From the NCBI RefSeq assembly GCF_008727875.1, contig NZ_VTWS01000012.1, forward strand, positions 62,001 through 126,000: a stretch of 64,000 nucleotides of DNA, written 5' to 3'. The notes below the pieces were generated by a model, which was not told the origin of the DNA, did no database searches, and saw nothing but the letters and a program-made list of their open reading frames with translations. Below, piece after piece: positions 1 to 64,000 of this stretch. Made by a program: the position numbers and the translations under genes. Each line of letters opens with the position of its first letter. Positions within the stretch are counted from its first letter, which is position 1. The stretch is from Larkinella humicola (GTDB lineage: Bacteria; Bacteroidota; Bacteroidia; Cytophagales; Spirosomataceae).

Positions 1-804
1 GAGCGCGATCTGGAAAAGGCGGGAAGCACCGCCGTCCAGTTGCTGGTCAACGCCATCGACGGTTCCAAAGCTGGCATTGCCAACGGCTACGCGACGGCCA
101 TCATCCGGGATTTTAGCACTGATATTCTGGCTGAAACCCGGGCGGTTTCGCCGGGTGTGGTGCCGCAATTAGCCATTGAAAATCAGTACTGGTACAACCC
201 GAAACTGGAATACAAAACGTTCATGGTGCCGGGCGTTCTGTTCGAACTCCTGCTGCTGGTGGGCGGGTTGGTGTCGGCCCTCAACATCGTGCGGGAAAAG
301 GAAATCGGGACGATGGAACAGTTGAACGTAACGCCCATCCGCAAACACGAATTTATTCTGGGAAAATCGATTCCGTTCGTGATCGTCGGGCTGGGGTTAT
401 TCACGGTCGGTTTGCTGCTGGGGCGGTTTTTATTTCAGATCCGGATCGAAGGCAGCGTGGCATTGATGTACGTTTTTGCCCTCCTCTTTCTGATTTTGTG
501 TGTGGGGCTGGGCCTGCTGATTTCCACCCTGGCCGAGAACCAGCAACAGGCGCTGTTTGTCTCGTTTTTCCTGCTGGTCCTCTTCATTCTCCTGAGCGGT
601 TTGTTTGCGTCGACCGAGAATATGCCGGTCTGGGCGCAGTGGCTCAATTGGCTTAACCCGCTGAAATACATCATTGAAGTGGGCCGGAACGTCATGCTGA
701 AAGGCAGCACCTTCGCCGATGTCAGCCGTCAGTTTTTCGTGCTGGGCGGCATGGCCGTCGGACTGTTGCTGCTGGCGTCGTGGCGGTATCGGAAAACGGT
801 GTGA
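1..804 (+). CDS. ABC-2 type transporter permease, 5'-truncated by window edge
   Basis: This is the membrane subunit of an ABC exporter of the YhhJ/ABC-2 class. The reading frame is open from base 1, so the gene begins upstream of the window; 267 residues are visible where the family usually has about 370. Five hydrophobic segments are seen: near residues 74-94, 121-140, 150-175, 182-202 and 240-258. The family motif REKEIGTMEQLNV lies between the first two. The visible start is a soluble periplasmic segment, as is normal between TM1 and TM2 of these permeases. The ATPase and any membrane-fusion partner must lie to the left. The substrate cannot be told from this piece. A family B palindrome follows the stop codon and may end the transcript. 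The family call is firm and the cargo is unknown. Confidence 0.85.
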   Translation, partial: ERDLEKAGSTAVQLLVNAIDGSKAGIANGYATAIIRDFSTDILAETRAVSPGVVPQLAIENQYWYNPKLEYKTFMVPGVLFELLLLVGGLVSALNIVREKEIGTMEQLNVTPIRKHEFILGKSIPFVIVGLGLFTVGLLLGRFLFQIRIEGSVALMYVFALLFLILCVGLGLLISTLAENQQQALFVSFFLLVLFILLSGLFASTENMPVWAQWLNWLNPLKYIIEVGRNVMLKGSTFADVSRQFFVLGGMAVGLLLLASWRYRKTV

Positions 805-812
805 GAAGTTTG

Positions 813-915
813 AGTTGTTTCGCGGAGATGAGCGGAGAAAAAAAGAGTTACGCAGAGGTTTTTAAATAAACTCCGCTAAACTCTTCTTTTCTCCGCTCAT
901 CTCCGCGAAACAACT
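813..915. repeat. Long inverted repeat, family B copy 1
   Basis: The arms are 813-857 and 871-915 with a short A/T-rich loop. The left arm starts AGTTGTTTCGCGGAGATGAG and the right arm is its complement, with a few mismatches near the loop. The only other copy in the window is at 4842-4940. The element fills most of the gap between the permease stop and the MFS gene. There is no T-run directly after it, so it is not a classical terminator. Confidence 0.85.
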
Positions 916-979
916 TTTAAACTAAGGTAGATAAGCTATACCATCTGCTTTCTATAGCTGAATATTACTCTTTTTTCTC

Positions 980-2299
980 ATGAATAAAGCCATTGGAAGG
1001 TACCGCTGGACGATTTGTGCTCTGGTGTTTTTTGCAACGACGATTAATTACCTGGATCGGGTTGTCATCAGTTTGCTGAAAGGCGACCTGGAAAAAGATT
1101 TTAACTGGTCGGAATCAGACTACGCAGATTTGGTGGTGGTTTTCCAGCTCGCCTACGCCTTTGGGATGCTGGGCGCAGGAAGCCTGATCGATAAATTCGG
1201 AACCAAAATAGGCTATACCATTTCGCTGACCGCCTGGAGTATTGTGGGGGTGTTAACGGCTTTTGCCAAAACAACCTTCGGCTTTGGCATTGCCCGGGCC
1301 GGTTTGGGATTGAGTGAATCCGGCAACTTCCCGGCGGCTGTCAAAACGATTGCCGAGTGGTTTCCCAAAAAAGAACGCGCGCTGGCCACCGGTATTTTCA
1401 ACTCCGGTACCAACGTCGGGGCCATCCTGGCGCCCCTTTCCGTGCCGTTCATCGCCGAATTCTGGGGCTGGCAATGGGCCTTCATCATTACCGGTGCGAT
1501 TGGGTTTCTGTGGTTGATCCTGTGGATTACCATATACGATACGCCCGCGAAGCACAAGAAAGTCAGCCCGGAAGAACTGGCTTACATCAACAGCGATCAG
1601 GATGAGCAAACGGAAGATCAAACTTCGACCGAAAAAGTCTCCTGGTTTAAACTCCTGACGTTCCGCCAGACCTGGGCATTCGTGATCGGGAAAATGCTCA
1701 CCGATCCCATCTGGTGGTTTTATCTGTTCTGGTTGCCCGCCTTCCTGAAAGCGGAGTACGGACTGGAAGGCAGTGCGGCTTCGCTGCCGGTCGCCGTGGT
1801 CTACACGATTGCCAGTGTTGGCAGTATTTTTGGCGGCTGGTTGCCCCTGAATCTGATTAAAAAAGGGTTTCCGGTGTTCCGGGCGCGGAAAACGTCCATG
1901 TTCATTTATGCGCTTTGTGCCATTCCGGCGGTTTTTATTCAGTATCTGGGAAGCATGGGACTTTGGCTGGCGGTTTTGAGCATCGGGTTTGCTACCTCGG
2001 CCCACCAGGCCTGGAGTGCCAACATTTTCACGACGGTTTCGGACATGTTTCCTAAAAAAGCCGTGGCCTCTGTCATTGGGATTGGCGGCATGGCGGGTGG
2101 ACTTGGTGGGATGGCTTTTTCGAAACTGGCGGGAAAACTGTTCGACCATTACAAGGCACTCGGGCACCTCGAAACGGGCTATTACATCATGTTCCTGATC
2201 TGCGGGTTTGGGTATCTGCTGGCCTGGCTGGTCATGCACCTGCTGGTTCCGCGCTACAAACTGATCGAACTCTCCAGTTCAAGTGCGCCGGTAGCCTGA
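980..2299 (+). CDS. MFS transporter, hexuronate (ExuT-like) / anion:cation symporter family
   Basis: This is a 439-residue inner-membrane secondary transporter of the ACS branch of the MFS, related to ExuT and other sugar-acid:proton symporters. The N-terminus holds the family signature NYLDRVVISL (about residues 23-32), followed by the loop motif DKFGTKIGYT between TM2 and TM3. About 12 hydrophobic helices are present with a charged central loop near residues 190-220. It is the first gene of the rightward sugar cluster that continues with GH39, GH106 and rhaM enzymes, so import of galacturonate, glucuronate or a rhamnose-containing uronide is likely; the exact substrate is inferred. It starts with ATG. 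A family C palindrome begins two bases after the stop and separates it from the next gene. Confidence 0.85.
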   Translation: MNKAIGRYRWTICALVFFATTINYLDRVVISLLKGDLEKDFNWSESDYADLVVVFQLAYAFGMLGAGSLIDKFGTKIGYTISLTAWSIVGVLTAFAKTTFGFGIARAGLGLSESGNFPAAVKTIAEWFPKKERALATGIFNSGTNVGAILAPLSVPFIAEFWGWQWAFIITGAIGFLWLILWITIYDTPAKHKKVSPEELAYINSDQDEQTEDQTSTEKVSWFKLLTFRQTWAFVIGKMLTDPIWWFYLFWLPAFLKAEYGLEGSAASLPVAVVYTIASVGSIFGGWLPLNLIKKGFPVFRARKTSMFIYALCAIPAVFIQYLGSMGLWLAVLSIGFATSAHQAWSANIFTTVSDMFPKKAVASVIGIGGMAGGLGGMAFSKLAGKLFDHYKALGHLETGYYIMFLICGFGYLLAWLVMHLLVPRYKLIELSSSSAPVA

Positions 2300-2301
2300 T
2301 G

Positions 2302-2387
2302 GTTTACGGTATTCGGTTTACGGTGGCTGACGCATGCTGGCTCAAGAAGCCTAATGCGTCAGCCACCGTAAACCGAATACCGTAAAC
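2302..2387. repeat. Long perfect inverted repeat, family C copy 1
   Basis: Two perfect 34-bp arms (2302-2335 and 2354-2387) flank an 18-nt loop. The left arm begins GTTTACGGTATTCGGTTTAC and ends GGTGGCTGACGCAT. A related copy lies at 35839-35928. It sits between co-directional genes, 35 nt before the next start codon. Confidence 0.9.
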
Positions 2388-2422
2388 TGAAAACCGAACC
2401 AACCCTCTCTCCTTGTTTTCAG

Positions 2423-4828
2423 ATGAACCGAATCGGTATTGTCATTTTTCTGATTATCAGTTTCTTGACTGGCGTTAACGCGCAGATTGTTCGGAAACCG
2501 ATTCCGGATAAACTGGTGGTTTTGACGTTTGACGATGCTCCCGTTACCCACGCAACGGTGGTGGCTCCGCTGTTGAAGAAATACGGTTTTGGCGGCACGT
2601 TCTACGTCTGTGAATTCCCGCCCGACTTTGCCGACAAGCAGAAATACATGAGCTGGGAGCAGATGCGGGAGCTGGATCGCATGGGGTTCGAAATTGCCAA
2701 TCATACGCTGACGCACAGCAATGTGGCGAAACTCTCCAAAGCGCAGTTTACCGCCCAACTGGATTCCCTCGAAGCGCGTTGCAAAACGTATGGCATCGAC
2801 CGGCCCCTGACCACGTTTGCGTATCCCGGCTACGGCACCAACCCGCTTGCCTTTGAGGTTCTGAAAGAAAAAAACTACCAGTTTGCGCGGGTTGGCGGGG
2901 CGCGGGCCTATGATCCGACAACCGATTATCCGTACCTGATTCCGAGTTTCAGCACCACCGAACCCAATAATTTCGACAAGGAGCGGATTTTCAAGGCCTT
3001 TCAGGAAGCAAAAAACGGCAAGGTTGTCGTGCTGACGATCCATGGTGTTCCCGACTACGCGCACGACTGGGTGACGACGCCCCCGGCTATTTTTGAAGCC
3101 TACCTGAAATACCTGCACGACAACAATTACAAGGTCATTGCGCTGCGGGATCTGGCGCAATACGTCGATTACAAAGAAGCGCTGCGGGTCATTCCGACGC
3201 CCCCGCCCCCGGTTTCGATTCAGGTGGATCTGAATAAGAAAAAAGGCAAAATGGAACCCGTCTGGGCGTGGTTTGGTTACGACGAGCCGAATTACACGTA
3301 CATGAAAGACGGCAAAAAACTGCTGTCGGAACTGGCCGAACTGAGTCCGGTTCCGGTGTATGTCCGCGCGCACAGTCTTCTGGTGACCGGCGACGGAAAA
3401 CCGGCTCTGAAATGGGGTTCGACCAACGCCTACACGGAAGACGCCAAAGGGAAACCGGTGTATGACTGGACGATTGTCGACAGGATTTTCGATACGTACG
3501 TCGAGCGGAAGATGAAACCGATGGCGCAGATGGGGTTCATGCCGGAAGCGTTATCCTCCAAACCGCAACCGTATGGGCATGACTGGCAACCCGGACAACC
3601 CTACGACAAGATTTACACCGGCTGGCGGTATCCACCGAAAGATTACCGGAAATGGGGCGAATTGATCTACCAGTGGGTCCGGCATTCGGTGAAGCGATAC
3701 GGCAAAAAAGAGGTCGAAAGCTGGTATTGGGAACTCTGGAACGAACCCGATAGTCCGTATTGGGGCGGCACGGTCGATGAATACAACAAACTGTATGACT
3801 ATTCCGTAGACGCCGTTCGGCGGGCCTTGCCGACGGCCAAAGTCGGTGGGCCGCACGTGACGGGGCCGCAGGGGAAACGGGGTGCGACTTTCCTGAAAGC
3901 GTTTCTGGAACACTGCCGGAGCGGGAAAAATTACGTCACCGGCAAAACCGGCACTCCCCTCGATTTTGTAGCTTTCCACGCCAAAGGGTCGCCCAAACTG
4001 GTCGACGGACACGTTCGAATGAATCTGGGAACCCAACTGCGCGACATTTCCAGCGGTTTTCAGATCGTGGCCTCGTATCCTGAATTCAGCAAACTCCCGA
4101 TCATCATTGGCGAGTCGGACCCGGAAGGCTGTGCGGCCTGCGGGATGCAGACCAACCCGGAGAACGCCTACCGCAACGGTACGATGTATTCGAGCTACAC
4201 GGCAGCCGCGTTTGCCCGGAAATACGAACTGGCGGATGCGCACCAGGTGAATTTCAAAGGCGCGGTTTCGTGGTCGTTTGAATTTGAAAACCAGCCCTGG
4301 TTCTACGGTTTTCGCGATCTGGCGACCAATGGCGTCGATAAACCGGTTTTGAACGTGTTTCGGATGTACGGCATGATGCGCGGAAACCGGGTAGAGGTTA
4401 GCGGTAACCTGGCCTACCACACGATGGCAATTCGTGACTCCAGCGTTCGGCGGGCTGAACCGGACGTCAACGCCCTGGCAACCCGCGACACGGCTTCGAA
4501 CACGGCGGCTGTGTTGGTTTGGAACTACCACGACGACAACGTCCCTGCGGCCGCTTCGCCGGTCGATCTGGCTATCAAGGGGGTACCGACCCAACAGGTG
4601 ACGGTGACGCAGTACCGGATCGACGAAAACCACAGCAATTCCTATGCGGTCTGGCTAAAAATGGGTTCTCCAAAGCAACCGTCGGCAGAACAGATTGCAA
4701 CGCTGGAAAAAGCCGGGAAGTTGGCCCAATTCGAAGCACCGGCGCAGGTGGCGGTTACCAACGGCACCGTCCGGCTGAAAACCGACCTGCCACGGCAGGG
4801 TGTTTCGTTGTATAAACTGACGTGGTAA
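2423..4828 (+). CDS. Secreted two-domain enzyme: polysaccharide deacetylase (NodB/CE4) plus GH39 glycosidase
   Basis: This is an 801-residue exported protein with a signal peptide at residues 1-20. Residues about 28-240 form a NodB-type deacetylase domain: TFDDAP supplies the Asp pair 37-38 and NHTLTH the metal histidines 94 and 98. After a Pro-rich linker (about 255-265), residues about 270-800 match GH39 TIM-barrel glycosidases (beta-xylosidase/iduronidase type). The acid/base is E441 in WNEPD and the likely nucleophile E564 in IIGESDPEG. Loss of acetyl groups followed by cleavage of the same glycan is the obvious combined role, but the substrate is not known. It lies between the uronate-type transporter and the rhamnosidase, with palindromes on both sides. 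Single-domain versions of each half are common; the fusion is less usual. Confidence 0.85.
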   Translation: MNRIGIVIFLIISFLTGVNAQIVRKPIPDKLVVLTFDDAPVTHATVVAPLLKKYGFGGTFYVCEFPPDFADKQKYMSWEQMRELDRMGFEIANHTLTHSNVAKLSKAQFTAQLDSLEARCKTYGIDRPLTTFAYPGYGTNPLAFEVLKEKNYQFARVGGARAYDPTTDYPYLIPSFSTTEPNNFDKERIFKAFQEAKNGKVVVLTIHGVPDYAHDWVTTPPAIFEAYLKYLHDNNYKVIALRDLAQYVDYKEALRVIPTPPPPVSIQVDLNKKKGKMEPVWAWFGYDEPNYTYMKDGKKLLSELAELSPVPVYVRAHSLLVTGDGKPALKWGSTNAYTEDAKGKPVYDWTIVDRIFDTYVERKMKPMAQMGFMPEALSSKPQPYGHDWQPGQPYDKIYTGWRYPPKDYRKWGELIYQWVRHSVKRYGKKEVESWYWELWNEPDSPYWGGTVDEYNKLYDYSVDAVRRALPTAKVGGPHVTGPQGKRGATFLKAFLEHCRSGKNYVTGKTGTPLDFVAFHAKGSPKLVDGHVRMNLGTQLRDISSGFQIVASYPEFSKLPIIIGESDPEGCAACGMQTNPENAYRNGTMYSSYTAAAFARKYELADAHQVNFKGAVSWSFEFENQPWFYGFRDLATNGVDKPVLNVFRMYGMMRGNRVEVSGNLAYHTMAIRDSSVRRAEPDVNALATRDTASNTAAVLVWNYHDDNVPAAASPVDLAIKGVPTQQVTVTQYRIDENHSNSYAVWLKMGSPKQPSAEQIATLEKAGKLAQFEAPAQVAVTNGTVRLKTDLPRQGVSLYKLTW

Positions 4829-4841
4829 AGAGAAATTGAAG

Positions 4842-4940
4842 TTATTTCGCGGAGTTGAGCGGAGGAAGAGGAGCTAAGCGGAGAGAATTAATTATAATCT
4901 CCGCTTAGCTCCTCTTCCTCCGCTCAACTCCGCGAAATAA
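4842..4940. repeat. Long perfect inverted repeat, family B copy 2
   Basis: Two perfect 43-bp arms (4842-4884 and 4898-4940) flank a 13-nt A/T-rich loop. The left arm begins TTATTTCGCGGAGTTGAGCG. The arms differ from copy 1 (813-915) at several places, but each change is matched in the opposite arm. It ends 13 nt before the GH106 start codon. Confidence 0.92.
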
Positions 4941-4953
4941 TCCTTTAAAACAC

Positions 4954-7773
4954 ATGAAAAAATTACTTTTTTTACTTCTCCTCAGCAATGCTCTCCTTGC
5001 CCAACCGCGTTGGCCAGCCGTTACGCAGCAGGCCAAACCCTGGACCCGCTGGTGGTGGATGGGGAGCGCGGTGAATCCGAAAGACCTGACGAGCCTGATG
5101 ACCCAATACCAGAAAGCCGGTTTGGGCGGAGTCGAAATTACCCCCATTTACGGGGTCCAGGGATCGGAAAAACAATTCATCGACTTTCTGTCGCCGAAGT
5201 GGATGTCGATGCTGGATCATACCCTGAAAGAAGCGAATCGGATCGGCCTGGGAGTTGATCTGGCGCAGGCGTCGGGCTGGCCGTTTGGCGGTCCGTGGGT
5301 GAGCCCGGAAGATGCCTGTAAGTACGTCGTTCACAAGACGTTCACGCTGAAAAGTGGCGAAACCCTCACTGAGCCCGTTACGTACATCCAGAAGCCGATC
5401 ATGCGGACGGTGGGCGAGAAAATTGACATCAAAGAAGTAGTCGAACCGATTGCAAAAAATCCAAACCTGCAACGTCATGCGTTCGATCAGGTGCGGTTTG
5501 AAAAACCGTTGCCGCTGGTTGCGATGATGGCGTATTCGGACAACGGCCGGGTCATCAACCTGACCACGAGCGTCGACAGTACGGGGAAACTGAACTGGAC
5601 GGCACCGGAGGGTACCTGGATTCTGTATGCGGTTTTTCAGGGCTGGCACGGCAAGATGGTGGAGCGGGCCGGACCGGGGGGCGAGGGTGACGTGATCGAT
5701 CACTTTTCCAAAACCGCCACGCAGAATTACCTCAAGAAATTTGATACGGCTTTTAAAGGCCACGACCTGAAAAACCTCCGGGCGTTTTTCAACGATTCCT
5801 ATGAAGTGGACGACGCCCAGGGCGAAAGCAACTGGACCCCGGCCTTGTTCAATGAGTTTGTGAAACGGCGCGGCTACGACCTGCGGCACCAACTGGTGTC
5901 CTTCTTTGCAAAAGGGAAAAATGACCGTTACCAGCGCGTGCTGACCGATTACCGGGAAACCATTTCGGAACTGCTGCTCGAAAATTACACAAAAACCTGG
6001 AGCGATTGGGCCAAAGGGAAAGGCAAAATCATCCGGAACCAGGCGCACGGTTCGCCCGCAAACATTCTGGACTTGTATGCCATCACCGACATTCCCGAAA
6101 TCGAAGGCACGGAAATGCTGCGCATCAAATTTGCGTCGTCGGCGGCTAACGTGACGGGCAAAAAGCTGACCTCGTCGGAGTCGGCGACCTGGGATAACGA
6201 ACATTTCCTGTCGAAACTCAGCGACATTAAAAAGGATATGGACCGGTTTCTGCTCGGCGGGGTGAACCACACCTTTTATCACGGCACCAACTATTCCCCG
6301 CAGGAAGCTGCCTGGCCCGGCTGGCTGTTTTATGCCGCCGTACATTTCAATCCGAACAATTCCTTCTGGGCTGATTTTGGGAAGCTGAACCAGTATGTGG
6401 CTCGTTGCCAGTCGTTTCTGCAAGCCGGAAAGCCCAACAACGACGTGCTGGTGTACCTGCCGATCTACGATGCCTTTGCCCGCCCTGCCCGGGAACTGCT
6501 GCAACATTTCGACGGCATTGAACACGGTTTCAAAGGCTTGCCGGTGGAGAAACACGCCGAGGCACTCTTGAAAAAAGGCTACAGTTTTGACTTTATATCG
6601 GACAAACAACTGATGAAGGTAACGGCCATTGGCGGGAAATTGCAAACCGGGGGCGTAACGTACCAGACGATTCTGGTACCCGAAGCGCAACTGATTCCGC
6701 TGGAAACGCTGCAGCAGTTGATGAAGCTGGCCCAAAGTGGCGCAAAGGTGGTTTTTGCCAACGAACTGCCGCAGGATGTTCCCGGTTGGGGCAAACTGGC
6801 TCTTCGCCAGAACGCGTTCAATGCGCTGATTACGTCGATTAACTTTGAAGACGCTGAGGATGGCTTGCAGAAAGCGCGGGTCGGGAAAGGCGCATTCTGG
6901 GTGGCCAATGATCTGGAAGCTATGCTGACGGCTGCGGGCGTCAAGCGGGAGAAAATGGTCGATACCGGGCTTCAGGTGGTGCGCCGGAGCCATGCCAATG
7001 GCAACTATTATTTCATTGCCAACTGGGGCAATAAGGCCGTAGACGGTTGGGTGCCAATCAGCGTGGCTGCGAAGTCGGTAGCGTTGTATAACCCGATGAC
7101 GGAGAAGCTGGGCCTGGCCCGGTTTCGGACCGCCGGCGGGGTTGGGGAGGTATATCTGCAACTGGCGCCCGGCGAGTCCTGCATTCTGGAAACGTCGCGG
7201 ACGGCGGTCAGCGGTCCGGCGTATGCGTATCTGAAACCGGCGGCAACCGGGACTGAAATCAAGGGAACCTGGGCAATCAACTTCGTTGAGGGAGGGCCAC
7301 AATTGCCCACCAAAAAAGAAACTGCCCAACTGGCTTCATGGACGGAACTGGAGGGCGATGATGTGAAAAAGTTTTCGGGAACCGCTACCTACACGATTTC
7401 TTTTCCGAAACCGGAAGGAACCGGGGACGGCTGGCTGCTCGATCTGGGAAAAGTAGCCGAAAGTGCTCGTGTTCAGTTGAATGGCAAAGAAATCGGAACC
7501 TTGATCGGGCCGACGTATCAGGTTTTTATTCCCAAAGACCAACTGAAACCGACCAATATGCTGACGGTTTTTGTGTCGAACAGCATGGCGAACCGGATTG
7601 CTGACATGGACCGGGAACACATCAACTGGAAGAAATTTTACAACATCAACATGTCGGCCCGGCTGCGCGAAAACCGGGGGGCGGATGGAAATTTTACCGC
7701 CGAAAAATGGAAGCCGTTGGCGTCCGGACTGCTTGGACCGGTGACGTTGACGCCCGTTGTTTCCGGGAAATAA
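4954..7773 (+). CDS. Secreted alpha-L-rhamnosidase, GH106 family
   Basis: This 939-residue enzyme has a signal peptide at about residues 1-16 (ending LLAQ). GH106 enzymes release terminal alpha-L-rhamnose from pectic and other glycans. Family marks seen are the N-terminal RWWWMGSAV block (about residues 30-38), the active-site strand NDSYEV (about 280-285) followed by NWTP and RRGYDLR, and the GVNHTFYHGTNYSP segment (about 431-444). The C-terminal about 170 residues read as a jelly-roll sugar-binding domain with LDLGKVAESARVQLNGKEIG. The next gene encodes rhamnose mutarotase 34 nt downstream, so released rhamnose is probably handled by the same transcript. The start codon is the first ATG after the palindrome. 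Confidence in the family is high; the linkage cleaved is not known. Confidence 0.88.
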   Translation: MKKLLFLLLLSNALLAQPRWPAVTQQAKPWTRWWWMGSAVNPKDLTSLMTQYQKAGLGGVEITPIYGVQGSEKQFIDFLSPKWMSMLDHTLKEANRIGLGVDLAQASGWPFGGPWVSPEDACKYVVHKTFTLKSGETLTEPVTYIQKPIMRTVGEKIDIKEVVEPIAKNPNLQRHAFDQVRFEKPLPLVAMMAYSDNGRVINLTTSVDSTGKLNWTAPEGTWILYAVFQGWHGKMVERAGPGGEGDVIDHFSKTATQNYLKKFDTAFKGHDLKNLRAFFNDSYEVDDAQGESNWTPALFNEFVKRRGYDLRHQLVSFFAKGKNDRYQRVLTDYRETISELLLENYTKTWSDWAKGKGKIIRNQAHGSPANILDLYAITDIPEIEGTEMLRIKFASSAANVTGKKLTSSESATWDNEHFLSKLSDIKKDMDRFLLGGVNHTFYHGTNYSPQEAAWPGWLFYAAVHFNPNNSFWADFGKLNQYVARCQSFLQAGKPNNDVLVYLPIYDAFARPARELLQHFDGIEHGFKGLPVEKHAEALLKKGYSFDFISDKQLMKVTAIGGKLQTGGVTYQTILVPEAQLIPLETLQQLMKLAQSGAKVVFANELPQDVPGWGKLALRQNAFNALITSINFEDAEDGLQKARVGKGAFWVANDLEAMLTAAGVKREKMVDTGLQVVRRSHANGNYYFIANWGNKAVDGWVPISVAAKSVALYNPMTEKLGLARFRTAGGVGEVYLQLAPGESCILETSRTAVSGPAYAYLKPAATGTEIKGTWAINFVEGGPQLPTKKETAQLASWTELEGDDVKKFSGTATYTISFPKPEGTGDGWLLDLGKVAESARVQLNGKEIGTLIGPTYQVFIPKDQLKPTNMLTVFVSNSMANRIADMDREHINWKKFYNINMSARLRENRGADGNFTAEKWKPLASGLLGPVTLTPVVSGK

Positions 7774-7807
7774 AAACGGTTAAAACGACTTTTGACCCAG
7801 AATTCAT

Positions 7808-8122
7808 ATGCAGGAAATCGCTTTTACCATGAAACTCAAACCCGGCGTAGAGGCTGAATACCAGCGCCGTCACGACGAAATCTGGCCGGAATTGTCGCAG
7901 GCGCTCACGGAAGCCGGTATCCGGGATTATTCCATTTTCCTCGACCGCTCAAGCGGGATTCTGTTTGGCGTGCAAAAACGGGAGGAAAACCATACCGCCG
8001 ACCAATTGCCGACGCTGCCGGTGATGAAACGCTGGTGGGCATACATGGCCGAACTGATGGACACCAATCCGGATCAGTCGCCGGTCGCGATTCCATTGGA
8101 GCGCGTTTTTCATATGGATTAA
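7808..8122 (+). CDS. rhaM: L-rhamnose mutarotase RhaM
   Basis: At 104 residues this is the standard length for RhaM, a cytoplasmic enzyme that interconverts the alpha and beta anomers of L-rhamnose so that the isomerase can use them. The conserved YQRRH block places Tyr18 and His22 at the same positions as the catalytic residues of the E. coli enzyme. It is followed by IWPEL, a DYSIFLD strand and the RWW tryptophan pair near residues 75-77. No rhaA, rhaB or rhaD gene follows, so the rest of the rhamnose pathway is elsewhere. It sits directly between the GH106 rhamnosidase and a propeller glycosidase, which supports rhamnose as a main product of this cluster. Confidence 0.93.
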   Translation: MQEIAFTMKLKPGVEAEYQRRHDEIWPELSQALTEAGIRDYSIFLDRSSGILFGVQKREENHTADQLPTLPVMKRWWAYMAELMDTNPDQSPVAIPLERVFHMD

Positions 8123-8231
8123 ACCAAATTGTGGATCAAATCAAACCTGCTAATTATCCCGTAGGAATCATTGACCCGTTCACGGAATGGAATTTGGGGA
8201 ATTGGATGGCCTTACCTTTTGGTCAATTAAA

Positions 8232-9311
8232 ATGAAACAATGGATTGTCGGCTCTTTATTCGTAGTGATGACGGTAACGGGTTTTGCCCAGCCGACAAAT
8301 CCTGCGGTAACCGTCCCGGACGAAAAGATGCGGGCGGTTTTTGAGGAAGTGAAAACGCCTTATAAATATGGCATTGTGCTGCCCCAGCCCGACAAAGGCC
8401 GGATGGTCGACAGTCCGACGGTTTTCCGCAAGGGCAACAACTGGTATATGACCTACATCATTTTTGATGGAAAGGGCTACGAAACCTGGCTGGCGAAAAG
8501 CACCGATCTGCTGCACTGGACCACTCTGGGCAAACTGATGTCCTTTACCGATAAAGACTGGGATGCCACGCAGAAAGCCGGGTATGTTGCCTTGATCGAT
8601 ACCGACTGGGGTGGTTCGTACGAAGCCGAAAAATACCGGAACCGCTACTGGCTGTCGTATTTGGGCGGTTCCGAAAAAGGCTACGAAGCGGGCCGCTTGG
8701 GAGTTGGTATCGCCAGCGCAAACGATTTGTCGAAACCGAAGGAAGTCACGCGGTTGCCACAGCCGGTGCTGTCGGCGGTGGATCAAGACGCGCGCTGGTA
8801 CGACAACAAAACCATCTACAAAAGTCTGGTGATTCGGGATAAGGCGCAGAAAACCGGGTATCCGTTTGTGATGTATTACAACGCCAAAGGCGAGAAACCG
8901 GATGCCAAAGGAGCCGGTTTTGAAAACATCGCGATGGCGGTTTCCAACGACCTGACGCATTGGAAACGCTTCGGACAGGAACCGTTGATCACCCGGAAAA
9001 CCGGCATTTGTGGCGATGCGCAGATTACTAAAATCGGAGATGTATACGTGCTGTTTTACTTCGGCGCGTTCTGGAAACCCGGCGCGTTCGAGCGGTTTGC
9101 GTGTTCCTACGACCTCGTTAACTGGACCGACTGGCAGGGGGACGATCTGGTTGCATCCTCGGAACCGTACGACAAAACCTACGCCCACAAACCGTGGGTC
9201 ATCAAGTGGAAAGGCGTCGTCTACCATTTCTACAACGCCGTTGGCGACCAGGGGCGCGTCATTGCCGTGGCCACCTCTAAAGATCTGGGCAAGAGTGGGT
9301 TCGGAAAGTAG
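8232..9311 (+). CDS. Secreted five-bladed beta-propeller glycosidase (GH43/GH130/GH117-like)
   Basis: This 359-residue exported protein belongs to the five-bladed propeller glycosidase superfamily. The start at 8232 is chosen because it begins a clean signal peptide (MKQWIVGSLFVV, ending GFAQ); the upstream in-frame ATG at 8187 would add 15 non-signal residues. Repeated blade motifs are visible: GNNWYMTYI, STDLLHWTTLG, SNDLTHWKRFG, SYDLVNWTD and KGVVYHFYNA. MVDSPTV near residue 60 is a candidate for the catalytic aspartate region. Such enzymes act on arabinans, galactans, mannosides or similar chains, and the sequence alone does not decide which. It lies between rhaM and a GH127-type gene in the same direction. 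Confidence 0.7.
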   Translation: MKQWIVGSLFVVMTVTGFAQPTNPAVTVPDEKMRAVFEEVKTPYKYGIVLPQPDKGRMVDSPTVFRKGNNWYMTYIIFDGKGYETWLAKSTDLLHWTTLGKLMSFTDKDWDATQKAGYVALIDTDWGGSYEAEKYRNRYWLSYLGGSEKGYEAGRLGVGIASANDLSKPKEVTRLPQPVLSAVDQDARWYDNKTIYKSLVIRDKAQKTGYPFVMYYNAKGEKPDAKGAGFENIAMAVSNDLTHWKRFGQEPLITRKTGICGDAQITKIGDVYVLFYFGAFWKPGAFERFACSYDLVNWTDWQGDDLVASSEPYDKTYAHKPWVIKWKGVVYHFYNAVGDQGRVIAVATSKDLGKSGFGK

Positions 9312-9366
9312 GTGCTGTCGCGGGAACGGTAGTTAAGCAGGAACAAAACCATCACAAGGGCTCAAC

Positions 9367-11376
9367 ATGAAACTGAAATCTATTCTTTCCATTCTCTTTG
9401 CAACGTTTGTTTTTACGGCCATCGGGCAGGTGAAAAAGTCGGCAATGTATACGAACAGCCGCGCTCCGTTGCGGCAAAATTCGTATCTGGAATTGCCGTT
9501 GGGCGCCATTAAACCGCAGGGCTGGTTGCGCGAAATGCTGATCCGCCAGAAAAACGGAGCTACCGGAAATCTGGATAAGCTCTACCCGCTGGTCATGAAC
9601 GAACGAAACGGCTGGCTGGGGGGCGACGGTGATCAGTGGGAGCGGGGACCCTACTGGATCGACGGGCTGTTGCCGCTGGCCTATATTCTGGACGATAAAG
9701 AACTGATTGCCAAAACCAAACCCTGGGTGGAATGGGCGATTAAAAGCCAGCAGCCGGACGGGTATTTTGGCCCTTCGAAAGATTACGGCCCCGAACCCGG
9801 TGTGCAACGGAACAACAGCCGCGACTGGTGGCCCAAGATGGTGATGCTCAAGATTTTGAAGCAGTATTATTCTGCGACCGGCGACCAGCGCGTGATCACG
9901 TTGATGACGAATTATTTCAGGTACCAATTGAAGGAACTGCCCCGGAAACCGCTCGATCACTGGACGTTCTGGGCGCGGTATCGGGGGGGCGACAACCTGA
10001 TGAATGTGTACTGGCTTTTCAACCGAACCGGCGATCAATTTCTGCTCGAACTGGGCGATCTGATTCATAAACAGACGTTTGATTACACGAACGCGTTCCT
10101 AAACACCGACCTGCTTTCCAGAGAAGGCAGCATCCATTGTGTCAATCTGGCGCAGGGCATGAAGGCCCCGATCATCTATTACCAGCACCACCCGGAACAG
10201 AAATACCTGGACGCGACAAAAAAGGGATTGGCCGATATCCGCAACTTCAACGGTATGGCGCACGGGCTGTATGGGGGTGACGAAGCCTTGCACGGTAACA
10301 ATCCGACGCAGGGTTCCGAGTTGTGTACCGCCGTGGAAATGCTGTTTTCGCTGGAAAGTATGCTGGAAATTACCGGCAATGTGAATTTCGCCGACCAGAT
10401 TGAAAAAATTGCCTTCAATGCGCTGCCCGCACAGATATCCGACGATTTCATGGGTCGCCAGTATTTTCAGCAGGCCAACCAGGTGATGGCGACCCGGCAT
10501 ATGCGCAATTTTGACGTCAATCACCACGGAACCGATCTGTGCTTTGGCCTGCTTTCCGGGTACCCGTGCTGCACATCGAACATGCACCAGGGCTGGCCGA
10601 AGTTCACGCAGAATCTGTGGTATGCCACTCCGGACAAAGGCGTGGCGGCTCTGGTGTATGCCCCCAGCGAAGCCAGAATCACCGTGGCGAATGGCACCGA
10701 AGTTTCGTTGAAAGAAGAGACGAATTACCCGTTTGAGGAAACCGTTAGGTTTACGCTGACCACCGGGAAAACCGTTTCCTTCCCGTTCCACCTGCGCATT
10801 CCGGAATGGTGTAAAAAAGCCTCGATCAAAATTAACGGCAAGGTTTGGCAGGAAGTCAACGGCAACCAGATTGTGCCAATCAGGCGGGAATGGAAAACCG
10901 GCGATGTTGTTGAATTGAACCTGCCAATGCATCTGTTTAAAAATACCTGGTACGAAAATTCGGTGTCGCTGGAACGGGGGCCGATCACCTACGCGCTGAA
11001 AATGGGGGAGGAGGTGAAGAAGGTGAAAAATGACAAAGACCCGATCGAGTATGGCGATTCGTACGAGGAAGTACGGCCCTCAACACCCTGGAACTACGGT
11101 TTAGTGGAAGTCGCGGATAAGAACCTCGAAGCGGCTTATAAAATTGAACAGAAAGGAGCGGTTTCGACGTTTCCGTGGAATCTGGAAAATGCCCCGATAC
11201 AGATCAAAACGAAGGCCCGGCGCATTCCATCCTGGCAGCTCTACAACGAAATGACCGGTCCCATTCCCTACAGTGTCATGTATCAACTGGAAGCCAGCCC
11301 GGAGGAAGAAGAAATCACACTGGTGCCGTATGGCTGCACGAGTTTGCGGATTTCCCAGTTTCCGGTGGTGAGGTAA
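9367..11376 (+). CDS. Secreted GH127-type (DUF1680) glycosidase, beta-L-arabinofuranosidase-like
   Basis: This 669-residue exported (alpha/alpha)6-barrel protein has a signal peptide at residues 1-20 (ending AIGQ). GH127-related enzymes use a zinc-bound cysteine as nucleophile. The expected residues are present: SELC gives Glu318 and Cys320, and YPCC gives Cys401-Cys402, the same E-x-C ... CC pattern as in HypBA1. The body contains DGYFGP and RGGDNLMNVYW, typical of a divergent DUF1680 branch. It shares only the metal site and overall fold pattern with the second GH127 at 39975-42014, so the two probably have different substrates. Known activities in the family are beta-L-arabinofuranosidase and aceric acid hydrolase; this one cannot be assigned. 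It is the last gene of the rhamnose cluster. Confidence 0.75.
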   Translation: MKLKSILSILFATFVFTAIGQVKKSAMYTNSRAPLRQNSYLELPLGAIKPQGWLREMLIRQKNGATGNLDKLYPLVMNERNGWLGGDGDQWERGPYWIDGLLPLAYILDDKELIAKTKPWVEWAIKSQQPDGYFGPSKDYGPEPGVQRNNSRDWWPKMVMLKILKQYYSATGDQRVITLMTNYFRYQLKELPRKPLDHWTFWARYRGGDNLMNVYWLFNRTGDQFLLELGDLIHKQTFDYTNAFLNTDLLSREGSIHCVNLAQGMKAPIIYYQHHPEQKYLDATKKGLADIRNFNGMAHGLYGGDEALHGNNPTQGSELCTAVEMLFSLESMLEITGNVNFADQIEKIAFNALPAQISDDFMGRQYFQQANQVMATRHMRNFDVNHHGTDLCFGLLSGYPCCTSNMHQGWPKFTQNLWYATPDKGVAALVYAPSEARITVANGTEVSLKEETNYPFEETVRFTLTTGKTVSFPFHLRIPEWCKKASIKINGKVWQEVNGNQIVPIRREWKTGDVVELNLPMHLFKNTWYENSVSLERGPITYALKMGEEVKKVKNDKDPIEYGDSYEEVRPSTPWNYGLVEVADKNLEAAYKIEQKGAVSTFPWNLENAPIQIKTKARRIPSWQLYNEMTGPIPYSVMYQLEASPEEEEITLVPYGCTSLRISQFPVVR

Positions 11377-11427
11377 ATGGGTTCGGCAAAGAATTCGTGG
11401 ATTGTGAAAAATGATTGCCTTTAGGGC

Positions 11428-11619
11428 ATGGACATCAAGGAACTGATATTCGTAGACGCCGATATTTTGGGGGGACAACCTGTCTTCACCGGAACCCGGG
11501 TTCCGGTGGAATCGCTTTTTGATCACTTAGAAGCAGGGGTTTCACTGGATGAATTTTTGGACGATTTCCCTACTGTATCGAAAAATCACGCCATTGCGGT
11601 TATGGATCTGGCAAGCTAA
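11428..11619 (+). CDS. DUF433 family small protein (antitoxin-like), solitary
   Basis: This 63-residue protein matches the DUF433 family: DILGGQPVFTGTRVPV at residues 12-27, then DEFLDDFPTVS and an AVMDLA end. DUF433 proteins have a winged-helix-like fold and are usually found directly upstream of a DUF5615 (PIN-like) toxin gene, acting as its likely antitoxin. Here no such partner follows; a terminator and then a sigma-factor gene come next. The C-terminus stops a few residues earlier than I would expect, so it may be a slightly shortened remnant. It is transcribed in line with the GH127-type gene 51 nt upstream. Confidence 0.75.
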   Translation: MDIKELIFVDADILGGQPVFTGTRVPVESLFDHLEAGVSLDEFLDDFPTVSKNHAIAVMDLAS

Positions 11620-11646
11620 AAAAATCATACTGCCACTCACTTCTCT

Positions 11647-11680
11647 AAGCACCATCCCAAAACGGCGTGGTGCTTTTTTT
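11647..11680 (+). terminator. Rho-independent terminator
   Basis: An 8-bp perfect stem (AAGCACCA / TGGTGCTT, 11647-11654 and 11668-11675) is followed by a run of seven T. It ends the transcript of the DUF433 gene and insulates the sigma-factor operon. Confidence 0.85.
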
Positions 11681-11743
11681 GGTTAGCCGAAAAAAGTTAC
11701 TTCATTCCCGCAGGTTTTTCCAATCTTTCGTACCTAATGCCAT

Positions 11744-12349
11744 GTGTTCACTTTTAACGATACCGCCCGTTTGCAGGAGTCCGAACTGATTGCTGAGCTA
11801 AAAGCAGGCCGTGCGTCGGCTTTTCGGATGCTGGTCGAAACGCATCAGGAAAAGGTCTACAACCTGGCACTGGCGATCGTGCAGCATCCCGAAGAAGCAG
11901 AGGATATTGCGCAGGAGGTATTTATTGAAGTGTACCAAACCATTCAGAATTTTCGGGAAGAGGCCAAACTGACGACCTGGCTGTATCGCATCACCACCAC
12001 CAAAGCCCTGGCGCACCACCGGAAACGAAAGGCACAAAAGCGGTTTTCGGTCCTGACCAGTTTGTTTGGGCTGAACAACGAGGTGCTGCACGATCCGCCG
12101 GATTTCCACCATCCGGGGGTTTCGCTGGAGCAGCAGGAGGAGATGCGCACCCTGTTTAAAGCCATTGACCAACTGGCGGATACGCAAAAAGTCGCCTTTA
12201 TTTTGCATTACATCGACGAACAAAGCCACCGTGAAATTGCGGAGGTGATGCAGGTCAGCGTGTCGGCGGTCGAGTCGCTGCTGCACCGGGCCAAACAGAA
12301 TCTTCGGAAACAGCTAGGCCCGTATTATCAGGAAAGAAATAACCCGTGA
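11744..12349 (+). CDS. ECF-type RNA polymerase sigma factor
   Basis: This is a 201-residue sigma-70 family protein of the extracytoplasmic-function type. Region 2 covers about residues 22-95 (AFRMLVETHQEKVYNLAL, then DIAQEVFIEVYQ and a TTWLYRI segment). Region 4 covers about residues 140-195 with the HTH SHREIAEVMQVSVSAVESLL. The start is GTG at 11744. The next gene overlaps or abuts the stop, as is usual for a sigma/anti-sigma pair. The downstream genes (small membrane protein, CpxP-like, PepSY-like, TonB-dependent barrel) are the likely operon or regulon. In Bacteroidota such factors often control outer-membrane receptors, but no FecR-type regulator is present here. Confidence 0.9.
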   Translation: MFTFNDTARLQESELIAELKAGRASAFRMLVETHQEKVYNLALAIVQHPEEAEDIAQEVFIEVYQTIQNFREEAKLTTWLYRITTTKALAHHRKRKAQKRFSVLTSLFGLNNEVLHDPPDFHHPGVSLEQQEEMRTLFKAIDQLADTQKVAFILHYIDEQSHREIAEVMQVSVSAVESLLHRAKQNLRKQLGPYYQERNNP

Positions 12350-12354
12350 CAATC

Positions 12355-12702
12355 ATGAACACGAACGAAGAAGAGCAACAGTGGGAAGACCGGTTTCGGA
12401 AGTTGGGCCAGCTAAAGCCCGCCCAGCCCCGGCCTTTCTTTTATACCCGGCTGGAGGCCCGGTTGGAAACCCGGCTGAAAAACCGCCTGGACCAGTTGGA
12501 AGGATCGGTCCGTCTGCCGTGGTGGTTGCAACGCCCGGCCTACGCCTTCGGAACGCTCGGCATACTGGTGGTACTCAATGTTTCGGTGGCACTCTGGCAG
12601 ACCAGCCCCAGCCCTCCCACGCCGGAACCCGATGCCGGAACCTACGAAGCTTTTGTGCAGGATTATCAACTGGACCACCAAACCGTGTACGCCGATGAAT
12701 GA
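12355..12702 (+). CDS. Small single-pass membrane protein, probable anti-sigma factor
   Basis: I do not recognise a named family. The 115-residue protein has an acidic N-terminus, an Arg/Leu-rich amphipathic stretch (about residues 20-48), a single hydrophobic segment near residues 58-80 (FGTLGILVVLNVSVALW) and a Pro/acidic tail. Its place directly after the ECF sigma gene, with four bases of overlap if the GTG at 12346 is used or a six-base gap if ATG 12355 is used, suggests that the cytoplasmic half binds the sigma factor. No zinc-finger (HxxxCxxC) motif is present. The next gene overlaps its end by 8 nt, so the three genes are translationally coupled. The anti-sigma role is inferred from position and topology only. 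Confidence 0.7.
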   Translation: MNTNEEEQQWEDRFRKLGQLKPAQPRPFFYTRLEARLETRLKNRLDQLEGSVRLPWWLQRPAYAFGTLGILVVLNVSVALWQTSPSPPTPEPDAGTYEAFVQDYQLDHQTVYADE

Positions 12703-13204
12703 CCGGAATCGAGTTCGAATGCTGATCGGCATCATCATCGCGCTGGTGCTGCTCAACGCCGGTTTGCTAACCTGGATGTGGCTGGGTTCGCAGCGGCACC
12801 ACCGGGAGGGCGATGGTCGGTCGTATCTTTCCAAAACCCTCGGTTTTTCGGAAGAGCAGCGTACGAAATACCGGGCCATGCGGCAACGCCATTTTAAAAC
12901 CATCCGGCCCTTGCTGGATTCGATGCGGCAGGAACGCCAGCGGTTTTTCCGGCAGGTCAACGATTCGACGCAGACCGATGCGCAGTTGACGCAACAGGCC
13001 CGGCAACTGGAAGAAAACAGCGTTCGGCTGGACGTGCTGACCTTGCGGCATTTTCAGCAGGTGAGCGCCCTGTGTACGCCCGAACAACGGCAGAAATTAC
13101 AGAAAGTCCTGGCCGACCGGCCCGGTTTTGGCTCCTTTAGTGGATCGGGCTGGTCGGGAAAACACCGCTCCGATTCCAGCCGCCGGGACCGTTCCGAAAA
13201 ATAA
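12695..13204 (+). CDS. Periplasmic heavy-metal sensor / CpxP-Spy-like protein
   Basis: The 169-residue protein has an N-terminal signal anchor (about residues 9-31, IGIIIALVLLNAGLLTWMW) and a helical body of the CpxP/Spy/CnrX type: LGFSEEQRTKYRAMRQRH, a long Gln/Arg-rich coiled segment, and LCTPEQRQKLQKVL, which matches the repeated LTxxQ theme of the family. The C-terminus is a Ser/Arg-rich tail. The start at 12695 is chosen because it overlaps the preceding stop by 8 nt and begins just before the membrane segment; the frame is open further upstream but without a plausible signal. In the sigma operon it probably works as a periplasmic sensor or chaperone that tunes sigma activity. The ligand is unknown. 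Confidence 0.75.
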   Translation: MNDRNRVRMLIGIIIALVLLNAGLLTWMWLGSQRHHREGDGRSYLSKTLGFSEEQRTKYRAMRQRHFKTIRPLLDSMRQERQRFFRQVNDSTQTDAQLTQQARQLEENSVRLDVLTLRHFQQVSALCTPEQRQKLQKVLADRPGFGSFSGSGWSGKHRSDSSRRDRSEK

Positions 13205-13280
13205 ATTCTTTTTTTGTCCGCAGCCCGCAGGGTTTCGGGGCCATTGACATCTAAGCACTACAACTAAACAGCAATCGATC

Positions 13281-13601
13281 ATGAAAAAAGGAATGTTCAT
13301 TGCCCTGCTGCTGGCCGGGATGACGGTTTTCGAAAGTAATGCGCAGAACGGACAGGGGGGCGGACGCGGTCAGATGCAGGGAATGACGCAGGTGGAAGAA
13401 AGCGCACTACCCGCTCCGGTGATGGCGTATGTGAAAGATAAATACCCCGGTATGACGGTTCGGCGGATCATGAAAGACAAAGAAGACAACTATAATGTGG
13501 TCGTGGCGGCCGATACCACCCGGAAAATTGTGGTTTTCGACGCCAAAGGAACGTTCAAGGAAGAACGGGCCATGCGCGGTCGTCGGGGTGGAAACCGGTA
13601 A
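13281..13601 (+). CDS. Small exported PepSY-like protein
   Basis: This 106-residue protein has a signal peptide (about residues 1-21, ending SNAQ), a Gly/Gln/Met-rich spacer with GQGGGRGQMQG, and then a single PepSY-like repeat (VMAYVKDKYPGMTVRRIMKD, followed by YNVVV and KIVVFDAKGTF). PepSY-like domains bind or inhibit other envelope proteins. It ends in a basic GRRGGNR tail. The gene follows the CpxP-like gene by 76 nt and precedes the beta-barrel receptor, which carries the same Gly/Arg/Asn-rich wording in a loop. The function is unknown; an envelope role under control of the sigma factor is inferred. Confidence 0.65.
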   Translation: MKKGMFIALLLAGMTVFESNAQNGQGGGRGQMQGMTQVEESALPAPVMAYVKDKYPGMTVRRIMKDKEDNYNVVVAADTTRKIVVFDAKGTFKEERAMRGRRGGNR

Positions 13602-13618
13602 AATTCAAACAAACAGGC

Positions 13619-13730
13619 ACAACAATGTGTCGTTGTCGTAATCCGGTTTCAGGATTACACTTCATCAAATTTTCAGTTCAGTCGTTCGCAGCGTTTGTCA
13701 CCGCCCCGGGGTTCCCGTGCGGTGACAAAC
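13619..13730. promoter_or_regulatory. Three stacked hairpins in the leader of the beta-barrel receptor gene
   Basis: Three inverted repeats lie between the PepSY-like stop and the next start. The first is ACAAC/GTTGT at 13619-13636. The second is GTAATCC/GGATTAC at 13638-13658. The third is a perfect 12-bp stem GTTTGTCACCGC/GCGGTGACAAAC at 13693-13730 with a 14-nt loop. No T-run follows the third one. They could be terminator-like or REP-type structures; which one is not decidable from sequence. Confidence 0.5.
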
Positions 13731-13761
13731 CTGTGAAAATCCGCCCTTACGCACTTGCACC

Positions 13762-16700
13762 ATGAAGGTAAATTCTCTACGTTTTTTTCGTTTGCTTCCG
13801 GTTTTGGCTCTTTTGCTGATTTCGGGACCGTCGCTGTTCGCCCAAACCAACCAGTTGACCGGAAAATTTGCCGATGTCAACATCGGCGTTCTGATCGGGG
13901 TGCCGGTTATTCTGACGTCGCAGCAGGATACGACCCAGAAACAATATACTGTAACCGATACGAGTGGCGTCTTTACCTTCCTAAACCTCAATCCGGCAGC
14001 CTATCGGCTGAAAGCCACCTACCTGGGGTTTACAGATTATGACAAAGTGATTACGATTACCGAATCTGTCCAGAATCTGGGCACCATCACCCTGACTGAG
14101 GACGCCAAAACGCTCAAGGAAGTCGTAATCAAAGGGCAAATACCGCCCGCGCAGCAAAAAGGCGATACGCTCCAGTTGAATGCCGAAGCGTTTAAAGTCA
14201 CCCGCGATGCCACCACGGAAGACCTGATCAAGAAAATGCCGGGAATTACGGTGGAAAACGGAACCGTAAAAGCCCAAGGCGAAGATGTGCAGCAGGTGCT
14301 GGTGGACGGCAAAATCTTTTTTGGCGACGATCCGAGCATTGCCCTCCGCAACCTGCCCGCCGAAGTAGTCGATAAAATCGAAATTTTCGACCGCATGAGC
14401 GACCAGTCGCAGTTTACCGGTTTTAACGACGGCCAAACCTCGAAAACCATCAACATCGTGACGCGGGGCGATCGGCAGAACGGCGTATTTGGCCGGGTGT
14501 ATGCGGGCTATGGAACGGACGATACGTATTCGGCGGGCGGAAATGTTAATTTCTTCAACGGCGCCCGGCGGTTTTCCATCGTGGGCCTGAGCAACAACAT
14601 CAACCAGCAAAACTTTTCCTCGCAGGATTTGACCGGCGTCGTCAGCAGCAACAGTGGCGGAGGAGGTGGTGGCGGTGGCCGGGGTGGCAACCGGGGCGGG
14701 GGCGGCAACCGGGGTGGTGGCGGTGGCCAGGGTGGTGGCGGAAGCGACAGCTTTCTGGTGGGTCAGCAGAGCGGGATCAACAAAACGAACTCCATCGGGC
14801 TCAATTTTTCCGACGACTGGGGTAAGCACGTCACCATTCGGGGGAGCTATTTCTTCAACAACAGCAACAACGCCAACTCGCAGACGGTTTTTCGCCGGTA
14901 TACGCTGACCGAAAATGCGAGCCAGAACTACCTGGAAAACAGCAATACCCGCAGCGAAAACTACAACCACCGGCTGGATTTCCGGCTCGAATATACGATC
15001 AATTCCAACAATTCGCTGCTGATTACGCCCCGGTTGCGGTGGCAAAACAACCGTTCGTCGAGCAGCACGCAGGGGATTACGTACCTGGCTGGCGACAGTA
15101 CCTCCCAAAACCAGACGCTGGGTAACAACTTCAACCCGGTTTTGCCCCCCGACAGCCTGTTGCTGAACCGGAGCAATACCGACAACATCAGCCGAACCAA
15201 GGCGTTCAACTTCAGCAACAACATTCTGTTTCGGCACCGGTTTGCCAAACGCGGACGGTCGCTTTCCCTGAATTTCGGCACCCAGATCAGCACGCAGGAC
15301 CGGGACAATTCGCAGTTGTCGCTGAATGAATATTTTACGGGAAGAACCCCGGATCAGCGCATTCAGCAGGAAACCAATACCAACACGCCGAGCTACCAGT
15401 ATTCACTCAATGCGGCTTTTACGGAACCGCTGAGCAAGCTGAGCCAGTTGCAGATCAATTATACGACCACGTACCGGTATAGCGATGCCACCAAACGGAC
15501 CAACCGTTACAATCCGGCCACGCAGCGCTACGACCAACTGGATTCGTTGTTGTCGAACACGTTTCAGAACGATTATTTTACGAACCAGGCGGGGGTGGGC
15601 TACAATTACCGGTCACCAAAAATGGGGCTGAACGTCAACCTGAACTACCAGCGGGCGGATCTGCTCAGCGACCAGACATTCCCGATCAACAACGACGTTC
15701 AGGCGCATTTTAACAACCTGCTGCCATCGGCGATGCTGGACCTGAAACTGTCGACCGACAGCCGCGTTCGGTTATTTTACCGCACCAACACGCAGGCGCC
15801 GGGGGTCACGCAGCTCCAGAATGTGCTCGACAACTCCAACCCGCTGTTTCTGACCACAGGGAATCCGGATTTGAAGCAGTCGTATAGCCACAACGTGTCG
15901 GTTCGGTATCAACTCACCAAACCGGTTAAAGGCCGCAGCCTGTTTGTGTTTATTAACATGGGTTCGACCAACAATTACATCGGAACGTCTACCCTGATCA
16001 GCAACGGAGCCGCCACCTTGCCCGATGGCACGACGCTGGGGCAGGGGGTTCAGTTGACCCGCCCGGTTAACCTGAGCGGTTTGTGGAACCTCCGCACGTT
16101 TGTTACCTACAGCACCCCGCTCAAATTCATCAAGAGTAACATCAGCATCAACGCCGGAAACAGCTACGGAACGTCGCCGAGTTTGATCAACAACCAGATC
16201 AACAACGCCAACACGACCACCTGGTCGCAGGGTGTCAACCTGAGCAGCAACATCAGCCAGAAGCTGGACTTCTCGTTCTCGTATTCCGGTAACTTCAACG
16301 ATGTGAAATACTCGCTTCAGGAACAGAACAACAACAAATATTATTTTCAGGTGCTGAGTGGCCGCATCAACTGGATATTCGGGCCGGGTCTGGTGTTGCA
16401 GTCCGACATTTCGAATCAGAAGTACACCGGTTTCAATGGCAGTGTCAATCAGCAGTATACGCTCTGGAATGCCGCCGTTGGCAAGAAATTCCTGAAAGAC
16501 CAGCGGGGCGAACTCCGGTTGTCGGTTTTTGACTTGCTGAAGCAGAACAACAGCCTGAATGTAACGCAGACCGATACGTATGTGGAAAACAGCCGGGCGC
16601 AGGTGCTGCAACGGTATTTTATGCTGACGTTTACCTACAACCTGCGCCAGTTTAAAGCTTCAGCCTCCCCGGCGCGCGGCACCGACCGGCCCGACGGCCA

Positions 16701-16776
16701 GAACTGGCGCGATGGTGGCGGAGGAGGGGGGCGGTTCCCCGGTGGTGGTCGTCCGGGTGGGCCGGGAAATAATTGA
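13762..16776 (+). CDS. TonB-dependent-type outer-membrane beta-barrel protein with Gly-rich loop
   Basis: This 1004-residue outer-membrane protein has a signal peptide (residues 1-27, ending LFAQ). A carboxypeptidase-regulatory-like domain spans about residues 31-110 and a plug-like segment about 118-235 (QQVLVDGKIFFGDDPSIAL). A large barrel follows, of the class annotated as outer-membrane beta-barrel family 3. Residues about 295-330 are almost pure Gly with Arg and Asn (GGRGGNRGGGGNRGGG), and the C-terminus repeats this style (RFPGGGRPGGPGN) after the last barrel strand. That tail means the usual terminal aromatic residue is not at the end. It is the last gene of the ECF sigma cluster. The substrate is unknown. 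Confidence 0.82.
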   Translation: MKVNSLRFFRLLPVLALLLISGPSLFAQTNQLTGKFADVNIGVLIGVPVILTSQQDTTQKQYTVTDTSGVFTFLNLNPAAYRLKATYLGFTDYDKVITITESVQNLGTITLTEDAKTLKEVVIKGQIPPAQQKGDTLQLNAEAFKVTRDATTEDLIKKMPGITVENGTVKAQGEDVQQVLVDGKIFFGDDPSIALRNLPAEVVDKIEIFDRMSDQSQFTGFNDGQTSKTINIVTRGDRQNGVFGRVYAGYGTDDTYSAGGNVNFFNGARRFSIVGLSNNINQQNFSSQDLTGVVSSNSGGGGGGGGRGGNRGGGGNRGGGGGQGGGGSDSFLVGQQSGINKTNSIGLNFSDDWGKHVTIRGSYFFNNSNNANSQTVFRRYTLTENASQNYLENSNTRSENYNHRLDFRLEYTINSNNSLLITPRLRWQNNRSSSSTQGITYLAGDSTSQNQTLGNNFNPVLPPDSLLLNRSNTDNISRTKAFNFSNNILFRHRFAKRGRSLSLNFGTQISTQDRDNSQLSLNEYFTGRTPDQRIQQETNTNTPSYQYSLNAAFTEPLSKLSQLQINYTTTYRYSDATKRTNRYNPATQRYDQLDSLLSNTFQNDYFTNQAGVGYNYRSPKMGLNVNLNYQRADLLSDQTFPINNDVQAHFNNLLPSAMLDLKLSTDSRVRLFYRTNTQAPGVTQLQNVLDNSNPLFLTTGNPDLKQSYSHNVSVRYQLTKPVKGRSLFVFINMGSTNNYIGTSTLISNGAATLPDGTTLGQGVQLTRPVNLSGLWNLRTFVTYSTPLKFIKSNISINAGNSYGTSPSLINNQINNANTTTWSQGVNLSSNISQKLDFSFSYSGNFNDVKYSLQEQNNNKYYFQVLSGRINWIFGPGLVLQSDISNQKYTGFNGSVNQQYTLWNAAVGKKFLKDQRGELRLSVFDLLKQNNSLNVTQTDTYVENSRAQVLQRYFMLTFTYNLRQFKASASPARGTDRPDGQNWRDGGGGGGRFPGGGRPGGPGNN

Positions 16777-16783
16777 TTAGTTT

Positions 16784-16861
16784 GCCCCTAAATCCCCTAA
16801 AGGGGACATTGGACGCAGCCTAATCCGAATTCAAAAAGTCCCCTTTAGGGGATTTAGGGGC
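16784..16861. repeat. Inverted repeat, family A copy 1
   Basis: The arms GCCCCTAAATCCCCTAAAGG... (16784-16807) and their complement (16838-16861) surround a loop that contains ATCCGAAT. The element fills the gap between the convergent receptor gene and the LacI gene, and so could end transcription from both sides. Other copies are at 26644, 29878, 37017, 46029 and 61687. Confidence 0.9.
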
Positions 16862-16869
16862 GAAATGGC

Positions 16870-17883
16870 TCAAGCCCCCGTTTTCGTGGACGCCCGGATC
16901 ACAAGCCGGGTGGGAATTTTCACGGAGTCGGCAGTAAGGTGCCGGGGTTTTCCTTCAATCAGGTCGATCAGTCGCCCGGCGGCCACCTGACCAATTTCCA
17001 GGGCCGGTTGCTCAACCGTTGTCATGGGCGGGTCCAGCAAATCGGCTACGGTGATGTTGGTAAAACCGATCAGGGCTATTTCCTTGGGAATCAGGATGCT
17101 TCGTTTCTTTAGAGCTGTCAGACAGCCGATGGCGAGCCGGTCACTGGCCGCAAAAAACGCGTCCGGTTTTTGACGAAGCAGATCATCGACGATAGGGTCC
17201 ACCTCGTTCGGGCCAAAACCGGCGTGCCGCACCAGCTTCTCTTCATACGGAATGCCGTAGTGTTCCAGTGCCGCCCGGTATCCCGCCAGCCGTTCCTGCG
17301 CAATGGAGATCGTGGCCGGAATGGCGACGTGCGCAATCCGACGGCGTCCCGACTGGATCAGGTGTTCCGTGGCGGCATAGGCTCCCGCAAAATTATCCGC
17401 CGTTATACTCGGTACCTCCAGGTCTTTCGACACGCGGTCGAACAACACAATGGGTAGTTTTTTCTCCTGAAGCTGACGCAGATAGGCGACGTTGCAGGTG
17501 TTGCTGGAGAGCGAGATGAGCAGGCCGTCGGCCTTGCGGGCCACCACCTGCTGCACCGTGGCCAGCTCCCGTTCGTAGGATTCGTGACTTTGAAAAATGC
17601 TAACGTGATAGCCCCGGTTATAGGCAATGGCTTCGATGCCGTTGATGACCTGCGAGAAAAAGAGGTTGGCAATCTGGGGAACCACGACGCCGATGACCCG
17701 ACTACGGTTTTCTTTCAGGCTCAGCGCAATGGGATTGGGGCGGTACTGAAGCCGCTCGGCATACTCGACAACCAGCCGCTTGGTTTCGGCGTTGATTTCG
17801 TAGCTGTCCCGCAGCGCCCGCGATACCGTCGAGGTCGAGAGATTTAAGGCGCGGGCAATATCTTTGATGGTTATGGTGTCCAA
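16870..17883 (-). CDS. LacI/GalR family transcriptional regulator
   Basis: This is a 337-residue repressor-type regulator. The N-terminal HTH (TIKDIARALNLSTSTVSRAL, residues 4-23) and hinge (RPNPIALSLKENRSRVIGVV) are classical, and a periplasmic-binding-protein-like sensor domain fills residues about 60-330 with DGLLISLS, ITADNFAGAYAATEHL, AFFAASDRLAIG and ALIGFTN. In Bacteroidota such regulators commonly respond to a sugar or sugar phosphate and control carbohydrate clusters. Its own target is not evident. It is transcribed away from fbp, with 283 nt between the two starts, so it could regulate that gene or act on the pectin clusters on either side. Confidence 0.92.
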   Translation of the reverse strand: MDTITIKDIARALNLSTSTVSRALRDSYEINAETKRLVVEYAERLQYRPNPIALSLKENRSRVIGVVVPQIANLFFSQVINGIEAIAYNRGYHVSIFQSHESYERELATVQQVVARKADGLLISLSSNTCNVAYLRQLQEKKLPIVLFDRVSKDLEVPSITADNFAGAYAATEHLIQSGRRRIAHVAIPATISIAQERLAGYRAALEHYGIPYEEKLVRHAGFGPNEVDPIVDDLLRQKPDAFFAASDRLAIGCLTALKKRSILIPKEIALIGFTNITVADLLDPPMTTVEQPALEIGQVAAGRLIDLIEGKPRHLTADSVKIPTRLVIRASTKTGA

Positions 17884-18054
17884 GGTATTTATTGGTAAAA
17901 TTCAAAAAAACAGCCCAGTACTTTTTCAAAGAAACCAACTTCCGGCAACGTTCCCGGTAACGATTGCGTGAATAAATATGCGGTAAAATTTTAAAATAAA
18001 AAACATCCTGCCTAACCTTAGTGTAATAATCCAACTATTCCGGCTATTTCCCCG

Positions 18055-18087
18055 TTTGCTCCCATTCTGCGAAAAAGCTAATTTTTG
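18055..18087 (+). promoter_or_regulatory. Candidate Bacteroidota promoter for fbp
   Basis: A TTTG (-33 type, 18055-18058) is followed after 20 nt by TAATTTTTG (18079-18087), which differs from the Bacteroidota -7 consensus TAnnTTTG by one extra base. Transcription would start near 18094, leaving a leader of about 70 nt. The rest of the 17884-18166 gap shows no further clear signal. Confidence 0.35.
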
Positions 18088-18166
18088 ATAGTACGCTGGC
18101 TGCATCGGCCATCCGATTGATTTTCTCTGTAAACAAGCAATTCACCTATAACGATTCTCGACGATT

Positions 18167-19183
18167 ATGAATGTTCAGCAGATGGAAATAACGGCCTCGC
18201 ATCCCTTGGCGTTGCCCGTTGGCGTAACCCTGGATCGGTACATCATGCACCGGCAAACGGCGTTCCCGTACGCAACCGGTGAACTCTCGCAATTGTTACG
18301 CGACATTGCGCTGGCCGGTAAAATCATCCATCGGGAAGTCAACCGGGCGGGTTTGATCGACCTCACCGGCGGCATGGGCATTCAGAACGTGCAGGGCGAA
18401 AGCCAGCAGAAACTCGACATGATTGCCAACATCCGGTTCAGCCGCGCCTTGAAAAACGGGGGTGAAGCCTGCGCGATCATTTCGGAAGAAGAGGAAGAAA
18501 TTATTTATACCGGAAACAACCACGCCAAATACGTCGTGGCCATGGACCCCCTCGACGGCTCCTCCAACATCGACGTCAACGTGTCCATCGGCACCATCTT
18601 TTCCATTTACCGGCGCGTAACGCCCATCGGCACGCAGCCCACGATGGCGGATTTTTTGCAGGGCGGTCGCCGGCAGGTGGCGGCCGGCTACATTCTCTAC
18701 GGTTCTTCAACAATTCTGGTCTACAGCACCGGACATAACGCCAACGGATTCACCTACGACGCGTCGCTGGGTGAGTTTATTCTGTCCCATCCCGACATTC
18801 AAAGTCCGGCCGATGGGCAGATTTATTCGTGCAACGACGGCAATCTGGACGACTATGAACCGGGTGTGCAGGCCTACCTGACCGCGTGCCGCCGAAAAAA
18901 ATACACCGCCCGCTACATCGGTTCGCTCGTGGCCGATTTTCACCGGAATCTGCTCAAAGGCGGTATTTACCTCTATCCGCCGACTCAAAAGAACCCCGAT
19001 GGCAAGCTCCGGCTGCTGTACGAAGCTTTTCCGCTGGCTTTTCTGGCCGAAATGACGGGCTGTGTCGCCACCACCGGCCAGCAATCCATTCTCGATATCA
19101 AACCGGATAGTTTTCACCAGCGTACGCCCCTCTACATCGGGTCGCCGGTGATGGTGGAAAATCTGGTCGGATTTCTGGGGTAA
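18167..19183 (+). CDS. fbp: Class I fructose-1,6-bisphosphatase
   Basis: This 338-residue cytoplasmic enzyme hydrolyses fructose 1,6-bisphosphate to fructose 6-phosphate in gluconeogenesis. The metal- and substrate-binding motif DPLDGSSNIDVNVSIGTIFS is at about residues 127-146. The upstream acidic segment ISEEEEE and the substrate-binding YIGSLVADFHRNLLKGG and YLYPP segments are also present. Length and motifs are typical of class I enzymes. It stands alone between the LacI gene and the molybdenum hydroxylase genes. A cell that grows on C3 products such as pyruvate, lactaldehyde or DHAP from deoxy and acid sugars needs this step, which fits the window, but the pairing may be chance. Confidence 0.95.
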   Translation: MNVQQMEITASHPLALPVGVTLDRYIMHRQTAFPYATGELSQLLRDIALAGKIIHREVNRAGLIDLTGGMGIQNVQGESQQKLDMIANIRFSRALKNGGEACAIISEEEEEIIYTGNNHAKYVVAMDPLDGSSNIDVNVSIGTIFSIYRRVTPIGTQPTMADFLQGGRRQVAAGYILYGSSTILVYSTGHNANGFTYDASLGEFILSHPDIQSPADGQIYSCNDGNLDDYEPGVQAYLTACRRKKYTARYIGSLVADFHRNLLKGGIYLYPPTQKNPDGKLRLLYEAFPLAFLAEMTGCVATTGQQSILDIKPDSFHQRTPLYIGSPVMVENLVGFLG

Positions 19184-19297
19184 ACCGCTCCCGCCGGGCT
19201 GGTGTGGAACGTTCAGCGTTTTCCGGGATTCCCTATAAACTTTCAACCGGTTTCCGGGTTAGGAGTGTATAGGGACTCTTTATTTCCAGAACATTCC

Positions 19298-20101
19298 ATG
19301 ATGGAAGACCACAACGCCCCGGACCTGACCGAGGACGAAAAGAAACTGTTCGAAGATCTGATGCCGGAAGATCTGGACGAAATCCTCGATACCGGCGTCA
19401 ACCGGCGTCATTTTTTGAAACTGATGGGGCTGGCGGGTGGCGGCATTCTGGCCTGGCAATCAGCCGCTGCCGAGCAGGTTTTCACCCGCTCGCCGAGCGG
19501 ACCGGTCGCGGATGAGCTTTCGTCGGCAGCCATCGAAAACGGCGTTTCTGTCTCGTTCAAAGTCAACGGGACGGCCCGAAAACTGACGGTGGATTCCCGC
19601 ATGTCGCTGCTCGATACGCTCCGCGAACGACTGGAACTCACCGGTTCTAAAAAAGGCTGTGATCACGGCCAATGCGGAGCCTGCACGGTTATTGTGGACG
19701 GACGCCGGGTGTTGTCCTGCCTGACCCTGGCCGCAACCTGCGAAGGCCGGTCGGTGCAAACCATCGAAGGCCTGGCCAACGGAACCGCCGGATCACCGGA
19801 TCGTCTCCACCCGATGCAGGCTGCTTTTCTCAAACATGACGGTTTTCAGTGCGGTTTCTGCACGCCGGGGCAGATTTGCTCGGCGGTGGCCCTGCTCGAT
19901 GAAGCCAAAAAGGGAGAGGCCAGTTACGTCACGGAATCAATTCGTTCCAAACCGGGGCCGGTTCAGCTTTCCAACGAAGAAATCCGGGAGCGGATGTCGG
20001 GGAATCTGTGCCGCTGTGGGGCGTACCCCAACATTGTGGCTGCGATTCAGGAAGTACACAGCGGAAAACCGGTGGAACAAACCTGGCAGTTGATCGGCTA
20101 A
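19298..20101 (+). CDS. paoA: Tat-exported [2Fe-2S] subunit of molybdenum hydroxylase (PaoA/YagT-like)
   Basis: The 267-residue small subunit belongs to a xanthine-oxidase-family enzyme of the periplasmic aldehyde oxidoreductase type. A twin-arginine motif RRHFLKLMG (residues 36-44) and a hydrophobic stretch mark Tat export. The plant-type [2Fe-2S] site uses Cys121, 126, 129 and 141, and the second cluster uses Cys185, 188, 238 and 240 (CGFCTPG and CRCG). I prefer the ATG pair at 19298/19301 over the in-frame ATG at 19202 because the upstream residues are unlike the family and the acidic leader before the Tat motif is already long. The next two genes encode the FAD and molybdopterin subunits, 19 and 20 nt apart. 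Confidence 0.9.
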   Translation: MMEDHNAPDLTEDEKKLFEDLMPEDLDEILDTGVNRRHFLKLMGLAGGGILAWQSAAAEQVFTRSPSGPVADELSSAAIENGVSVSFKVNGTARKLTVDSRMSLLDTLRERLELTGSKKGCDHGQCGACTVIVDGRRVLSCLTLAATCEGRSVQTIEGLANGTAGSPDRLHPMQAAFLKHDGFQCGFCTPGQICSAVALLDEAKKGEASYVTESIRSKPGPVQLSNEEIRERMSGNLCRCGAYPNIVAAIQEVHSGKPVEQTWQLIG

Positions 20102-20120
20102 TCGGACAAACCCCGCACCC

Positions 20121-21134
20121 ATGAGACCTTTTAAATTTACGACCGTTTCTGATATTTCTTCGGCAACCAACAGTGTGGCCGGAAAACCCAACGCCCGGTT
20201 TCTGGCGGGCGGAACCAACCTGCTGGACCTGATGAAGGAAGATGTGGAGCGGCCCGAAGAGTTGATCGACATTACCCGGCTCAACCTTACCCAGATCAAA
20301 CCGCTCACCGATGGCGCCAATGAAATCGGTATTTCCATCGGGGCGCTGGGGAAAAACACCGACGCGGCCAATCATCCGCTGATCCGTCAACACTATCCGC
20401 TGCTCGCACAGGCGATTCTGGCGGGGGCGTCCGGGCAGATTCGGAACATGGCCACCAACGGCGGCAATCTTCTGCAACGAACCCGTTGTCCGTATTTCTA
20501 CGATGTGGCCATGCCCTGCAACAAACGCGAACCGGGCGAACAGCCAGGGTGTGGTGCCCGCGAAGGCATTAACCGGATGCACGCGATTTTCGGCTGGTCC
20601 GAAAAATGCGTTGCCGTTCATCCGTCGGACATGGCCGTTGCGCTGGCGGCACTGGATGCCGTGATTAAAGTTCGGAGTGCCAGCGGACCGGAGCGGATCA
20701 TTGCGTTGGCGGATTTTCACCGCCTGCCGGAAGACCGGCCCGAAATCGACACGAACCTCCGGCCGGGCGAACTGATCACGGCCATTGAACTGCCGAAAAA
20801 CCGCTTTGCCGAAAAATCCTACTACCTGAAAGTCCGCGACCGGTCTTCGTATGCCTTCGCCCTGATTTCAGTCGCGGCCGCACTGGAACTGGACGGCAAC
20901 CGGATCGTGCAGGCCCGGATCGCCCTAGGCGGGGTGGCCCACAAGCCCTGGCGGGCGTTGAAAGCCGAACAACTCCTGGTGGGTCAGGAAGCTACTGAAG
21001 CGAATTTTAAACGGGCCGCCGAGGCCGAAATGGCGGATGCCAAACCGCTGGAACACAATGCGTTTAAGGTGGAACTCGGCAAGCGGAGTATGGTCCGGGC
21101 GTTGCAAGTGGCTCTAACCGGAAACCGGTCCTGA
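20121..21134 (+). CDS. paoB: FAD-binding subunit of molybdenum hydroxylase with [4Fe-4S] insert (PaoB/YagS-like)
   Basis: The 337-residue flavoprotein belongs to the CoxM family. The FAD-binding FLAGGTNLLDLMK (about residues 27-39) and the NGGNLLQRTRCPYF segment (about 113-126) are clear. Cys123, Cys133, Cys144 and Cys163 lie in the same inserted loop that carries the extra [4Fe-4S] cluster in E. coli PaoB, which separates this type from ordinary xanthine dehydrogenase. It passes electrons between the [2Fe-2S] subunit and an external acceptor. The middle position in the three-gene operon is standard. It has no signal peptide of its own and would be exported together with the Tat-tagged partner. 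Confidence 0.9.
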   Translation: MRPFKFTTVSDISSATNSVAGKPNARFLAGGTNLLDLMKEDVERPEELIDITRLNLTQIKPLTDGANEIGISIGALGKNTDAANHPLIRQHYPLLAQAILAGASGQIRNMATNGGNLLQRTRCPYFYDVAMPCNKREPGEQPGCGAREGINRMHAIFGWSEKCVAVHPSDMAVALAALDAVIKVRSASGPERIIALADFHRLPEDRPEIDTNLRPGELITAIELPKNRFAEKSYYLKVRDRSSYAFALISVAAALELDGNRIVQARIALGGVAHKPWRALKAEQLLVGQEATEANFKRAAEAEMADAKPLEHNAFKVELGKRSMVRALQVALTGNRS

Positions 21135-21154
21135 TCGTATACTGAATCAATTTC

Positions 21155-23281
21155 ATGCAGGAGAAAAACAAAGTGACCGGTACGCCGGTCAGTCGCATCG
21201 ACGGGATTTTGAAAGTGACGGGAAAAGCCGCCTATGCGACTGATTATCCGGTGAAGAACATCGCCTACGCCGTCCTTTTTAAAAGCACGATTGCTGCCGG
21301 AACAATTCGCTCGCTCGACACCGGCCCGGCGGAAAAGTCGCCCGGTGTGTTGGCAGTGATTACCCATAAAAATGCGCCGAAACTCAAAATCGATGGCGGT
21401 ATTCGGGGCGGAGCGTTGCTGCAAAGCCCGAAAATTGAGTTTCACGGACAACACATCGGTCTGGTGGTGGCGGAAACCTACGAACAGGCCCGGCACGCGG
21501 CCCGTCTGGTAAAGGTGGAGTACATCAAAAGCGAACCCAGGGTGGATTTTGAGAAGCTTTCGAAGGAAGCCGTGTTGCCAAAAGACAAAGAGAAGGCCGA
21601 CGCGAAGCGGGGCGACGCCAAAGCGGCTCTCCAAAACGCGGAATTCAAGGTGGAAGCGGTCTATGGAACGCCCATCGAACACCACCACCCGCTGGAACCT
21701 CATTCCACCATTGCCGAATGGCAGGGTGAGAACGTGGTTCTCTACAACAGTTCGCAGATCGTAAACGGCGCGCAAATGGCGGCTGCGGCTACCCTCAACA
21801 TCAAACCGGAAAATGTCCGAATCGTTTCGCCGTACATCGGCGGGGGTTTTGGGTCGAAGGGTGGCCAGTGGGCGAATCTGGTGCTGACGGCGGTGGCGGC
21901 CAAAGTGGTGAACCGTCCAGTCAAACTCGCGCTGACCCGCCAGCAGATGGTGAATTCGGTGGGTTTGCGGCAAAAAAACCACCAGAAAGTGAGTCTGGCG
22001 GCCACCAAAGACGGGAAGCTGACGGCACTCGCCCACGAAACTACTACCCATTGCGCCATTGAAAACGAATTTGTAGAACCGTGTGGCGACTGCTCGAAAA
22101 TCATGTACGAGGTTCCCAACTCGCTGATTACCTACCGGGTGGTTCCGATGAATCTGATTCTGCCGACCTATACGCGCGGTCCGGGGAAATCCACGGGTAG
22201 TTTTGCGCTGGAGTCGGCCATGGACGAACTGGCGTATCAGCTTAAAATGGACCCGATCGAATTCCGGCTGAAAAACGAGCCGACGCGCGATCCGTCCAAT
22301 GGCAAGCCCTGGTCGTCGCGCACAACGGTGCAGTGTTTGCAGGAAGGAGCCAAAGCGTTTGGCTGGGAAAAACGGAAGGCCGAACCGCGTCAGAATCAGC
22401 AGGGTAATTTCCTGATCGGATACGGCGTCGCCTGCGGAACCTACCCGGCCCACCAACGACCCAGTTCGGCGCGGGTATCACTCAACCGCAAAGGCAATGC
22501 CATCACGGCCCGTGTTGAACTGGCGGCTGCGGATCTGGGAACGGGAACGCATACGATTCTGGCGCAAACGGCGGCCGATGCGCTGGGTTTGCCGCTGAAT
22601 CAAATTACCGTAAAGCTCGGCGACTCGGATTTGCCGCCAGCCGCCGGGGCGGTGGGGTCGGTGGGCGCGTCGAGTTATGCCAATGCCGTGCATGATGCCT
22701 GCGTAAAACTAACGGATGAACTGATTGCCAAATCCGGCAAACAGTTTTTTGTTCGCCCAACGGCTGCGCAATTGATGGTGTCCGAGAACGTAGCCGATTA
22801 CCAGACCCGGGTCGATGCCAAACCGCCCGCCAATGCCGATCAATACTCGTCCCACAGCTTCAATGCCAATTTTGCCGAAGTGCGGGTCGACATTGCCACC
22901 GGCATGGTGCGGGTAACGCGTTTTCTGGCCGTAACCGGTGCCGGTAAAATCCTGAATCCGAAAACCGCCCGCTCCCAGATCATTGGCGGCAACGTCTGGG
23001 GCATCGGGATGGCATTAACCGAAGAGTCGGTGGTTGATCCACGCTGGGGGAATTTTGTCACCCGCTCGTTCGGGGATTATCACGTTCCGGCTAACCTGGA
23101 TATCGGAGCGATGGAAGCGATTTTTATTCGGGAAGACGACCGGGCGTCTAATGCGCTGGGCGTGAAGGGAATTGGTGAAGTCGGCATTGTCGGGGTGGCT
23201 GCGGCCGTGGCCAATGCGGTTTTTAACGCCACCGGCAAACGCGTTCGGGAACTGCCGATTACGCCGGATAAACTCCTGTAA
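21155..23281 (+). CDS. paoC: Molybdopterin-binding catalytic subunit of aldehyde oxidoreductase (PaoC/YagR-like)
   Basis: This is the 708-residue catalytic subunit of the xanthine oxidase family. The N-terminal domain begins at about residue 15 (ILKVTGKAAYATDY). The molybdopterin-contacting IGGGFGSKGG (about residues 228-237) and the active-site glutamate in GVKGIGEVGIVG (about 669-680) are intact. With the two preceding genes it forms a periplasmic enzyme that oxidises aldehydes, often aromatic or sugar-derived, to acids. No XdhC/PaoD-type maturation gene follows in this window; a leftward histidine-kinase gene comes next. The substrate is not known. Confidence 0.92.
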   Translation: MQEKNKVTGTPVSRIDGILKVTGKAAYATDYPVKNIAYAVLFKSTIAAGTIRSLDTGPAEKSPGVLAVITHKNAPKLKIDGGIRGGALLQSPKIEFHGQHIGLVVAETYEQARHAARLVKVEYIKSEPRVDFEKLSKEAVLPKDKEKADAKRGDAKAALQNAEFKVEAVYGTPIEHHHPLEPHSTIAEWQGENVVLYNSSQIVNGAQMAAAATLNIKPENVRIVSPYIGGGFGSKGGQWANLVLTAVAAKVVNRPVKLALTRQQMVNSVGLRQKNHQKVSLAATKDGKLTALAHETTTHCAIENEFVEPCGDCSKIMYEVPNSLITYRVVPMNLILPTYTRGPGKSTGSFALESAMDELAYQLKMDPIEFRLKNEPTRDPSNGKPWSSRTTVQCLQEGAKAFGWEKRKAEPRQNQQGNFLIGYGVACGTYPAHQRPSSARVSLNRKGNAITARVELAAADLGTGTHTILAQTAADALGLPLNQITVKLGDSDLPPAAGAVGSVGASSYANAVHDACVKLTDELIAKSGKQFFVRPTAAQLMVSENVADYQTRVDAKPPANADQYSSHSFNANFAEVRVDIATGMVRVTRFLAVTGAGKILNPKTARSQIIGGNVWGIGMALTEESVVDPRWGNFVTRSFGDYHVPANLDIGAMEAIFIREDDRASNALGVKGIGEVGIVGVAAAVANAVFNATGKRVRELPITPDKLL

Positions 23282-23309
23282 GCTTCGTTGTTTCCAGAAA
23301 CCGCGAAGC

Positions 23310-24671
23310 TCAGGGCCTAACCGGCTGAACGGGTTCCGTAATGGGGTTAATCAGGGGAATCCGAACGGTAAATGTGTTTTCGGCATCACTCACCTCCGGC
23401 GTAGGCTGGTTGAGTTTCTGGTACTGCGCCAGAATGGTCGAAAGGCCGACCCCGTTGGAAAGAACCGACGTCCGTTTGCGCTGGAGGTTGTTTTTCAGCA
23501 CCAGATACCCCGGCTCATCCGTGAAAATGTCGATCTGCAACGGTTTCGTGACCAGAATCACGTTATGCTTGACGGCGTTTTCGACCAGCAACTGAAGCGT
23601 CAGCGAGGGCAGCAGCCACGACGAATAGACCGGATCAATCTGCACGGCTACCGTCAAGCCCGCGCCGTACCGCGTTTTGAGCAAGTGGGCATACGACTGA
23701 ATGAAACCAAGTTCACTTTCCAGCGTCGTCAGGGATTGCTCATTGGCTTTCAGCAGATACCGGTACACCTGACTCAACTGGTCGACAAACTGACTGGCCC
23801 GCTGCGGTTGCTCGTCGATCAACGACGACAGCGAGTTGAGACTGTTGAACAGAAAATGGGGGTTTACCTGCGCCTGTAACGCCCGAAGCTGAACGTCAGT
23901 TTTTTCCTGCTCCAGCCGCCGAACGGCCAGTTCAGTTTCCAGCCTTTGCTGAATCAGTTGCTCCGCCCGGCGCGTTTGCTCGACCGCTTCGGCCACGGCA
24001 AGCTGCCGCTGGCGAAACACCAGGCACAGCGAAAAACAAAGCAGTTGAAGGATGCGGCTGGCCCCCAGCATCCGGATGTGGACCTGAACATCGGCGGGAT
24101 CAGTTGACAGCGGCAAGGGATAACCGGTGTAATAAAACAGGTTGTTGCCCTCATTGACCAGCAGCAGCACACTACCAAAGACGAAAAGACCGCCTACCGC
24201 ATCGCGCCGACGAGACGCAATCCAGGCACCCACCAGGCTAGTGCTCATTAGCAACCCAAAGTAAATGATCGTCATAAACCGCCCCGGTGGCGACATGTGC
24301 CAGTGTTCCTCCAGCAGCATCATACCGACTTCCGCCACCAGAAATAACCCCAGCCCGAATTGTGCCCACCGCAGCCCGCGTGTTAGCCGGAGCGGAGCCT
24401 GCGCCAAATTGAAAAGACCATACACCAGCCCCAGATAAAGGATGCGGCTCAAGCCATACTCGGCCACATAAACCGCCATGTTTTGCGATTCGCTCAGGGG
24501 AATGTCCTCGCCGGAGAGTCGGTTAAAGACCGAATGGGAGAACCAGATCAAGGTTTGCAGGGTAAACAAACCGTAGACCCAGTCCCGGAAAAAACTCCAC
24601 TGAACGGCATTCAGGATCAGGATGGACCCCACCGAACCCAGGTAAATAAACAGCACTGCCTCGCCGGACAT
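23310..24671 (-). CDS. LytS-type sensor histidine kinase, orphan
   Basis: The 453-residue membrane kinase has about seven hydrophobic helices in residues 1-220, like the 7TM sensor group, then a coiled coil (about 222-265). The phosphoacceptor block QAQVNPHFLFNSLNSL follows, with His272 (His_kinase PF06580 type). The C-terminal ATPase part is short, with LLVENAVKHN as the N-box and GVGLSTI as the G-box. Such kinases normally sit next to a LytTR response regulator, but neither neighbour encodes one: the operon to its left and the pectate lyase gene to its right are both transcribed rightward. The signal is unknown. Confidence 0.88.
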   Translation of the reverse strand: MSGEAVLFIYLGSVGSILILNAVQWSFFRDWVYGLFTLQTLIWFSHSVFNRLSGEDIPLSESQNMAVYVAEYGLSRILYLGLVYGLFNLAQAPLRLTRGLRWAQFGLGLFLVAEVGMMLLEEHWHMSPPGRFMTIIYFGLLMSTSLVGAWIASRRRDAVGGLFVFGSVLLLVNEGNNLFYYTGYPLPLSTDPADVQVHIRMLGASRILQLLCFSLCLVFRQRQLAVAEAVEQTRRAEQLIQQRLETELAVRRLEQEKTDVQLRALQAQVNPHFLFNSLNSLSSLIDEQPQRASQFVDQLSQVYRYLLKANEQSLTTLESELGFIQSYAHLLKTRYGAGLTVAVQIDPVYSSWLLPSLTLQLLVENAVKHNVILVTKPLQIDIFTDEPGYLVLKNNLQRKRTSVLSNGVGLSTILAQYQKLNQPTPEVSDAENTFTVRIPLINPITEPVQPVRP

Positions 24672-24994
24672 ACAAAAACGAAGACGGAATGACGCTCGTC
24701 GTCACGAAGATACGGATTGATTCAACTCAACCGATCGTTAACGGATTGTTTCCATACGGGTCGAGTAGGGGTGAGACCGGTTTTTATCTGGATTCAATGG
24801 CGGTACTGATAAGGAGCCGTCCGGTCTTTTTGGGAATGATAATATCCTATACATTGCCGAGAAAATGATATAGGGATGGCTGGTTTTTTTAGCCTTATTT
24901 TGAGATTAGGTATAGCATATAGCCATAGTGTACTCAAATTTCAGTCAATGTTCTGTTTTTGAATACGATAACGACCTGAAAGAAACCCTTTTCC
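24672..24994. other. Intergenic region between divergent kinase and pectate lyase genes
   Basis: This 323-nt gap must carry promoters for both genes. It becomes A/T-rich after about 24840. I see a near-match to a -7 box (TTATTTTG, around 24894-24901) but no convincing -33 partner, and no palindrome of the families found elsewhere. Confidence 0.4.
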
Positions 24995-26638
24995 ATGAAA
25001 AAGCGACTGATTCCGGTATTTGTTTTAGGGGCTCTGTTTTTCGGACCGCCACTGGTTTTTGCCCAATATCCCACCATTCCGGCGGATGTTCAAAAGCAAA
25101 GTGACGAATTGCTCAGGGAAGCCAACCGACAATCCAACATCGCCTGGCAAAAAGCCCTGCCGATCATTGAGAAAGAAGCCAAAGAGGGAAAACCGTATAT
25201 TCCCTGGGCGGCCCGACCCGTCGATTTGCCCCAGGCCAGCATCCCGGCTTTTCCGGGTGCCGAGGGCGGAGGAGCTTTCACGTTTGGTGGACGGGGCGGT
25301 AAAGTCTACGTGGTGACCAGCCTGGAAGATCAGGGGCCCGGCACGCTGCGGGACGCCTGTGAGCAGGGGGGAGCGCGAACCATCGTTTTCAACGTTGCCG
25401 GGATTATTAAACTGAAAACACCCCTGATTATCAGAGCACCGTATATTACGATTGCGGGCCAGACGGCACCGGGCGACGGGATTTGCGTGGCCGGCGAATC
25501 GGTCTGGATCAACACGCACGATGTCGTGATTCGGTACATGCGCTTCCGGCGGGGCGAAACCTACGTGGGGCGTCGCGACGATTCCATTGGCGGCAACCCG
25601 ATTGGCAACATCATGATTGACCACGTTTCGGCGAGCTGGGGGCTGGACGAAAACATGTCGATGTACCGCCATATGTACAACGACAGCACCGGGAAGGCGG
25701 CCGAAGACAAGCTGCCGACGGTCAATATTACCATTCAGAACTCGATTTTTTCCGAAGCACTGGACACCTGGAACCACTCGTTTGGCAGCACGCTCGGGGG
25801 CGAAAATTGTACGTTCATGCGCAACCTCTGGGCCGATAATGCGGGGCGGAATCCGTCGATTGGCTGGTATGGAATCTTCAACTTTGCCAACAACGTGATC
25901 TTCAACTGGGTGCATCGGTCCACCGACGGGGGCGACTACCGCGCGATGTACAACATGATCAACAACTACTACAAACCCGGCCCGCAAACGCCGAAGGATT
26001 CGCCCATCGCCCACCGGATTTTGAAACCCGAAGCGGGGCGGAGCAAACTGGGTTATCTGACCTTTGGCCGGGCGTATGTCAACGGGAACATTGTGGAAGG
26101 AAACGACAAAGTCACGAAAGACAACTGGGATGGCGGGGTTCAGGTGGAAGACCTGGCGAATGCCGGAAAATACACGGCCAGTATGAAATGGGACAAACCG
26201 CTTCCCATGCCCGAAATCACCCTGTTGCCGACGGCGAAAGCCTATGACTACGTGCTGGCCAACGCCGGAGCAACGCTGCCCAAACGCGACCCCGTCGATG
26301 TTCGGGTGGTGGAACAGGTCAGAACCGGCAAAATTACGTACAAAGAAGGTGTGAAACTGCCCGAAACGCAGTTCAAACACCGTCGTCTGCCCATCGATTC
26401 CTACAAAAATGGCATCATTACCGACATCAGTCAGGTGGGCGGTTATCCCGAATACACCGGAAAACCGTACCTTGATACGGATAAAGATGGTATGCCGGAC
26501 GATTGGGAAACCAAAAACGGCCTGAACCCAAAAGACGCGTCGGACGCCAGCCTGGACAAAAACAAGGACGGCTATACGAGCATCGAAGACTATTTGAATA
26601 GCGTCGTTCCGGTGCAGCAGGTGCGGCCAAGAACGTAA
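24995..26638 (+). CDS. Secreted pectate lyase-like beta-helix protein (PL1 type) with calcium-binding tail
   Basis: This 547-residue exported protein has a signal peptide at about residues 1-24 (ending VFAQ). The region from about residue 80 is a right-handed parallel beta-helix of the PL1 kind: FPGAEGGGAFTFGGRGGKVY, TLRDACEQGGARTIVFNVAG, ITIAGQTAPGDG, VIRYMRFRRG and IMIDHVSASW. PL1 enzymes cut polygalacturonan by beta-elimination. Near the C-terminus (about 490-540) two EF-hand-like loops, DTDKDGMPDDWE and DKNKDGYTSIEDY, suggest a calcium-stabilised extension. It opens the long rightward pectin run that ends at 42014. A family A palindrome begins a few bases after its stop. Confidence 0.87.
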   Translation: MKKRLIPVFVLGALFFGPPLVFAQYPTIPADVQKQSDELLREANRQSNIAWQKALPIIEKEAKEGKPYIPWAARPVDLPQASIPAFPGAEGGGAFTFGGRGGKVYVVTSLEDQGPGTLRDACEQGGARTIVFNVAGIIKLKTPLIIRAPYITIAGQTAPGDGICVAGESVWINTHDVVIRYMRFRRGETYVGRRDDSIGGNPIGNIMIDHVSASWGLDENMSMYRHMYNDSTGKAAEDKLPTVNITIQNSIFSEALDTWNHSFGSTLGGENCTFMRNLWADNAGRNPSIGWYGIFNFANNVIFNWVHRSTDGGDYRAMYNMINNYYKPGPQTPKDSPIAHRILKPEAGRSKLGYLTFGRAYVNGNIVEGNDKVTKDNWDGGVQVEDLANAGKYTASMKWDKPLPMPEITLLPTAKAYDYVLANAGATLPKRDPVDVRVVEQVRTGKITYKEGVKLPETQFKHRRLPIDSYKNGIITDISQVGGYPEYTGKPYLDTDKDGMPDDWETKNGLNPKDASDASLDKNKDGYTSIEDYLNSVVPVQQVRPRT

Positions 26639-26643
26639 AGAAT

Positions 26644-26711
26644 GCCCCCAACCCCCTAAAGGGGGCTTTGAGAATCCAGATTTATATAATCCCCTTTAGG
26701 GGGTTGGGGGC
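26644..26711. repeat. Inverted repeat, family A copy 2
   Basis: The arms GCCCCCAACCCCCTAAAGGG (starting 26644) and its complement (ending 26711) belong to the 'CCAACC' subtype. The loop contains ATCCAGAT. It lies between co-directional genes and ends 14 nt before the next start codon. Confidence 0.9.
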
Positions 26712-26725
26712 AAAATTCCAATACC

Positions 26726-29700
26726 GTGTATAAACCCAGCCTTTTCATCGCTCTTTTTTCCCTTTTCTTCGCCTTTTGGCGATTCGGAGCGGTGTGTGCG
26801 CAGGGGTCGAAACCGGTCAAAAAGCAGCCGGTTGCACCGGGACCACAAGGGCGGTTGGTTTACGAGCCTGACGAACGCGGAAATCGAATTTCCGATTTCT
26901 CGTATTGTGGGTATCAGGCTGGTAACCAGTCGATTCCTGATATAGTCATACGGGTAGTCGTACCGTTCCGAAAAGGCGATGCCACCCGGCGAATCCAGGC
27001 TGCCATTGATTATGTAAGCACATTGCCGATCAATGCGAACGGTTTTCGCGGGGCGGTTTTGCTTGATAAAGGCGTTCATGAAGTGTCGGGCCATTTGAAA
27101 ATAACCGCTTCGGGCGTTGTGCTGCGTGGGAGCGGCATGGGAACTGGTGGAACGACAATTTTGGGAACGGGTTTCAGCCGCGATAACCTGCTGACGATTT
27201 CCGGAAAAAGCGACCGCCAAACCGCCGAAACAGGGCCAATTACGGACGGCTACGTACCAGTCAATGCGCTGAAAATTCACGCTGGAAAACCGACGACTTT
27301 CAAGGTCGGCGACTTCGTGCAGATTCGACGGCCATCCACCAAAGCGTGGATTCAGCAACTGGGAACGGATCATTTCGGGGGGGGCATCACGTCGCTGGGC
27401 TGGAAACCGGGTCAACGCGATCTGGTTTGGGATCGGCAGATTACGGCAGTCAACGGTTCTGAACTTACTCTTGATGCGCCCCTGACCACCGCGCTGGATT
27501 CGGCGTTTGGCGGAGGAACGATAGCTCGCTACACCTGGCCCGGACGGATTGCGCAGTCGGGTGTCGAAAACCTGCAATTTATCTCCTCGTACGACAAAGC
27601 GAATCCGAAAGACGAGGACCACCGCTGGATGGCGATTGTGCTCGAAAACGTACAGGATGCCTGGGTGCGGCAGGTGGTTTTTCGGCATTTCGCCGGTTCC
27701 GCCGTCTTCGTTCAGGAAACCGCCAAACGCATTACAGTGGAAGATTGCCAGTCGCTGGAACCGGTTTCAGAAATCGGGGGCGAACGGCGCAATACGTTCC
27801 TGGTTCGGGGCCAACAGATTCTGTGCCAGCGGCTTTATGCCGAACACGGCTACCATGATTTTGCGGTCGGCTATTGCAGTGCCGGGCCGAATGCGTTTGT
27901 GCAGTGCGAGTCACATTTGCCCTTCAGTTTCAGCGGGAGCGTCGATAGCTGGGCGTCGGGCGTGTTGTTCGATCTGGTCAATATTGACGGAAATGCGTTA
28001 CGGTTTTCCAATCTGGGGCAGGACGGACAGGGCGCGGGCTGGAATGCCGCCAACAGCGTTTTCTGGCAATGTACAGCCGCGCGGGTGGAGTGCTACCAGC
28101 CGCCCACAGCCCAAAACTGGGCGTTCGGCACCTGGGCGCAGTTTGCCGGAGACGGTTTTTGGGACCTGTCGAACGAGCACATTCAGCCCCGGAGTCTGTA
28201 TTACGCCCAACTCAAAGACCGGCTGGGCGATGGCGTTGCGGCCCGAACGATTCTGCTGCCGGTCGAATCCGAAGCGTCCAGCAGCCCAAAGGTGGAAGTG
28301 GCCGCAGCCCTAACCAAACAAGCCGTGAATCCGGCTCCAACATTGTACGATTTTATCACGGCAGCCAGTCAACGGCAACCCATTCCGACGGCTACGAAAG
28401 TAAAGTCAATCGACGCGATTGGCCTGCCGAAAGAAACCGCTCTTGCCAAAGCCGAGCCGATGCAGATTCAGCAGGGAAAACTGGTTCGCGGAAGTACGTT
28501 GGTCGCTGGTCGGCGGCAGGAAGTGCCCTGGTGGAACGGCAGCGCGCGGCCCCACGGACTGGCGAATGCCAAACTGCACATCACCCGCTTCGTTCCGGGC
28601 ATGACGGGCCTTGGCCTGACGGATGATCTGGCGATAATGACGGATTCCATGAAGGCCGAAAATACCGTGGCCATCGACCACAATTACGGGCTTTGGTACG
28701 ACCGTCGGCGCGACGATCACGAACGCATTCGGCGGATGGACGGCGAAGTGTGGCCGCCTTTCTACGAACTGCCGTTTGCCCGCAGCGGCCGGGAAACCGC
28801 CTGGGATGGACTCAGTAAATATGATTTGACGAAATACAATCCCTGGTACTGGAGCCGACTGAAGCAGTTTGCCGATCTGGCCGATCAGAAAGGGCTGACG
28901 CTGATACACGAGAACTATTTCCAGCACAACATCATCGAAGCGGGTGCCCACTACGCCGATTTTCCCTGGCGACCCGTCAACAACATCAACCAGACCGGTT
29001 TTCCGGAACCGGCTCCGTATGCGGGTGACAAACGGATTTTCATGGCCGAACAGTTTTACGACGTTTCGCACCCCGTTCGGCGGGCCTTGCACCGGGCCTA
29101 CATTCGCCAATGTCTCGCCAATTTCGCGACGAATTCAGGAGTCATTCAGCTTATTGGTGCCGAATTTACCGGGCCGTTGTCGTTTGTGCAGTTCTGGATC
29201 GATACCATCAGCGAATGGGAAAAGGAAACCGGCCAGAAAGCCGTCGTCGGCCTAAGCACAACCAAAGACGTTCAGGACGCGATTCTGGCGGATACCAAAC
29301 GGGCCTCCGTAATTGATCTGGTGGACATCCGGTACTGGCATTACCAGGCCGACGGCACGGTTTATGCCCCCGCTGGCGGTCAGAATCTGGCTCCCCGGCA
29401 ACACGCCCGCTTGCTGCATCCGAAAAAAAGTTCGTTCGAACAGGTCTACCGGGCGGTTCGGGACTACCACCGGAAATTTCCAGACAAGGCCGTCACCTAC
29501 GCGGCAGACCATGCCGATGCCCTGGCCTGGGCGGTTTTGCTGGCGGGCGGCTCCATGCCGAATCTTCCGGTGGTGGCCGACCCGCAGTTTCTGGCGGATG
29601 TCGCTCAGATGCAACCTGTTGACGTACCGCAGAAACCGGCCGGTCAGTGGGCGATGGGCAACGAAAAAACCGGCTATATCCTCTATACCGAATCGGCGGG

Positions 29701-29878
29701 GGCGGTTCAGCTCGACCTGACCAAAGCCGCCGGTTCTTTTTCCGTACATTCCATACACCCGAAAACCGGTCAGATCGTGAAATCAAAAGAGGGGATCAAG
29801 GGGGGAAGTGTGGTCAGTCTGAGCAAGGCGACAGAAGGCGCGGAAGTGATCTGGGTTAAAAAGAGCAAGGGATTATGA
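26726..29878 (+). CDS. Large secreted protein: beta-helix domain fused to TIM-barrel-like glycosidase region
   Basis: This 1050-residue protein begins with GTG at 26726 and has a signal peptide (about residues 1-25, ending VCAQ). Residues about 40-560 read as a right-handed beta-helix of the pectate-lyase superfamily (KGDATRRIQAAIDYV, VLRGSGMGTGGTTILG, ENVQDAWVRQVVFRHF). The C-terminal half, about 600-1050, looks like a TIM-barrel glycosidase with LIHENYFQHNIIEAGAHY and QLIGAEFTGPLSF, ending in a small beta domain. I believe it corresponds to the DUF4955/DUF6298 group found in pectin clusters of Bacteroidota, but I cannot check that. The catalytic type is unknown; a debranching role is inferred from the neighbours. 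It overlaps the next gene by 4 nt (ATGA). Confidence 0.75.
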   Translation: MYKPSLFIALFSLFFAFWRFGAVCAQGSKPVKKQPVAPGPQGRLVYEPDERGNRISDFSYCGYQAGNQSIPDIVIRVVVPFRKGDATRRIQAAIDYVSTLPINANGFRGAVLLDKGVHEVSGHLKITASGVVLRGSGMGTGGTTILGTGFSRDNLLTISGKSDRQTAETGPITDGYVPVNALKIHAGKPTTFKVGDFVQIRRPSTKAWIQQLGTDHFGGGITSLGWKPGQRDLVWDRQITAVNGSELTLDAPLTTALDSAFGGGTIARYTWPGRIAQSGVENLQFISSYDKANPKDEDHRWMAIVLENVQDAWVRQVVFRHFAGSAVFVQETAKRITVEDCQSLEPVSEIGGERRNTFLVRGQQILCQRLYAEHGYHDFAVGYCSAGPNAFVQCESHLPFSFSGSVDSWASGVLFDLVNIDGNALRFSNLGQDGQGAGWNAANSVFWQCTAARVECYQPPTAQNWAFGTWAQFAGDGFWDLSNEHIQPRSLYYAQLKDRLGDGVAARTILLPVESEASSSPKVEVAAALTKQAVNPAPTLYDFITAASQRQPIPTATKVKSIDAIGLPKETALAKAEPMQIQQGKLVRGSTLVAGRRQEVPWWNGSARPHGLANAKLHITRFVPGMTGLGLTDDLAIMTDSMKAENTVAIDHNYGLWYDRRRDDHERIRRMDGEVWPPFYELPFARSGRETAWDGLSKYDLTKYNPWYWSRLKQFADLADQKGLTLIHENYFQHNIIEAGAHYADFPWRPVNNINQTGFPEPAPYAGDKRIFMAEQFYDVSHPVRRALHRAYIRQCLANFATNSGVIQLIGAEFTGPLSFVQFWIDTISEWEKETGQKAVVGLSTTKDVQDAILADTKRASVIDLVDIRYWHYQADGTVYAPAGGQNLAPRQHARLLHPKKSSFEQVYRAVRDYHRKFPDKAVTYAADHADALAWAVLLAGGSMPNLPVVADPQFLADVAQMQPVDVPQKPAGQWAMGNEKTGYILYTESAGAVQLDLTKAAGSFSVHSIHPKTGQIVKSKEGIKGGSVVSLSKATEGAEVIWVKKSKGL

Positions 29879-31779
29879 AAAGTAAAATAGCCCCCAACCC
29901 CCTAAAGGGGACTTTAAAAAAGTCGGCTTTTAAAGCCCCCTTTAGGGGGTTGGGGGCTATTTTACTTTTCCTCACCCACGTTCACGCGCAGGACACGGTG
30001 CGCTACGTGGGGCAAACGCTTTCCAACGTCGATTACCACCACGGGCAGTTGAGTCCGGCGGTGGGTGTGCATAACATGCAGGTGTTTCGGGCGAACCGCG
30101 AGCACCCGGAGTTGGCCGGGGGCACCCACTGGACCTACAACCATGCGCCGATGCTGGCCTACTGGAACAACACGTTTTACCTGCAATACCTCAGCAATCC
30201 GGTGGGCGAACACGAACCGCCGGGCCAAACGCTGCTGCTGACCTCGAAAGACGGTTATAACTGGACGAAACCTACAGTTCTTTTTCCGCCGTATAAACTG
30301 CCGGATGGCTGGAAAAAACCGGGTCGCCCCGAGGTGGCAAAAGATCTGTACGCGGTGATGCACCAACGCATGGGCTTCTTCGTGGCGAAAAACAAAAGGC
30401 TGCTGACCCTGGCTTTTTACGGCATTGTGATGGGGCCGAAAGACGATCCGAACGATGGCAACGGCATTGGCCGCGTGGTTCGGGAAATCTACGCCGATGG
30501 GAAATTTGGACCGATTTATTTCATCCGGAATAATGCGTCCTGGGACAAAACCAAATCGGCCTACCCGTTCTATACCAGCTCGAAAGACAAAGGCTTTGTG
30601 GAAGCCTGTAACGAGCTGCTGGCCAACACGCTGATGATGCAGCAATGGATCGAAGAAGCCGACCGCAACGACCCACTGGTTACACTCAAAAAAGAAGTGA
30701 AAGCCTTCAGTTATTACCATTTGCCGGACAAGCGCGTCGTGGGATTGTGGAAGCACGCCCTGACGACGATCAGCCCGGACGAGGGGCAAACCTGGTTGTA
30801 TAACCCGTTGCGGGCACCCGGTTTTGTGAACAGCAACGCCAAAATCTGGGGGCAGAAAACGACGGATGGGCAATACGCGACGGTCTATAATCCCTCGGAA
30901 TTTCGCTGGCCGCTGGCGGTTTCGACCAGCAAAGACGGGCTGAACTACACCAACCTGCTATTGGTGAACGGCGAAATCACGACCATGCGCTACGGCGGAG
31001 CCTACAAGTCGTACGGGCCGCAGTACGTTCGGGGCATTGAGGAAGGCAACGGCACCCCGCCCGACGGCTCGTTGTGGGTGACCTACAGCATGAACAAGGA
31101 AGACATCTGGGTGTCGAAAATACCGGTGCCAATCACCGACCAGGTGACAACGCACCCCAATGAAATCTTCGCCCAATTGCCGGCCGGGGATGAACTGAAA
31201 TTCTGGAATCTTTACAGCCCGGTTTTCGCTTCGGCTAAAATAGAGTCCGTGGACGGAAGTAAAGCGCTGGTTTTGAGGGATAAAGATCCGTTCGATTACG
31301 CCAAAGCCGAGCGTGTGATTCCCGAATCGACGAAGCTGGCGGTCGAGTTTGCGGTGGTGCCGCAGCAGGCTGACAAAGGCAGTTTGCAGATTGAATTTCA
31401 GGATGCCAAAGGCAATGCCGCCGTTCGTTTGCTGTTCGATGCCGACGGTTTTTTCAAAGCCAAAGTCGGCTACCGCGATTCGCAGATTCAGAAATACGAA
31501 GCCGGAAAACCGGTGGTGGTGCGCATCGAACTGGACCGCGACAAGCGGATGTTCGTGGCCTTTGTCAACGGCCAGCCGAAAGGAAACCGCCTGTTTTTTG
31601 CGCCGGTCGCTTCGTTTCGGCGGGTCGTTTTCCGAACCGGCGGGGTGCGTCGTTTCCCGGATGCCGACACGCCGACTGATCAGAATTTCGATGTGCCTAA
31701 AGCGGGCGAGCTGCAACCGGAAGCGGTTTTTATCCTCAAAACCTTTAAAACGAGTGCGTTGCCAAGCCGGAGTGAATGA
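29875..31779 (+). CDS. Secreted beta-propeller protein of unknown function with repeat-derived N-terminus
   Basis: This 634-residue protein carries propeller-like blades (LLLTSKDGYNWTKP, TISPDEGQTWLYN, VSTSKDGLNYTNL) in residues about 60-420. A beta-sandwich-like C-terminus (about 430-620) follows, with RLLFDADGFFKAKVGYRD. It resembles BNR/sialidase-fold glycan-active enzymes, but I do not recognise the family. The N-terminus is odd: residues about 2-29 are translated from a family A palindrome (IAPNPLKG ... PFRGLGAI), which runs straight into the hydrophobic segment AILLFLTHVHAQ. The start codon overlaps the preceding stop (ATGA), so the annotated start is plausible; the only alternative I see is a TTG at 29950. 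It is co-transcribed with the beta-helix gene. Confidence 0.72.
   Translation: MKSKIAPNPLKGTLKKSAFKAPFRGLGAILLFLTHVHAQDTVRYVGQTLSNVDYHHGQLSPAVGVHNMQVFRANREHPELAGGTHWTYNHAPMLAYWNNTFYLQYLSNPVGEHEPPGQTLLLTSKDGYNWTKPTVLFPPYKLPDGWKKPGRPEVAKDLYAVMHQRMGFFVAKNKRLLTLAFYGIVMGPKDDPNDGNGIGRVVREIYADGKFGPIYFIRNNASWDKTKSAYPFYTSSKDKGFVEACNELLANTLMMQQWIEEADRNDPLVTLKKEVKAFSYYHLPDKRVVGLWKHALTTISPDEGQTWLYNPLRAPGFVNSNAKIWGQKTTDGQYATVYNPSEFRWPLAVSTSKDGLNYTNLLLVNGEITTMRYGGAYKSYGPQYVRGIEEGNGTPPDGSLWVTYSMNKEDIWVSKIPVPITDQVTTHPNEIFAQLPAGDELKFWNLYSPVFASAKIESVDGSKALVLRDKDPFDYAKAERVIPESTKLAVEFAVVPQQADKGSLQIEFQDAKGNAAVRLLFDADGFFKAKVGYRDSQIQKYEAGKPVVVRIELDRDKRMFVAFVNGQPKGNRLFFAPVASFRRVVFRTGGVRRFPDADTPTDQNFDVPKAGELQPEAVFILKTFKTSALPSRSE
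29878..29969. repeat. Inverted repeat, family A copy 3, inside a coding region
   Basis: Perfect 33-bp arms run from 29878 and to 29969. The inner 20 bp (CCCCCAACCCCCTAAAGGGG) is the family sequence, while the outer 12 bp (AAAAGTAAAATA) is not shared by other copies yet is still mirrored. The whole element lies after the ATG at 29875 and is in frame with the gene. Confidence 0.9.
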
Positions 31780-31833
31780 TCGAATAATACCGTTTTAACG
31801 GTTTCTACCGTCTGGAATTAACCAAAAAACAAA

Positions 31834-32529
31834 ATGAATACAATGTTAAAACGCTTTTTTCTGGCCGTTGCTGTTACCGCCACAGTCCAAGCGTTCGGCC
31901 AGGAACAACCCGCCAAACCAGCGGTTTCCGTGGCCGAAGCAAAGGTAAAATCGGACGCCGAGCAGGAAAAGAAAGCCGCCGACTGGGTTGCGTCCCTGAA
32001 CCTGAACGATGCGGAAAAAGAAAACCGGCTGACCAAGGTCGTGGCAACTCATTTACAAGCCGTTCGCGACTGGCACAATGAGCATCCGTTCAGCACGGTT
32101 CCGGCGGGCATCAATCCGGTAACCGGAAAACCGCTCTCCGAACTGGACCGGCAGCTCATTGCGGATTCGGCCATGCCCGAAACCGTTCACCAGAACCTGA
32201 TGCGCGGTTTGCAAAAGGAGCTGGATAAGAATCAGGTAGCGGCTATTCTGGATAAATACACGATTGGAAAAGTAGCTTTCACGATGAATGGCTACCGGGC
32301 CATCGTGCCAAACATCACCGAAAAGGAAGAAGCAACGCTGCTGGGATTCATGGAACAGGCCCGCGAACAGGCCGTGGATTACAAAAGCATGAAGGAAATC
32401 TCGGCCATTTTCGAGATCTACAAAACCAAATCCGAGCAGTATCTCAACGCCAACGGCCGAAACTGGCGGGAAATGTATAACAACTATACTGCCATATTGA
32501 AGGCCCAAAAAGCCGCCGGGAAGAAGTAA
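31834..32529 (+). CDS. DUF3826 family secreted protein, copy 1
   Basis: The 231-residue exported protein has a signal peptide at about residues 1-22 (ending AFGQ). The body is mostly helical and carries the DUF3826 family pattern: WVASLNLNDAEKENRLTKVV near the front, then FTMNGYRAIVPNITEKE and a helical end. The second copy (47508-48188) has the equivalent YKGYQAMLPDLTEAQ. DUF3826 proteins are often found in pectin utilisation loci of Bacteroidota but have no assigned activity that I know of. It follows the propeller gene by 54 nt in the same direction. No catalytic residues can be named. Confidence 0.85.
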   Translation: MNTMLKRFFLAVAVTATVQAFGQEQPAKPAVSVAEAKVKSDAEQEKKAADWVASLNLNDAEKENRLTKVVATHLQAVRDWHNEHPFSTVPAGINPVTGKPLSELDRQLIADSAMPETVHQNLMRGLQKELDKNQVAAILDKYTIGKVAFTMNGYRAIVPNITEKEEATLLGFMEQAREQAVDYKSMKEISAIFEIYKTKSEQYLNANGRNWREMYNNYTAILKAQKAAGKK

Positions 32530-32547
32530 ACGTTTGCTGGAGTGCTG

Positions 32548-32593
32548 GTCGGGATTTGCAATCCCGACCCCATCTGTCAAGGATTTGTAATCC
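32548..32593. repeat. Small REP-like hairpins upstream of sialidase-like gene
   Basis: A perfect 10-bp stem GGTCGGGATT/AATCCCGACC with a 3-nt loop (32548-32570) is followed by GGATT-TGT-AATCC (32581-32593). Both carry the same GGATT/AATCC core. They end 10 nt before the start codon of the next gene. Confidence 0.75.
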
Positions 32594-32603
32594 GAATAAA
32601 ATC

Positions 32604-33737
32604 ATGATAAAGAGACGATTATATATAGTTTTTTTTGCCATTCTGTGTTTATTCACGAAAGCTTCAGCGCAACTCACCAAATGGCAATCGGGGCTGGTGG
32701 TCGATGAATTTGTAGTTGAAAAACCGCCTTTCCCGGAGAGCCACGCGGCCACCATCGCCGAAACCCCGACCGGTTTGGTGTCGGCCTGGTTTGGCGGCAC
32801 CAAAGAGCGGAATCCGGATGTGTGCATCTGGGTGAGTCGGCAGGAAAAAGGCAAGTGGCTGGCTCCGCAGAACGTGGCCAACGGCATTGTAAACGACTCG
32901 CTCCGGTATGCCTGCTGGAACCCGGTTTTGTACCAGATCCCGAAAGGCGACCTGATGCTGTTTTACAAAATCGGTCCCAGCCCGTCCAAGTGGAAAGGCT
33001 GGCTGAAAACCTCGTCCGACGGCGGGCGTACGTGGTCAGCCGCAAAACCGCTGCCCGACGGCTTCATCGGGCCGGTCAAAAACAAGCCGGTTTTGCTCGC
33101 CAACGGCAATTTGTTTTGCCCGACCAGCACCGAAGTCGACGGCTGGAAACTCCATTTCGAAGTCACCCCGGATTTTGGCAAAACCTGGCGAAAGATTGGG
33201 CCGATCAGCGATGGCCGAACCCTGAACGCGATTCAGCCCAGCATTTTGACCTACGGCAACGGGAAACTTCAGATTCTGGCGCGTAGCAAAGACCGCGCCC
33301 TGGTGGAATCCTGGTCGACCGATAACGGCGAAACCTGGTCACCTTTGGCCAAAACGGCCCTGCCCAACAACAACTCGGGCACCGACGCCGTCACGTTGAA
33401 AGACGGTCGGCAGGTGCTGGTGTATAACCACGTTCTACCACCCGGCGATCTGGCGAAAGGCCCCCGGACGCCATTGAATCTGGCGGTTTCGAACGACGGT
33501 AAAAGCTGGTCGGCCGCCGTAATACTGGAAGATTCGCCCATCAGCCAGTATTCGTATCCGTCAGTCATTCAGACGAGTGATGGCCTGATTCACGTGATTT
33601 ACACCTGGCGTCGGCAGAAAATCAAACACGCGGTGATCGATCCGGCCAAAATGAAGGCACGACCGATTGAAAACGGCGTCTGGCCCGCGCTGGAGGGATA
33701 TGCCACACCCGTCGCAAAAGAGAACACGAAAGAGTAG
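32604..33737 (+). CDS. Secreted sialidase-fold (BNR repeat) protein
   Basis: This 377-residue exported protein starts at 32604, just before a good signal peptide (RRLYIVFFAILCLFTKASAQ). The frame opens upstream at 32556, but that stretch is the REP-like hairpin. Four Asp-box motifs mark a sialidase-type beta-propeller: SSDGGRTWS, TPDFGKTWR, STDNGETWS and SNDGKSWS. The family (BNR_2) includes sialidases and relatives that act on other 2-keto-3-deoxy sugar acids. The gene ends 13 nt before an operon for acid-sugar breakdown, so release of an ulosonic or ulosaric acid such as Kdo or Dha from RG-II is an attractive reading, but it is inference. A classical arginine triad was not assigned with certainty. 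Confidence 0.75.
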   Translation: MIKRRLYIVFFAILCLFTKASAQLTKWQSGLVVDEFVVEKPPFPESHAATIAETPTGLVSAWFGGTKERNPDVCIWVSRQEKGKWLAPQNVANGIVNDSLRYACWNPVLYQIPKGDLMLFYKIGPSPSKWKGWLKTSSDGGRTWSAAKPLPDGFIGPVKNKPVLLANGNLFCPTSTEVDGWKLHFEVTPDFGKTWRKIGPISDGRTLNAIQPSILTYGNGKLQILARSKDRALVESWSTDNGETWSPLAKTALPNNNSGTDAVTLKDGRQVLVYNHVLPPGDLAKGPRTPLNLAVSNDGKSWSAAVILEDSPISQYSYPSVIQTSDGLIHVIYTWRRQKIKHAVIDPAKMKARPIENGVWPALEGYATPVAKENTKE

Positions 33738-33750
33738 CAACCTGGAACGA

Positions 33751-34899
33751 ATGACGCAGGAATTAACCATACACTTTCCCGGGAAACTGGTTTTTGGCAA
33801 GGGTTCGCTGGGGAATCTGGCCGGTGAGGTAATTCAGTTATCACCCCGCAACGTATTGCTGATCACGATCAGTCCGCTGTTGGGGGCGCTGAAAAATCTG
33901 GTGGAAGCGTTGGAATCCAGTCAGATAGTCGTAAAAATTGATACGAGTATTGTACAGGAGCCGTCATTTGCAGATTTCGACGCGCTGATGAAAACCGCAT
34001 TGCCGTTCAATCCCGATGTGGTGCTGGGCATTGGCGGGGGCAGCGTGCTGGATGTGGCCAAACTGGTGGCGGCTCAACTGGAAAATGACCAGACGCTCCC
34101 GGACATGCTCGGCATCGGTAACCTGAGCGGACGACGGAAGAAACTGATCTGTGTTCCGGCGACCTCGGGAACGGGCAGTGAGGTTTCTCCCAACGCGATT
34201 TTGGTGGACGATGCGGATAACCAGAAAAAAGGCATCATCAGCCCGTTTCTCGTGCCGGACATTGTGTACGTCGATCCGTTGCTGACGCTAAGTGTTCCTT
34301 CGGGCATCACGGCGGCTACGGGCATTGACGCGTTGACGCACTGCCTGGAAGCCTATACGAATCGATTTGCCCAGCCGTTCATCGACCTCTACGCGTTTGA
34401 AGGGATGCGCCTAATTGCCGCCAACATCGTGCAGGCCGTGAAAAACGGCGCGGACGAAGAAGCCCGGACGCAGGTGGCGATGGGCAGTTTGCTGGGCGGT
34501 TTTTGCCTGGGGCCGGTGAATACGGCGGGTGTTCATGCGCTGAGTTATCCGCTGGGGAGTCAGTTTCACCTGGCTCACGGTCTTTCCAACGCACTTTTGT
34601 TGCCTTACGTCATGGAATTCAATACGCCCGCTGCGGTTTCGCGGTACGCGCAAGTGGCCGTGGCGCTGGGGTGTGAGCGGGGGCGGGATGAAGCCGAAAC
34701 GGCCGCGAACGGGGTTCAGAAAATAAAAGAATTGATTCAGGAATGCGGGATTCCGGCCCGGTTGCGGGATGTTGGGATTCCCGAAGAAGCCCTTCCGCAA
34801 CTGGCGGATGATGCATTGAAAATTACCCGCTTACTGAAAAATAACCCGCGGGAGATCACCCGCGCGGATGCGATGGCCATCTATACAGCCGCTTACTAG
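33751..34899 (+). CDS. Iron-containing alcohol dehydrogenase (FucO/group III type)
   Basis: This 382-residue cytoplasmic oxidoreductase starts at ATG 33751; the open frame upstream overlaps the previous gene. The nucleotide-binding GIGGGSVLD (about residues 93-101) and PATSGTGSE (136-144) are typical. The iron ligands Asp193, His197, His262 and His276 match the pattern of FucO (lactaldehyde reductase). Group III enzymes interconvert small aldehydes and alcohols. The gene overlaps no neighbour but is only 2 nt from the aldolase-family gene, so an aldolase-made aldehyde is its likely substrate. I infer reduction of a tetruronate or lactaldehyde; the sequence does not fix which. Confidence 0.9.
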   Translation: MTQELTIHFPGKLVFGKGSLGNLAGEVIQLSPRNVLLITISPLLGALKNLVEALESSQIVVKIDTSIVQEPSFADFDALMKTALPFNPDVVLGIGGGSVLDVAKLVAAQLENDQTLPDMLGIGNLSGRRKKLICVPATSGTGSEVSPNAILVDDADNQKKGIISPFLVPDIVYVDPLLTLSVPSGITAATGIDALTHCLEAYTNRFAQPFIDLYAFEGMRLIAANIVQAVKNGADEEARTQVAMGSLLGGFCLGPVNTAGVHALSYPLGSQFHLAHGLSNALLLPYVMEFNTPAAVSRYAQVAVALGCERGRDEAETAANGVQKIKELIQECGIPARLRDVGIPEEALPQLADDALKITRLLKNNPREITRADAMAIYTAAY

Positions 34900-34901
34900 C
34901 T

Positions 34902-35822
34902 ATGAGCATGAAAAAGAAATACCGGGGTGTAGTGGTTCCGCTGGTGACGCCCCTGACCGAAGCCTATCGACTGGATGAAGCGGCTGTCGAGAAAATGCTG
35001 GCGAACCTGCGGGCCCATGCCTCCATGCCGTTTGTGCTCGGAACCACGGGCGAAGCGACTTCCCTTTCGGCGTCGGTGAAAAAAGCCTACGTCAAGGCTG
35101 CGGCCCGGTTGAAGACGTCCGATACGGTTTTGTACGCGGGCATTTCGTCCAATTGCCTGGAGGAATCGGTCGACTTTGCCAACTATTGTTTCGATCTGGG
35201 CGTCGATGCGGTGGCCGCTACGCTACCCTGCTATTACACCTTATCGGACGAACAGATGAAGCGGTATTTCGAGCAGTTGGCCGACCAGCTCAACGGGCCG
35301 CTCATCATGTATAACATTCTGGCGACCACCCGCATGTCGATTCCGGTTGCGGTCATTGATGAATTGAGCTACCACCCGAATATCGCCGGGATCAAGGATT
35401 CAGAACGAAACGCCGACCGCCTGGCCGAATCCCTGGCGTTGTGGGCTGGTCGTCCGGATTTTAGCCATTTCATGGGCTGGGCGGCCCGGTCGGCAGACGC
35501 TTTGCTGGCGGGGAGTGATGGACTGGTGCCGAGTACGGGCAATCTGTTGCCGGGCATTTACCGCGACATGCTAAAAGCCGTTCAGGCAGGCGATGCGGCA
35601 AAAGCCTATTATCACCAGAACCAATCCGACGCGTTCGGCCATCTTTACCAGGGTGGCCGCACGCTGGGCGAGTCTTTGTGGGCGCTGAAAGTGCTGATGC
35701 AGGAATACGGTTTGTGCGGAACCACCGTGATGCCGCCATTGCAAGCCCTTTCCGAAGCTGAGGAAAACCGGCTGAAAGTGGCGCTGGCCGAGGTGTTGGT
35801 GAAAGAGGAGATACAGCTTTAA
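34902..35822 (+). CDS. DapA/NanA-family aldolase (pyruvate-forming lyase type)
   Basis: The 306-residue TIM-barrel protein belongs to the dihydrodipicolinate synthase/N-acetylneuraminate lyase family. The pyruvate-binding GTTGE (residues 47-51), catalytic Tyr137 (MYNI) and Schiff-base Lys165 (AGIKDSE) are all present. The neighbours are sugar-acid catabolic genes, not lysine biosynthesis genes, so a role as aldolase on a 2-keto-3-deoxy sugar acid is more likely than DapA itself. Cleavage would yield pyruvate and an aldehyde for the dehydrogenase encoded 2 nt upstream. Candidate substrates are Dha, Kdo or KDG-type acids. The start could be ATG 34902 or 34908. Confidence 0.88.
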   Translation: MSMKKKYRGVVVPLVTPLTEAYRLDEAAVEKMLANLRAHASMPFVLGTTGEATSLSASVKKAYVKAAARLKTSDTVLYAGISSNCLEESVDFANYCFDLGVDAVAATLPCYYTLSDEQMKRYFEQLADQLNGPLIMYNILATTRMSIPVAVIDELSYHPNIAGIKDSERNADRLAESLALWAGRPDFSHFMGWAARSADALLAGSDGLVPSTGNLLPGIYRDMLKAVQAGDAAKAYYHQNQSDAFGHLYQGGRTLGESLWALKVLMQEYGLCGTTVMPPLQALSEAEENRLKVALAEVLVKEEIQL

Positions 35823-35838
35823 CGGATTACGGTTTTCC

Positions 35839-35928
35839 GTTTACGGTATTCGGTTTACGGTGGCTGACGCAAGAATGCCAATGCGTCAGCCACCGTAAAC
35901 CGTAAACTGAAAACCGAATACCGTAAAC
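35839..35928. repeat. Inverted repeat, family C copy 2
   Basis: The left arm at 35839-35871 (beginning GTTTACGGTATTCGGTTTAC) pairs with 35882-35900 at its inner end. The right side carries an extra CGTAAACTGAAAA unit before the outer part (ending 35928) resumes, so the stem has a bulge. It lies between the aldolase and pdxA genes and ends 31 nt before the next start. Confidence 0.85.
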
Positions 35929-35959
35929 CTACTACCGCAAACCCCCAAAAATAGAACCA

Positions 35960-37018
35960 ATGAGCACAGACTCCAAACCGATCATCGGCATTACGATGGG
36001 CGATCCGGCGAGTATTGGCCCCGAAATCGCGGTCAAGGCGCTATTGAACCCTGTTATTTACGACATCTGCCGTCCGATTCTGGTGGGTGACGCCCGGGTT
36101 TATGAAGATATTTCTTACCGGTTGAACCTAAAGGCGGTTATTCACCCGGTTGCCTCCGTTCAGGACGCCACGTTCCGGTTGGGAACGATCGATGTCTATG
36201 ACCTGGCGAACGTGGAGCTGGCGAACCTGCGATTCGGCGAAATCTCGGCGATGGCGGGGGAAGCGGCCTTTGCTTCGGTAAAAACCGTGATCGATCTGGC
36301 ACTGGCGGAGGAAATCGACGCGACGGTGACCGGTCCGATCAACAAAAAGTCGATTAACGAAGCCGGGCACCACTTTGCGGGTCATACCGAAATCTACGCC
36401 CACTTTACCCATACGAAGAAATACGGCATGTTGCTGGTCGAAGACAACCTGAAAGTGATTCACGTCTCGACGCACGTGTCGTTGCGGCAGGCCTGCGATC
36501 TGGTCAAAAAAGACCGGATCCTGGAAGTCATCGAACTGCTGCACAACGGGTTGATTTCGCTGGGCGAAACCAACCTGAAACTGGGCGTTGCCGGTCTGAA
36601 CCCCCACGCCGGTGATTCGGGCCTGTTCGGAACGGAGGACGACGAGGAGATTTTGCCCGCCGTTGAGGAAGCCAGACGACGCGGTTTCGACGTGGAAGGG
36701 CCGGTTCCGGCCGACACGCTGTTTTCTAAAGCCGCCACGGGCTATTACGGGGGCGTCGTGGCGATGTACCACGATCAGGGCCACATTCCGTTCAAACTGA
36801 CCGGTTTTCAGTGGAACGCGGCTAAAAAGCAGATGGATAGCGTCAAAGGTGTGAACATTACGATGGGATTGCCCATTATTCGTACCTCGGTGGATCACGG
36901 AACGGCGTTTGAAATTGCCGGAAAGGGCGTGGCGAGTCCGGATGCGATGGTGTTGGCGATTGAGTCGGCGGTGCAACTGGCGAAAAACCGGCGCAAGAAC
37001 TTGCTGCCAGTGGAATAA
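35960..37018 (+). CDS. pdxA2: PdxA2-type 4-phospho-sugar-acid dehydrogenase
   Basis: This 352-residue enzyme is of the PdxA fold. GDPASIGPEI (residues 15-24) and the metal-binding histidines 142 (GHTE), 172 (STHVSL) and 271 (YHDQGH) are intact. Ordinary PdxA oxidises 4-phosphohydroxythreonine in vitamin B6 synthesis. PdxA2 paralogues encoded next to DUF1537 kinases instead oxidise and decarboxylate 4-phospho-D-threonate or 4-phospho-D-erythronate to DHAP and CO2. The next gene is such a kinase, so the PdxA2 role is preferred. A family C palindrome lies upstream and a family A palindrome downstream. Confidence 0.88.
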   Translation: MSTDSKPIIGITMGDPASIGPEIAVKALLNPVIYDICRPILVGDARVYEDISYRLNLKAVIHPVASVQDATFRLGTIDVYDLANVELANLRFGEISAMAGEAAFASVKTVIDLALAEEIDATVTGPINKKSINEAGHHFAGHTEIYAHFTHTKKYGMLLVEDNLKVIHVSTHVSLRQACDLVKKDRILEVIELLHNGLISLGETNLKLGVAGLNPHAGDSGLFGTEDDEEILPAVEEARRRGFDVEGPVPADTLFSKAATGYYGGVVAMYHDQGHIPFKLTGFQWNAAKKQMDSVKGVNITMGLPIIRTSVDHGTAFEIAGKGVASPDAMVLAIESAVQLAKNRRKNLLPVE

Positions 37019-37093
37019 ACGCCCCTAAATCCCCTAAAGGGGACTTTCAAATCCGGATGCTTTAAGTCCCCTTTAGGGGATTTAGGGGCGTTT
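37017..37093. repeat. Inverted repeat, family A copy 4
   Basis: The family arms GCCCCTAAATCCCCTAAAGG and complement surround a loop with ATCCGGAT. The 4 bp outside each family arm (AAAC/GTTT) are also mirrored. The outermost bases overlap the pdxA2 stop codon, and the element ends 15 nt before the kinase start. Confidence 0.9.
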
Positions 37094-37108
37094 GCCTACT
37101 GTAAAACT

Positions 37109-38254
37109 ATGATCGCCGTCATTGCCGATGATTTAACGGGGGCCGCCGAACTGGGTGGAATTGGTCTGGCGTACGGCCTGGAGGTCGAGCTTTCGATGTC
37201 GGTCAATCTGCAATCGAAAGCCGATTTGCTCGTTATTTCTACCGACGCCCGCTCGGTTTCGGAGCCGGAAGCGGTACGGGAAATGACTGAAGTCAGCCGG
37301 GCTTTGCAGGAATTGAAACCGCTACTGATTTATAAAAAGATCGATTCGGTGCTGCGCGGGCATATTCTGGCGGAAACTCGCGCACAGTTGACCGTGCTGG
37401 GTTTGGCGAAGGCGCTGCTCGTTCCGGCCAATCCGGCGCTGGGACGAACGCTGGTTCATGGATGCTATTACGTTGATGGAAAACCGCTCCACCAGACGCA
37501 TTTCGCCCATGATCCGGAATTTCCGGTGACGGATTCCGACGTTCTGAAGCGGTTCAAGATCACGACTGAACCGGTTTTTGTTCGCAATCCTTCGGATGCA
37601 TTACCGAACCGGGGCGTTGTTTTTGGCAACGTTGAAAAATGGACGGATCTACAAGCCTGGGTCGAACGGATTGACCACCAGGTCCTGGCGGGGGGCGGTT
37701 CCGGTTTTTTTACGGCCATTCTGGATTCGCGGTTTCCGCCAAAACGGAAAACCGTAACGCCGGTTGCGCCGGGCAACACCCGCCTGTACGTCTGCGGCAG
37801 TGCGTTTAAAGAGAGCGTGGATTGGGTGAAGAAAGCCGTACATTCCGGGCATTTCGTGCAGTATATGCCCAAAGCACTACTGCAACCCGGCACGTTGGAT
37901 GAATCGAGCCGAACTACGTGGGCAACCGAAGTGGCGACGAGCCTTCAACAGCGAAAGCCGGTTGTGATGGCCATCGACCCCGCCTGGGTAGAGAATTCAT
38001 CGGCAGTTCAGTTGCGAACCGACCTGGCAAAAACCGTCCGGGACGTGCTGAACCGGACGCACATTGACGAACTGATCATCGAGGGCGGTTCCACGGCGTC
38101 GGCGGTTTTGCGGGAAATCGGCATTACGCGGCTGGCCCCGGTTGAGGAACTGGCGACGGGCGTGGTTCGCAGCAAAGCCATTGAAAAAACAGAGTTGCAC
38201 GTTACCGTAAAACCGGGAAGCTATCGCTGGCCCCCGGAATTGGGCCTATTTTAA
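37109..38254 (+). CDS. DUF1537 four-carbon acid sugar kinase (DtnK/DenK type)
   Basis: This 381-residue protein matches the DUF1537 kinase family, which phosphorylates four-carbon sugar acids at O4. The N-terminal sugar-binding half shows VIADDLTGAAELGG (residues 4-17), STDARSVSEPEA and YKKIDSVLRG. The C-terminal nucleotide-binding half shows IEGGSTASAVL (about 333-343). Characterised members are D-threonate, D-erythronate and 3-oxo-tetronate kinases. Pairing with pdxA2 is the known arrangement for D-threonate or D-erythronate use. It follows pdxA2 with only the palindrome between, and precedes a sodium symporter by 16 nt. The exact C4 acid is inferred, with D-threonate favoured for the reasons given in the findings. 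Confidence 0.88.
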   Translation: MIAVIADDLTGAAELGGIGLAYGLEVELSMSVNLQSKADLLVISTDARSVSEPEAVREMTEVSRALQELKPLLIYKKIDSVLRGHILAETRAQLTVLGLAKALLVPANPALGRTLVHGCYYVDGKPLHQTHFAHDPEFPVTDSDVLKRFKITTEPVFVRNPSDALPNRGVVFGNVEKWTDLQAWVERIDHQVLAGGGSGFFTAILDSRFPPKRKTVTPVAPGNTRLYVCGSAFKESVDWVKKAVHSGHFVQYMPKALLQPGTLDESSRTTWATEVATSLQQRKPVVMAIDPAWVENSSAVQLRTDLAKTVRDVLNRTHIDELIIEGGSTASAVLREIGITRLAPVEELATGVVRSKAIEKTELHVTVKPGSYRWPPELGLF

Positions 38255-38270
38255 TAAATTACTGAACCGA

Positions 38271-39860
38271 ATGCCAAATCCGACCCTGAGCCTAATCGAC
38301 TACCTGATCATCAGTGCGGTATTGCTGATCAACCTGTATTTCGGACTTCGGTATGCCCGGAATCAGCGCACGACGGAGACGTATTTTGCCGCCAAAGGCC
38401 GGGTTCCTGCCTGGGCCATTGGCATGTCGTTGCTGGCGACGCTCATCAGCAGCGTGACGTTTCTGGGTTACCCGAGTGAAGGCTTTTCGTCGAACTGGAT
38501 TCTGCTCGTCCAGGGTTTGATGGTGCCCATCGTGTTGCTCGGAACCATCTGGTTCATCGTGCCGCTGTACCGCAAAGTGATCGGCCTCAGCACCTACGAA
38601 TATTTCGAAAAACGCTTTGGTTCCTTTGCCCGGTATTACAGTTCCATCGCCTTTGTTCTCCGGCAGTTTTCATCGATGGGAACGGTTTTTTTTCTGCTGG
38701 CGGTCGCGCTGACCAACATGACCGGCGTTGATACGTTCTACATCATCATCGTCGTCGGGCTGATCATCATTGCCGTCAACCTGCTGGGTGGCATCGAAGC
38801 CGTGATCTGGCTGGATGTGTTTCAGGGCTTTATGCTGTTTGCCAGCGGTATTCTCTGTGTCACTGTCATCCTGTTTTCCGTCAAAGGCGGTTTTTACGAA
38901 GTTATCGAGGTGGCCTCCGCCAATGGTCGAACCGGTTTTGGCCCGTATGATCTGGATCTGACGAAGTTGACGTTTTTTGTCATGGTCATCAACGGTATGT
39001 TCTACGCCATTCAGAAATACGGCACCGACCAAACCGTTGTGCAGCGTTACCTGACGGCCAAAACCGACAAAGCGGCCATCAAAGCGTCGATTCTGGGCAT
39101 CTCGCTCACGGTGCCGGTTTGGGCGCTGTTCATGTTCATCGGAACCGCCCTGTTTGTGTATTATAAACAACAGCCATTGCCCGCGTCCATCCGCCCCGAT
39201 GCGGTTTTTCCGTATTTCATTATGACCCAATTTCCGACGGGCGTGGTCGGTTTCATTCTGGCCGCCATGATTTCAGCCGCTATTTGTAGCCTCAGCGCCG
39301 ATCTGAACGCGCTGGCGGCTGTCGGCTTGGAAGATTTCTACAAAAAATCACGCCCGGCTCGGCCCGATGCCGAATACCTGACCGTTAGCAAAGCCATTGT
39401 GGTGGCTTCGGGCCTGACCGCCATTCTGATCGGTGCCTTCTATCTGCGGGCTGGGAATGAGGGCGTTCTGGGGATTGTCTTCACACTATACGCCATTTTT
39501 TCGGGCGGCATTGTTGGTATTTTTCTGCTGGGGATTTTCAGTGCGCGGGCCAACCGGCAGGGCGTCAACATCGCCATTGTGGTGTGTATTCTGTTCACGG
39601 CGTATGCCTTTCTGACCTCCACCAAAATTGGTTATGGCAACGACAAAACGCTTTTACTCGACTTGGGTCAATACAATTTTACGCACCATAAACTGATGCT
39701 GGGCGTCTACAGTCACCTGGTTGTCATTGGCGTCGGGTACATTGCCAGCCTGTTTTTTCCAAAACCGACCCTGGATAAAAACCTTTTGTACAGCGGCTGG
39801 CGAGATTCGAAAACGGCGACTGTTAACGAGAGGTCAACGGGAAAGACGGTCTTTTTTTGA
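38271..39860 (+). CDS. Sodium:solute symporter (SSS family), acid-sugar operon
   Basis: The 529-residue inner-membrane transporter has about 13 hydrophobic helices. Family marks are GLRYARNQRTTETYFAAKGR near residues 24-43, WAIGMSLLATLISSVTFLGYP (about 45-65) and AAMISAAICSLSADLNALAAVG further on. SSS proteins import sugars, sugar acids or sialic-acid-like compounds with sodium. As the last gene of the dehydrogenase-aldolase-pdxA2-kinase run it most likely brings in the acid that these enzymes use. A second SSS gene lies in the leftward operon (56470-58047); the two differ in sequence, so they probably carry different sugars. Confidence 0.9.
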   Translation: MPNPTLSLIDYLIISAVLLINLYFGLRYARNQRTTETYFAAKGRVPAWAIGMSLLATLISSVTFLGYPSEGFSSNWILLVQGLMVPIVLLGTIWFIVPLYRKVIGLSTYEYFEKRFGSFARYYSSIAFVLRQFSSMGTVFFLLAVALTNMTGVDTFYIIIVVGLIIIAVNLLGGIEAVIWLDVFQGFMLFASGILCVTVILFSVKGGFYEVIEVASANGRTGFGPYDLDLTKLTFFVMVINGMFYAIQKYGTDQTVVQRYLTAKTDKAAIKASILGISLTVPVWALFMFIGTALFVYYKQQPLPASIRPDAVFPYFIMTQFPTGVVGFILAAMISAAICSLSADLNALAAVGLEDFYKKSRPARPDAEYLTVSKAIVVASGLTAILIGAFYLRAGNEGVLGIVFTLYAIFSGGIVGIFLLGIFSARANRQGVNIAIVVCILFTAYAFLTSTKIGYGNDKTLLLDLGQYNFTHHKLMLGVYSHLVVIGVGYIASLFFPKPTLDKNLLYSGWRDSKTATVNERSTGKTVFF

Positions 39861-39945
39861 ACGGTTTAAACCGGGGTGTAGATGGACAAGGGGGCTATAA
39901 TCCCGTAGGGATGACCGATTTTGTAGCGATGGGTTTTAACCTGTC
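39861..39945. repeat. REP-like fragment between symporter and GH127 genes
   Basis: The stretch contains ATCCCGTAGGGATGACCG and GATGGGTTTTAACCTG, wording similar to the TCCCGTAGGGAC hairpin at 53316-53379. The symmetric ACGGTTTAAACCGG lies at its left end. It appears to be a decayed copy. A TAATTTTG (39954-39961) just before the GH127 start fits the -7 consensus but lacks a clear -33 box. Confidence 0.4.
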
Positions 39946-39974
39946 TGTGTTTTTAATTTTGTAATTATAAACCG

Positions 39975-42014
39975 ATGAACTTAACGCGATTTTTTTTAAC
40001 CCAAACGTTTACCGGCTTCGCGGTCGCACTCATTAGCCTCACCGCCCACGCCCAGCCGAACGCGCTGGTCAATACGGCACAGAGCCGGTTTGTGCGCTTG
40101 CAGGGCGTCAACCTGAACGAAGTGAGCTGGACAACGGGCTTCTGGGCCGACCGCTTTCAGGTGTGCCGCGACGCGATGGTGCCACAACTCTGGAAAACCT
40201 ATACCGATCCGAACCTGAGTCATTCCTACGAGAACTTCAAAATAGCCGCCGGACTGGCGTCGGGGAATTTTAAGGGGCCGTCGTTTCACGATGGGGATTT
40301 CTACAAAACACTGGAGTCGCTGGCCGGGATGTACGCGATGACCAGGGACAAAAAGCTCGATGCGTTGATGGATGAGGCCATTGCGGTCATCGGCACGGCG
40401 CAAACAGCCGATGGGTATATTTACACCAAAGCCATCATCCAGCAGAAAAAAAGCGGTGAGAAAAAGATGTTCGATGATAAGCTGAGTTTTGAGGCTTACA
40501 ACTTCGGACACCTGATGACGGCGGCTTGCGTGCATTACCGCGCCACGGGAAAAACCGCCCTGCTCGACATCGCTAAAAAAGCGACGAATTTCCTGATCGG
40601 TTTTTACAACAACGCCAGCCCCGAGCAGGCCCGAAATGCCATTTGTCCGTCTCATTACATGGGCATCATCGAGATGTATCGCACCACCCGCGAACCCGCC
40701 TATCTGGCACTGGCCCAGAAACTCATCGACATTCGGGGCCTGTCGGAAGGAACGGATGACAACTCCGACCGTGTGCCGTTCCGAAAAATGACCAAAGTGA
40801 TCGGTCACGCCGTTCGGGCCAATTACCTCTTTGCCGGAGCCGCCGACGTTTTTGCCGAAACCGGCGACAGCACGCTGTTGTCGACCCTAAATTTGATGTG
40901 GGACGACGTGGTCAACCACAAAATGTACGTCACCGGTGGCTGCGGGGCCTTGTACGACGGCGTGTCGCCCGAAGGCACGGCGTACAAACCCGATACCGTT
41001 CAGAAAGTCCACCAATCCTACGGCAAAGCGTATCAGTTGCCCAACCATTCGGCTCACAACGAGACCTGCGCCAACATCGGCAATCTGCTCTGGAATTACC
41101 GGATGCTGCAAATTACCGGCCAGGCCAAGTACGCCGATGTGATGGAACTGGAATTGTACAACGGCATCCTGTCGGGCATCAGCCTGGACGGCAACACGTT
41201 TTTCTACACCAACCCCTTGAGCGCGTCCGACGATTATCCGTATGCCCTGCGGTGGATGGGTGGCCGCCAGCGGTACATCAGTAAGTCGAACTGTTGCCCG
41301 CCCAATACCGTGCGGACGCTGGCCGAAGTGAGCAGCTATGCGTATAGCGTGTCGGATAAAGGATTGTGGCTGAATCTGTTCGGGGCCAATCAACTGGCAA
41401 CGACGCTGAAAGATGGCTCGGCGATTCGGCTGACGCAGGAAACCGCGTATCCGTGGGACGGCCTGATCAAACTCCGGTTGCAACAGGCTCCGGCGAAACC
41501 GTTTTCGGTCTTTGTCCGCATTCCGGGCTGGTGTCAGGGCGCGACGATCAGGGTGAATGGCGTGGCGGTTTCGGCCGTGATCCGATCCGGCGAATACGCC
41601 GAACTGAACCGGAGCTGGAAAGCGGGCGACAAGGTCGAAATCAGCCTGCCGATGCCGGTGAAACTGCTGGAAGCGAACCCACTGGTGGAGGAAACCCGCA
41701 ATCAGGTGGCCGTGAAACGCGGGCCAGTGGTGTATTGCCTGGAATCGGTCGATAATCCGGGTACCAAACTGACTACGCTGGCTCTTTCCGCTAAAAACGA
41801 CTTAAAACCGAAGCTGATGACCCTTGAAAACACCGAACTGATGGCGTTGGAAGGTACGGCGCAACAGACGGAAAACCGGTCCTGGACGAACCAGTTATAC
41901 CGGGAAGTGTCGGAAAAAGCACCGGTTGCCAAAACCATTCGCCTGATTCCGTATTATGCCTGGAGCAACCGGGGCCGTTCCGAAATGGCCGTCTGGATTC
42001 CGTTGATTCGGTAG
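39975..42014 (+). CDS. Secreted GH127 beta-L-arabinofuranosidase
   Basis: The 679-residue enzyme has a signal peptide (about residues 1-27, ending AHAQ) and an (alpha/alpha)6 barrel. The zinc and nucleophile residues of GH127 are all present: HNETCA gives Glu363 and Cys365, and SNCCPPN gives Cys440 and Cys441. Other family marks are EAYNFGHLM, VTGGCGALYDGVSPEG and FVRIPGWC in the C-terminal beta domain. GH127 enzymes remove terminal beta-L-arabinofuranose; one RG-II member removes aceric acid. It directly follows the acid-sugar operon. Beta-L-arabinofuranose is the cap on Dha in RG-II side chain D, which fits the Dha proposal. Confidence in the family is high; the natural substrate is inferred. 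Confidence 0.9.
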   Translation: MNLTRFFLTQTFTGFAVALISLTAHAQPNALVNTAQSRFVRLQGVNLNEVSWTTGFWADRFQVCRDAMVPQLWKTYTDPNLSHSYENFKIAAGLASGNFKGPSFHDGDFYKTLESLAGMYAMTRDKKLDALMDEAIAVIGTAQTADGYIYTKAIIQQKKSGEKKMFDDKLSFEAYNFGHLMTAACVHYRATGKTALLDIAKKATNFLIGFYNNASPEQARNAICPSHYMGIIEMYRTTREPAYLALAQKLIDIRGLSEGTDDNSDRVPFRKMTKVIGHAVRANYLFAGAADVFAETGDSTLLSTLNLMWDDVVNHKMYVTGGCGALYDGVSPEGTAYKPDTVQKVHQSYGKAYQLPNHSAHNETCANIGNLLWNYRMLQITGQAKYADVMELELYNGILSGISLDGNTFFYTNPLSASDDYPYALRWMGGRQRYISKSNCCPPNTVRTLAEVSSYAYSVSDKGLWLNLFGANQLATTLKDGSAIRLTQETAYPWDGLIKLRLQQAPAKPFSVFVRIPGWCQGATIRVNGVAVSAVIRSGEYAELNRSWKAGDKVEISLPMPVKLLEANPLVEETRNQVAVKRGPVVYCLESVDNPGTKLTTLALSAKNDLKPKLMTLENTELMALEGTAQQTENRSWTNQLYREVSEKAPVAKTIRLIPYYAWSNRGRSEMAVWIPLIR

Positions 42015-42016
42015 GG

Positions 42017-44371
42017 TTAGTTCAGCAAATTCACCACATCGCCCCGGCGCGATTCCGGCGTTACGATCAACGATTCCAGTCTCCCATTTTTCAAAACCGC
42101 TTCGACCGTTGTGTTATACGGCGCGTGCAGTTTAACGTGAACTTCCCAGGTTTTGGGCCAGGCCGGAAACAGGTAGATTTTCCGGCCGTCGGCTTGCAGC
42201 AGCATTTCCTGAAGGCCAATCATCCCCGAACCGCCCCAGTTGTGGTCGGGCGTCCAGTCGAAGCCGGGACCCCAGAAGGCCGGAAACCGCCGACCGGAGT
42301 TGGCTAATTTCAGGAGCGTGAGCCGGGCGGCTTCGTCGGTCAGACCCAGCCGGGCGGCAAAAATATTGTCCTGCTTCCAGCCCACAGCACTGCGAAATTT
42401 CAGGGCGTCTTGGTCGTAGCGGTAGGTGTTAATGGCTGTATCCAGACCCGGTTTCCCAATCCCGTAGATTCCCCACGGAAAAACCGGGTAGAGTTGGGGC
42501 GTTTCGACGTTGTTGATTCGCTCCCACAATTTGGCAGGCGCAATCGTCGGGTGGCCGTCAAATTCCCGGAAACTAATCGGTGGAATCCGGTCGAGCATCT
42601 GCTTCCAGATCGTCCTTTTTTCGGCGGTCAAATACTCCCCCGGCAATTCCAGCAGGCGCGTCAAAACCGTTCGCAAGGCCGAAACGGTCGAGGTGGCATT
42701 GTACGCCATTTTGTAGGTTTCGGCGGCTGATCCCGGATACAGCACCAGCTTGTTTTCGCCGTCGAACGCCTTGCTGCCCCGGCGTTTCGCCAGATACGGG
42801 TAGTGTTCGTTGAAGAACGTCAGGCAACTTTCGATGAAGGGAATGTCACCCGTAATGTCCTTTCCGGCGTAGCGTTCGGTTTCCAGTATCATCAGGCAAA
42901 ACTCCAGAACCGTGTCCCACTCATACTCCAGCCAGGCGTTGTATTCCATGCCTTTATCGTAGCCAGCGGGCCGTTTCCAGCCGTACTCGGCGGAGTTGGG
43001 CAGACCGAAATTTTCAATCTGTTCCGTAAAGCTTGCGCCTTTGTGCTGCCAGTAAACGGCGGTTCGCAACTCGGCGGTTTTCAGCAGGTTCCGGTAAAAA
43101 TCAAACTGCGGTTTCATCAAGTCACAGTCGCCACTTTTCAGCATCGGCCAGTATACCAGCCGCTGGTTTTGCGCCGTGTGAATACCGCCCCCCCAATTGC
43201 GGAAGTCGGGCGTAAAGGCCATCGTGGAGTCGGTAAGTGCAGGGTCGAAGGTGAACAGTCCGCCGTTGAATTTGGTCGGGTATTTTCCGAACGCATTGCA
43301 ACCCAACATATACCGGAACAGTTGGTAATTCCGGGCGACCTGCCATTCGGGCGAATCAACCGGGGCATTCAGGTAAATGTAACTTTTTTGCCAGTAGTCA
43401 TTCCACCAGTTTTCAGTCCGGCGTTGGGCGGTTTTTGCCGAGGCCGCAGCTTCTTTTATTCCAGCCTCAAGACCCTGGCGCCAGTCTGCCATGCTGACGG
43501 CTTGATCCGTATGCAGGTGCAGTACCAGTTCGTGTTGGCGGGAAGCGGTTTGACTCACCAGTTTCCAGCCCTGAAAATCCGTAGCGAGGTACTTGCCCCG
43601 GTAGGTTCCGGCGGGTTTTAAGCGTTTTCCCGAGAAGTGCCCGCCGAAAGTCAGGTTCGTCAATGGGTTAAATAATTGATTTTTAACGCTGTCCAGCCCC
43701 TGTTGCTGCACCGTTACGTCGAACGCCGAACGTTCGGCACCATTTCGATGATAAAATTCGACCGCATCTCCGCTGAATCGCACCGAGTCCTTCAACGTTT
43801 TGACTTCGCCCCGGGGTGCCCATTTGTACGAATTGGCGTTGTTTTCCTTGCCTTTCGTGATGCGATCGGTATACCGCCAGCTTTCGAAAGCCGCTTCGGC
43901 TTTGACCGCCTGGTTACTGGAAACCGCCACGTGAATAACCGGCCGGAACACATCGACCCAAACCGTGATTTTCGCTGACAGCCCGGCTCGGGTGCCGGTG
44001 ATCACCACCTGCCCTTTGTTCAGCAGCAGTTCCTGTTTAAAGGTTGTTCCGGCGTCGAACGGATTGGGGGCCAGTTTCAGGCGAATCCGACCCAGTTTCA
44101 ACACCGTATTGTTGTGGTCGAAGGTCCCGCTTCGGGCCACATAAAAGAGGAGATCACCGTTTTCCACCCAGACATTCAGTCCAATGTCGCCCCCGCCACA
44201 CGGCATCGATTCCGAAGAATTTTTGCTTGGACTAGTCCAGATTGTGTTGTATTGATTTATACCGGTTTGTTGTGCAAATACATTAGTCAATACACTAAAA
44301 GACAGCAGGTTAATTAGTGCTGTGACGGCTAATGGCCGGTTTTTGAAAAGGCAGATTGTTGGCTGATGCAA
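42017..44371 (-). CDS. Secreted (alpha/alpha)6-barrel glycosidase-like protein (DUF5703 N-terminus)
   Basis: The protein is about 784 residues. Residues after the signal peptide (ending NVFAQ) match the DUF5703 start, NTIWTSPSKNSSESMPCGGG and DIGLNVWVENGDLLFYV. This is followed by a beta-sandwich and a helical barrel with FRNWGGGIHTAQNQRLVYWP and GFDWTPDHNWGGSGMIGLQE, and it resembles the GH95/GH65 clan. The catalytic type is unknown. The frame is open up to 44419, but that ATG lies on the probable -7 box (44417-44424), so I prefer a start downstream. A TTG at 44371 gives a good signal peptide, though it remains unproven. It is convergent with the GH127 gene (2-nt gap) and divergent from 44463. 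Confidence 0.75.
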   Translation of the reverse strand: MHQPTICLFKNRPLAVTALINLLSFSVLTNVFAQQTGINQYNTIWTSPSKNSSESMPCGGGDIGLNVWVENGDLLFYVARSGTFDHNNTVLKLGRIRLKLAPNPFDAGTTFKQELLLNKGQVVITGTRAGLSAKITVWVDVFRPVIHVAVSSNQAVKAEAAFESWRYTDRITKGKENNANSYKWAPRGEVKTLKDSVRFSGDAVEFYHRNGAERSAFDVTVQQQGLDSVKNQLFNPLTNLTFGGHFSGKRLKPAGTYRGKYLATDFQGWKLVSQTASRQHELVLHLHTDQAVSMADWRQGLEAGIKEAAASAKTAQRRTENWWNDYWQKSYIYLNAPVDSPEWQVARNYQLFRYMLGCNAFGKYPTKFNGGLFTFDPALTDSTMAFTPDFRNWGGGIHTAQNQRLVYWPMLKSGDCDLMKPQFDFYRNLLKTAELRTAVYWQHKGASFTEQIENFGLPNSAEYGWKRPAGYDKGMEYNAWLEYEWDTVLEFCLMILETERYAGKDITGDIPFIESCLTFFNEHYPYLAKRRGSKAFDGENKLVLYPGSAAETYKMAYNATSTVSALRTVLTRLLELPGEYLTAEKRTIWKQMLDRIPPISFREFDGHPTIAPAKLWERINNVETPQLYPVFPWGIYGIGKPGLDTAINTYRYDQDALKFRSAVGWKQDNIFAARLGLTDEAARLTLLKLANSGRRFPAFWGPGFDWTPDHNWGGSGMIGLQEMLLQADGRKIYLFPAWPKTWEVHVKLHAPYNTTVEAVLKNGRLESLIVTPESRRGDVVNLLN

Positions 44372-44416
44372 AGCTAATATGGTATAATTATGGGAGAAAA
44401 TGGTACAGATACCGAG

Positions 44417-44437
44417 CAAATTTACAGACTATATTTG
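44417..44437. promoter_or_regulatory. Back-to-back -7 promoter boxes for divergent glycosidase genes
   Basis: On the minus strand TAAATTTG (44424-44417) and on the plus strand TATATTTG (44430-44437) both match the Bacteroidota -7 consensus exactly, only 5 bp apart. A GTTG lies 18 nt upstream of the minus box as a weak -33; no good -33 was found for the plus box. Transcripts would start near 44410 (-) and 44444 (+), which supports the internal start codons chosen for both genes. Confidence 0.5.
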
Positions 44438-44462
44438 TGAAGCAACGGGCATAAAACGGCGA

Positions 44463-46013
44463 ATGATACAATACAGAAAAACGGTTGGCGTGGTGTGGTT
44501 GATCGGGTTGTTGCAGACTACGGTTTGTCTGGCTCAATCGGCAAAAATGCTGTCGACGGAGACGTTGAAAAACTACGTAACCTCCTTTAATTCCATTGAT
44601 GACGAAGCGGTCATAAACCACGTTCCGAATGCGGAGTCGTTCGACTGGCTTTCCCGGAACATTCCGCTTTTTGACTGCCCGGATTCGACGCTTCAAACCG
44701 TGTATTACTACCGCTGGTGGTCGTTTCGAAAACACCTGAAACGAACGCCGGAAGGCTATATTTTTACGGAGTTCATCACGAAAATGAACCACGCCGGCAA
44801 ATACAACGCCATCAGCAGCGCGTTGGGCCATCACATTTACGAGGGGCGCTGGCTGCACGATCCGCAGTACATCGATGACTACATTTCGTTCTGGCTCTAC
44901 GTCGATCCGAAACACACCGCCCCCCGGTTTCACGCGTTCAGTAGCTGGGTCGATGACGCCGTTTACAACCGGTATCTGGTCAATCTGGATAAACCCTTTA
45001 TTCAAAAGAACCTGCTGGCGCTAGATGCTGATTACCGCAAGTGGCAGCAGGAGAAGCAGTTAGCCAGCGGTTTGTTCTGGCAGTTTGACGTGCGGGACGC
45101 CATGGAAGAATCGATCAGTGGCTCGCGGAAAGATAAAAACCGGCGTCCGACCATCAACAGTTACATGTATGGCAATGCCAAAGCCCTGGCAGACCTGGCG
45201 GCTCTGGTCCACAACGATACGCTCCAAAACCGCTACCGGCAACTGGCCGCGTCGCTGAAAAAACTGACCCTGGATAGTCTCTGGAACGCGGAGGATCGGT
45301 TTTTTGAAGTGAAATCCCCCAAAGGTAGTTTTGCCAACGCCCGTGAAGCCATCGGTTTCATTCCCTGGTATTTTGACCTGCCCGACGACAGCCCGACTTA
45401 TGCCCGGCAGTGGGACCTGTTGACCGACACGACCGGTTTTTCAGCACCCTGGGGGCTGACCACGGCGGAACGTCGCCACCCGCTTTTCCGAACCCACGGT
45501 TCCGGCCACGGCTGTGAATGGGATGGGCCGGTCTGGCCATTTGCCACGACGCAAACGCTGAAAGCGTTGTCGAATCTACTGACGAAATACAAAAATCAGG
45601 GGCGCATGACGAAGGCGGTTTTTTACGATGAGTTGCAGAAATACGCCCGGTCGCACACGATGAACGGAACGATTTATTTGGGTGAGTATCAGGATGAAAA
45701 AACCGGCGAATGGCTGAAAGGCGATAATCCCCGCAGCAAATTTTATAACCACTCCGGGTTCGCGGATCTGATCATCAGCGACCTGGTTGGGCTGAAACCC
45801 CGCGCTGATGATGTGCTGGAAATTCATCCGCTGATTCCCGACCACTGGGACTGGTTTTGTCTGGATAATGTGCTGTATCACGGAAAAATCCTGACGATTT
45901 TGTACGACAAAGCCGGAAAACGCTACGGAAAAGGCAAAGGATTTCGGGTGTTTGCGAATGGAAAGGAAGTGATCCGGACGGGGAAAGTAGGGCCGGTGAG
46001 AGGGAAGTTTTAA
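44463..46013 (+). CDS. Secreted (alpha/alpha)6-barrel glycosidase (MGH1/GH63-like)
   Basis: The 516-residue protein starts at ATG 44463, directly before a signal peptide (RKTVGVVWLIGLLQTTVCLAQ region). An upstream ATG at 44400 lies before the likely transcription start. The body is an (alpha/alpha)6 barrel of the kind found in mannosylglycerate hydrolase-like and GH63 enzymes: TVYYYRWWSFRKHL, INSYMYGNAKALADLA, EAIGFIPWYFDLP, CEWDGPVWPFATTQTLKAL and HPLIPDHWDWFCLDN. The acidic residues in CEWDGPVW and in the DVRDAMEESISG region are catalytic candidates. RG-II and pectin clusters use helical-barrel enzymes for beta-L-arabinofuranose and other caps, but the substrate here is not known. A family A palindrome follows the stop. 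Confidence 0.75.
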   Translation: MIQYRKTVGVVWLIGLLQTTVCLAQSAKMLSTETLKNYVTSFNSIDDEAVINHVPNAESFDWLSRNIPLFDCPDSTLQTVYYYRWWSFRKHLKRTPEGYIFTEFITKMNHAGKYNAISSALGHHIYEGRWLHDPQYIDDYISFWLYVDPKHTAPRFHAFSSWVDDAVYNRYLVNLDKPFIQKNLLALDADYRKWQQEKQLASGLFWQFDVRDAMEESISGSRKDKNRRPTINSYMYGNAKALADLAALVHNDTLQNRYRQLAASLKKLTLDSLWNAEDRFFEVKSPKGSFANAREAIGFIPWYFDLPDDSPTYARQWDLLTDTTGFSAPWGLTTAERRHPLFRTHGSGHGCEWDGPVWPFATTQTLKALSNLLTKYKNQGRMTKAVFYDELQKYARSHTMNGTIYLGEYQDEKTGEWLKGDNPRSKFYNHSGFADLIISDLVGLKPRADDVLEIHPLIPDHWDWFCLDNVLYHGKILTILYDKAGKRYGKGKGFRVFANGKEVIRTGKVGPVRGKF

Positions 46014-46028
46014 TCTTGGAAAATAACG

Positions 46029-46132
46029 AATATCGAAGTGTTGCCCCTAAATCCCCTAAAGGGGACTTTTTGCATCCGGAAGATTCGCGTCCAAGTCCCC
46101 TTCAGGGGATTTAGGGGCAACACTTCGATATT
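46029..46132. repeat. Inverted repeat, family A copy 5, with long mirrored unique flanks
   Basis: The family arms GCCCCTAAATCCCCTAAAGG and complement (one mismatch) have a loop with ATCCGGAA. Outside them 14 further bases (AATATCGAAGTGTT) are mirrored perfectly on the other side, although no other copy shares them. The element separates the convergent MGH1-like and AraC genes. Confidence 0.92.
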
Positions 46133-46144
46133 TCAATTTATTTT

Positions 46145-47047
46145 TCAAACACTTGCCTTGCTCAGCAGCGATTTCGACTTGTTGAGATACTGGCGTTTGT
46201 ATTCCAGGGGAGTGACGCCGGTTACTTTTTTGAAGTGGCGGTAAAAATTCGATACGTTGTTAAAACCGCAGTCGAAGCAAATCACTTCGGTGAGGGTTTT
46301 GCCCTCGATCAACGCTCGGCAGGCGTGGCTGATCCGGATCTCGATCAGAAAATCGTAGTAAGTTTTGTTGGTCATCAGTTTAAAATACCGGCAGAACGAG
46401 GTCACGCTCAGGTTGCTGATGGCCGAAATTTCTTCCAGTGAAATCTCCTTTTTGTAGTTTGCGAGCGTGTAGTTGCAAACCGTATTCAGTCGCTGGGTAT
46501 CGGTTTCGTCGGATTGGTAAAAAACCGCCCGGCCATTGACGATCAGCTCATATTCTTCCGTTTCCGCGAGGGTTTGCAGGATGGAGAGCAGAATGATGAT
46601 TTTGTCGAGATTGGTGGCGTCGAGCGCCCGGTGCATCAGGTTCGCGAGTCTGGCATTGGCCTGACCGGTGATGACCATACCGCTTTTTGCTTTTTCGAAC
46701 AAGCGGGGAATTAAATACGCTTCCGGCAATTTTAAAAGATCATCGCCCAGGCAATCGGGCAGAAACTGGATGACAATAACTTCGATGGTTAAATCCGGGT
46801 CGTTGTTGTAATATTCTTTCCCACTTCGCCAGGTATGCGGCAAGTTCTCGCCCACTAATACAATCTCTCCCGGCGAAAAGTTAGCGATTTTGTCGCCAAT
46901 AAACCGTACCCCTTCGCCCTTAATGATATAATGCAGTTCAAGCTCGGGATGATAGTGCCAGATGTTCTTGAAATGCGGCAGAATATCGTGCCGGACAATG
47001 TAGGAGTTTTCCAGCTTATCCGTCACTTTTCGAAATAATGGCTTCAT
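46145..47047 (-). CDS. AraC family transcriptional regulator with cupin domain
   Basis: This 300-residue regulator has an N-terminal cupin-type sugar-sensing domain (about residues 20-95: HYHPELELHYIIKGEG, FSPGEIVLVGENLPHTW). A C-terminal double-HTH domain (about 195-295) follows, with ISLEEISAISNLSVTSFCRY and VICFDCGFNNVSNFYRHFKK, the classical second-HTH wording. Such regulators activate sugar-use genes when a monosaccharide is bound. It is divergent from the DUF3826-susC-susD genes (460 nt apart) and convergent with the MGH1-like gene, so the susCD locus is its most likely target. Confidence 0.92.
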   Translation of the reverse strand: MKPLFRKVTDKLENSYIVRHDILPHFKNIWHYHPELELHYIIKGEGVRFIGDKIANFSPGEIVLVGENLPHTWRSGKEYYNNDPDLTIEVIVIQFLPDCLGDDLLKLPEAYLIPRLFEKAKSGMVITGQANARLANLMHRALDATNLDKIIILLSILQTLAETEEYELIVNGRAVFYQSDETDTQRLNTVCNYTLANYKKEISLEEISAISNLSVTSFCRYFKLMTNKTYYDFLIEIRISHACRALIEGKTLTEVICFDCGFNNVSNFYRHFKKVTGVTPLEYKRQYLNKSKSLLSKASV

Positions 47048-47507
47048 ACGTATCGCGCACTAACGTGTCTACTCAATTCGGACCGGGTCGGTAAGCTGAC
47101 CCCTCTCCATTATAAAGAAAAATCCCGGCTGATCTACTGAATTGGCGCGGGTCTGTTATCCCGCCGGAGCAGGACGGAAACCGTACGGGCCATACCGTTC
47201 GTTTCCGGCTCATTTTGTTTTCACTTTGTGGGTTTCGGTAACCGATATACAAAAATAAACGAAATAACTCCAATTATTTATATTTATTCGATGATAACTT
47301 CCTATAATAATTTGGCAAAAAAATGCAGCTATGCCCCTGAAATGTACTATATTTTTGTATTCAGTTGTAGAATAGTATTGTAAAATCCTGATTTAGTCTT
47401 CTTTTAGCGCCTGGCTATGTAGAAAATCGCAGGCACAAGCCAACCAGACGAGAATCAGCGAATCCGAGTCCGTCATCAGCCTGTTGCGTTCTTAATTTCC
47501 GACTACC
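47048..47507. other. Long divergent regulatory region between araC-type gene and DUF3826-susCD
   Basis: This 460-nt gap has no credible gene. Its middle (47220-47400) is A/T-rich. TATTTTTG at 47350-47357 on the plus strand and the same word on the minus strand (47257-47250) both fit the -7 consensus, but neither has a well-spaced TTTG. The leader of the rightward transcript would then be about 145 nt. No palindrome of the repeat families is present. Confidence 0.4.
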
Positions 47508-48188
47508 ATGACACCAAAAAACCTTCTGTTCAGTGGCCTGCTTGTTGTGATGGGCGTTCTTTCGGCCGTGGGGCAATCTTCGGCTCCGGCCCATATCGAT
47601 ACCGCGTATAACCGGGTCGTTACCGAACGGGCTGCGAAGATTGTGGCCACGCTGAACCTGAGCGAACCTGCAAAATCGGCCCGGGTTCAGGAGTCTATCG
47701 CGCGGCAATACCGGGATCTGAACACCATTCGTGAACGGCGGAAAGAAGCGATAAAAAACCGGATTGAAACGACACCGACAGCGACTAAACTTGCCGAAAA
47801 AGAGAAACTGGAAGGTGAAATAACCGGCGAATTAAAAATACTGCACACGGAATTTCTGACCCGTTTAGCCGCTGATTTAAATGGCCAACAAATCGATCAG
47901 GTAAAAGACGGTATGACGTACGGCGTCCTGCCGATAACCTACAAGGGGTATCAGGCTATGTTGCCTGATTTAACGGAAGCGCAGAAAAAGCAAATTCTGG
48001 CCTGGCTGACCGAAGCCCGGGAGCGGGCGATGGACGAAGGAACCTCGAAAGAGAAACACGCCATGTTTGGCAAATACAAAGGGCGGATCAACAACTACCT
48101 GTCGGCGGCCGGAATCGACCTGAAACAGGCGGGCAAAGCCTGGGAAGAACGCATTGCGAGTGAGGCCGAAAAGGCCCGGAAACAGTAA
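47508..48188 (+). CDS. DUF3826 family secreted protein, copy 2
   Basis: This 226-residue exported protein has a signal peptide (about residues 1-22, ending AVGQ). It shares the DUF3826 pattern with 31834-32529: KIVATLNLSEPAKSARVQE, a Lys/Glu-rich coiled stretch, then YKGYQAMLPDLTEAQKKQI and a helical end. The Gly-Tyr-x-Ala-x-x-Pro core is the most conserved part between the two. It is encoded 61 nt upstream of susC, so it is likely made together with the glycan importer. A periplasmic or surface accessory role is inferred; no enzymatic residues can be named. Confidence 0.85.
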   Translation: MTPKNLLFSGLLVVMGVLSAVGQSSAPAHIDTAYNRVVTERAAKIVATLNLSEPAKSARVQESIARQYRDLNTIRERRKEAIKNRIETTPTATKLAEKEKLEGEITGELKILHTEFLTRLAADLNGQQIDQVKDGMTYGVLPITYKGYQAMLPDLTEAQKKQILAWLTEARERAMDEGTSKEKHAMFGKYKGRINNYLSAAGIDLKQAGKAWEERIASEAEKARKQ

Positions 48189-48249
48189 CCAAGTCAATCC
48201 TTTCCAACCAACCGGGAGGTTCTCTGCACCTTCCCATCCTTTCAACCCT

Positions 48250-51200
48250 ATGACATCGGTTTTACGAACGAAAACAATCCTCCTGCGCACCGGCAGGTTG
48301 CTCTGCGTATTGACGCTGGGATGGCTCTCTGATGCGGTTTGCTATGCCGCAAACACCGGCGGGAAGGTTGCGCTGGCGGCTTTCAAACCGGCGTCTCCCC
48401 TGGAAAACATTACGGGTGTTGTGAAAGATGCCAAAGGCGAACCGCTGCCGGGCGTGAACGTTCTGATCAAAGGCACAAAAACCGGTACGGTTTCGGACAT
48501 CAAAGGAACGTTTCGGCTGAATCTGCCGAAGGGCGATGAAACCTTGATTTTCAGTTACATTGGTTTCAAAACCCAGGAGGTTCCGGTAAAAGGACGCACG
48601 ACGTTTGCGGTGCAACTGGAAGAAGACGCGGCTGCGTTGAGCGAAGTCGTGGTGGTGGGCTACGGCGTTCAGAAGAAGGTCAGTCTGACGGGAGCCGTTG
48701 CCACCATCGATATGAAAAGTGTTCAGGATCTGCCGGTTAACAGTTTGTCGGCCGCGCTGGTGGGCCAATTGCCGGGCGTGGGCGTTTCGGGTGGAACCAG
48801 CCGACCGGGCGAAAATGCGCAGATTACCGTTCGGAATCCGATCGTTTTATCGAAAGACGGCGGAACGCTGCGGCCCTTGTACGTCATCGACAACGTGGTG
48901 CGCTCGGAGGATGATTTCAACGCCCTGGATGTGTCGGAAGTCGAGGCCATTTCGGTGCTGAAAGACGCGGCTGCCGCCATTTACGGGGCGCGTTCGAATC
49001 AGGGTGTGGTGGTGGTGTCGACGAAGCGCGGAAAAGCCGGAACGCCCAAATTCAGTTACAGTGGTTCGACCGGTATTTCGGATGCCCAACTGCCAACCAT
49101 GATGAACGGGTTTGAGCACGCGACCTACCTGAACGACGTCAATTATGCCGCTGGCCGACTCCCGACCGACCCGCTCATTTATACGCCCGACGAACTGGCG
49201 CATTTCAAAAGCAACAACACCGACTGGCTGCGGCAGGCCTGGAAACCGTCGACCGTTCAGCGTCATGCCCTGAACGTGAGCGGTGGCAACGAGAAAGCGA
49301 CGTATTTCGCGGGGGCTTCCTACAACGCCCAGAATGCCAACTTCGACAACATCAACTCGGGCAAGTGGACCTTTCGGGCGAGTGCGGACATGCAGGTGAC
49401 CAAAAACCTGAAAGCCGCTCTGTCGTTGAGCGGTGATCTGTCGGACAAGAAAATGTATTACCTGAAACAGGGGGGCGAAAACGCGGAAAACGACATGCGC
49501 AGCCTGTTGTATACGCCCCAGTTTGCTCCGCCGTATGTGAACGGCCTGCCGGTTTTGCTGTCGAATGGCGGTTCCAACGATTTTGGTGCTTTTCACTTTT
49601 TCGAGATTCAGAAATCCAATAATTATACTCAAACCCGCAGCAGTGGCCTGAACATCACCGCCAATCTGGATTATTCCATTCCGTTTGTGAAAGGGCTGAA
49701 AGCCCGGGTGCTGTATAGCCGAACCGTCGATAACAGCTTCGGAAAACAATACGGAACGAAATACAATGTCTACAATTTCTCGATGCTGGGCGACCACAAG
49801 CACATTTACGGGGGAGATGTCCTCAAAATCGTTACGCTGAACAACGGCGACCGCGTGCGCGCCAATCCCGGCTATACGGATACCTACCAGCTCAACGGGT
49901 ACCTGAATTACGACCGGCAATTCGGGAAACACCAGGTGTCGGCCATTGCCTTCTTCGAGCAGTCGGAAACCCACGCCGATAACATTGCAGCCATGGCCGA
50001 GGGCGTTATCATCGGTGGGCTGGACAACATGCGCTACGCCACCGGCACGCAAACCACGACGGAAACCGAATCGGAAGTCGGTTTTCTGTCTTACGCCGGT
50101 CGGATCAACTACAATTACGCCAATAAATACCTGTTTGAAACCGCCATCCGGTACGATGCGTCCACCAAGTTCGCGCCCGAATACCGCTGGGGACTTTTCC
50201 CGTCGTTTTCGGCAGGCTGGGTCATTTCGGAGGAGCCTTTCTTTCGGAATGGCGTTCGCTGGGTCGATTTCCTGAAACTGCGCGGTTCACTCGGTTTTCT
50301 GGGCGGAGATGCCACCAAACCGTATAACTGGCTGACCAGCTACGCCATCCAGACGGGAAAAGGGGCGGTTTTTGGTGGCAATGCCGACCGTCCGCTGATC
50401 GTATCACCCAACAACGCGATGGCCAACCGCATGGCTCGCTGGGATGATAATACGAAATACAACATCGGGATTGACGCGCAATTCCTGAAAAACCGCCTGT
50501 CGCTCAGTTTGGATGCATTCTACGACCACCGCTACAACATGCTGACGTCGCTGACCTCGTCGGTTCCGCTGTTGGTCGGGGCGACGTTGCCGTCTGAAAA
50601 CTATGCGACCGTCGACGGGTTTGGAACGGAGATTTCACTGGGCTGGAGTGATAAAATTGGCAGCGACTGGTCCTACAAAGTCAATGGATTTTTCACCTGG
50701 AGCGATAACAAACAGATCAAAATCGATGTCGACAAAGGCAAAATTGGCACCTTCGAGGACCCTCTCGGCAAGTCGTCGGACATGGGCTTCAAGGGCTACA
50801 ACTACCTCGGCATGTTCCGAACCCAGCAGGATGTGGACTCGTATCTGGAAAAATACCCGGGCTATACCATTTTCGGCGCAGTTCCCAGACCGGGGATGTT
50901 GTATTACGAAGACGTGCGTGGCCCTAAAGATGCGTCGGGGCAGTTCACCGCTCCCGATGGGAAAATCACCGATGCCGACATGCAGTTTCTGACGAAAAAA
51001 GCCAATAACCACTACGGTTTTGGGTTTAATTTCAGCACTTCATACAAAGGGCTGTCGGTGGCGGCTGTCATCAGTGGGTCGTTTGGCGGCCAGAGTTCGG
51101 TCGAATCGTCGGCCCGTTCGCAGGCGACGCCCACCGCCAACCGTCCGCAGTTCTGGGCAAACCACTGGACACCCGAAAATCCGAATGCCGCCTACCCCAG

Positions 51201-51465
51201 TCCGTATTATCGGGATAATTACAACGTGGAGTCCGACTTCTGGTTCCGGAGTGCCACGCAGGTTTCGGTGCGGAACGTCACTATTTCGTACGGCTTGCCG
51301 ACCGGTTTTACCAGCCGATTGGGGTTGAGCAATGTCCGGGTGTATCTGGTGGCGACCAACCCGCTCAATCTCTACAATCCGTACGATTACAAAACGTATG
51401 CGGGCAATTACGACGCCTATCCGGTGCTGCGCTCTTTCTCACTCGGTCTCAATCTTGGCTTGTAA
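48250..51465 (+). CDS. susC: SusC/RagA family TonB-dependent glycan transporter
   Basis: This is a 1071-residue outer-membrane transporter. The start ATG at 48250 is chosen because it precedes the signal peptide; the open frame upstream overlaps the DUF3826 gene end. After the leader, a carboxypeptidase-regulatory-like domain (about residues 56-130, ITGVVKDAKGEPLPGVNVLI) is followed by a TonB box-like SEVVVVGYG and the plug (LVGQLPGVGV; AISVLKDAAAAIYGARSNQG). The 22-strand barrel ends in YPVLRSFSLGLNLGL. Such proteins import oligosaccharides captured by the SusD partner, encoded 11 nt downstream. It is the only susC/susD pair in the window, although three separate enzyme clusters surround it. 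Confidence 0.93.
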   Translation: MTSVLRTKTILLRTGRLLCVLTLGWLSDAVCYAANTGGKVALAAFKPASPLENITGVVKDAKGEPLPGVNVLIKGTKTGTVSDIKGTFRLNLPKGDETLIFSYIGFKTQEVPVKGRTTFAVQLEEDAAALSEVVVVGYGVQKKVSLTGAVATIDMKSVQDLPVNSLSAALVGQLPGVGVSGGTSRPGENAQITVRNPIVLSKDGGTLRPLYVIDNVVRSEDDFNALDVSEVEAISVLKDAAAAIYGARSNQGVVVVSTKRGKAGTPKFSYSGSTGISDAQLPTMMNGFEHATYLNDVNYAAGRLPTDPLIYTPDELAHFKSNNTDWLRQAWKPSTVQRHALNVSGGNEKATYFAGASYNAQNANFDNINSGKWTFRASADMQVTKNLKAALSLSGDLSDKKMYYLKQGGENAENDMRSLLYTPQFAPPYVNGLPVLLSNGGSNDFGAFHFFEIQKSNNYTQTRSSGLNITANLDYSIPFVKGLKARVLYSRTVDNSFGKQYGTKYNVYNFSMLGDHKHIYGGDVLKIVTLNNGDRVRANPGYTDTYQLNGYLNYDRQFGKHQVSAIAFFEQSETHADNIAAMAEGVIIGGLDNMRYATGTQTTTETESEVGFLSYAGRINYNYANKYLFETAIRYDASTKFAPEYRWGLFPSFSAGWVISEEPFFRNGVRWVDFLKLRGSLGFLGGDATKPYNWLTSYAIQTGKGAVFGGNADRPLIVSPNNAMANRMARWDDNTKYNIGIDAQFLKNRLSLSLDAFYDHRYNMLTSLTSSVPLLVGATLPSENYATVDGFGTEISLGWSDKIGSDWSYKVNGFFTWSDNKQIKIDVDKGKIGTFEDPLGKSSDMGFKGYNYLGMFRTQQDVDSYLEKYPGYTIFGAVPRPGMLYYEDVRGPKDASGQFTAPDGKITDADMQFLTKKANNHYGFGFNFSTSYKGLSVAAVISGSFGGQSSVESSARSQATPTANRPQFWANHWTPENPNAAYPSPYYRDNYNVESDFWFRSATQVSVRNVTISYGLPTGFTSRLGLSNVRVYLVATNPLNLYNPYDYKTYAGNYDAYPVLRSFSLGLNLGL

Positions 51466-51476
51466 CCTTCGACACC

Positions 51477-53258
51477 ATGAAACTCTTTCCTAAAATCGTT
51501 GCCGTTTGCTGTTCGTCGCTGGTGCTGACCAGTTGCATGGAAGTACTTGATAAAACCGACCTGGGTTCGACCAGCGGGGCGCTGATCTTCAATGATTCGA
51601 CGCTCACTCAGATGAACCTCGATTTCGTGTACGACCAGAATTTACCCACCGGTATTGCGACCCTGGGGCCCGGCAGCCCCAACAGCCCCAGTGTTACGAC
51701 TCTGTCGGATGAGTCGTTTGGCGAAAGCAAACTGCTGGAAGGCTCGCTGCTTGTCAATGAAGTGGGGGATTTTGGAACGGCGCTGAGTGCGACCAACAAC
51801 TACGGCAAAATCCGGGTGATCAACATGTTTCTGAGCGATGTGAACGCCGGGACCTTGCCGCAGTATACAAAGAACAAACTCCGGGCACAGGCGCAGTTTT
51901 TCCGGGCCTGGCGGTATTTCGACCTGGTGCGGTTATATGGCGGTGTTCCGCTGGTGCTGACGCCCCTGGCGGCTGTGGGCGTCGAAGCCCGCGACAAAGC
52001 GTTTTTACCCCGTAACAGCACCACCGAAACGTTTGCGGCCATTGTGAAAGATCTGGATTCGACCATTGCGTCGGTGCCGGGACGCTGGAATTCGAGCGAT
52101 TGGGGTCGCATCACGAAAGGAACGGCTGCGGCTCTGAAAGGGCGGGTGCTGCTGACGGCCGCCAGCCCGCAGTTCAATCCGGGCGATGCGGTAGCGAAAT
52201 GGCAGACGGCGTATGATGCCAATAAACAGGCAGTTGATCTGCTGACGGCCAATGGCTACGGCCTGCACGCATCCTTCGATCAGTTGTGGTTTCAGGAGGT
52301 CAACAATCCCGAAGCGGTTTTTGTGACGGGCTTCAATACGGCTACGGGCGACCAGGCCCGCAAGAACAATGGCTATGACAATGCGACGCGCCCATCCTAC
52401 ACCGGCACCAGTGGCGGGTCTAACCAACCGTCGTGGGAGATGGTGAAAGCCTTCCCGATGCTGGACGGCAAAAAACCGGGTGAATCAACGAAATACGCCT
52501 ATTCCGACCAGTTGTTCTACAAAAACCGGGACCCAAGGTTCAACAAAACCATCGCCTACAACGGCGTTAACTGGCCCCTGAACGGCAATACTTCATACAA
52601 ACTCTGGACGTATTTTGCGGGCGGAAAAACCGTAGAGCCAAAAGCAACGAACACCGGTTTTTACACCCGGAAAGCCGTCAACCCCACCCCGGCGATTGGC
52701 GACGTGCAGTTTTCGGGCACTGACTGGATCGAAATCCGGTTTGCCGAAGTGCTGCTGAATCTGGCCGAAAGTGCCGTTGGGATTAACAAACTGGACGAAG
52801 CCTATACGCAGTTGATCGCCATCCGGAAACGGGCGGGGATCGAAGCTGGTACCGACGGTTTATACGGGTTGAAAGCCAACATGACCCGGGCCGAGTTGTT
52901 CAGCGCGATTCTGGACGAGCGGCAGATCGAATTTGCCTTTGAAGGCAAGCGGTTCTGGGATTTGCGTCGGTGGAAACTGATCGAGAAAACCCTGAACGGC
53001 ACCCGGCGGACGGGTGTGACGATCAACCTGAAAACGACAGGCGTTCCGGCGGATTTTGCCACCACCCGCGACAACATCAACCTGGATCTGGCCTATACAA
53101 ACTATTTCACGCTGGAATTCAAGCCGCTGGACACGAAGTATGCCATCAACTGGAAACCCGAATATTACTTCTTCGCCATTCCGCAGTCGGCCATCGACAA
53201 CAACCCCAAACTGATTCAGAACACCACCTGGGGCGGGGCGTTTGATCCGTTGAAGTAA
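51477..53258 (+). CDS. susD: SusD/RagB family surface glycan-binding lipoprotein
   Basis: This 593-residue lipoprotein has the lipobox LTSC with the modified Cys20. SusD marks are the N-terminal LDKTDLG segment, ELLNLAESAVG-like helices (here EVLLNLAESAVGINKLDEAY), AIRKRAGIE and the C-terminal LDERQIEFAFEGKRFWDLRR block. SusD proteins sit on the cell surface as a lid on SusC and bind the glycan. The pairing with susC is standard. The transcript appears to end at the hairpin with T-run at 53558-53586, after a cluster of REP-like hairpins. The glycan is not known; pectin side-chain fragments are inferred from the neighbourhood. Confidence 0.93.
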   Translation: MKLFPKIVAVCCSSLVLTSCMEVLDKTDLGSTSGALIFNDSTLTQMNLDFVYDQNLPTGIATLGPGSPNSPSVTTLSDESFGESKLLEGSLLVNEVGDFGTALSATNNYGKIRVINMFLSDVNAGTLPQYTKNKLRAQAQFFRAWRYFDLVRLYGGVPLVLTPLAAVGVEARDKAFLPRNSTTETFAAIVKDLDSTIASVPGRWNSSDWGRITKGTAAALKGRVLLTAASPQFNPGDAVAKWQTAYDANKQAVDLLTANGYGLHASFDQLWFQEVNNPEAVFVTGFNTATGDQARKNNGYDNATRPSYTGTSGGSNQPSWEMVKAFPMLDGKKPGESTKYAYSDQLFYKNRDPRFNKTIAYNGVNWPLNGNTSYKLWTYFAGGKTVEPKATNTGFYTRKAVNPTPAIGDVQFSGTDWIEIRFAEVLLNLAESAVGINKLDEAYTQLIAIRKRAGIEAGTDGLYGLKANMTRAELFSAILDERQIEFAFEGKRFWDLRRWKLIEKTLNGTRRTGVTINLKTTGVPADFATTRDNINLDLAYTNYFTLEFKPLDTKYAINWKPEYYFFAIPQSAIDNNPKLIQNTTWGGAFDPLK

Positions 53259-53315
53259 GAAGTTGAAACAGGATTGAAAGAGCCCTCCGGTTATATCCGG
53301 TTAAAAACCAGCCGG

Positions 53316-53531
53316 TTTTGTCCCGTAGGGACTGAACAACCCGGCGACGCTACGCTGTTGAGTCCCCTCCGGGACAAAATCGATAGGGAAAACCGGGGCT
53401 CCGTTGTCGCTCGCGACAACGGGAAGAAGTACGGTTTAGCCCACGGTTCAAACCGTGGGTTCTGAAAAAACCGGCTCTGCGCTGAAACCGTTTTAACGGT
53501 TTTGAGGCCCTAAAACCGTTAAAACGGTTTC
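53316..53531. repeat. Composite array of REP-like hairpins between convergent genes
   Basis: Four hairpins lie in a row. An imperfect arm pair beginning TTTTGTCCCGTAGGGACTGA covers 53316-53379. GTTGTCG/CGACAAC is at 53403-53420. CCCACGGTT/AACCGTGGG is at 53440-53459. A perfect 20-bp pair beginning GAAACCGTTTTAACGGTTTT covers 53484-53531. The whole 352-nt gap (53259-53610) has no gene. Confidence 0.85.
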
Positions 53532-53557
53532 CAAATCCCGGACCATTTCCTGGTTGT

Positions 53558-53586
53558 CCCCGGATTAAAATCCGGGGCTGTTTTTT
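53558..53586 (+). terminator. Rho-independent terminator after susD
   Basis: A perfect stem CCCCGGATT/AATCCGGGG (53558-53576, 1-2 nt loop) is followed by CTG and a run of six T. It faces the susD transcript. It may be a REP-like element that has taken on terminator function. Confidence 0.65.
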
Positions 53587-53610
53587 CAATCGCCTAAATC
53601 CGTTTTTACG

Positions 53611-56451
53611 TCAAATTACGTTCAACTCCCCGTTCAGTCGATACGTTTTCCCCTTTTCGGTTGTCAATTTTACCTGTTTATCGCCATACCGAATCACACA
53701 GGGCTGGCCCGCTTTTGACGTCACCTCAACCCCGCTCAGTTGCCCATTCTGCCAGCGGATGTTCAGCACAAAACCGCCGTGGGCGCAAATCCCGTTGAGG
53801 TAGCCCGTTGGCAGCTCAGAAGGCAGTGCCGGAAGTAAATCAAGGGTTTTTCCCTGACTTTGCAGGATCATTTCGCCGATGCCGCTGGCACCCCCAAAAT
53901 TCCCGTCGATCTGAAACGGCGGATGCGCGTCGAACAGGTTGGGGTAGGAGCCGCCACCCGTAACTCCTTCGGGCGAAATGGCAGGGCGAAACAGCAGTTT
54001 GAGCATGGTATACGCGTGATTGCCATCGCGGAACCGCGCCCAGAAATTGATTTTCCAGGCCAGGCTCCAGCCCGTTCCTTCGTCGCCCCGTTCCAGCAGT
54101 GACTGCCGGGCGGCTTTCATTAACCCGGGCGTTTCGTCCCACGTAATGTCGGTGCCGGGGTGAACGCCCCAGAGGTGCGACACGTGCCGGTGGTGGTCGT
54201 TCGGATCGTCGATGTCCGGCAGCCATTCCTGCAACTGGCCCCGCTTGCCAATCTGGTTGGGGGCAATCTGGCGGTACATGGTTCTGAGCGTGTCGCGGAA
54301 AGCCACATCGGTGCCAAGCACCTCGCTGGCGGCAATGCAGTTTTTGAACAGGTCGCGGATAATCTGGTGATCCATCGTCGGCCCGGCCACCAGGCCGAGG
54401 TGTTCGGGCGAGTTGGAAGGTGTGCTGATGAGCCAGCCGGTTTTGGGGTCTTTCACCAGAAAATCGACAAAAAACTGAGCTGCTTCTTTTAGGATTGGAT
54501 AGCCCCGGTTTTGCAGAAAATCCTTGTCTTGCGTGTAGCGGTAATGTTCCCAGAGGTGCCGCGACACCCAGGCCCCACCGCTCACCCAGATGCCGTGGTT
54601 CGATGCATTGATGGGGGCCGTTCCGCGCCAGAGGTCGGTGTTGTGGTGGAGCACCCAGCCCCGGGCGTTGTAGTGCGCTTTGGCGGTTTTGCGACCCGAT
54701 TCCACCAGTTCGTCGATGGCCGCAAACATCGGTTCGTGGCAGGCCGACAGGTTCAGCATTTCGGCGGGCCAGTAGTTCATCTGGAAATTGATGTTCGTGG
54801 TGTATTTGCTGCCCCAGGGCGGAGTGAGCAGATCGTTCCAGATGCCCTGCAAATTGGCGGGTCGCGTGCCGGGTCGCGAGCTCGAAATTAGCAAATACCG
54901 CCCGTATTGCACGTAAAGCGCCACCAGCGCCGGGTCGGCAGCTTTCTCGAAGCGTTGCAATCGTTCGTCGGTCGGGAACTGTTCACTGGCGGTGTGGCCC
55001 AAATCCAGCGTGAGGGTGTTGAAATAAGACTGATACTCCTGACAATGAGCGGTTTTTAGGGCGGAAAATGGCCTGGTGCGGGCTGTTCGCAGCGGTTTCT
55101 GGCTTAGCGTGGCCGGGTCGCCGGAGACGTCTTTGTAGTTCCTGAAGTTAGTCCCCGCCGTCAGGAACAAGGTGGCTTCGTCGGCTCCCGAAATGACAAG
55201 TTTGTTACCTGATACGGTGATCCGGCCTTTTTTCGTCTGAACATGGAGCAAACTTTCGCCTTTCAACGCGCCATTTCGTACCTGAACCGACAACGCAATG
55301 GTCTGATTATCAATTTTCCTGACCGAAGAGCCGTTGTGCGGACTGGTCAATGCGGCTTCAAAACTGATTTTCCCCGGCTGGCTGGCGGTTAGCTGAACGG
55401 CGATGACCTGATCGGGGGCGCTGGCGAGGTATTCACGGGTAAACGTTACGCCATTGGACGAATAGGTAACGCGGGAGAGGGCGGTTTTTAGATCCAGTTC
55501 CCGGCGGTAGTTGACCGGTTTTTCGGAGCCTTTAAAATGGAACCACAGGTCGCCAAAAGGCTGGTAATCGGCCTGATAGCGGGGAGAGGCCGGGGGGGCA
55601 TCATCCTGAATCCAGTATTTGAACGGTTTGGAAAGGGCAACACCGTCGGTCGGTTGCGAACCTTCGGGGTAAACGACAAACGTGGGCTGAGCGGATTTGA
55701 CCCCAATAAAACCGCCTTTGTCGAACCAGTTGATGACCTGAATCGCCAGATGATTTTTCCCCGCCCGCAGTTTTGCCGCCGGAATTGTATACCGCCGGTT
55801 TTTGGCAATGCCTTTGTCGGAACCAATCAGTTCGCCGTTCAGATACGTAAAATCCTGGTCACGGATGCGGCCCAGATCCAGAATCACGTCCTTGCCCGCC
55901 CAGGCGTCGGGCAAATCGAACGAGGTACGGAACCAGACCGCTCCATCCAGCCCCTCCAGTCCGGCCCGTTCCCAGCCTTCCGGAGTGGGAACGGACATGG
56001 TTTTCCAGGAACGGTCATCGAACGAAACCGCTGCCGGATTTGATTTCTCCAGCTTGCGGACACCCGCAAACCAGGCGGTTTTCTTCGGCGTATAATCCGA
56101 TTCGTTGCTTTGCCGCCCCATGAACTGTTCCTGCGCCAGTTTTTCGGCTTCGGCCTGTTTGCCCTCAGCGAGCAATTGACGAATCCGGGGCAGGTACTGA
56201 GCCGCTCCTTCGCGCTGGTATTCCCGTGGTTCGCCGGTCCAGAGCGTTTCTTCGTTGAACTGAATGTGGTCCGTTTGAACGCCCCCGAACACCATGCCAC
56301 CCAATCGCCCGTTGCCGATCGGCAGCGCTTCCACCCACTGACTGGCCGGTTGTTTGTACCAGAGCGTAAGCGGTTGTGGACTAGATTGCTGAGCCTGAGT
56401 TGTTCGTGAAAAACAAGTGGCTAAAAGGAATAAGAAGGCGGTTTTTTTCAT
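53611..56451 (-). CDS. Secreted GH95 glycosidase with inserted lectin-like domain
   Basis: This 946-residue exported enzyme has a signal peptide at residues 1-20. The GH95 N-terminal block (PIGNGRLGGMVFGG, FNEETLWTG) is followed by about 175 extra residues (about 120-295), after which the GH95 sequence resumes at YQPFGDLWFHF. The insert (SFDDRSWKTM, VWFRTSFDLP, LDLGRIRDQDFTYLNGELIG) resembles the galactose-binding-like domain in sialate O-acetylesterases. The catalytic barrel shows GSKYTTNINFQMNYW, STPSNSPEHLG and FQIDGNFGG. GH95 members are alpha-1,2-L-fucosidases or alpha-L-galactosidases; both sugars occur in pectins and xyloglucan. It is the last gene of the leftward operon, 18 nt after the symporter. 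Confidence 0.87.
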   Translation of the reverse strand: MKKTAFLFLLATCFSRTTQAQQSSPQPLTLWYKQPASQWVEALPIGNGRLGGMVFGGVQTDHIQFNEETLWTGEPREYQREGAAQYLPRIRQLLAEGKQAEAEKLAQEQFMGRQSNESDYTPKKTAWFAGVRKLEKSNPAAVSFDDRSWKTMSVPTPEGWERAGLEGLDGAVWFRTSFDLPDAWAGKDVILDLGRIRDQDFTYLNGELIGSDKGIAKNRRYTIPAAKLRAGKNHLAIQVINWFDKGGFIGVKSAQPTFVVYPEGSQPTDGVALSKPFKYWIQDDAPPASPRYQADYQPFGDLWFHFKGSEKPVNYRRELDLKTALSRVTYSSNGVTFTREYLASAPDQVIAVQLTASQPGKISFEAALTSPHNGSSVRKIDNQTIALSVQVRNGALKGESLLHVQTKKGRITVSGNKLVISGADEATLFLTAGTNFRNYKDVSGDPATLSQKPLRTARTRPFSALKTAHCQEYQSYFNTLTLDLGHTASEQFPTDERLQRFEKAADPALVALYVQYGRYLLISSSRPGTRPANLQGIWNDLLTPPWGSKYTTNINFQMNYWPAEMLNLSACHEPMFAAIDELVESGRKTAKAHYNARGWVLHHNTDLWRGTAPINASNHGIWVSGGAWVSRHLWEHYRYTQDKDFLQNRGYPILKEAAQFFVDFLVKDPKTGWLISTPSNSPEHLGLVAGPTMDHQIIRDLFKNCIAASEVLGTDVAFRDTLRTMYRQIAPNQIGKRGQLQEWLPDIDDPNDHHRHVSHLWGVHPGTDITWDETPGLMKAARQSLLERGDEGTGWSLAWKINFWARFRDGNHAYTMLKLLFRPAISPEGVTGGGSYPNLFDAHPPFQIDGNFGGASGIGEMILQSQGKTLDLLPALPSELPTGYLNGICAHGGFVLNIRWQNGQLSGVEVTSKAGQPCVIRYGDKQVKLTTEKGKTYRLNGELNVI

Positions 56452-56469
56452 AACTGGAACGGTTGACCG

Positions 56470-58047
56470 CTAGTGAAAAACAAGATACAGAATCCCCATC
56501 GTGATCATCAGTGAAATCCAGGCAATCCATACGCGTCGGGTCGGTTTGATGCGGATTTCGGACGCAAGGGGTACGTAGATGGACGGATTTTTATCGAACA
56601 CCGAAATCAGAATGGCCGTGAGCAATAATGCCGCAAAAATAGAAAAGGAAACCAACAAATAGTGGGGCCAGAAAGGGTATTGGTCGGGCGGTAACACCCA
56701 TAAATACAGAATACCAACGCCCAGACTGAACGCCGAACCCACGGATAAAATGGCGTTGACGGCGGTGCGGGTAGTGCGTTTCCAAAAAACCGTCAACAGA
56801 AAAACCACCGACAGGGGCGGGGCAATAAATCCCAGCACCGACTGAAACACGTCGAACAGATTCAGCCCCTTGATGCTGTCAATCGCTAACGCCATTAGAA
56901 TGGCGAACCCGCAACCCGCGACTATGGTCATCCGCCCGACTTTGATCAGTTGCTGTGTGCTGGCGTTGGGATTGATTTTCTTCCGGTAAACGTCCATCGT
57001 GAAAACCGTACTCAGTGAATTCAGCGACGAGCCAATCGTGCCGACCAGAACCGCAATCAGCACCACAATCACCAGCCCGTTCAGGCCGGGCGGGAACAGG
57101 TTCGTGACCATGGTCATGTAGGCTTCGGCGGGGTCTTTCAGGTTCGGAAACAGAATGAAACACAGAATGCCGGGTAAAATAAACAGCGGTAAGGAGAGGA
57201 TTTTGAGCCAGCCGATGAAGTTGACGCCCAACTGTCCCTGCTCCAGATTTTTGGCTCCCAATACCGATTGCACCATCGCCTGATCGGTGCAGAAAAAGGC
57301 GATGGCGGCCACCGGATAGCCCAGCAAAATGGCGGGCCACGGGTAGCTTTGGTCGCTGGCCGGGTGAATCAGACTCCAGTACGAAGCGGGTGCTTTCTGA
57401 AAAACCGCAGCGAGTCCGCCGACTTTGACGATGCCCAGAATCGTAAGCGTCAACGACACGCCGATGAGCAGAATCATCTGGAACACATTGACGCGGGCAA
57501 TGGCTTTCAGCCCGCCCGAATAGGCGAAAAGTCCCGCAAACAGCACCAGCACTGTAACCGACTGCGCCATGGGAATGCCCAGAATCTGCCGCACCAGAAA
57601 ACCGCCCGCGAACAGGCCCAGCGATAGCCACGAAATCAGGATTTTGATCAGGGCATACCACGCCAGAATGGTCTGCGTCGATTCGCCGTAGCGTTTTCCC
57701 ATGAACTCGGGCATGGTCGAGACGTTGGCGGTCAGGTACTTCGGGGCAAAAACGATGGCGAGCAGGAATAAAAACACGAACGCGTACCAATCGAAATTGA
57801 TGGCGACAATGCCCGTACTGTAGCCGATGCTTGCAAACGCCAGCAGCATGGAGGGCCCCACATTCGTCCCCCACATGTTGAAGCCAATACTGGCCCAGCC
57901 CAGCGACTTATTTGCCAGAAACAGCGTCTCGTCTTTGCCGTCGTTTTTCGGTACACTAGCCCGGTAGCCAATCACCGCCAGAATAGTTAGGTAGGCCAAA
58001 ACGATGCAATAATCCAGGACGGTCAGGCGGTCGATAAGGGAGGTCAT
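56470..58047 (-). CDS. Sodium:solute symporter (SSS family), leftward operon
   Basis: This 525-residue transporter has about 13-14 membrane helices. Family marks include RASVPKNDGKDETLFLANKS (about residues 29-48), SLGWASIGFNMWGTNVGPSM and a conserved VLIAVLVGTIGSSLNSLSTV stretch near residues 320-340. SSS proteins use a sodium gradient to import sugars. It lies between the Gfo/Idh/MocA gene (56 nt) and the GH95 gene (18 nt), so it probably imports the monosaccharide freed by the operon's glycosidases, such as L-fucose, L-galactose or L-rhamnose. That substrate guess is inference. Confidence 0.9.
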   Translation of the reverse strand: MTSLIDRLTVLDYCIVLAYLTILAVIGYRASVPKNDGKDETLFLANKSLGWASIGFNMWGTNVGPSMLLAFASIGYSTGIVAINFDWYAFVFLFLLAIVFAPKYLTANVSTMPEFMGKRYGESTQTILAWYALIKILISWLSLGLFAGGFLVRQILGIPMAQSVTVLVLFAGLFAYSGGLKAIARVNVFQMILLIGVSLTLTILGIVKVGGLAAVFQKAPASYWSLIHPASDQSYPWPAILLGYPVAAIAFFCTDQAMVQSVLGAKNLEQGQLGVNFIGWLKILSLPLFILPGILCFILFPNLKDPAEAYMTMVTNLFPPGLNGLVIVVLIAVLVGTIGSSLNSLSTVFTMDVYRKKINPNASTQQLIKVGRMTIVAGCGFAILMALAIDSIKGLNLFDVFQSVLGFIAPPLSVVFLLTVFWKRTTRTAVNAILSVGSAFSLGVGILYLWVLPPDQYPFWPHYLLVSFSIFAALLLTAILISVFDKNPSIYVPLASEIRIKPTRRVWIAWISLMITMGILYLVFH

Positions 58048-58103
58048 GGGGATAGAAGCAAGCGGATAGAATTGAGAAGAAAGACGGCGTTCGATCCCGG
58101 TTT

Positions 58104-59165
58104 TTACAATCCATACTCACCCAGCACCTCCCGCAGTTTCACCGGCAAACCGGTTTGCAGCGATTTGTCCATGGCCTGAAGCAGCGCCACTGTGCCGATG
58201 CCTTCGCGGATGTCGGGATAGGCCGTTTGCCCGGATTCGAGGCAGGTGGCGAAATAATCAAGGTAATTCTGGTACTCACCCGCGTGGTGGCTTTTGCCCT
58301 CAAACCGGAAATAGTGTTTCAGCTTGTGTTCCCAGGTCTGCACGATTTCGTCGCCGGTGTGGGTCGTGATCGCGTAGCGCAAATCCATGTAGTCGGCCTG
58401 ACTACAGCCTTCCGTACCGCGCAGAATGCAACTCATTTCGGAATCGCGCACGACGGGTTGAACGGGTCCGGTGTAGGCCCCGCTGACGCGGGCGATGCGT
58501 CCGTCGGTGGCTTTGAAAATGAAGTGCATGGTGTCGTCGTTTTTCAAACCGCCTTTCCGCCCGTTGGCACTGAGCATGCCGTAGCCCATCACTTCCTCAA
58601 TGTCGGGCAAATACCAGCGGATGAAATCGACCGGATGGCTGAGACCGCCATACAGCCATTTGAAGGTATTTTCGAGCGACCAGCCTTTGGCCAGAAACCA
58701 GCGGTGGTCGGCGTGGTAATAGCCTTCGATGGTGATTAATTCGCCGATCAGACCCGCTTCAAAATCCGCCCGCTGCTTTTTCATCGGCTCAAAAAACCGG
58801 GAACTTTGCCCAACGAACACTTTTTTGCCGGTTTGCTCAGTGAGGTCGATCAACTCTTTGGCTTTGGATAAATCATCGATAAACGGTTTGGTACAGACCA
58901 CGTGTTTGCCGTGCAACAACGCCTGTTTGGTATGCTCGGCATGGAATTTATCGGGCGTGTAAATCGCAATGACGTCGATCGCCGGGTCGTCGAGTAAATC
59001 CTGATAGTTGGTCGTATAGTTCTGAAAATCAAATTCTTTGGCCCGCTGTTGACACAGCTCCAGTTTCTGATCACAGACGTTTACCAGTTCGTAATTCGGG
59101 CTCGATAAAGCCGCCGACATGGTGCTGCGTCCTTCGCCTAATCCTAAAATTCCTACTCGTAGCAT
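58104..59165 (-). CDS. Gfo/Idh/MocA family oxidoreductase
   Basis: This 353-residue cytoplasmic protein has an N-terminal Rossmann domain (VGILGLGEGRSTM, residues 4-16) in which the third glycine of the usual GxGxxG pattern is shifted. DVIAIYTPDKFHAEHT follows, as does the catalytic-lysine region GKHVVCTKPFIDD, where CTKP replaces the common EKP. The C-terminal sheet domain begins near residue 130 (YYHADHRWFLAKGWS). Family members oxidise or reduce sugars and inositols with NAD(P). It is 3 nt from the upstream gene and works in an operon with fucose- or galactose-type glycosidases and a symporter, so oxidation of an L-sugar is plausible but not shown. Confidence 0.87.
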   Translation of the reverse strand: MLRVGILGLGEGRSTMSAALSSPNYELVNVCDQKLELCQQRAKEFDFQNYTTNYQDLLDDPAIDVIAIYTPDKFHAEHTKQALLHGKHVVCTKPFIDDLSKAKELIDLTEQTGKKVFVGQSSRFFEPMKKQRADFEAGLIGELITIEGYYHADHRWFLAKGWSLENTFKWLYGGLSHPVDFIRWYLPDIEEVMGYGMLSANGRKGGLKNDDTMHFIFKATDGRIARVSGAYTGPVQPVVRDSEMSCILRGTEGCSQADYMDLRYAITTHTGDEIVQTWEHKLKHYFRFEGKSHHAGEYQNYLDYFATCLESGQTAYPDIREGIGTVALLQAMDKSLQTGLPVKLREVLGEYGL

Positions 59166-59168
59166 GGT

Positions 59169-61676
59169 TTATGGTTTCTGAAAATTGACCCAGACTTCCC
59201 CCGGTTTTGTGCCGGGAATGCCTTCCTGATAGCGCTTCATGCGGGCGTTCCAGGCTGCGACGCGCGGGTTGTTTTCGGTGGTTTTGGGGTTGAGTTTGTC
59301 GAGACTTTCGCCTTTTGGAATGCTGATCACGAGCATCAGTTGCCGCCCGTTTTTGAACACCAGCAGTTGCTGAAAATTGGCATTGCAGAAACCTTTCGCC
59401 ACTTCCGGCCACTTCTCAAACTGCGTGGCATGGTCGGCGATGTATGCCTTCTGAAGGTTTTCATCGGCCACCAGATTGGCCGTCAGAATCGTATGATCCC
59501 ACTCGCCAGCCGTCGGGCCGGCATCGCAACGGGTTCGGTTGAACTCGTAGACCAGCTCGTAGTAGGTCCTGATCGTGGCCGTTGGAAAAGCCGACTTGAG
59601 CCGTCCGGTCAACACCGAAACATCCTGCACCTTATCAAAAATAACGGAGCGGTTTTGCCATTGATACAGCGCATCCGGCCGGATTTTGGTTCGAACCAGA
59701 ACCGCCTTCAGGCGTTGCGCATCGACCGGTTCGGTGTCGGTGCTGACTATCTCGACAAGTGCGGGCATTTCTTTGGTAATCAGCCAGTTGGTGTCGGGCT
59801 GTGCTTTGTCGTTGAGCAAATACCGATACGGTTTCTGAATCCCCGCTTTCGTTCGAATGCTGTCCGAAACCTGCGGGCCGTTGTGTTCCCAGACGTTGTT
59901 CGGGCCATTGGCATTTTGCAGAAACTTTTCCGACGGCGTCCAGTTGTTTTTGATCGTAAAATACGACGAACCTTCGTCGGTGTAGAGGTAAAACCAGTGG
60001 TGTGGGAGGTGCGCAAAGGGCGCTTTGTACACGCTGTCGATGGTATTTTCGGCGATCACAGAACCCGGTTGCGCCGACAGCGTGTAAATGGCCGCGGCAT
60101 CGTACAGGTGTTTGGCAAAGTGATGAATCCTGTTGGCAACCACCGCATTATTCCGCATCGCGTTGATCGTTGGCGTCCAGCCCCAACCCAGGCTGATGCC
60201 GCTGTACGACACTTCGCTGATTTCGTTGTGCTCGATTCGAATGCCCCGAACATACCCCGCGCCAATTCCCACGCAGCCCCAGTCTTCGTTCGTGACGTTG
60301 GTGATCAGGTTGTTGGTAATGAGCAGGTTCGCGCAAACTTCGCGTTCATCGGCGGGGTTGTAGGGTAAATGAATTTCAGTGCCTTCGTCGGCAAAAATAC
60401 CTGCCAGAATGCCCGTTCCGCCGATGTCTTTGAACAGATTGCCCCGGATCACATTGTCACGCCCGCCTTTGTGGTAATCCAGTCCGGTAGCGGCCAGGTG
60501 CTCAAACCGGCAGTTTTCAAATCCGGTCTGCCGGGCAAACGACACCTCCACTGCCGCAGTCGGACGACCGACCCACGCCTGATTTTCGAGTGTTTTTTTG
60601 TCGGGCGTCCCCGGTATTTTCAGTCTGTAGGCATCGAGCATAAACAACCCGGCCTGGTGCGGAACATGACCCTGTTGCGACGGTCGGAGCCATCCCGTAT
60701 GCTGAAAGGAAATCCCCTTGAACAGGACGTTTGAAACCGGGCTGTCGGCGGTTCCGATCATTCGCACCAACGTTTCGAGCGACGGCACGATGACCTGCGC
60801 CGTGGCCAGATTTTCGTTGGATCGTGGGATGTAGTAGATTCTTTCGGTTTTGGTATCCAGAAACCACTCGCCGGGTTGGTTCAGGAACTGAACGGCGTTG
60901 GTCAGGTAAAATGCCGAGTTGCCGGTTTCTTTCGAAAGCCAGGGTGCGGGCCAAGGATGTTCCGATTGAATGCGGCTTTCGGGTTGGTGAAAGGCTAGTT
61001 TGGCGCTATCACCCTGTACTTCCATGTGTTTTACGCGTAGATTGGCAATCGCCCACCACTGGTGAATCAGCATTTCCAGACCGGCGGATTTTGATAAATC
61101 ACCAAACTTTGGGGCCGGAATCCAGCAGGTTTGCTCAGTTTTGTTCCACGACAGAATCCGGTTCATCAGCGGATACGGCGTATCTTTGGCACGGATTGCT
61201 TTTTCGCCGTTCACCCACAATTGCCGGAATTCAGCCAGCCGCCCACCGACTTTCGGCGCATCGGCCACCCAGACTTTTCCAATGGCTTCTCTGGGCAAAC
61301 CGGCAACGCTATTTTTCAACTTCTGCCAACCGCTTATCGAAATCCCTCCGCTCAAAACCGGCTTCGCATTCGGAGCTGCTTCAATCACCGTCGGGCCCGC
61401 TGGCGTCCCCGAATCCTCCGGGCGAATAAAAACCGGCTCATTCAACGCATAAACGCCATTTTTTAGATAGATATGTGCACCTGCCGCCACACTTGGATCG
61501 GCTAACCGGCGCAGTTCGCGGACTTTTCGAAGGGCGATCGACAGGCTTGCGACCGGTTTTTCGTTCGTTCCCGCATTCAAATCCGATCCGTCCGGCGAAA
61601 CCCAGATTTCGGCTTGCTGCGCGAAAGTGAGGTTTGGTAGCAGGGAGAGGATGAATAGGTTTATGAGTCGTTTCAT
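59169..61676 (-). CDS. Secreted beta-helix glycosidase (GH141-like) fused to a mutarotase-type domain
   Basis: This 835-residue exported protein starts at ATG 61676, just before a signal peptide (MKRLINLFILSLLPNLTFAQ). The longer frame from 61781 would first translate a family A palindrome. Residues about 22-620 read as a right-handed beta-helix: IWVSPDGSDLNAGTNEKP, YLKNGVYALNEPVFIRPEDS and KPVLSGGISISGWQKL resemble the start of GH141 proteins, a family with an RG-II alpha-L-fucosidase. Residues about 733-835 match the L-fucose/L-rhamnose mutarotase family (DUF718): KAYIADHA, KWPEV, NPRVAAWN and KPGEVWV. A glycosidase and a mutarotase in one exported chain is unusual. Both halves are family-level calls made by eye. 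Confidence 0.75.
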   Translation of the reverse strand: MKRLINLFILSLLPNLTFAQQAEIWVSPDGSDLNAGTNEKPVASLSIALRKVRELRRLADPSVAAGAHIYLKNGVYALNEPVFIRPEDSGTPAGPTVIEAAPNAKPVLSGGISISGWQKLKNSVAGLPREAIGKVWVADAPKVGGRLAEFRQLWVNGEKAIRAKDTPYPLMNRILSWNKTEQTCWIPAPKFGDLSKSAGLEMLIHQWWAIANLRVKHMEVQGDSAKLAFHQPESRIQSEHPWPAPWLSKETGNSAFYLTNAVQFLNQPGEWFLDTKTERIYYIPRSNENLATAQVIVPSLETLVRMIGTADSPVSNVLFKGISFQHTGWLRPSQQGHVPHQAGLFMLDAYRLKIPGTPDKKTLENQAWVGRPTAAVEVSFARQTGFENCRFEHLAATGLDYHKGGRDNVIRGNLFKDIGGTGILAGIFADEGTEIHLPYNPADEREVCANLLITNNLITNVTNEDWGCVGIGAGYVRGIRIEHNEISEVSYSGISLGWGWTPTINAMRNNAVVANRIHHFAKHLYDAAAIYTLSAQPGSVIAENTIDSVYKAPFAHLPHHWFYLYTDEGSSYFTIKNNWTPSEKFLQNANGPNNVWEHNGPQVSDSIRTKAGIQKPYRYLLNDKAQPDTNWLITKEMPALVEIVSTDTEPVDAQRLKAVLVRTKIRPDALYQWQNRSVIFDKVQDVSVLTGRLKSAFPTATIRTYYELVYEFNRTRCDAGPTAGEWDHTILTANLVADENLQKAYIADHATQFEKWPEVAKGFCNANFQQLLVFKNGRQLMLVISIPKGESLDKLNPKTTENNPRVAAWNARMKRYQEGIPGTKPGEVWVNFQKP

Positions 61677-61686
61677 AAAGCCAATT

Positions 61687-61769
61687 GCCCCTAAATCCCG
61701 ATCGTCGGCCCGGCCAAAAGGGGACTTTAAAAATCCGGATGTTAAAGCCCCCTTTAGGGGGTTGGGGGC
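61687..61769. repeat. Inverted repeat, family A copy 6, interrupted and of mixed subtype
   Basis: The left arm has the 'CTAAATCCC' subtype but is broken by about 16 nt (GATCGTCGGCCCGGCC). The right arm has the 'GGTTGGGGG' subtype. The loop contains ATCCGGAT. It lies between the GH2 stop and the internal start of the beta-helix gene. Confidence 0.85.
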
Positions 61770-61777
61770 GATTCTTT

Positions 61778-64000
61778 TCATTTCCCGGAAAAATCAAAAT
61801 ATAACGTCAGCTCTTTGGCGCGTGCGGGTTCCTTTTCGTAGTCGTAAAAAATATGCTTCATGCCCATCGGACCGGTGGTTTCATTGCGTTGCGTTTTGCT
61901 GCCAATGCTGCTGATGCCCTGCAGGAACGATAGGTCGCCCGTCGGGAAAAGGGGTTCGTAATTGTGCCATTGATCGGTTTTCCAGGCCGGGGTGAACAGC
62001 CGGAAAAAAACATCTTCGTTTTCCGTCGCCACCGTAAAAGGCTGCCCCGTAGTTTCAAACCGACACCAGTACAGGTTGGCGTGGTAGCCTTTGAATTCTG
62101 GGTAAACAACCGGCGTTTCACCGGTTTCGGTGTTGTTATACGCCTTGTTCCAGACGCCCAATGTGCCACCTTTCATCCGGTTTTTCCAGACGCGGTACGG
62201 TCCTTTGCCCATCCAGTTGACGGCCTTCATCTCGCGTTCGGGGAACGAGAAATTGACCCCGACCAGCGTCGTGAAATAGCCATCGGGAAAATACCGCACC
62301 CGCATTTTGACCCAGCCCGACGGGAAAATGGTCCATTGCAGCGTGTTGTAGCTGCTTTTTCGGTCAAAGGTCGACTCGATGACGACGGTTTTACCGTCCA
62401 TACGATGCGTGAAATTTTTGAAGTTATTGATACCTTCCTGCAACACCGGGCCGTTGGTAAAGGGAATGGTTCCGTTCAGGTTTGCCACGTGTTTCAAGAC
62501 ACCGGTTCGCTTACTAAATGACAACACAATGCCGTTGGCAGAAACCGTATACAAAGAGTCAGATTCGGTGAACGTGACCGGAGCCGAACCGTCGGTTTTG
62601 ACGAGCGATGCGGCAATCTGGTTGGGTAACGAAATTGGGAAACTCCAGGTAAACAGCTCGCGTCGGTGCGGATCGGTGGCGGTGATGTACAGAAAGTCGT
62701 AGTCTTTCCAGTCGCCGGGTAACTGAGCCTTTAGTACGCCTTTTTCGAGCGGTTTCAGGTTCGGTGCCGCAACGGGAAATGACTTTTCAGACGGTTTTAC
62801 ACCATTGAATGGGCCACCCACTTTGACTAGTTTTCCGGTAAACGAACAGCGGCTCGTATGGGTAAAGTGATACCGGTTTTCAATCGGAAACGTTCCGTCG
62901 AAGGTTGGCGTGATCTCCCGGCGTTCCAGCCGAATCGGTGACCAGACTTCCCTGATCGTAAAAAAGCTGCCTTCTTTTTCGCGGTATGGCCCCACAATGC
63001 CGTCGGCGCCCCGGTTTCCGTCGGTGTCGATGAGGCCGTTCTGATCCGTTCGCACGACGCCCTGATCGGCAAAATCCCAGAGAAAACCGCCAGCCGCCAG
63101 CGGATCGTGCCACATCGCTTCCCAGTAATCGTCCAGCCCCGCGCCGTGGCCGCCATCGTACATTCCGTGCAGAAATTCGGTGGGCAGCGTGATCGAATGA
63201 CCGTGGTTGTAAGTGCCGATGCCGTAATTATATTCCCGGTAATGCTGCGTGTCGAAACCGCCAAAATCCTCCCAGGCGTGAAGAACGGGCCGTTTCTGAA
63301 GGTCTTCTTGGGCGAACAACGCATCCAGTTCGGCATTGTGACCGCCTTCGTTGCCGTTGATCCAGAAAATAACCGACGGGTGGTTGACGTCGTGCGTAAT
63401 CAGTTCGTGGAGCAGTTTGGAACCCGTCGCCGTGTCGTAGTGGCCGTGCCAACCCGCCAGTTCGTCGAACACGAAAAGCCCCAGCGAATCGCAGACGTCG
63501 AGAAAATGATCATCGGGCGGGTAGTGCGACATCCGGACGGCGTTCATGTTCATGTCTTTCATCAGATTGACGTCCAGAATGCTCAGTTTTTTGCTCAAGG
63601 CCCGGCCCGACGACGGCCAGAACGAATGCCGGTTGACGCCCTTGAGCTTAACTTTCGTACCGTTGACGTAAATACCGTCGCGCGGTTTCACGTCGACGGT
63701 GCGGAAACCGAAGAATTTCGTCAGTGTATGCACCGGTTTTCCAGCCTCCAACAACCTGAATTCTACTTTGTAGCGATTGGGTGTTTCCGACGTCCACAAG
63801 AGCGGTTTCGGGACGGTTTTTGTCAGGGCAACGGTATGGGTTTCGGTACCGATTTTTGCGCTGAACGGTTCGCCTACTTTTTGTCCGGAAACCGTATAAA
63901 TTTGTCCGGAAATTTCAGAGGCTTTGCGGTTTGTTTTCAATTGAAGTTGGGCCGTAAAAGAGCCGTTGGCTTTGGCGTCGATGGCAACGTGTTCGATGTG
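61778..64000 (-). CDS. GH2 family glycosidase, 5'-truncated by window edge
   Basis: About 740 residues are visible; the frame is open through base 64000, so the gene starts beyond the window. The visible part covers the end of the first beta-sandwich, the immunoglobulin-like domain, the TIM barrel (KLKGVNRHSFWPSSGRAL; MSHYPPDDHFLDVCDSLGLFV) and C-terminal domains. The acid/base glutamate is in INGNEGG (about 63341-63355). The nucleophile is probably the Glu of PTEFLHG (near 63176), which replaces the usual EYGHAMGN wording. Family members are beta-galactosidases, beta-glucuronidases and related enzymes. It is the first visible gene of the leftward operon. The sugar cleaved is not decided by sequence. 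Confidence 0.87.
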   Translation of the reverse strand, partial: HIEHVAIDAKANGSFTAQLQLKTNRKASEISGQIYTVSGQKVGEPFSAKIGTETHTVALTKTVPKPLLWTSETPNRYKVEFRLLEAGKPVHTLTKFFGFRTVDVKPRDGIYVNGTKVKLKGVNRHSFWPSSGRALSKKLSILDVNLMKDMNMNAVRMSHYPPDDHFLDVCDSLGLFVFDELAGWHGHYDTATGSKLLHELITHDVNHPSVIFWINGNEGGHNAELDALFAQEDLQKRPVLHAWEDFGGFDTQHYREYNYGIGTYNHGHSITLPTEFLHGMYDGGHGAGLDDYWEAMWHDPLAAGGFLWDFADQGVVRTDQNGLIDTDGNRGADGIVGPYREKEGSFFTIREVWSPIRLERREITPTFDGTFPIENRYHFTHTSRCSFTGKLVKVGGPFNGVKPSEKSFPVAAPNLKPLEKGVLKAQLPGDWKDYDFLYITATDPHRRELFTWSFPISLPNQIAASLVKTDGSAPVTFTESDSLYTVSANGIVLSFSKRTGVLKHVANLNGTIPFTNGPVLQEGINNFKNFTHRMDGKTVVIESTFDRKSSYNTLQWTIFPSGWVKMRVRYFPDGYFTTLVGVNFSFPEREMKAVNWMGKGPYRVWKNRMKGGTLGVWNKAYNNTETGETPVVYPEFKGYHANLYWCRFETTGQPFTVATENEDVFFRLFTPAWKTDQWHNYEPLFPTGDLSFLQGISSIGSKTQRNETTGPMGMKHIFYDYEKEPARAKELTLYFDFSGK

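What the first reader, a model, noticed from the sequence alone, without database searches (positions are those of the whole stretch)
33751..39860. Candidate operon for catabolism of the RG-II sugar Dha (3-deoxy-D-lyxo-heptulosaric acid) through D-threonate
Seen: iron alcohol dehydrogenase, DapA-family aldolase, PdxA2-type dehydrogenase, DUF1537 kinase and sodium symporter, all in one direction and tightly spaced. Known: DUF1537 kinase plus PdxA2 converts D-threonate or D-erythronate to DHAP and CO2; DapA/NanA-family enzymes cleave 2-keto-3-deoxy acids to pyruvate. Inference: aldol cleavage of Dha between C3 and C4 gives pyruvate and a C4 aldehyde acid that keeps C5 and C6 of Dha. Reduction of that aldehyde by the iron dehydrogenase gives D-threonate by Fischer analysis, exactly the substrate of the DtnK/PdxA2 pair. 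I know of no described Dha catabolic route. A sialidase-fold gene upstream and a beta-L-arabinofuranosidase gene downstream fit release of Araf-capped Dha.
Basis: partly seen in the sequence, partly recalled or inferred. Interest (0 to 1): 0.86.

Follow-up and report, generated by a model that had tools for sequence, protein, structure and literature searches.

The report
Candidate operon digesting plant sugar Dha
A five-gene bacterial operon sits beside the enzymes that cut the rare plant cell-wall sugar Dha off pectin, and most likely breaks Dha down into ordinary central-metabolism compounds, a fate for this sugar that we did not find described.

Summary
The five genes are real, at the stated coordinates, all on one strand: iron alcohol dehydrogenase, DapA-family aldolase, PdxA2-like dehydrogenase, short DUF1537 kinase, sodium symporter. 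The window is an RG-II locus. The cassette recurs across Bacteroidota and its aldolase forms one clade. In three genome samples, leaving out the window and one sampling centre, 13 of 15 cassette genomes carry the Dha hydrolase family, against about 3-8% of the others; in a similarity-ranked set, 33 of 34. In two genomes Dha hydrolase, arabinofuranosidase and the five genes form one contiguous run. Three cassette genomes with the Dha hydrolase family lack aceric acid hydrolase. By Fischer analysis the aldol product of Dha reduces to D-threonate, the expected substrate of this kinase/dehydrogenase pair. Against this: two sampled cassette genomes lack the hydrolase, many hydrolase genomes lack the cassette, and nothing was assayed. 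Verdict: strong candidate for a Dha catabolic route, built from known enzyme families.

The parts
29875..31779 (+). GH143-type Dha hydrolase (N-terminal half of BT1020 as a stand-alone protein, 634 aa)
   Evidence: PF24067 BT_1020-like propeller 423 bits, Sialidase-like_CBM 215 bits; PDB 5mqr residues 24-612, 774 bits
31834..32529 (+). DUF3826 protein, also near cassettes elsewhere; role unknown
   Evidence: PF12875 221 bits; also near cassettes in L086, L087, L103
32556..33737 (+). BNR_2 sialidase-fold-like protein directly upstream of the cassette; role unknown
   Evidence: PF13088 314 bits; lacks parts of the sialidase signature in the alignment (read by eye)
33751..34899 (+). Iron-containing alcohol dehydrogenase; proposed D-threuronate reductase
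   Evidence: ADH_Fe_C 191 bits, Fe-ADH 133 bits; metal-ligand motifs visible (motif recalled)
34902..35822 (+). DapA-superfamily (class I) aldolase; proposed Dha aldolase
   Evidence: PF00701 148 bits; Lys165, Tyr137, Thr48, Thr49 invariant in 29 of 29; one clade of 35 cassette aldolases, support 100/100
35960..37018 (+). PdxA2-like dehydrogenase; proposed D-threonate-4-phosphate dehydrogenase (decarboxylating, gives DHAP)
   Evidence: PF04166 340 bits; PdxA2 structures 264-267 bits against about 184 for PdxA1, best hit 4jqp 285 bits
37109..38254 (+). Short DUF1537 kinase; proposed D-threonate 4-kinase
   Evidence: SBD_N 131 bits, NBD_C 45 bits; NCBIfam D-threonate kinase 122 bits, below its cut-off of 450
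38271..39860 (+). Sodium:solute symporter; proposed Dha importer
   Evidence: SSF 122 bits, TIGR00813 sss 211 bits over cut-off 184
39975..42014 (+). GH127, matches aceric acid hydrolase; neighbouring RG-II enzyme, not part of the Dha route
   Evidence: NF049879 1159 bits, cut-off 950
44400..46013 (+). GH142-type beta-L-arabinofuranosidase (C-terminal half of BT1020 as a stand-alone protein)
   Evidence: PDB 5mqr residues 618-1092, 559 bits
48154..53258 (+). SusC/SusD-like outer-membrane pair of the locus
   Evidence: TonB plug, CarbopepD_reg_2 and SusD domains

Best explanation
The window is an RG-II utilisation locus that carries a dedicated catabolic operon for Dha, the acid of RG-II side chain D. 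Outside the cytoplasm the GH142 protein removes the L-Araf cap and the GH143 protein releases Dha. The symporter imports Dha. The DapA-type aldolase forms a Schiff base with C2 of Dha and cleaves C3-C4 to pyruvate and D-threuronate. The iron alcohol dehydrogenase reduces the aldehyde to D-threonate. The DUF1537 kinase makes D-threonate 4-phosphate, and the PdxA2-like enzyme oxidises it at C3, losing CO2, to DHAP. Shown here: gene content, family membership, conserved catalytic residues, co-occurrence and linkage with the Dha hydrolase family. Inferred: every substrate and reaction, the direction of transport, and operon transcription.
For: (1) Both halves of BT1020, matching the enzyme described as removing Araf and then Dha from chain D (PMC6811678, passage read; that paper does not name BT1020 in the passage, the link is by PF24067's name, PDB 5mqr and recall), lie in the window as separate genes on either side of the cassette. 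(2) In L263 and L264 the order is GH143, GH142, (LacI in L263), aldolase, symporter, Fe-ADH, PdxA, DUF1537: one contiguous same-strand run. (3) GH143 given cassette: 4 of 4 in the window's order sample (strong GH143 in 23 of 241, window excluded); 2 of 4 in the phylum sample (21 of 391, window excluded); 7 of 7 in the sample around G267 (15 of 294, centre excluded). One-sided Fisher p: 6e-5, 0.015, 2e-10, ignoring shared ancestry. (4) Ranked set: 33 of 34 cassette genomes GH143+, against 0 of 16 Firmicutes-type sets and 2 of 30 PdxA controls, 1 of them over cut-off. (5) GH143 lies on the same contig within about 20 kb of the cassette in at least 10 of those 34. (6) Three GH143+ cassette genomes (G352, G274, G275) have no match to aceric acid hydrolase. 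(7) Fischer analysis gives D-threonate, matching the kinase/PdxA2 pair (hand check).
Against: No enzyme assay. Two sampled cassette genomes, G393 and G491, lack GH143, and G273 of the ranked set lacks it too. Many GH143 genomes lack the cassette: 19 of 24 in the order sample, 19 of 22 in the phylum sample, 8 of 16 in the G267 sample. Fe-ADH was not found in L101, L109, L120 and L260 (in L109 hardly any upstream sequence is held). In L050 an IlvD/Edd-type sugar-acid dehydratase lies just upstream, which would suit a different 2-keto-3-deoxy acid. NCBIfam equivalog cut-offs for D-threonate kinase (122 of 450) and D-threonate-4-P dehydrogenase (304 of 583) are not met. Co-occurrence alone ties the cassette to RG-II users, not to Dha.
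Confidence: 0.8

Rival explanations
1. The cassette belongs to RG-II use but handles another rare RG-II sugar (aceric acid, Kdo or apiose) rather than Dha.
For: The next gene downstream matches aceric acid hydrolase, and 30 of 42 cassette genomes tested have such a hydrolase over cut-off.
Against: Three GH143+ cassette genomes have no aceric acid hydrolase match. GH143 and GH142 head the contiguous runs in L263 and L264. Apiose has its own long-DUF1537 plus RuBisCO-like cluster in relatives. Aldol cleavage of Kdo gives arabinose and needs no C4-acid kinase; aceric acid is not a 2-keto-3-deoxy acid (established chemistry). Linkage to a Kdo hydrolase was not tested.
Confidence: 0.1
2. A more general 2-keto-3-deoxy sugar acid or D-threonate/D-erythronate pathway, only loosely tied to RG-II.
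For: G393 and G491 have the cassette without GH143; in L215 it lies next to a sulfatase and an FGE/BNR_2 protein; IlvD/Edd gene in L050.
Against: 13 of 15 sampled cassette genomes have GH143. Dha also occurs in scales and thecae of green algae (PMC10762512 passages), so GH143-negative cassettes could still serve Dha.
Confidence: 0.08
3. The aldolase step is right but the reductase is a different enzyme, or the Fe-ADH acts elsewhere (for example on lactaldehyde).
For: Fe-ADH not found in four cassettes (L101, L109, L120, L260); NCBIfam lactaldehyde reductase (236 bits) outscores 4-hydroxybutyrate dehydrogenase (214 bits), and the top model is ErcA (256 bits), all under cut-off.
Against: Fe-ADH is present in 29 of 34 ranked cassette loci (two of the five misses, L090 and L117, are cut by contig ends) and in 6 of 7 further loci.
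Confidence: 0.15

Closest known systems
D-threonate pathway (DUF1537 kinase DtnK + PdxA2; Zhang 2016, recalled, paper not held)
   Same: Same two enzyme families in adjacent genes; same proposed intermediate and product
   Different: Here an aldolase, an Fe-ADH and a symporter are added, the kinase is a short (381 aa) subtype, and the locus is tied to RG-II
4-hydroxy-2-oxo-heptanedioate catabolism (retro-aldol to pyruvate + succinate semialdehyde; recalled)
   Same: Same logic: a C7 2-oxo dicarboxylate cleaved to pyruvate and a C4 semialdehyde acid
   Different: Dha carries two more hydroxyls (C5, C6); the semialdehyde is proposed to be reduced rather than oxidised
Sialic acid catabolism (sialidase, transporter, NanA; recalled)
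   Same: Sialidase-fold hydrolase, transporter and DapA-superfamily aldolase for a 2-keto-3-deoxy acid
   Different: 23-25% identity to the NanA chains listed; no amino-sugar genes in the cassette
D-apionate catabolism (RuBisCO-like protein; Carter 2018, seen as a citation in PMC6302742; its DUF1537 kinase recalled)
   Same: A DUF1537 kinase serving a rare RG-II sugar, linked to RG-II genes
   Different: Different, long DUF1537 subtype; RuBisCO-like partner instead of the cassette's aldolase and PdxA
BT1020 of Bacteroides thetaiotaomicron (PDB 5mqr)
   Same: Both halves present
   Different: Split into two genes flanking the cassette in the window

Membership tests
GH143 Dha hydrolase | BT1020-type N-terminal propeller plus CBM | tested here: met
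   423 and 215 bits; 774 bits to 5mqr over residues 24-612
GH143 Dha hydrolase | catalytic Tyr-Glu pair and Dha hydrolysis | not tested
   residue numbers not at hand; no assay
GH142 beta-L-arabinofuranosidase | similarity to the BT1020 C-terminal half | tested here: met
   559 bits, 5mqr 618-1092
DapA-superfamily class I aldolase | Schiff-base Lys, Tyr and TTGE motif | tested here: met
   K165, Y137, T48, T49, E51 in 29 of 29 (roles recalled)
True DapA (dihydrodipicolinate synthase) | Arg at the E. coli Arg138 position (number recalled) | tested here: not met
   Thr142 in 27 of 29, Met in 2 (aligned with DapA chains); TIGR00674 137 of 206 bits
PdxA2 / D-threonate-4-P dehydrogenase | closer to PdxA2 than to PdxA1 | tested here: met
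   264-267 against about 184 bits; best hit 4jqp 285 bits bears the generic PdxA name
PdxA2 / D-threonate-4-P dehydrogenase | NCBIfam equivalog cut-off | tested here: not met
   PRK03371 304 of 583 bits; generic TIGR00557 pdxA 330 of 290 is met
DtnK D-threonate kinase | both DUF1537 domains | tested here: met
   SBD_N 131, NBD_C 45 bits
DtnK D-threonate kinase | NCBIfam equivalog cut-off | tested here: not met
   122 of 450 bits; the best stretch covers only residues 2-153
Fe-ADH (group III alcohol dehydrogenase) | Asp and His metal-ligand motifs | tested here: met
   DALTHCLEA and HALSYPLG..FHLAHGLSNA in the sequence (motif recalled)
Dha catabolic pathway (proposed) | co-occurrence and linkage with Dha hydrolase family | tested here: met
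Dha catabolic pathway (proposed) | activity on Dha, D-threuronate and D-threonate | not testable with these tools
   needs assays
D-apionate pathway | RuBisCO-like protein with long DUF1537 | tested here: not met
   none among the window genes scanned; the kinase is the short type

The most novel reading that the evidence does not exclude
This is a first complete catabolic route for a natural heptulosaric acid. It is carried as a patchily distributed cassette across Bacteroidota and Ignavibacteriota, serves Dha from both plant RG-II and green-algal scales or thecae, and has an independently assembled counterpart in Firmicutes that uses a different DapA-type aldolase with the same three partner families.
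Probability: 0.45. Interest if true: 0.85.

Novelty: new variant of a known kind. Interest (0 to 1): 0.75.

Why it matters
[quoted passage not shown] A defined five-gene set with a predicted intermediate for every step makes the question directly testable. It gives a genomic marker that may separate Dha users from mere Dha releasers. It also proposes substrates for a DapA-type aldolase clade, an Fe-ADH and a short DUF1537 kinase subtype that are otherwise annotated generically.

Tried and rejected
Rejected: GH127 as the Araf-cap enzyme (it fits aceric acid hydrolase). Rejected: the BNR_2 gene as the obvious Dha hydrolase; it has invariant R243, R304 and Y334, but His at the place of the first sialidase Arg and no obvious Glu partner in the Bacteroidota rows (read by eye, motif recalled). 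Rejected: counting long DUF1537 kinases as cassette members; of the long ones inspected, ten loci (L058, L059, L062, L064, L220, L221, L222, L223, L268, L272) hold a RuBisCO-like gene next to it, and none of these ten shows the cassette's aldolase, PdxA or Fe-ADH (Pfam confirmation for L220 only). Set apart: Firmicutes-type sets (aldolase about 25% identical, outside the cassette clade, GH143 in 0 of 16). The aldolase model (mean pLDDT 94.8) only showed the general DapA/NanA/YagE fold (best PDB hit 4xky, named dihydrodipicolinate synthase, 28% identity) and says nothing on substrate.

Rows dropped before counts: weak PF24067 matches (about 20-30 bits) were not counted as GH143: G048 and G133; G435, G451, G526, G607, G682; G706, G709, G868, G948; some of these are over the curated cut-off of 27 (so the tool's own tallies are 25 of 242, 23 of 392 and 19 of 295). 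All 21 DUF1537 hits were inspected in context in the end (one, L055, on a 4-kb contig); 5 are cassettes. G515 (201 bits), G854 (187 bits) and a second gene of G898 lie in a divergent DUF1537-PdxA pair without the aldolase and were not counted as cassettes; G854 has GH143, G515 does not. Of the 34 ranked loci, 27 show all four enzymes (26 by blastp, and L102, whose kinase is cut by a contig end); L090, L114, L116 and L117 show no aldolase, of which L090, L116 and L117 are near contig ends. L216 has no symporter next to its cassette. The samples and the ranked set are not fully independent: G232 and the genome of L098 share GH143 coordinates, and G267 is in both. Literature: the key papers Ndeh 2017 and Zhang 2016 are not held and are recalled only.
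Full report
Observation. The five genes are present, complete and on one strand, in the order Fe-ADH, DapA-family aldolase, PdxA, DUF1537, sodium symporter. The gaps are 2, 137, 90 and 16 bp, so a single transcript is plausible but not shown. The genome holds eight DHDPS-family genes and two PdxA genes, counting those of the cassette, so the cassette copies are extra paralogues.

The window is an RG-II locus. It carries GH106, GH141, GH95, GH2, GH39, two GH127 genes and a SusC/SusD pair, and one GH127 fits the aceric acid hydrolase model. Most important, the 634-aa protein upstream matches residues 24-612 of PDB 5mqr at 774 bits, and the 537-aa protein downstream matches residues 618-1092 of the same chain at 559 bits. 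Pfam calls the first half the BT_1020-like N-terminal propeller. PMC6811678 (passage read) says of the founding B. thetaiotaomicron GH143 enzyme that it is bi-modular, that one site releases L-arabinofuranose from RG-II chain D, and that the other, a five-fold propeller, then cleaves Dha from the backbone. That this enzyme is BT1020/5mqr is recalled; that the C-half is the arabinofuranosidase follows by elimination. So both chain D activities appear to flank the cassette as separate genes.

Chemistry. [quoted passage not shown] Cleavage between C3 and C4 leaves C4 as CHO, with C5 left and C6 right (D-threuronate). Reduction and renumbering from the carboxyl end gives C2 left, C3 right: D-threonate. 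This was checked by hand. The DUF1537 kinase plus PdxA2 conversion of D-threonate to DHAP is established knowledge (recalled). The PdxA of the cassette is nearer to PdxA2 structures (264-267 bits, one named D-threonate 4-phosphate dehydrogenase) than to PdxA1 (about 184 bits); its best hit, 4jqp at 285 bits, bears the generic name. The kinase scores best with the D-threonate kinase model but far below its cut-off, so it is not filed as a certified DtnK.

Aldolase. Lys165, Tyr137 and the TTGE motif are invariant in 29 of 29 cassette aldolases. The arginine of true DapA is replaced by threonine in 27 of 29. In a maximum-likelihood tree of 59 sequences the 35 cassette aldolases form one group with support 100/100; the 17 Firmicutes-set aldolases and the 7 own-genome paralogues lie outside (the bootstrap had not fully settled and several outgroup branches are long).

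Co-occurrence. (a) Order of the window, 242 genomes: strong GH143 in 24, DUF1537 in 17, full cassette in 5, all 5 with GH143; without the window 4 of 4, p = 6e-5. (b) Phylum, 392 genomes: strong GH143 in 22, cassette in 5, of which 3 have GH143; without the window 2 of 4, p = 0.015. (c) Order around G267 (the genome of L110, a Bacteroides MAG), 295 genomes: strong GH143 in 16, cassette in 8, all 8 with GH143; without the centre 7 of 7, p = 2e-10 (Fe-ADH missing in one, L260). Pooled, 13 of 15. GH143 is in 33 of these 34 genomes (miss: G273, Prevotella MAG), in 0 of 16 Firmicutes-type sets, and in 2 of 30 PdxA controls, 1 over cut-off. Set (d) is ranked by similarity, so it is supporting rather than unbiased. 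The Fisher tests ignore shared ancestry.

Linkage. Same contig and within about 20 kb of GH143: at least 10 of 34 in set (d) (L085, L086, L087, L088, L091, L101, L102, L103, L106, L157), and 3 of 7 in sample (c) (G755 about 16 kb, G796 about 8 kb, G881 about 7 kb). In L263 and L264 the genes run GH143, GH142, (LacI in L263), aldolase, symporter, Fe-ADH, PdxA, DUF1537 without interruption. In L157 a divergent GH143 (33% identity) directly follows the aldolase, and that genome has no aceric acid hydrolase match. These are the best reasons to choose Dha over other RG-II sugars.

Against. Many GH143 genomes lack the cassette (19 of 24, 19 of 22 and 8 of 16 in samples a, b, c), so there must be another fate for Dha in them, or none. 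G393 and G491 have the cassette without GH143; in L215 it lies beside a sulfatase and an FGE/BNR_2 protein. Their family member G352 has GH143 about 9 kb from its kinase gene. Since heptulosaric acid is reported in scales of prasinophytes and thecae of Tetraselmis (PMC10762512 passages), an algal Dha source is possible, but this is inference. An IlvD/Edd dehydratase lies upstream of the cassette in L050. Fe-ADH was not found in L101, L109, L120 and L260.

Separation from apiose. Long DUF1537 kinases in relatives can lie in RG-II loci too, but next to RuBisCO-like genes (ten loci; Pfam 202 bits for L220) and in eight of the ten an Asp/Glu racemase-like gene. RuBisCO-like enzymes acting on 3-oxo-isoapionate 4-phosphate in apiose breakdown are described (PMC6302742 passage; the kinase assignment is recalled). 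They are a different subtype from the short kinase here.

Novelty. Ten library searches showed no paper on Dha catabolism in their listings; one search found 55 papers with heptulosaric-type terms, of which 40 titles were shown. The library holds open-licence papers only, so a description elsewhere cannot be excluded. All enzyme families are known; the assembled route and its tie to GH143 are what appear new.

Noticed in passing
L058, L059, L062, L220, L221, L222, L223, L268: Long DUF1537 kinase with RuBisCO-like and racemase-like genes, several near RG-II genes, in relatives: likely D-apionate catabolism of RG-II apiose.
   Followed up: partly
L111, L119, L130, L134, L137, L138, L139, L145, L161: Firmicutes and Actinomycetota loci pair Fe-ADH, PdxA and DUF1537 with a different DapA-type aldolase (about 25% identity), eight of these nine with a BNR_2 protein; GH143 absent in these genomes. 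Looks like an independent assembly of the same pathway logic.
   Followed up: partly
32556-33737: BNR_2 protein directly upstream of the cassette, conserved in several relatives, with an incomplete sialidase signature; possibly a new activity on a ulosonic or ulosaric acid.
   Followed up: partly
L054:9361-11232 (G000 contig C18): Second, divergent GH143-like gene (43% identity to the window copy) in the same genome with no other window gene found by tblastn nearby; similar lone copies in L081, L082, L084. May have another substrate.
   Followed up: no
L215, L216, L217: Cassettes in one Bacteroidota family, two of three genomes without GH143, with sulfatases beside it in L215 and L217: possible use of algal Dha.
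   Followed up: partly
L050:13515-15245: IlvD/Edd-type sugar-acid dehydratase upstream of the cassette, which could feed another 2-keto-3-deoxy acid to the aldolase.
   Followed up: partly
24995-29878: PelZ-like pectate lyase homologue and DUF6298 protein recur together with GH143 or the cassette in other genomes (L066, L073, L074, L098, L106).
   Followed up: no
18167-23281: Fructose-bisphosphatase followed by a three-gene molybdenum hydroxylase set (2Fe-2S, FAD, MoCo subunits) upstream of the RG-II genes.
   Followed up: no
2423-4828: Protein that joins a polysaccharide deacetylase domain to a GH39 domain.
   Followed up: no
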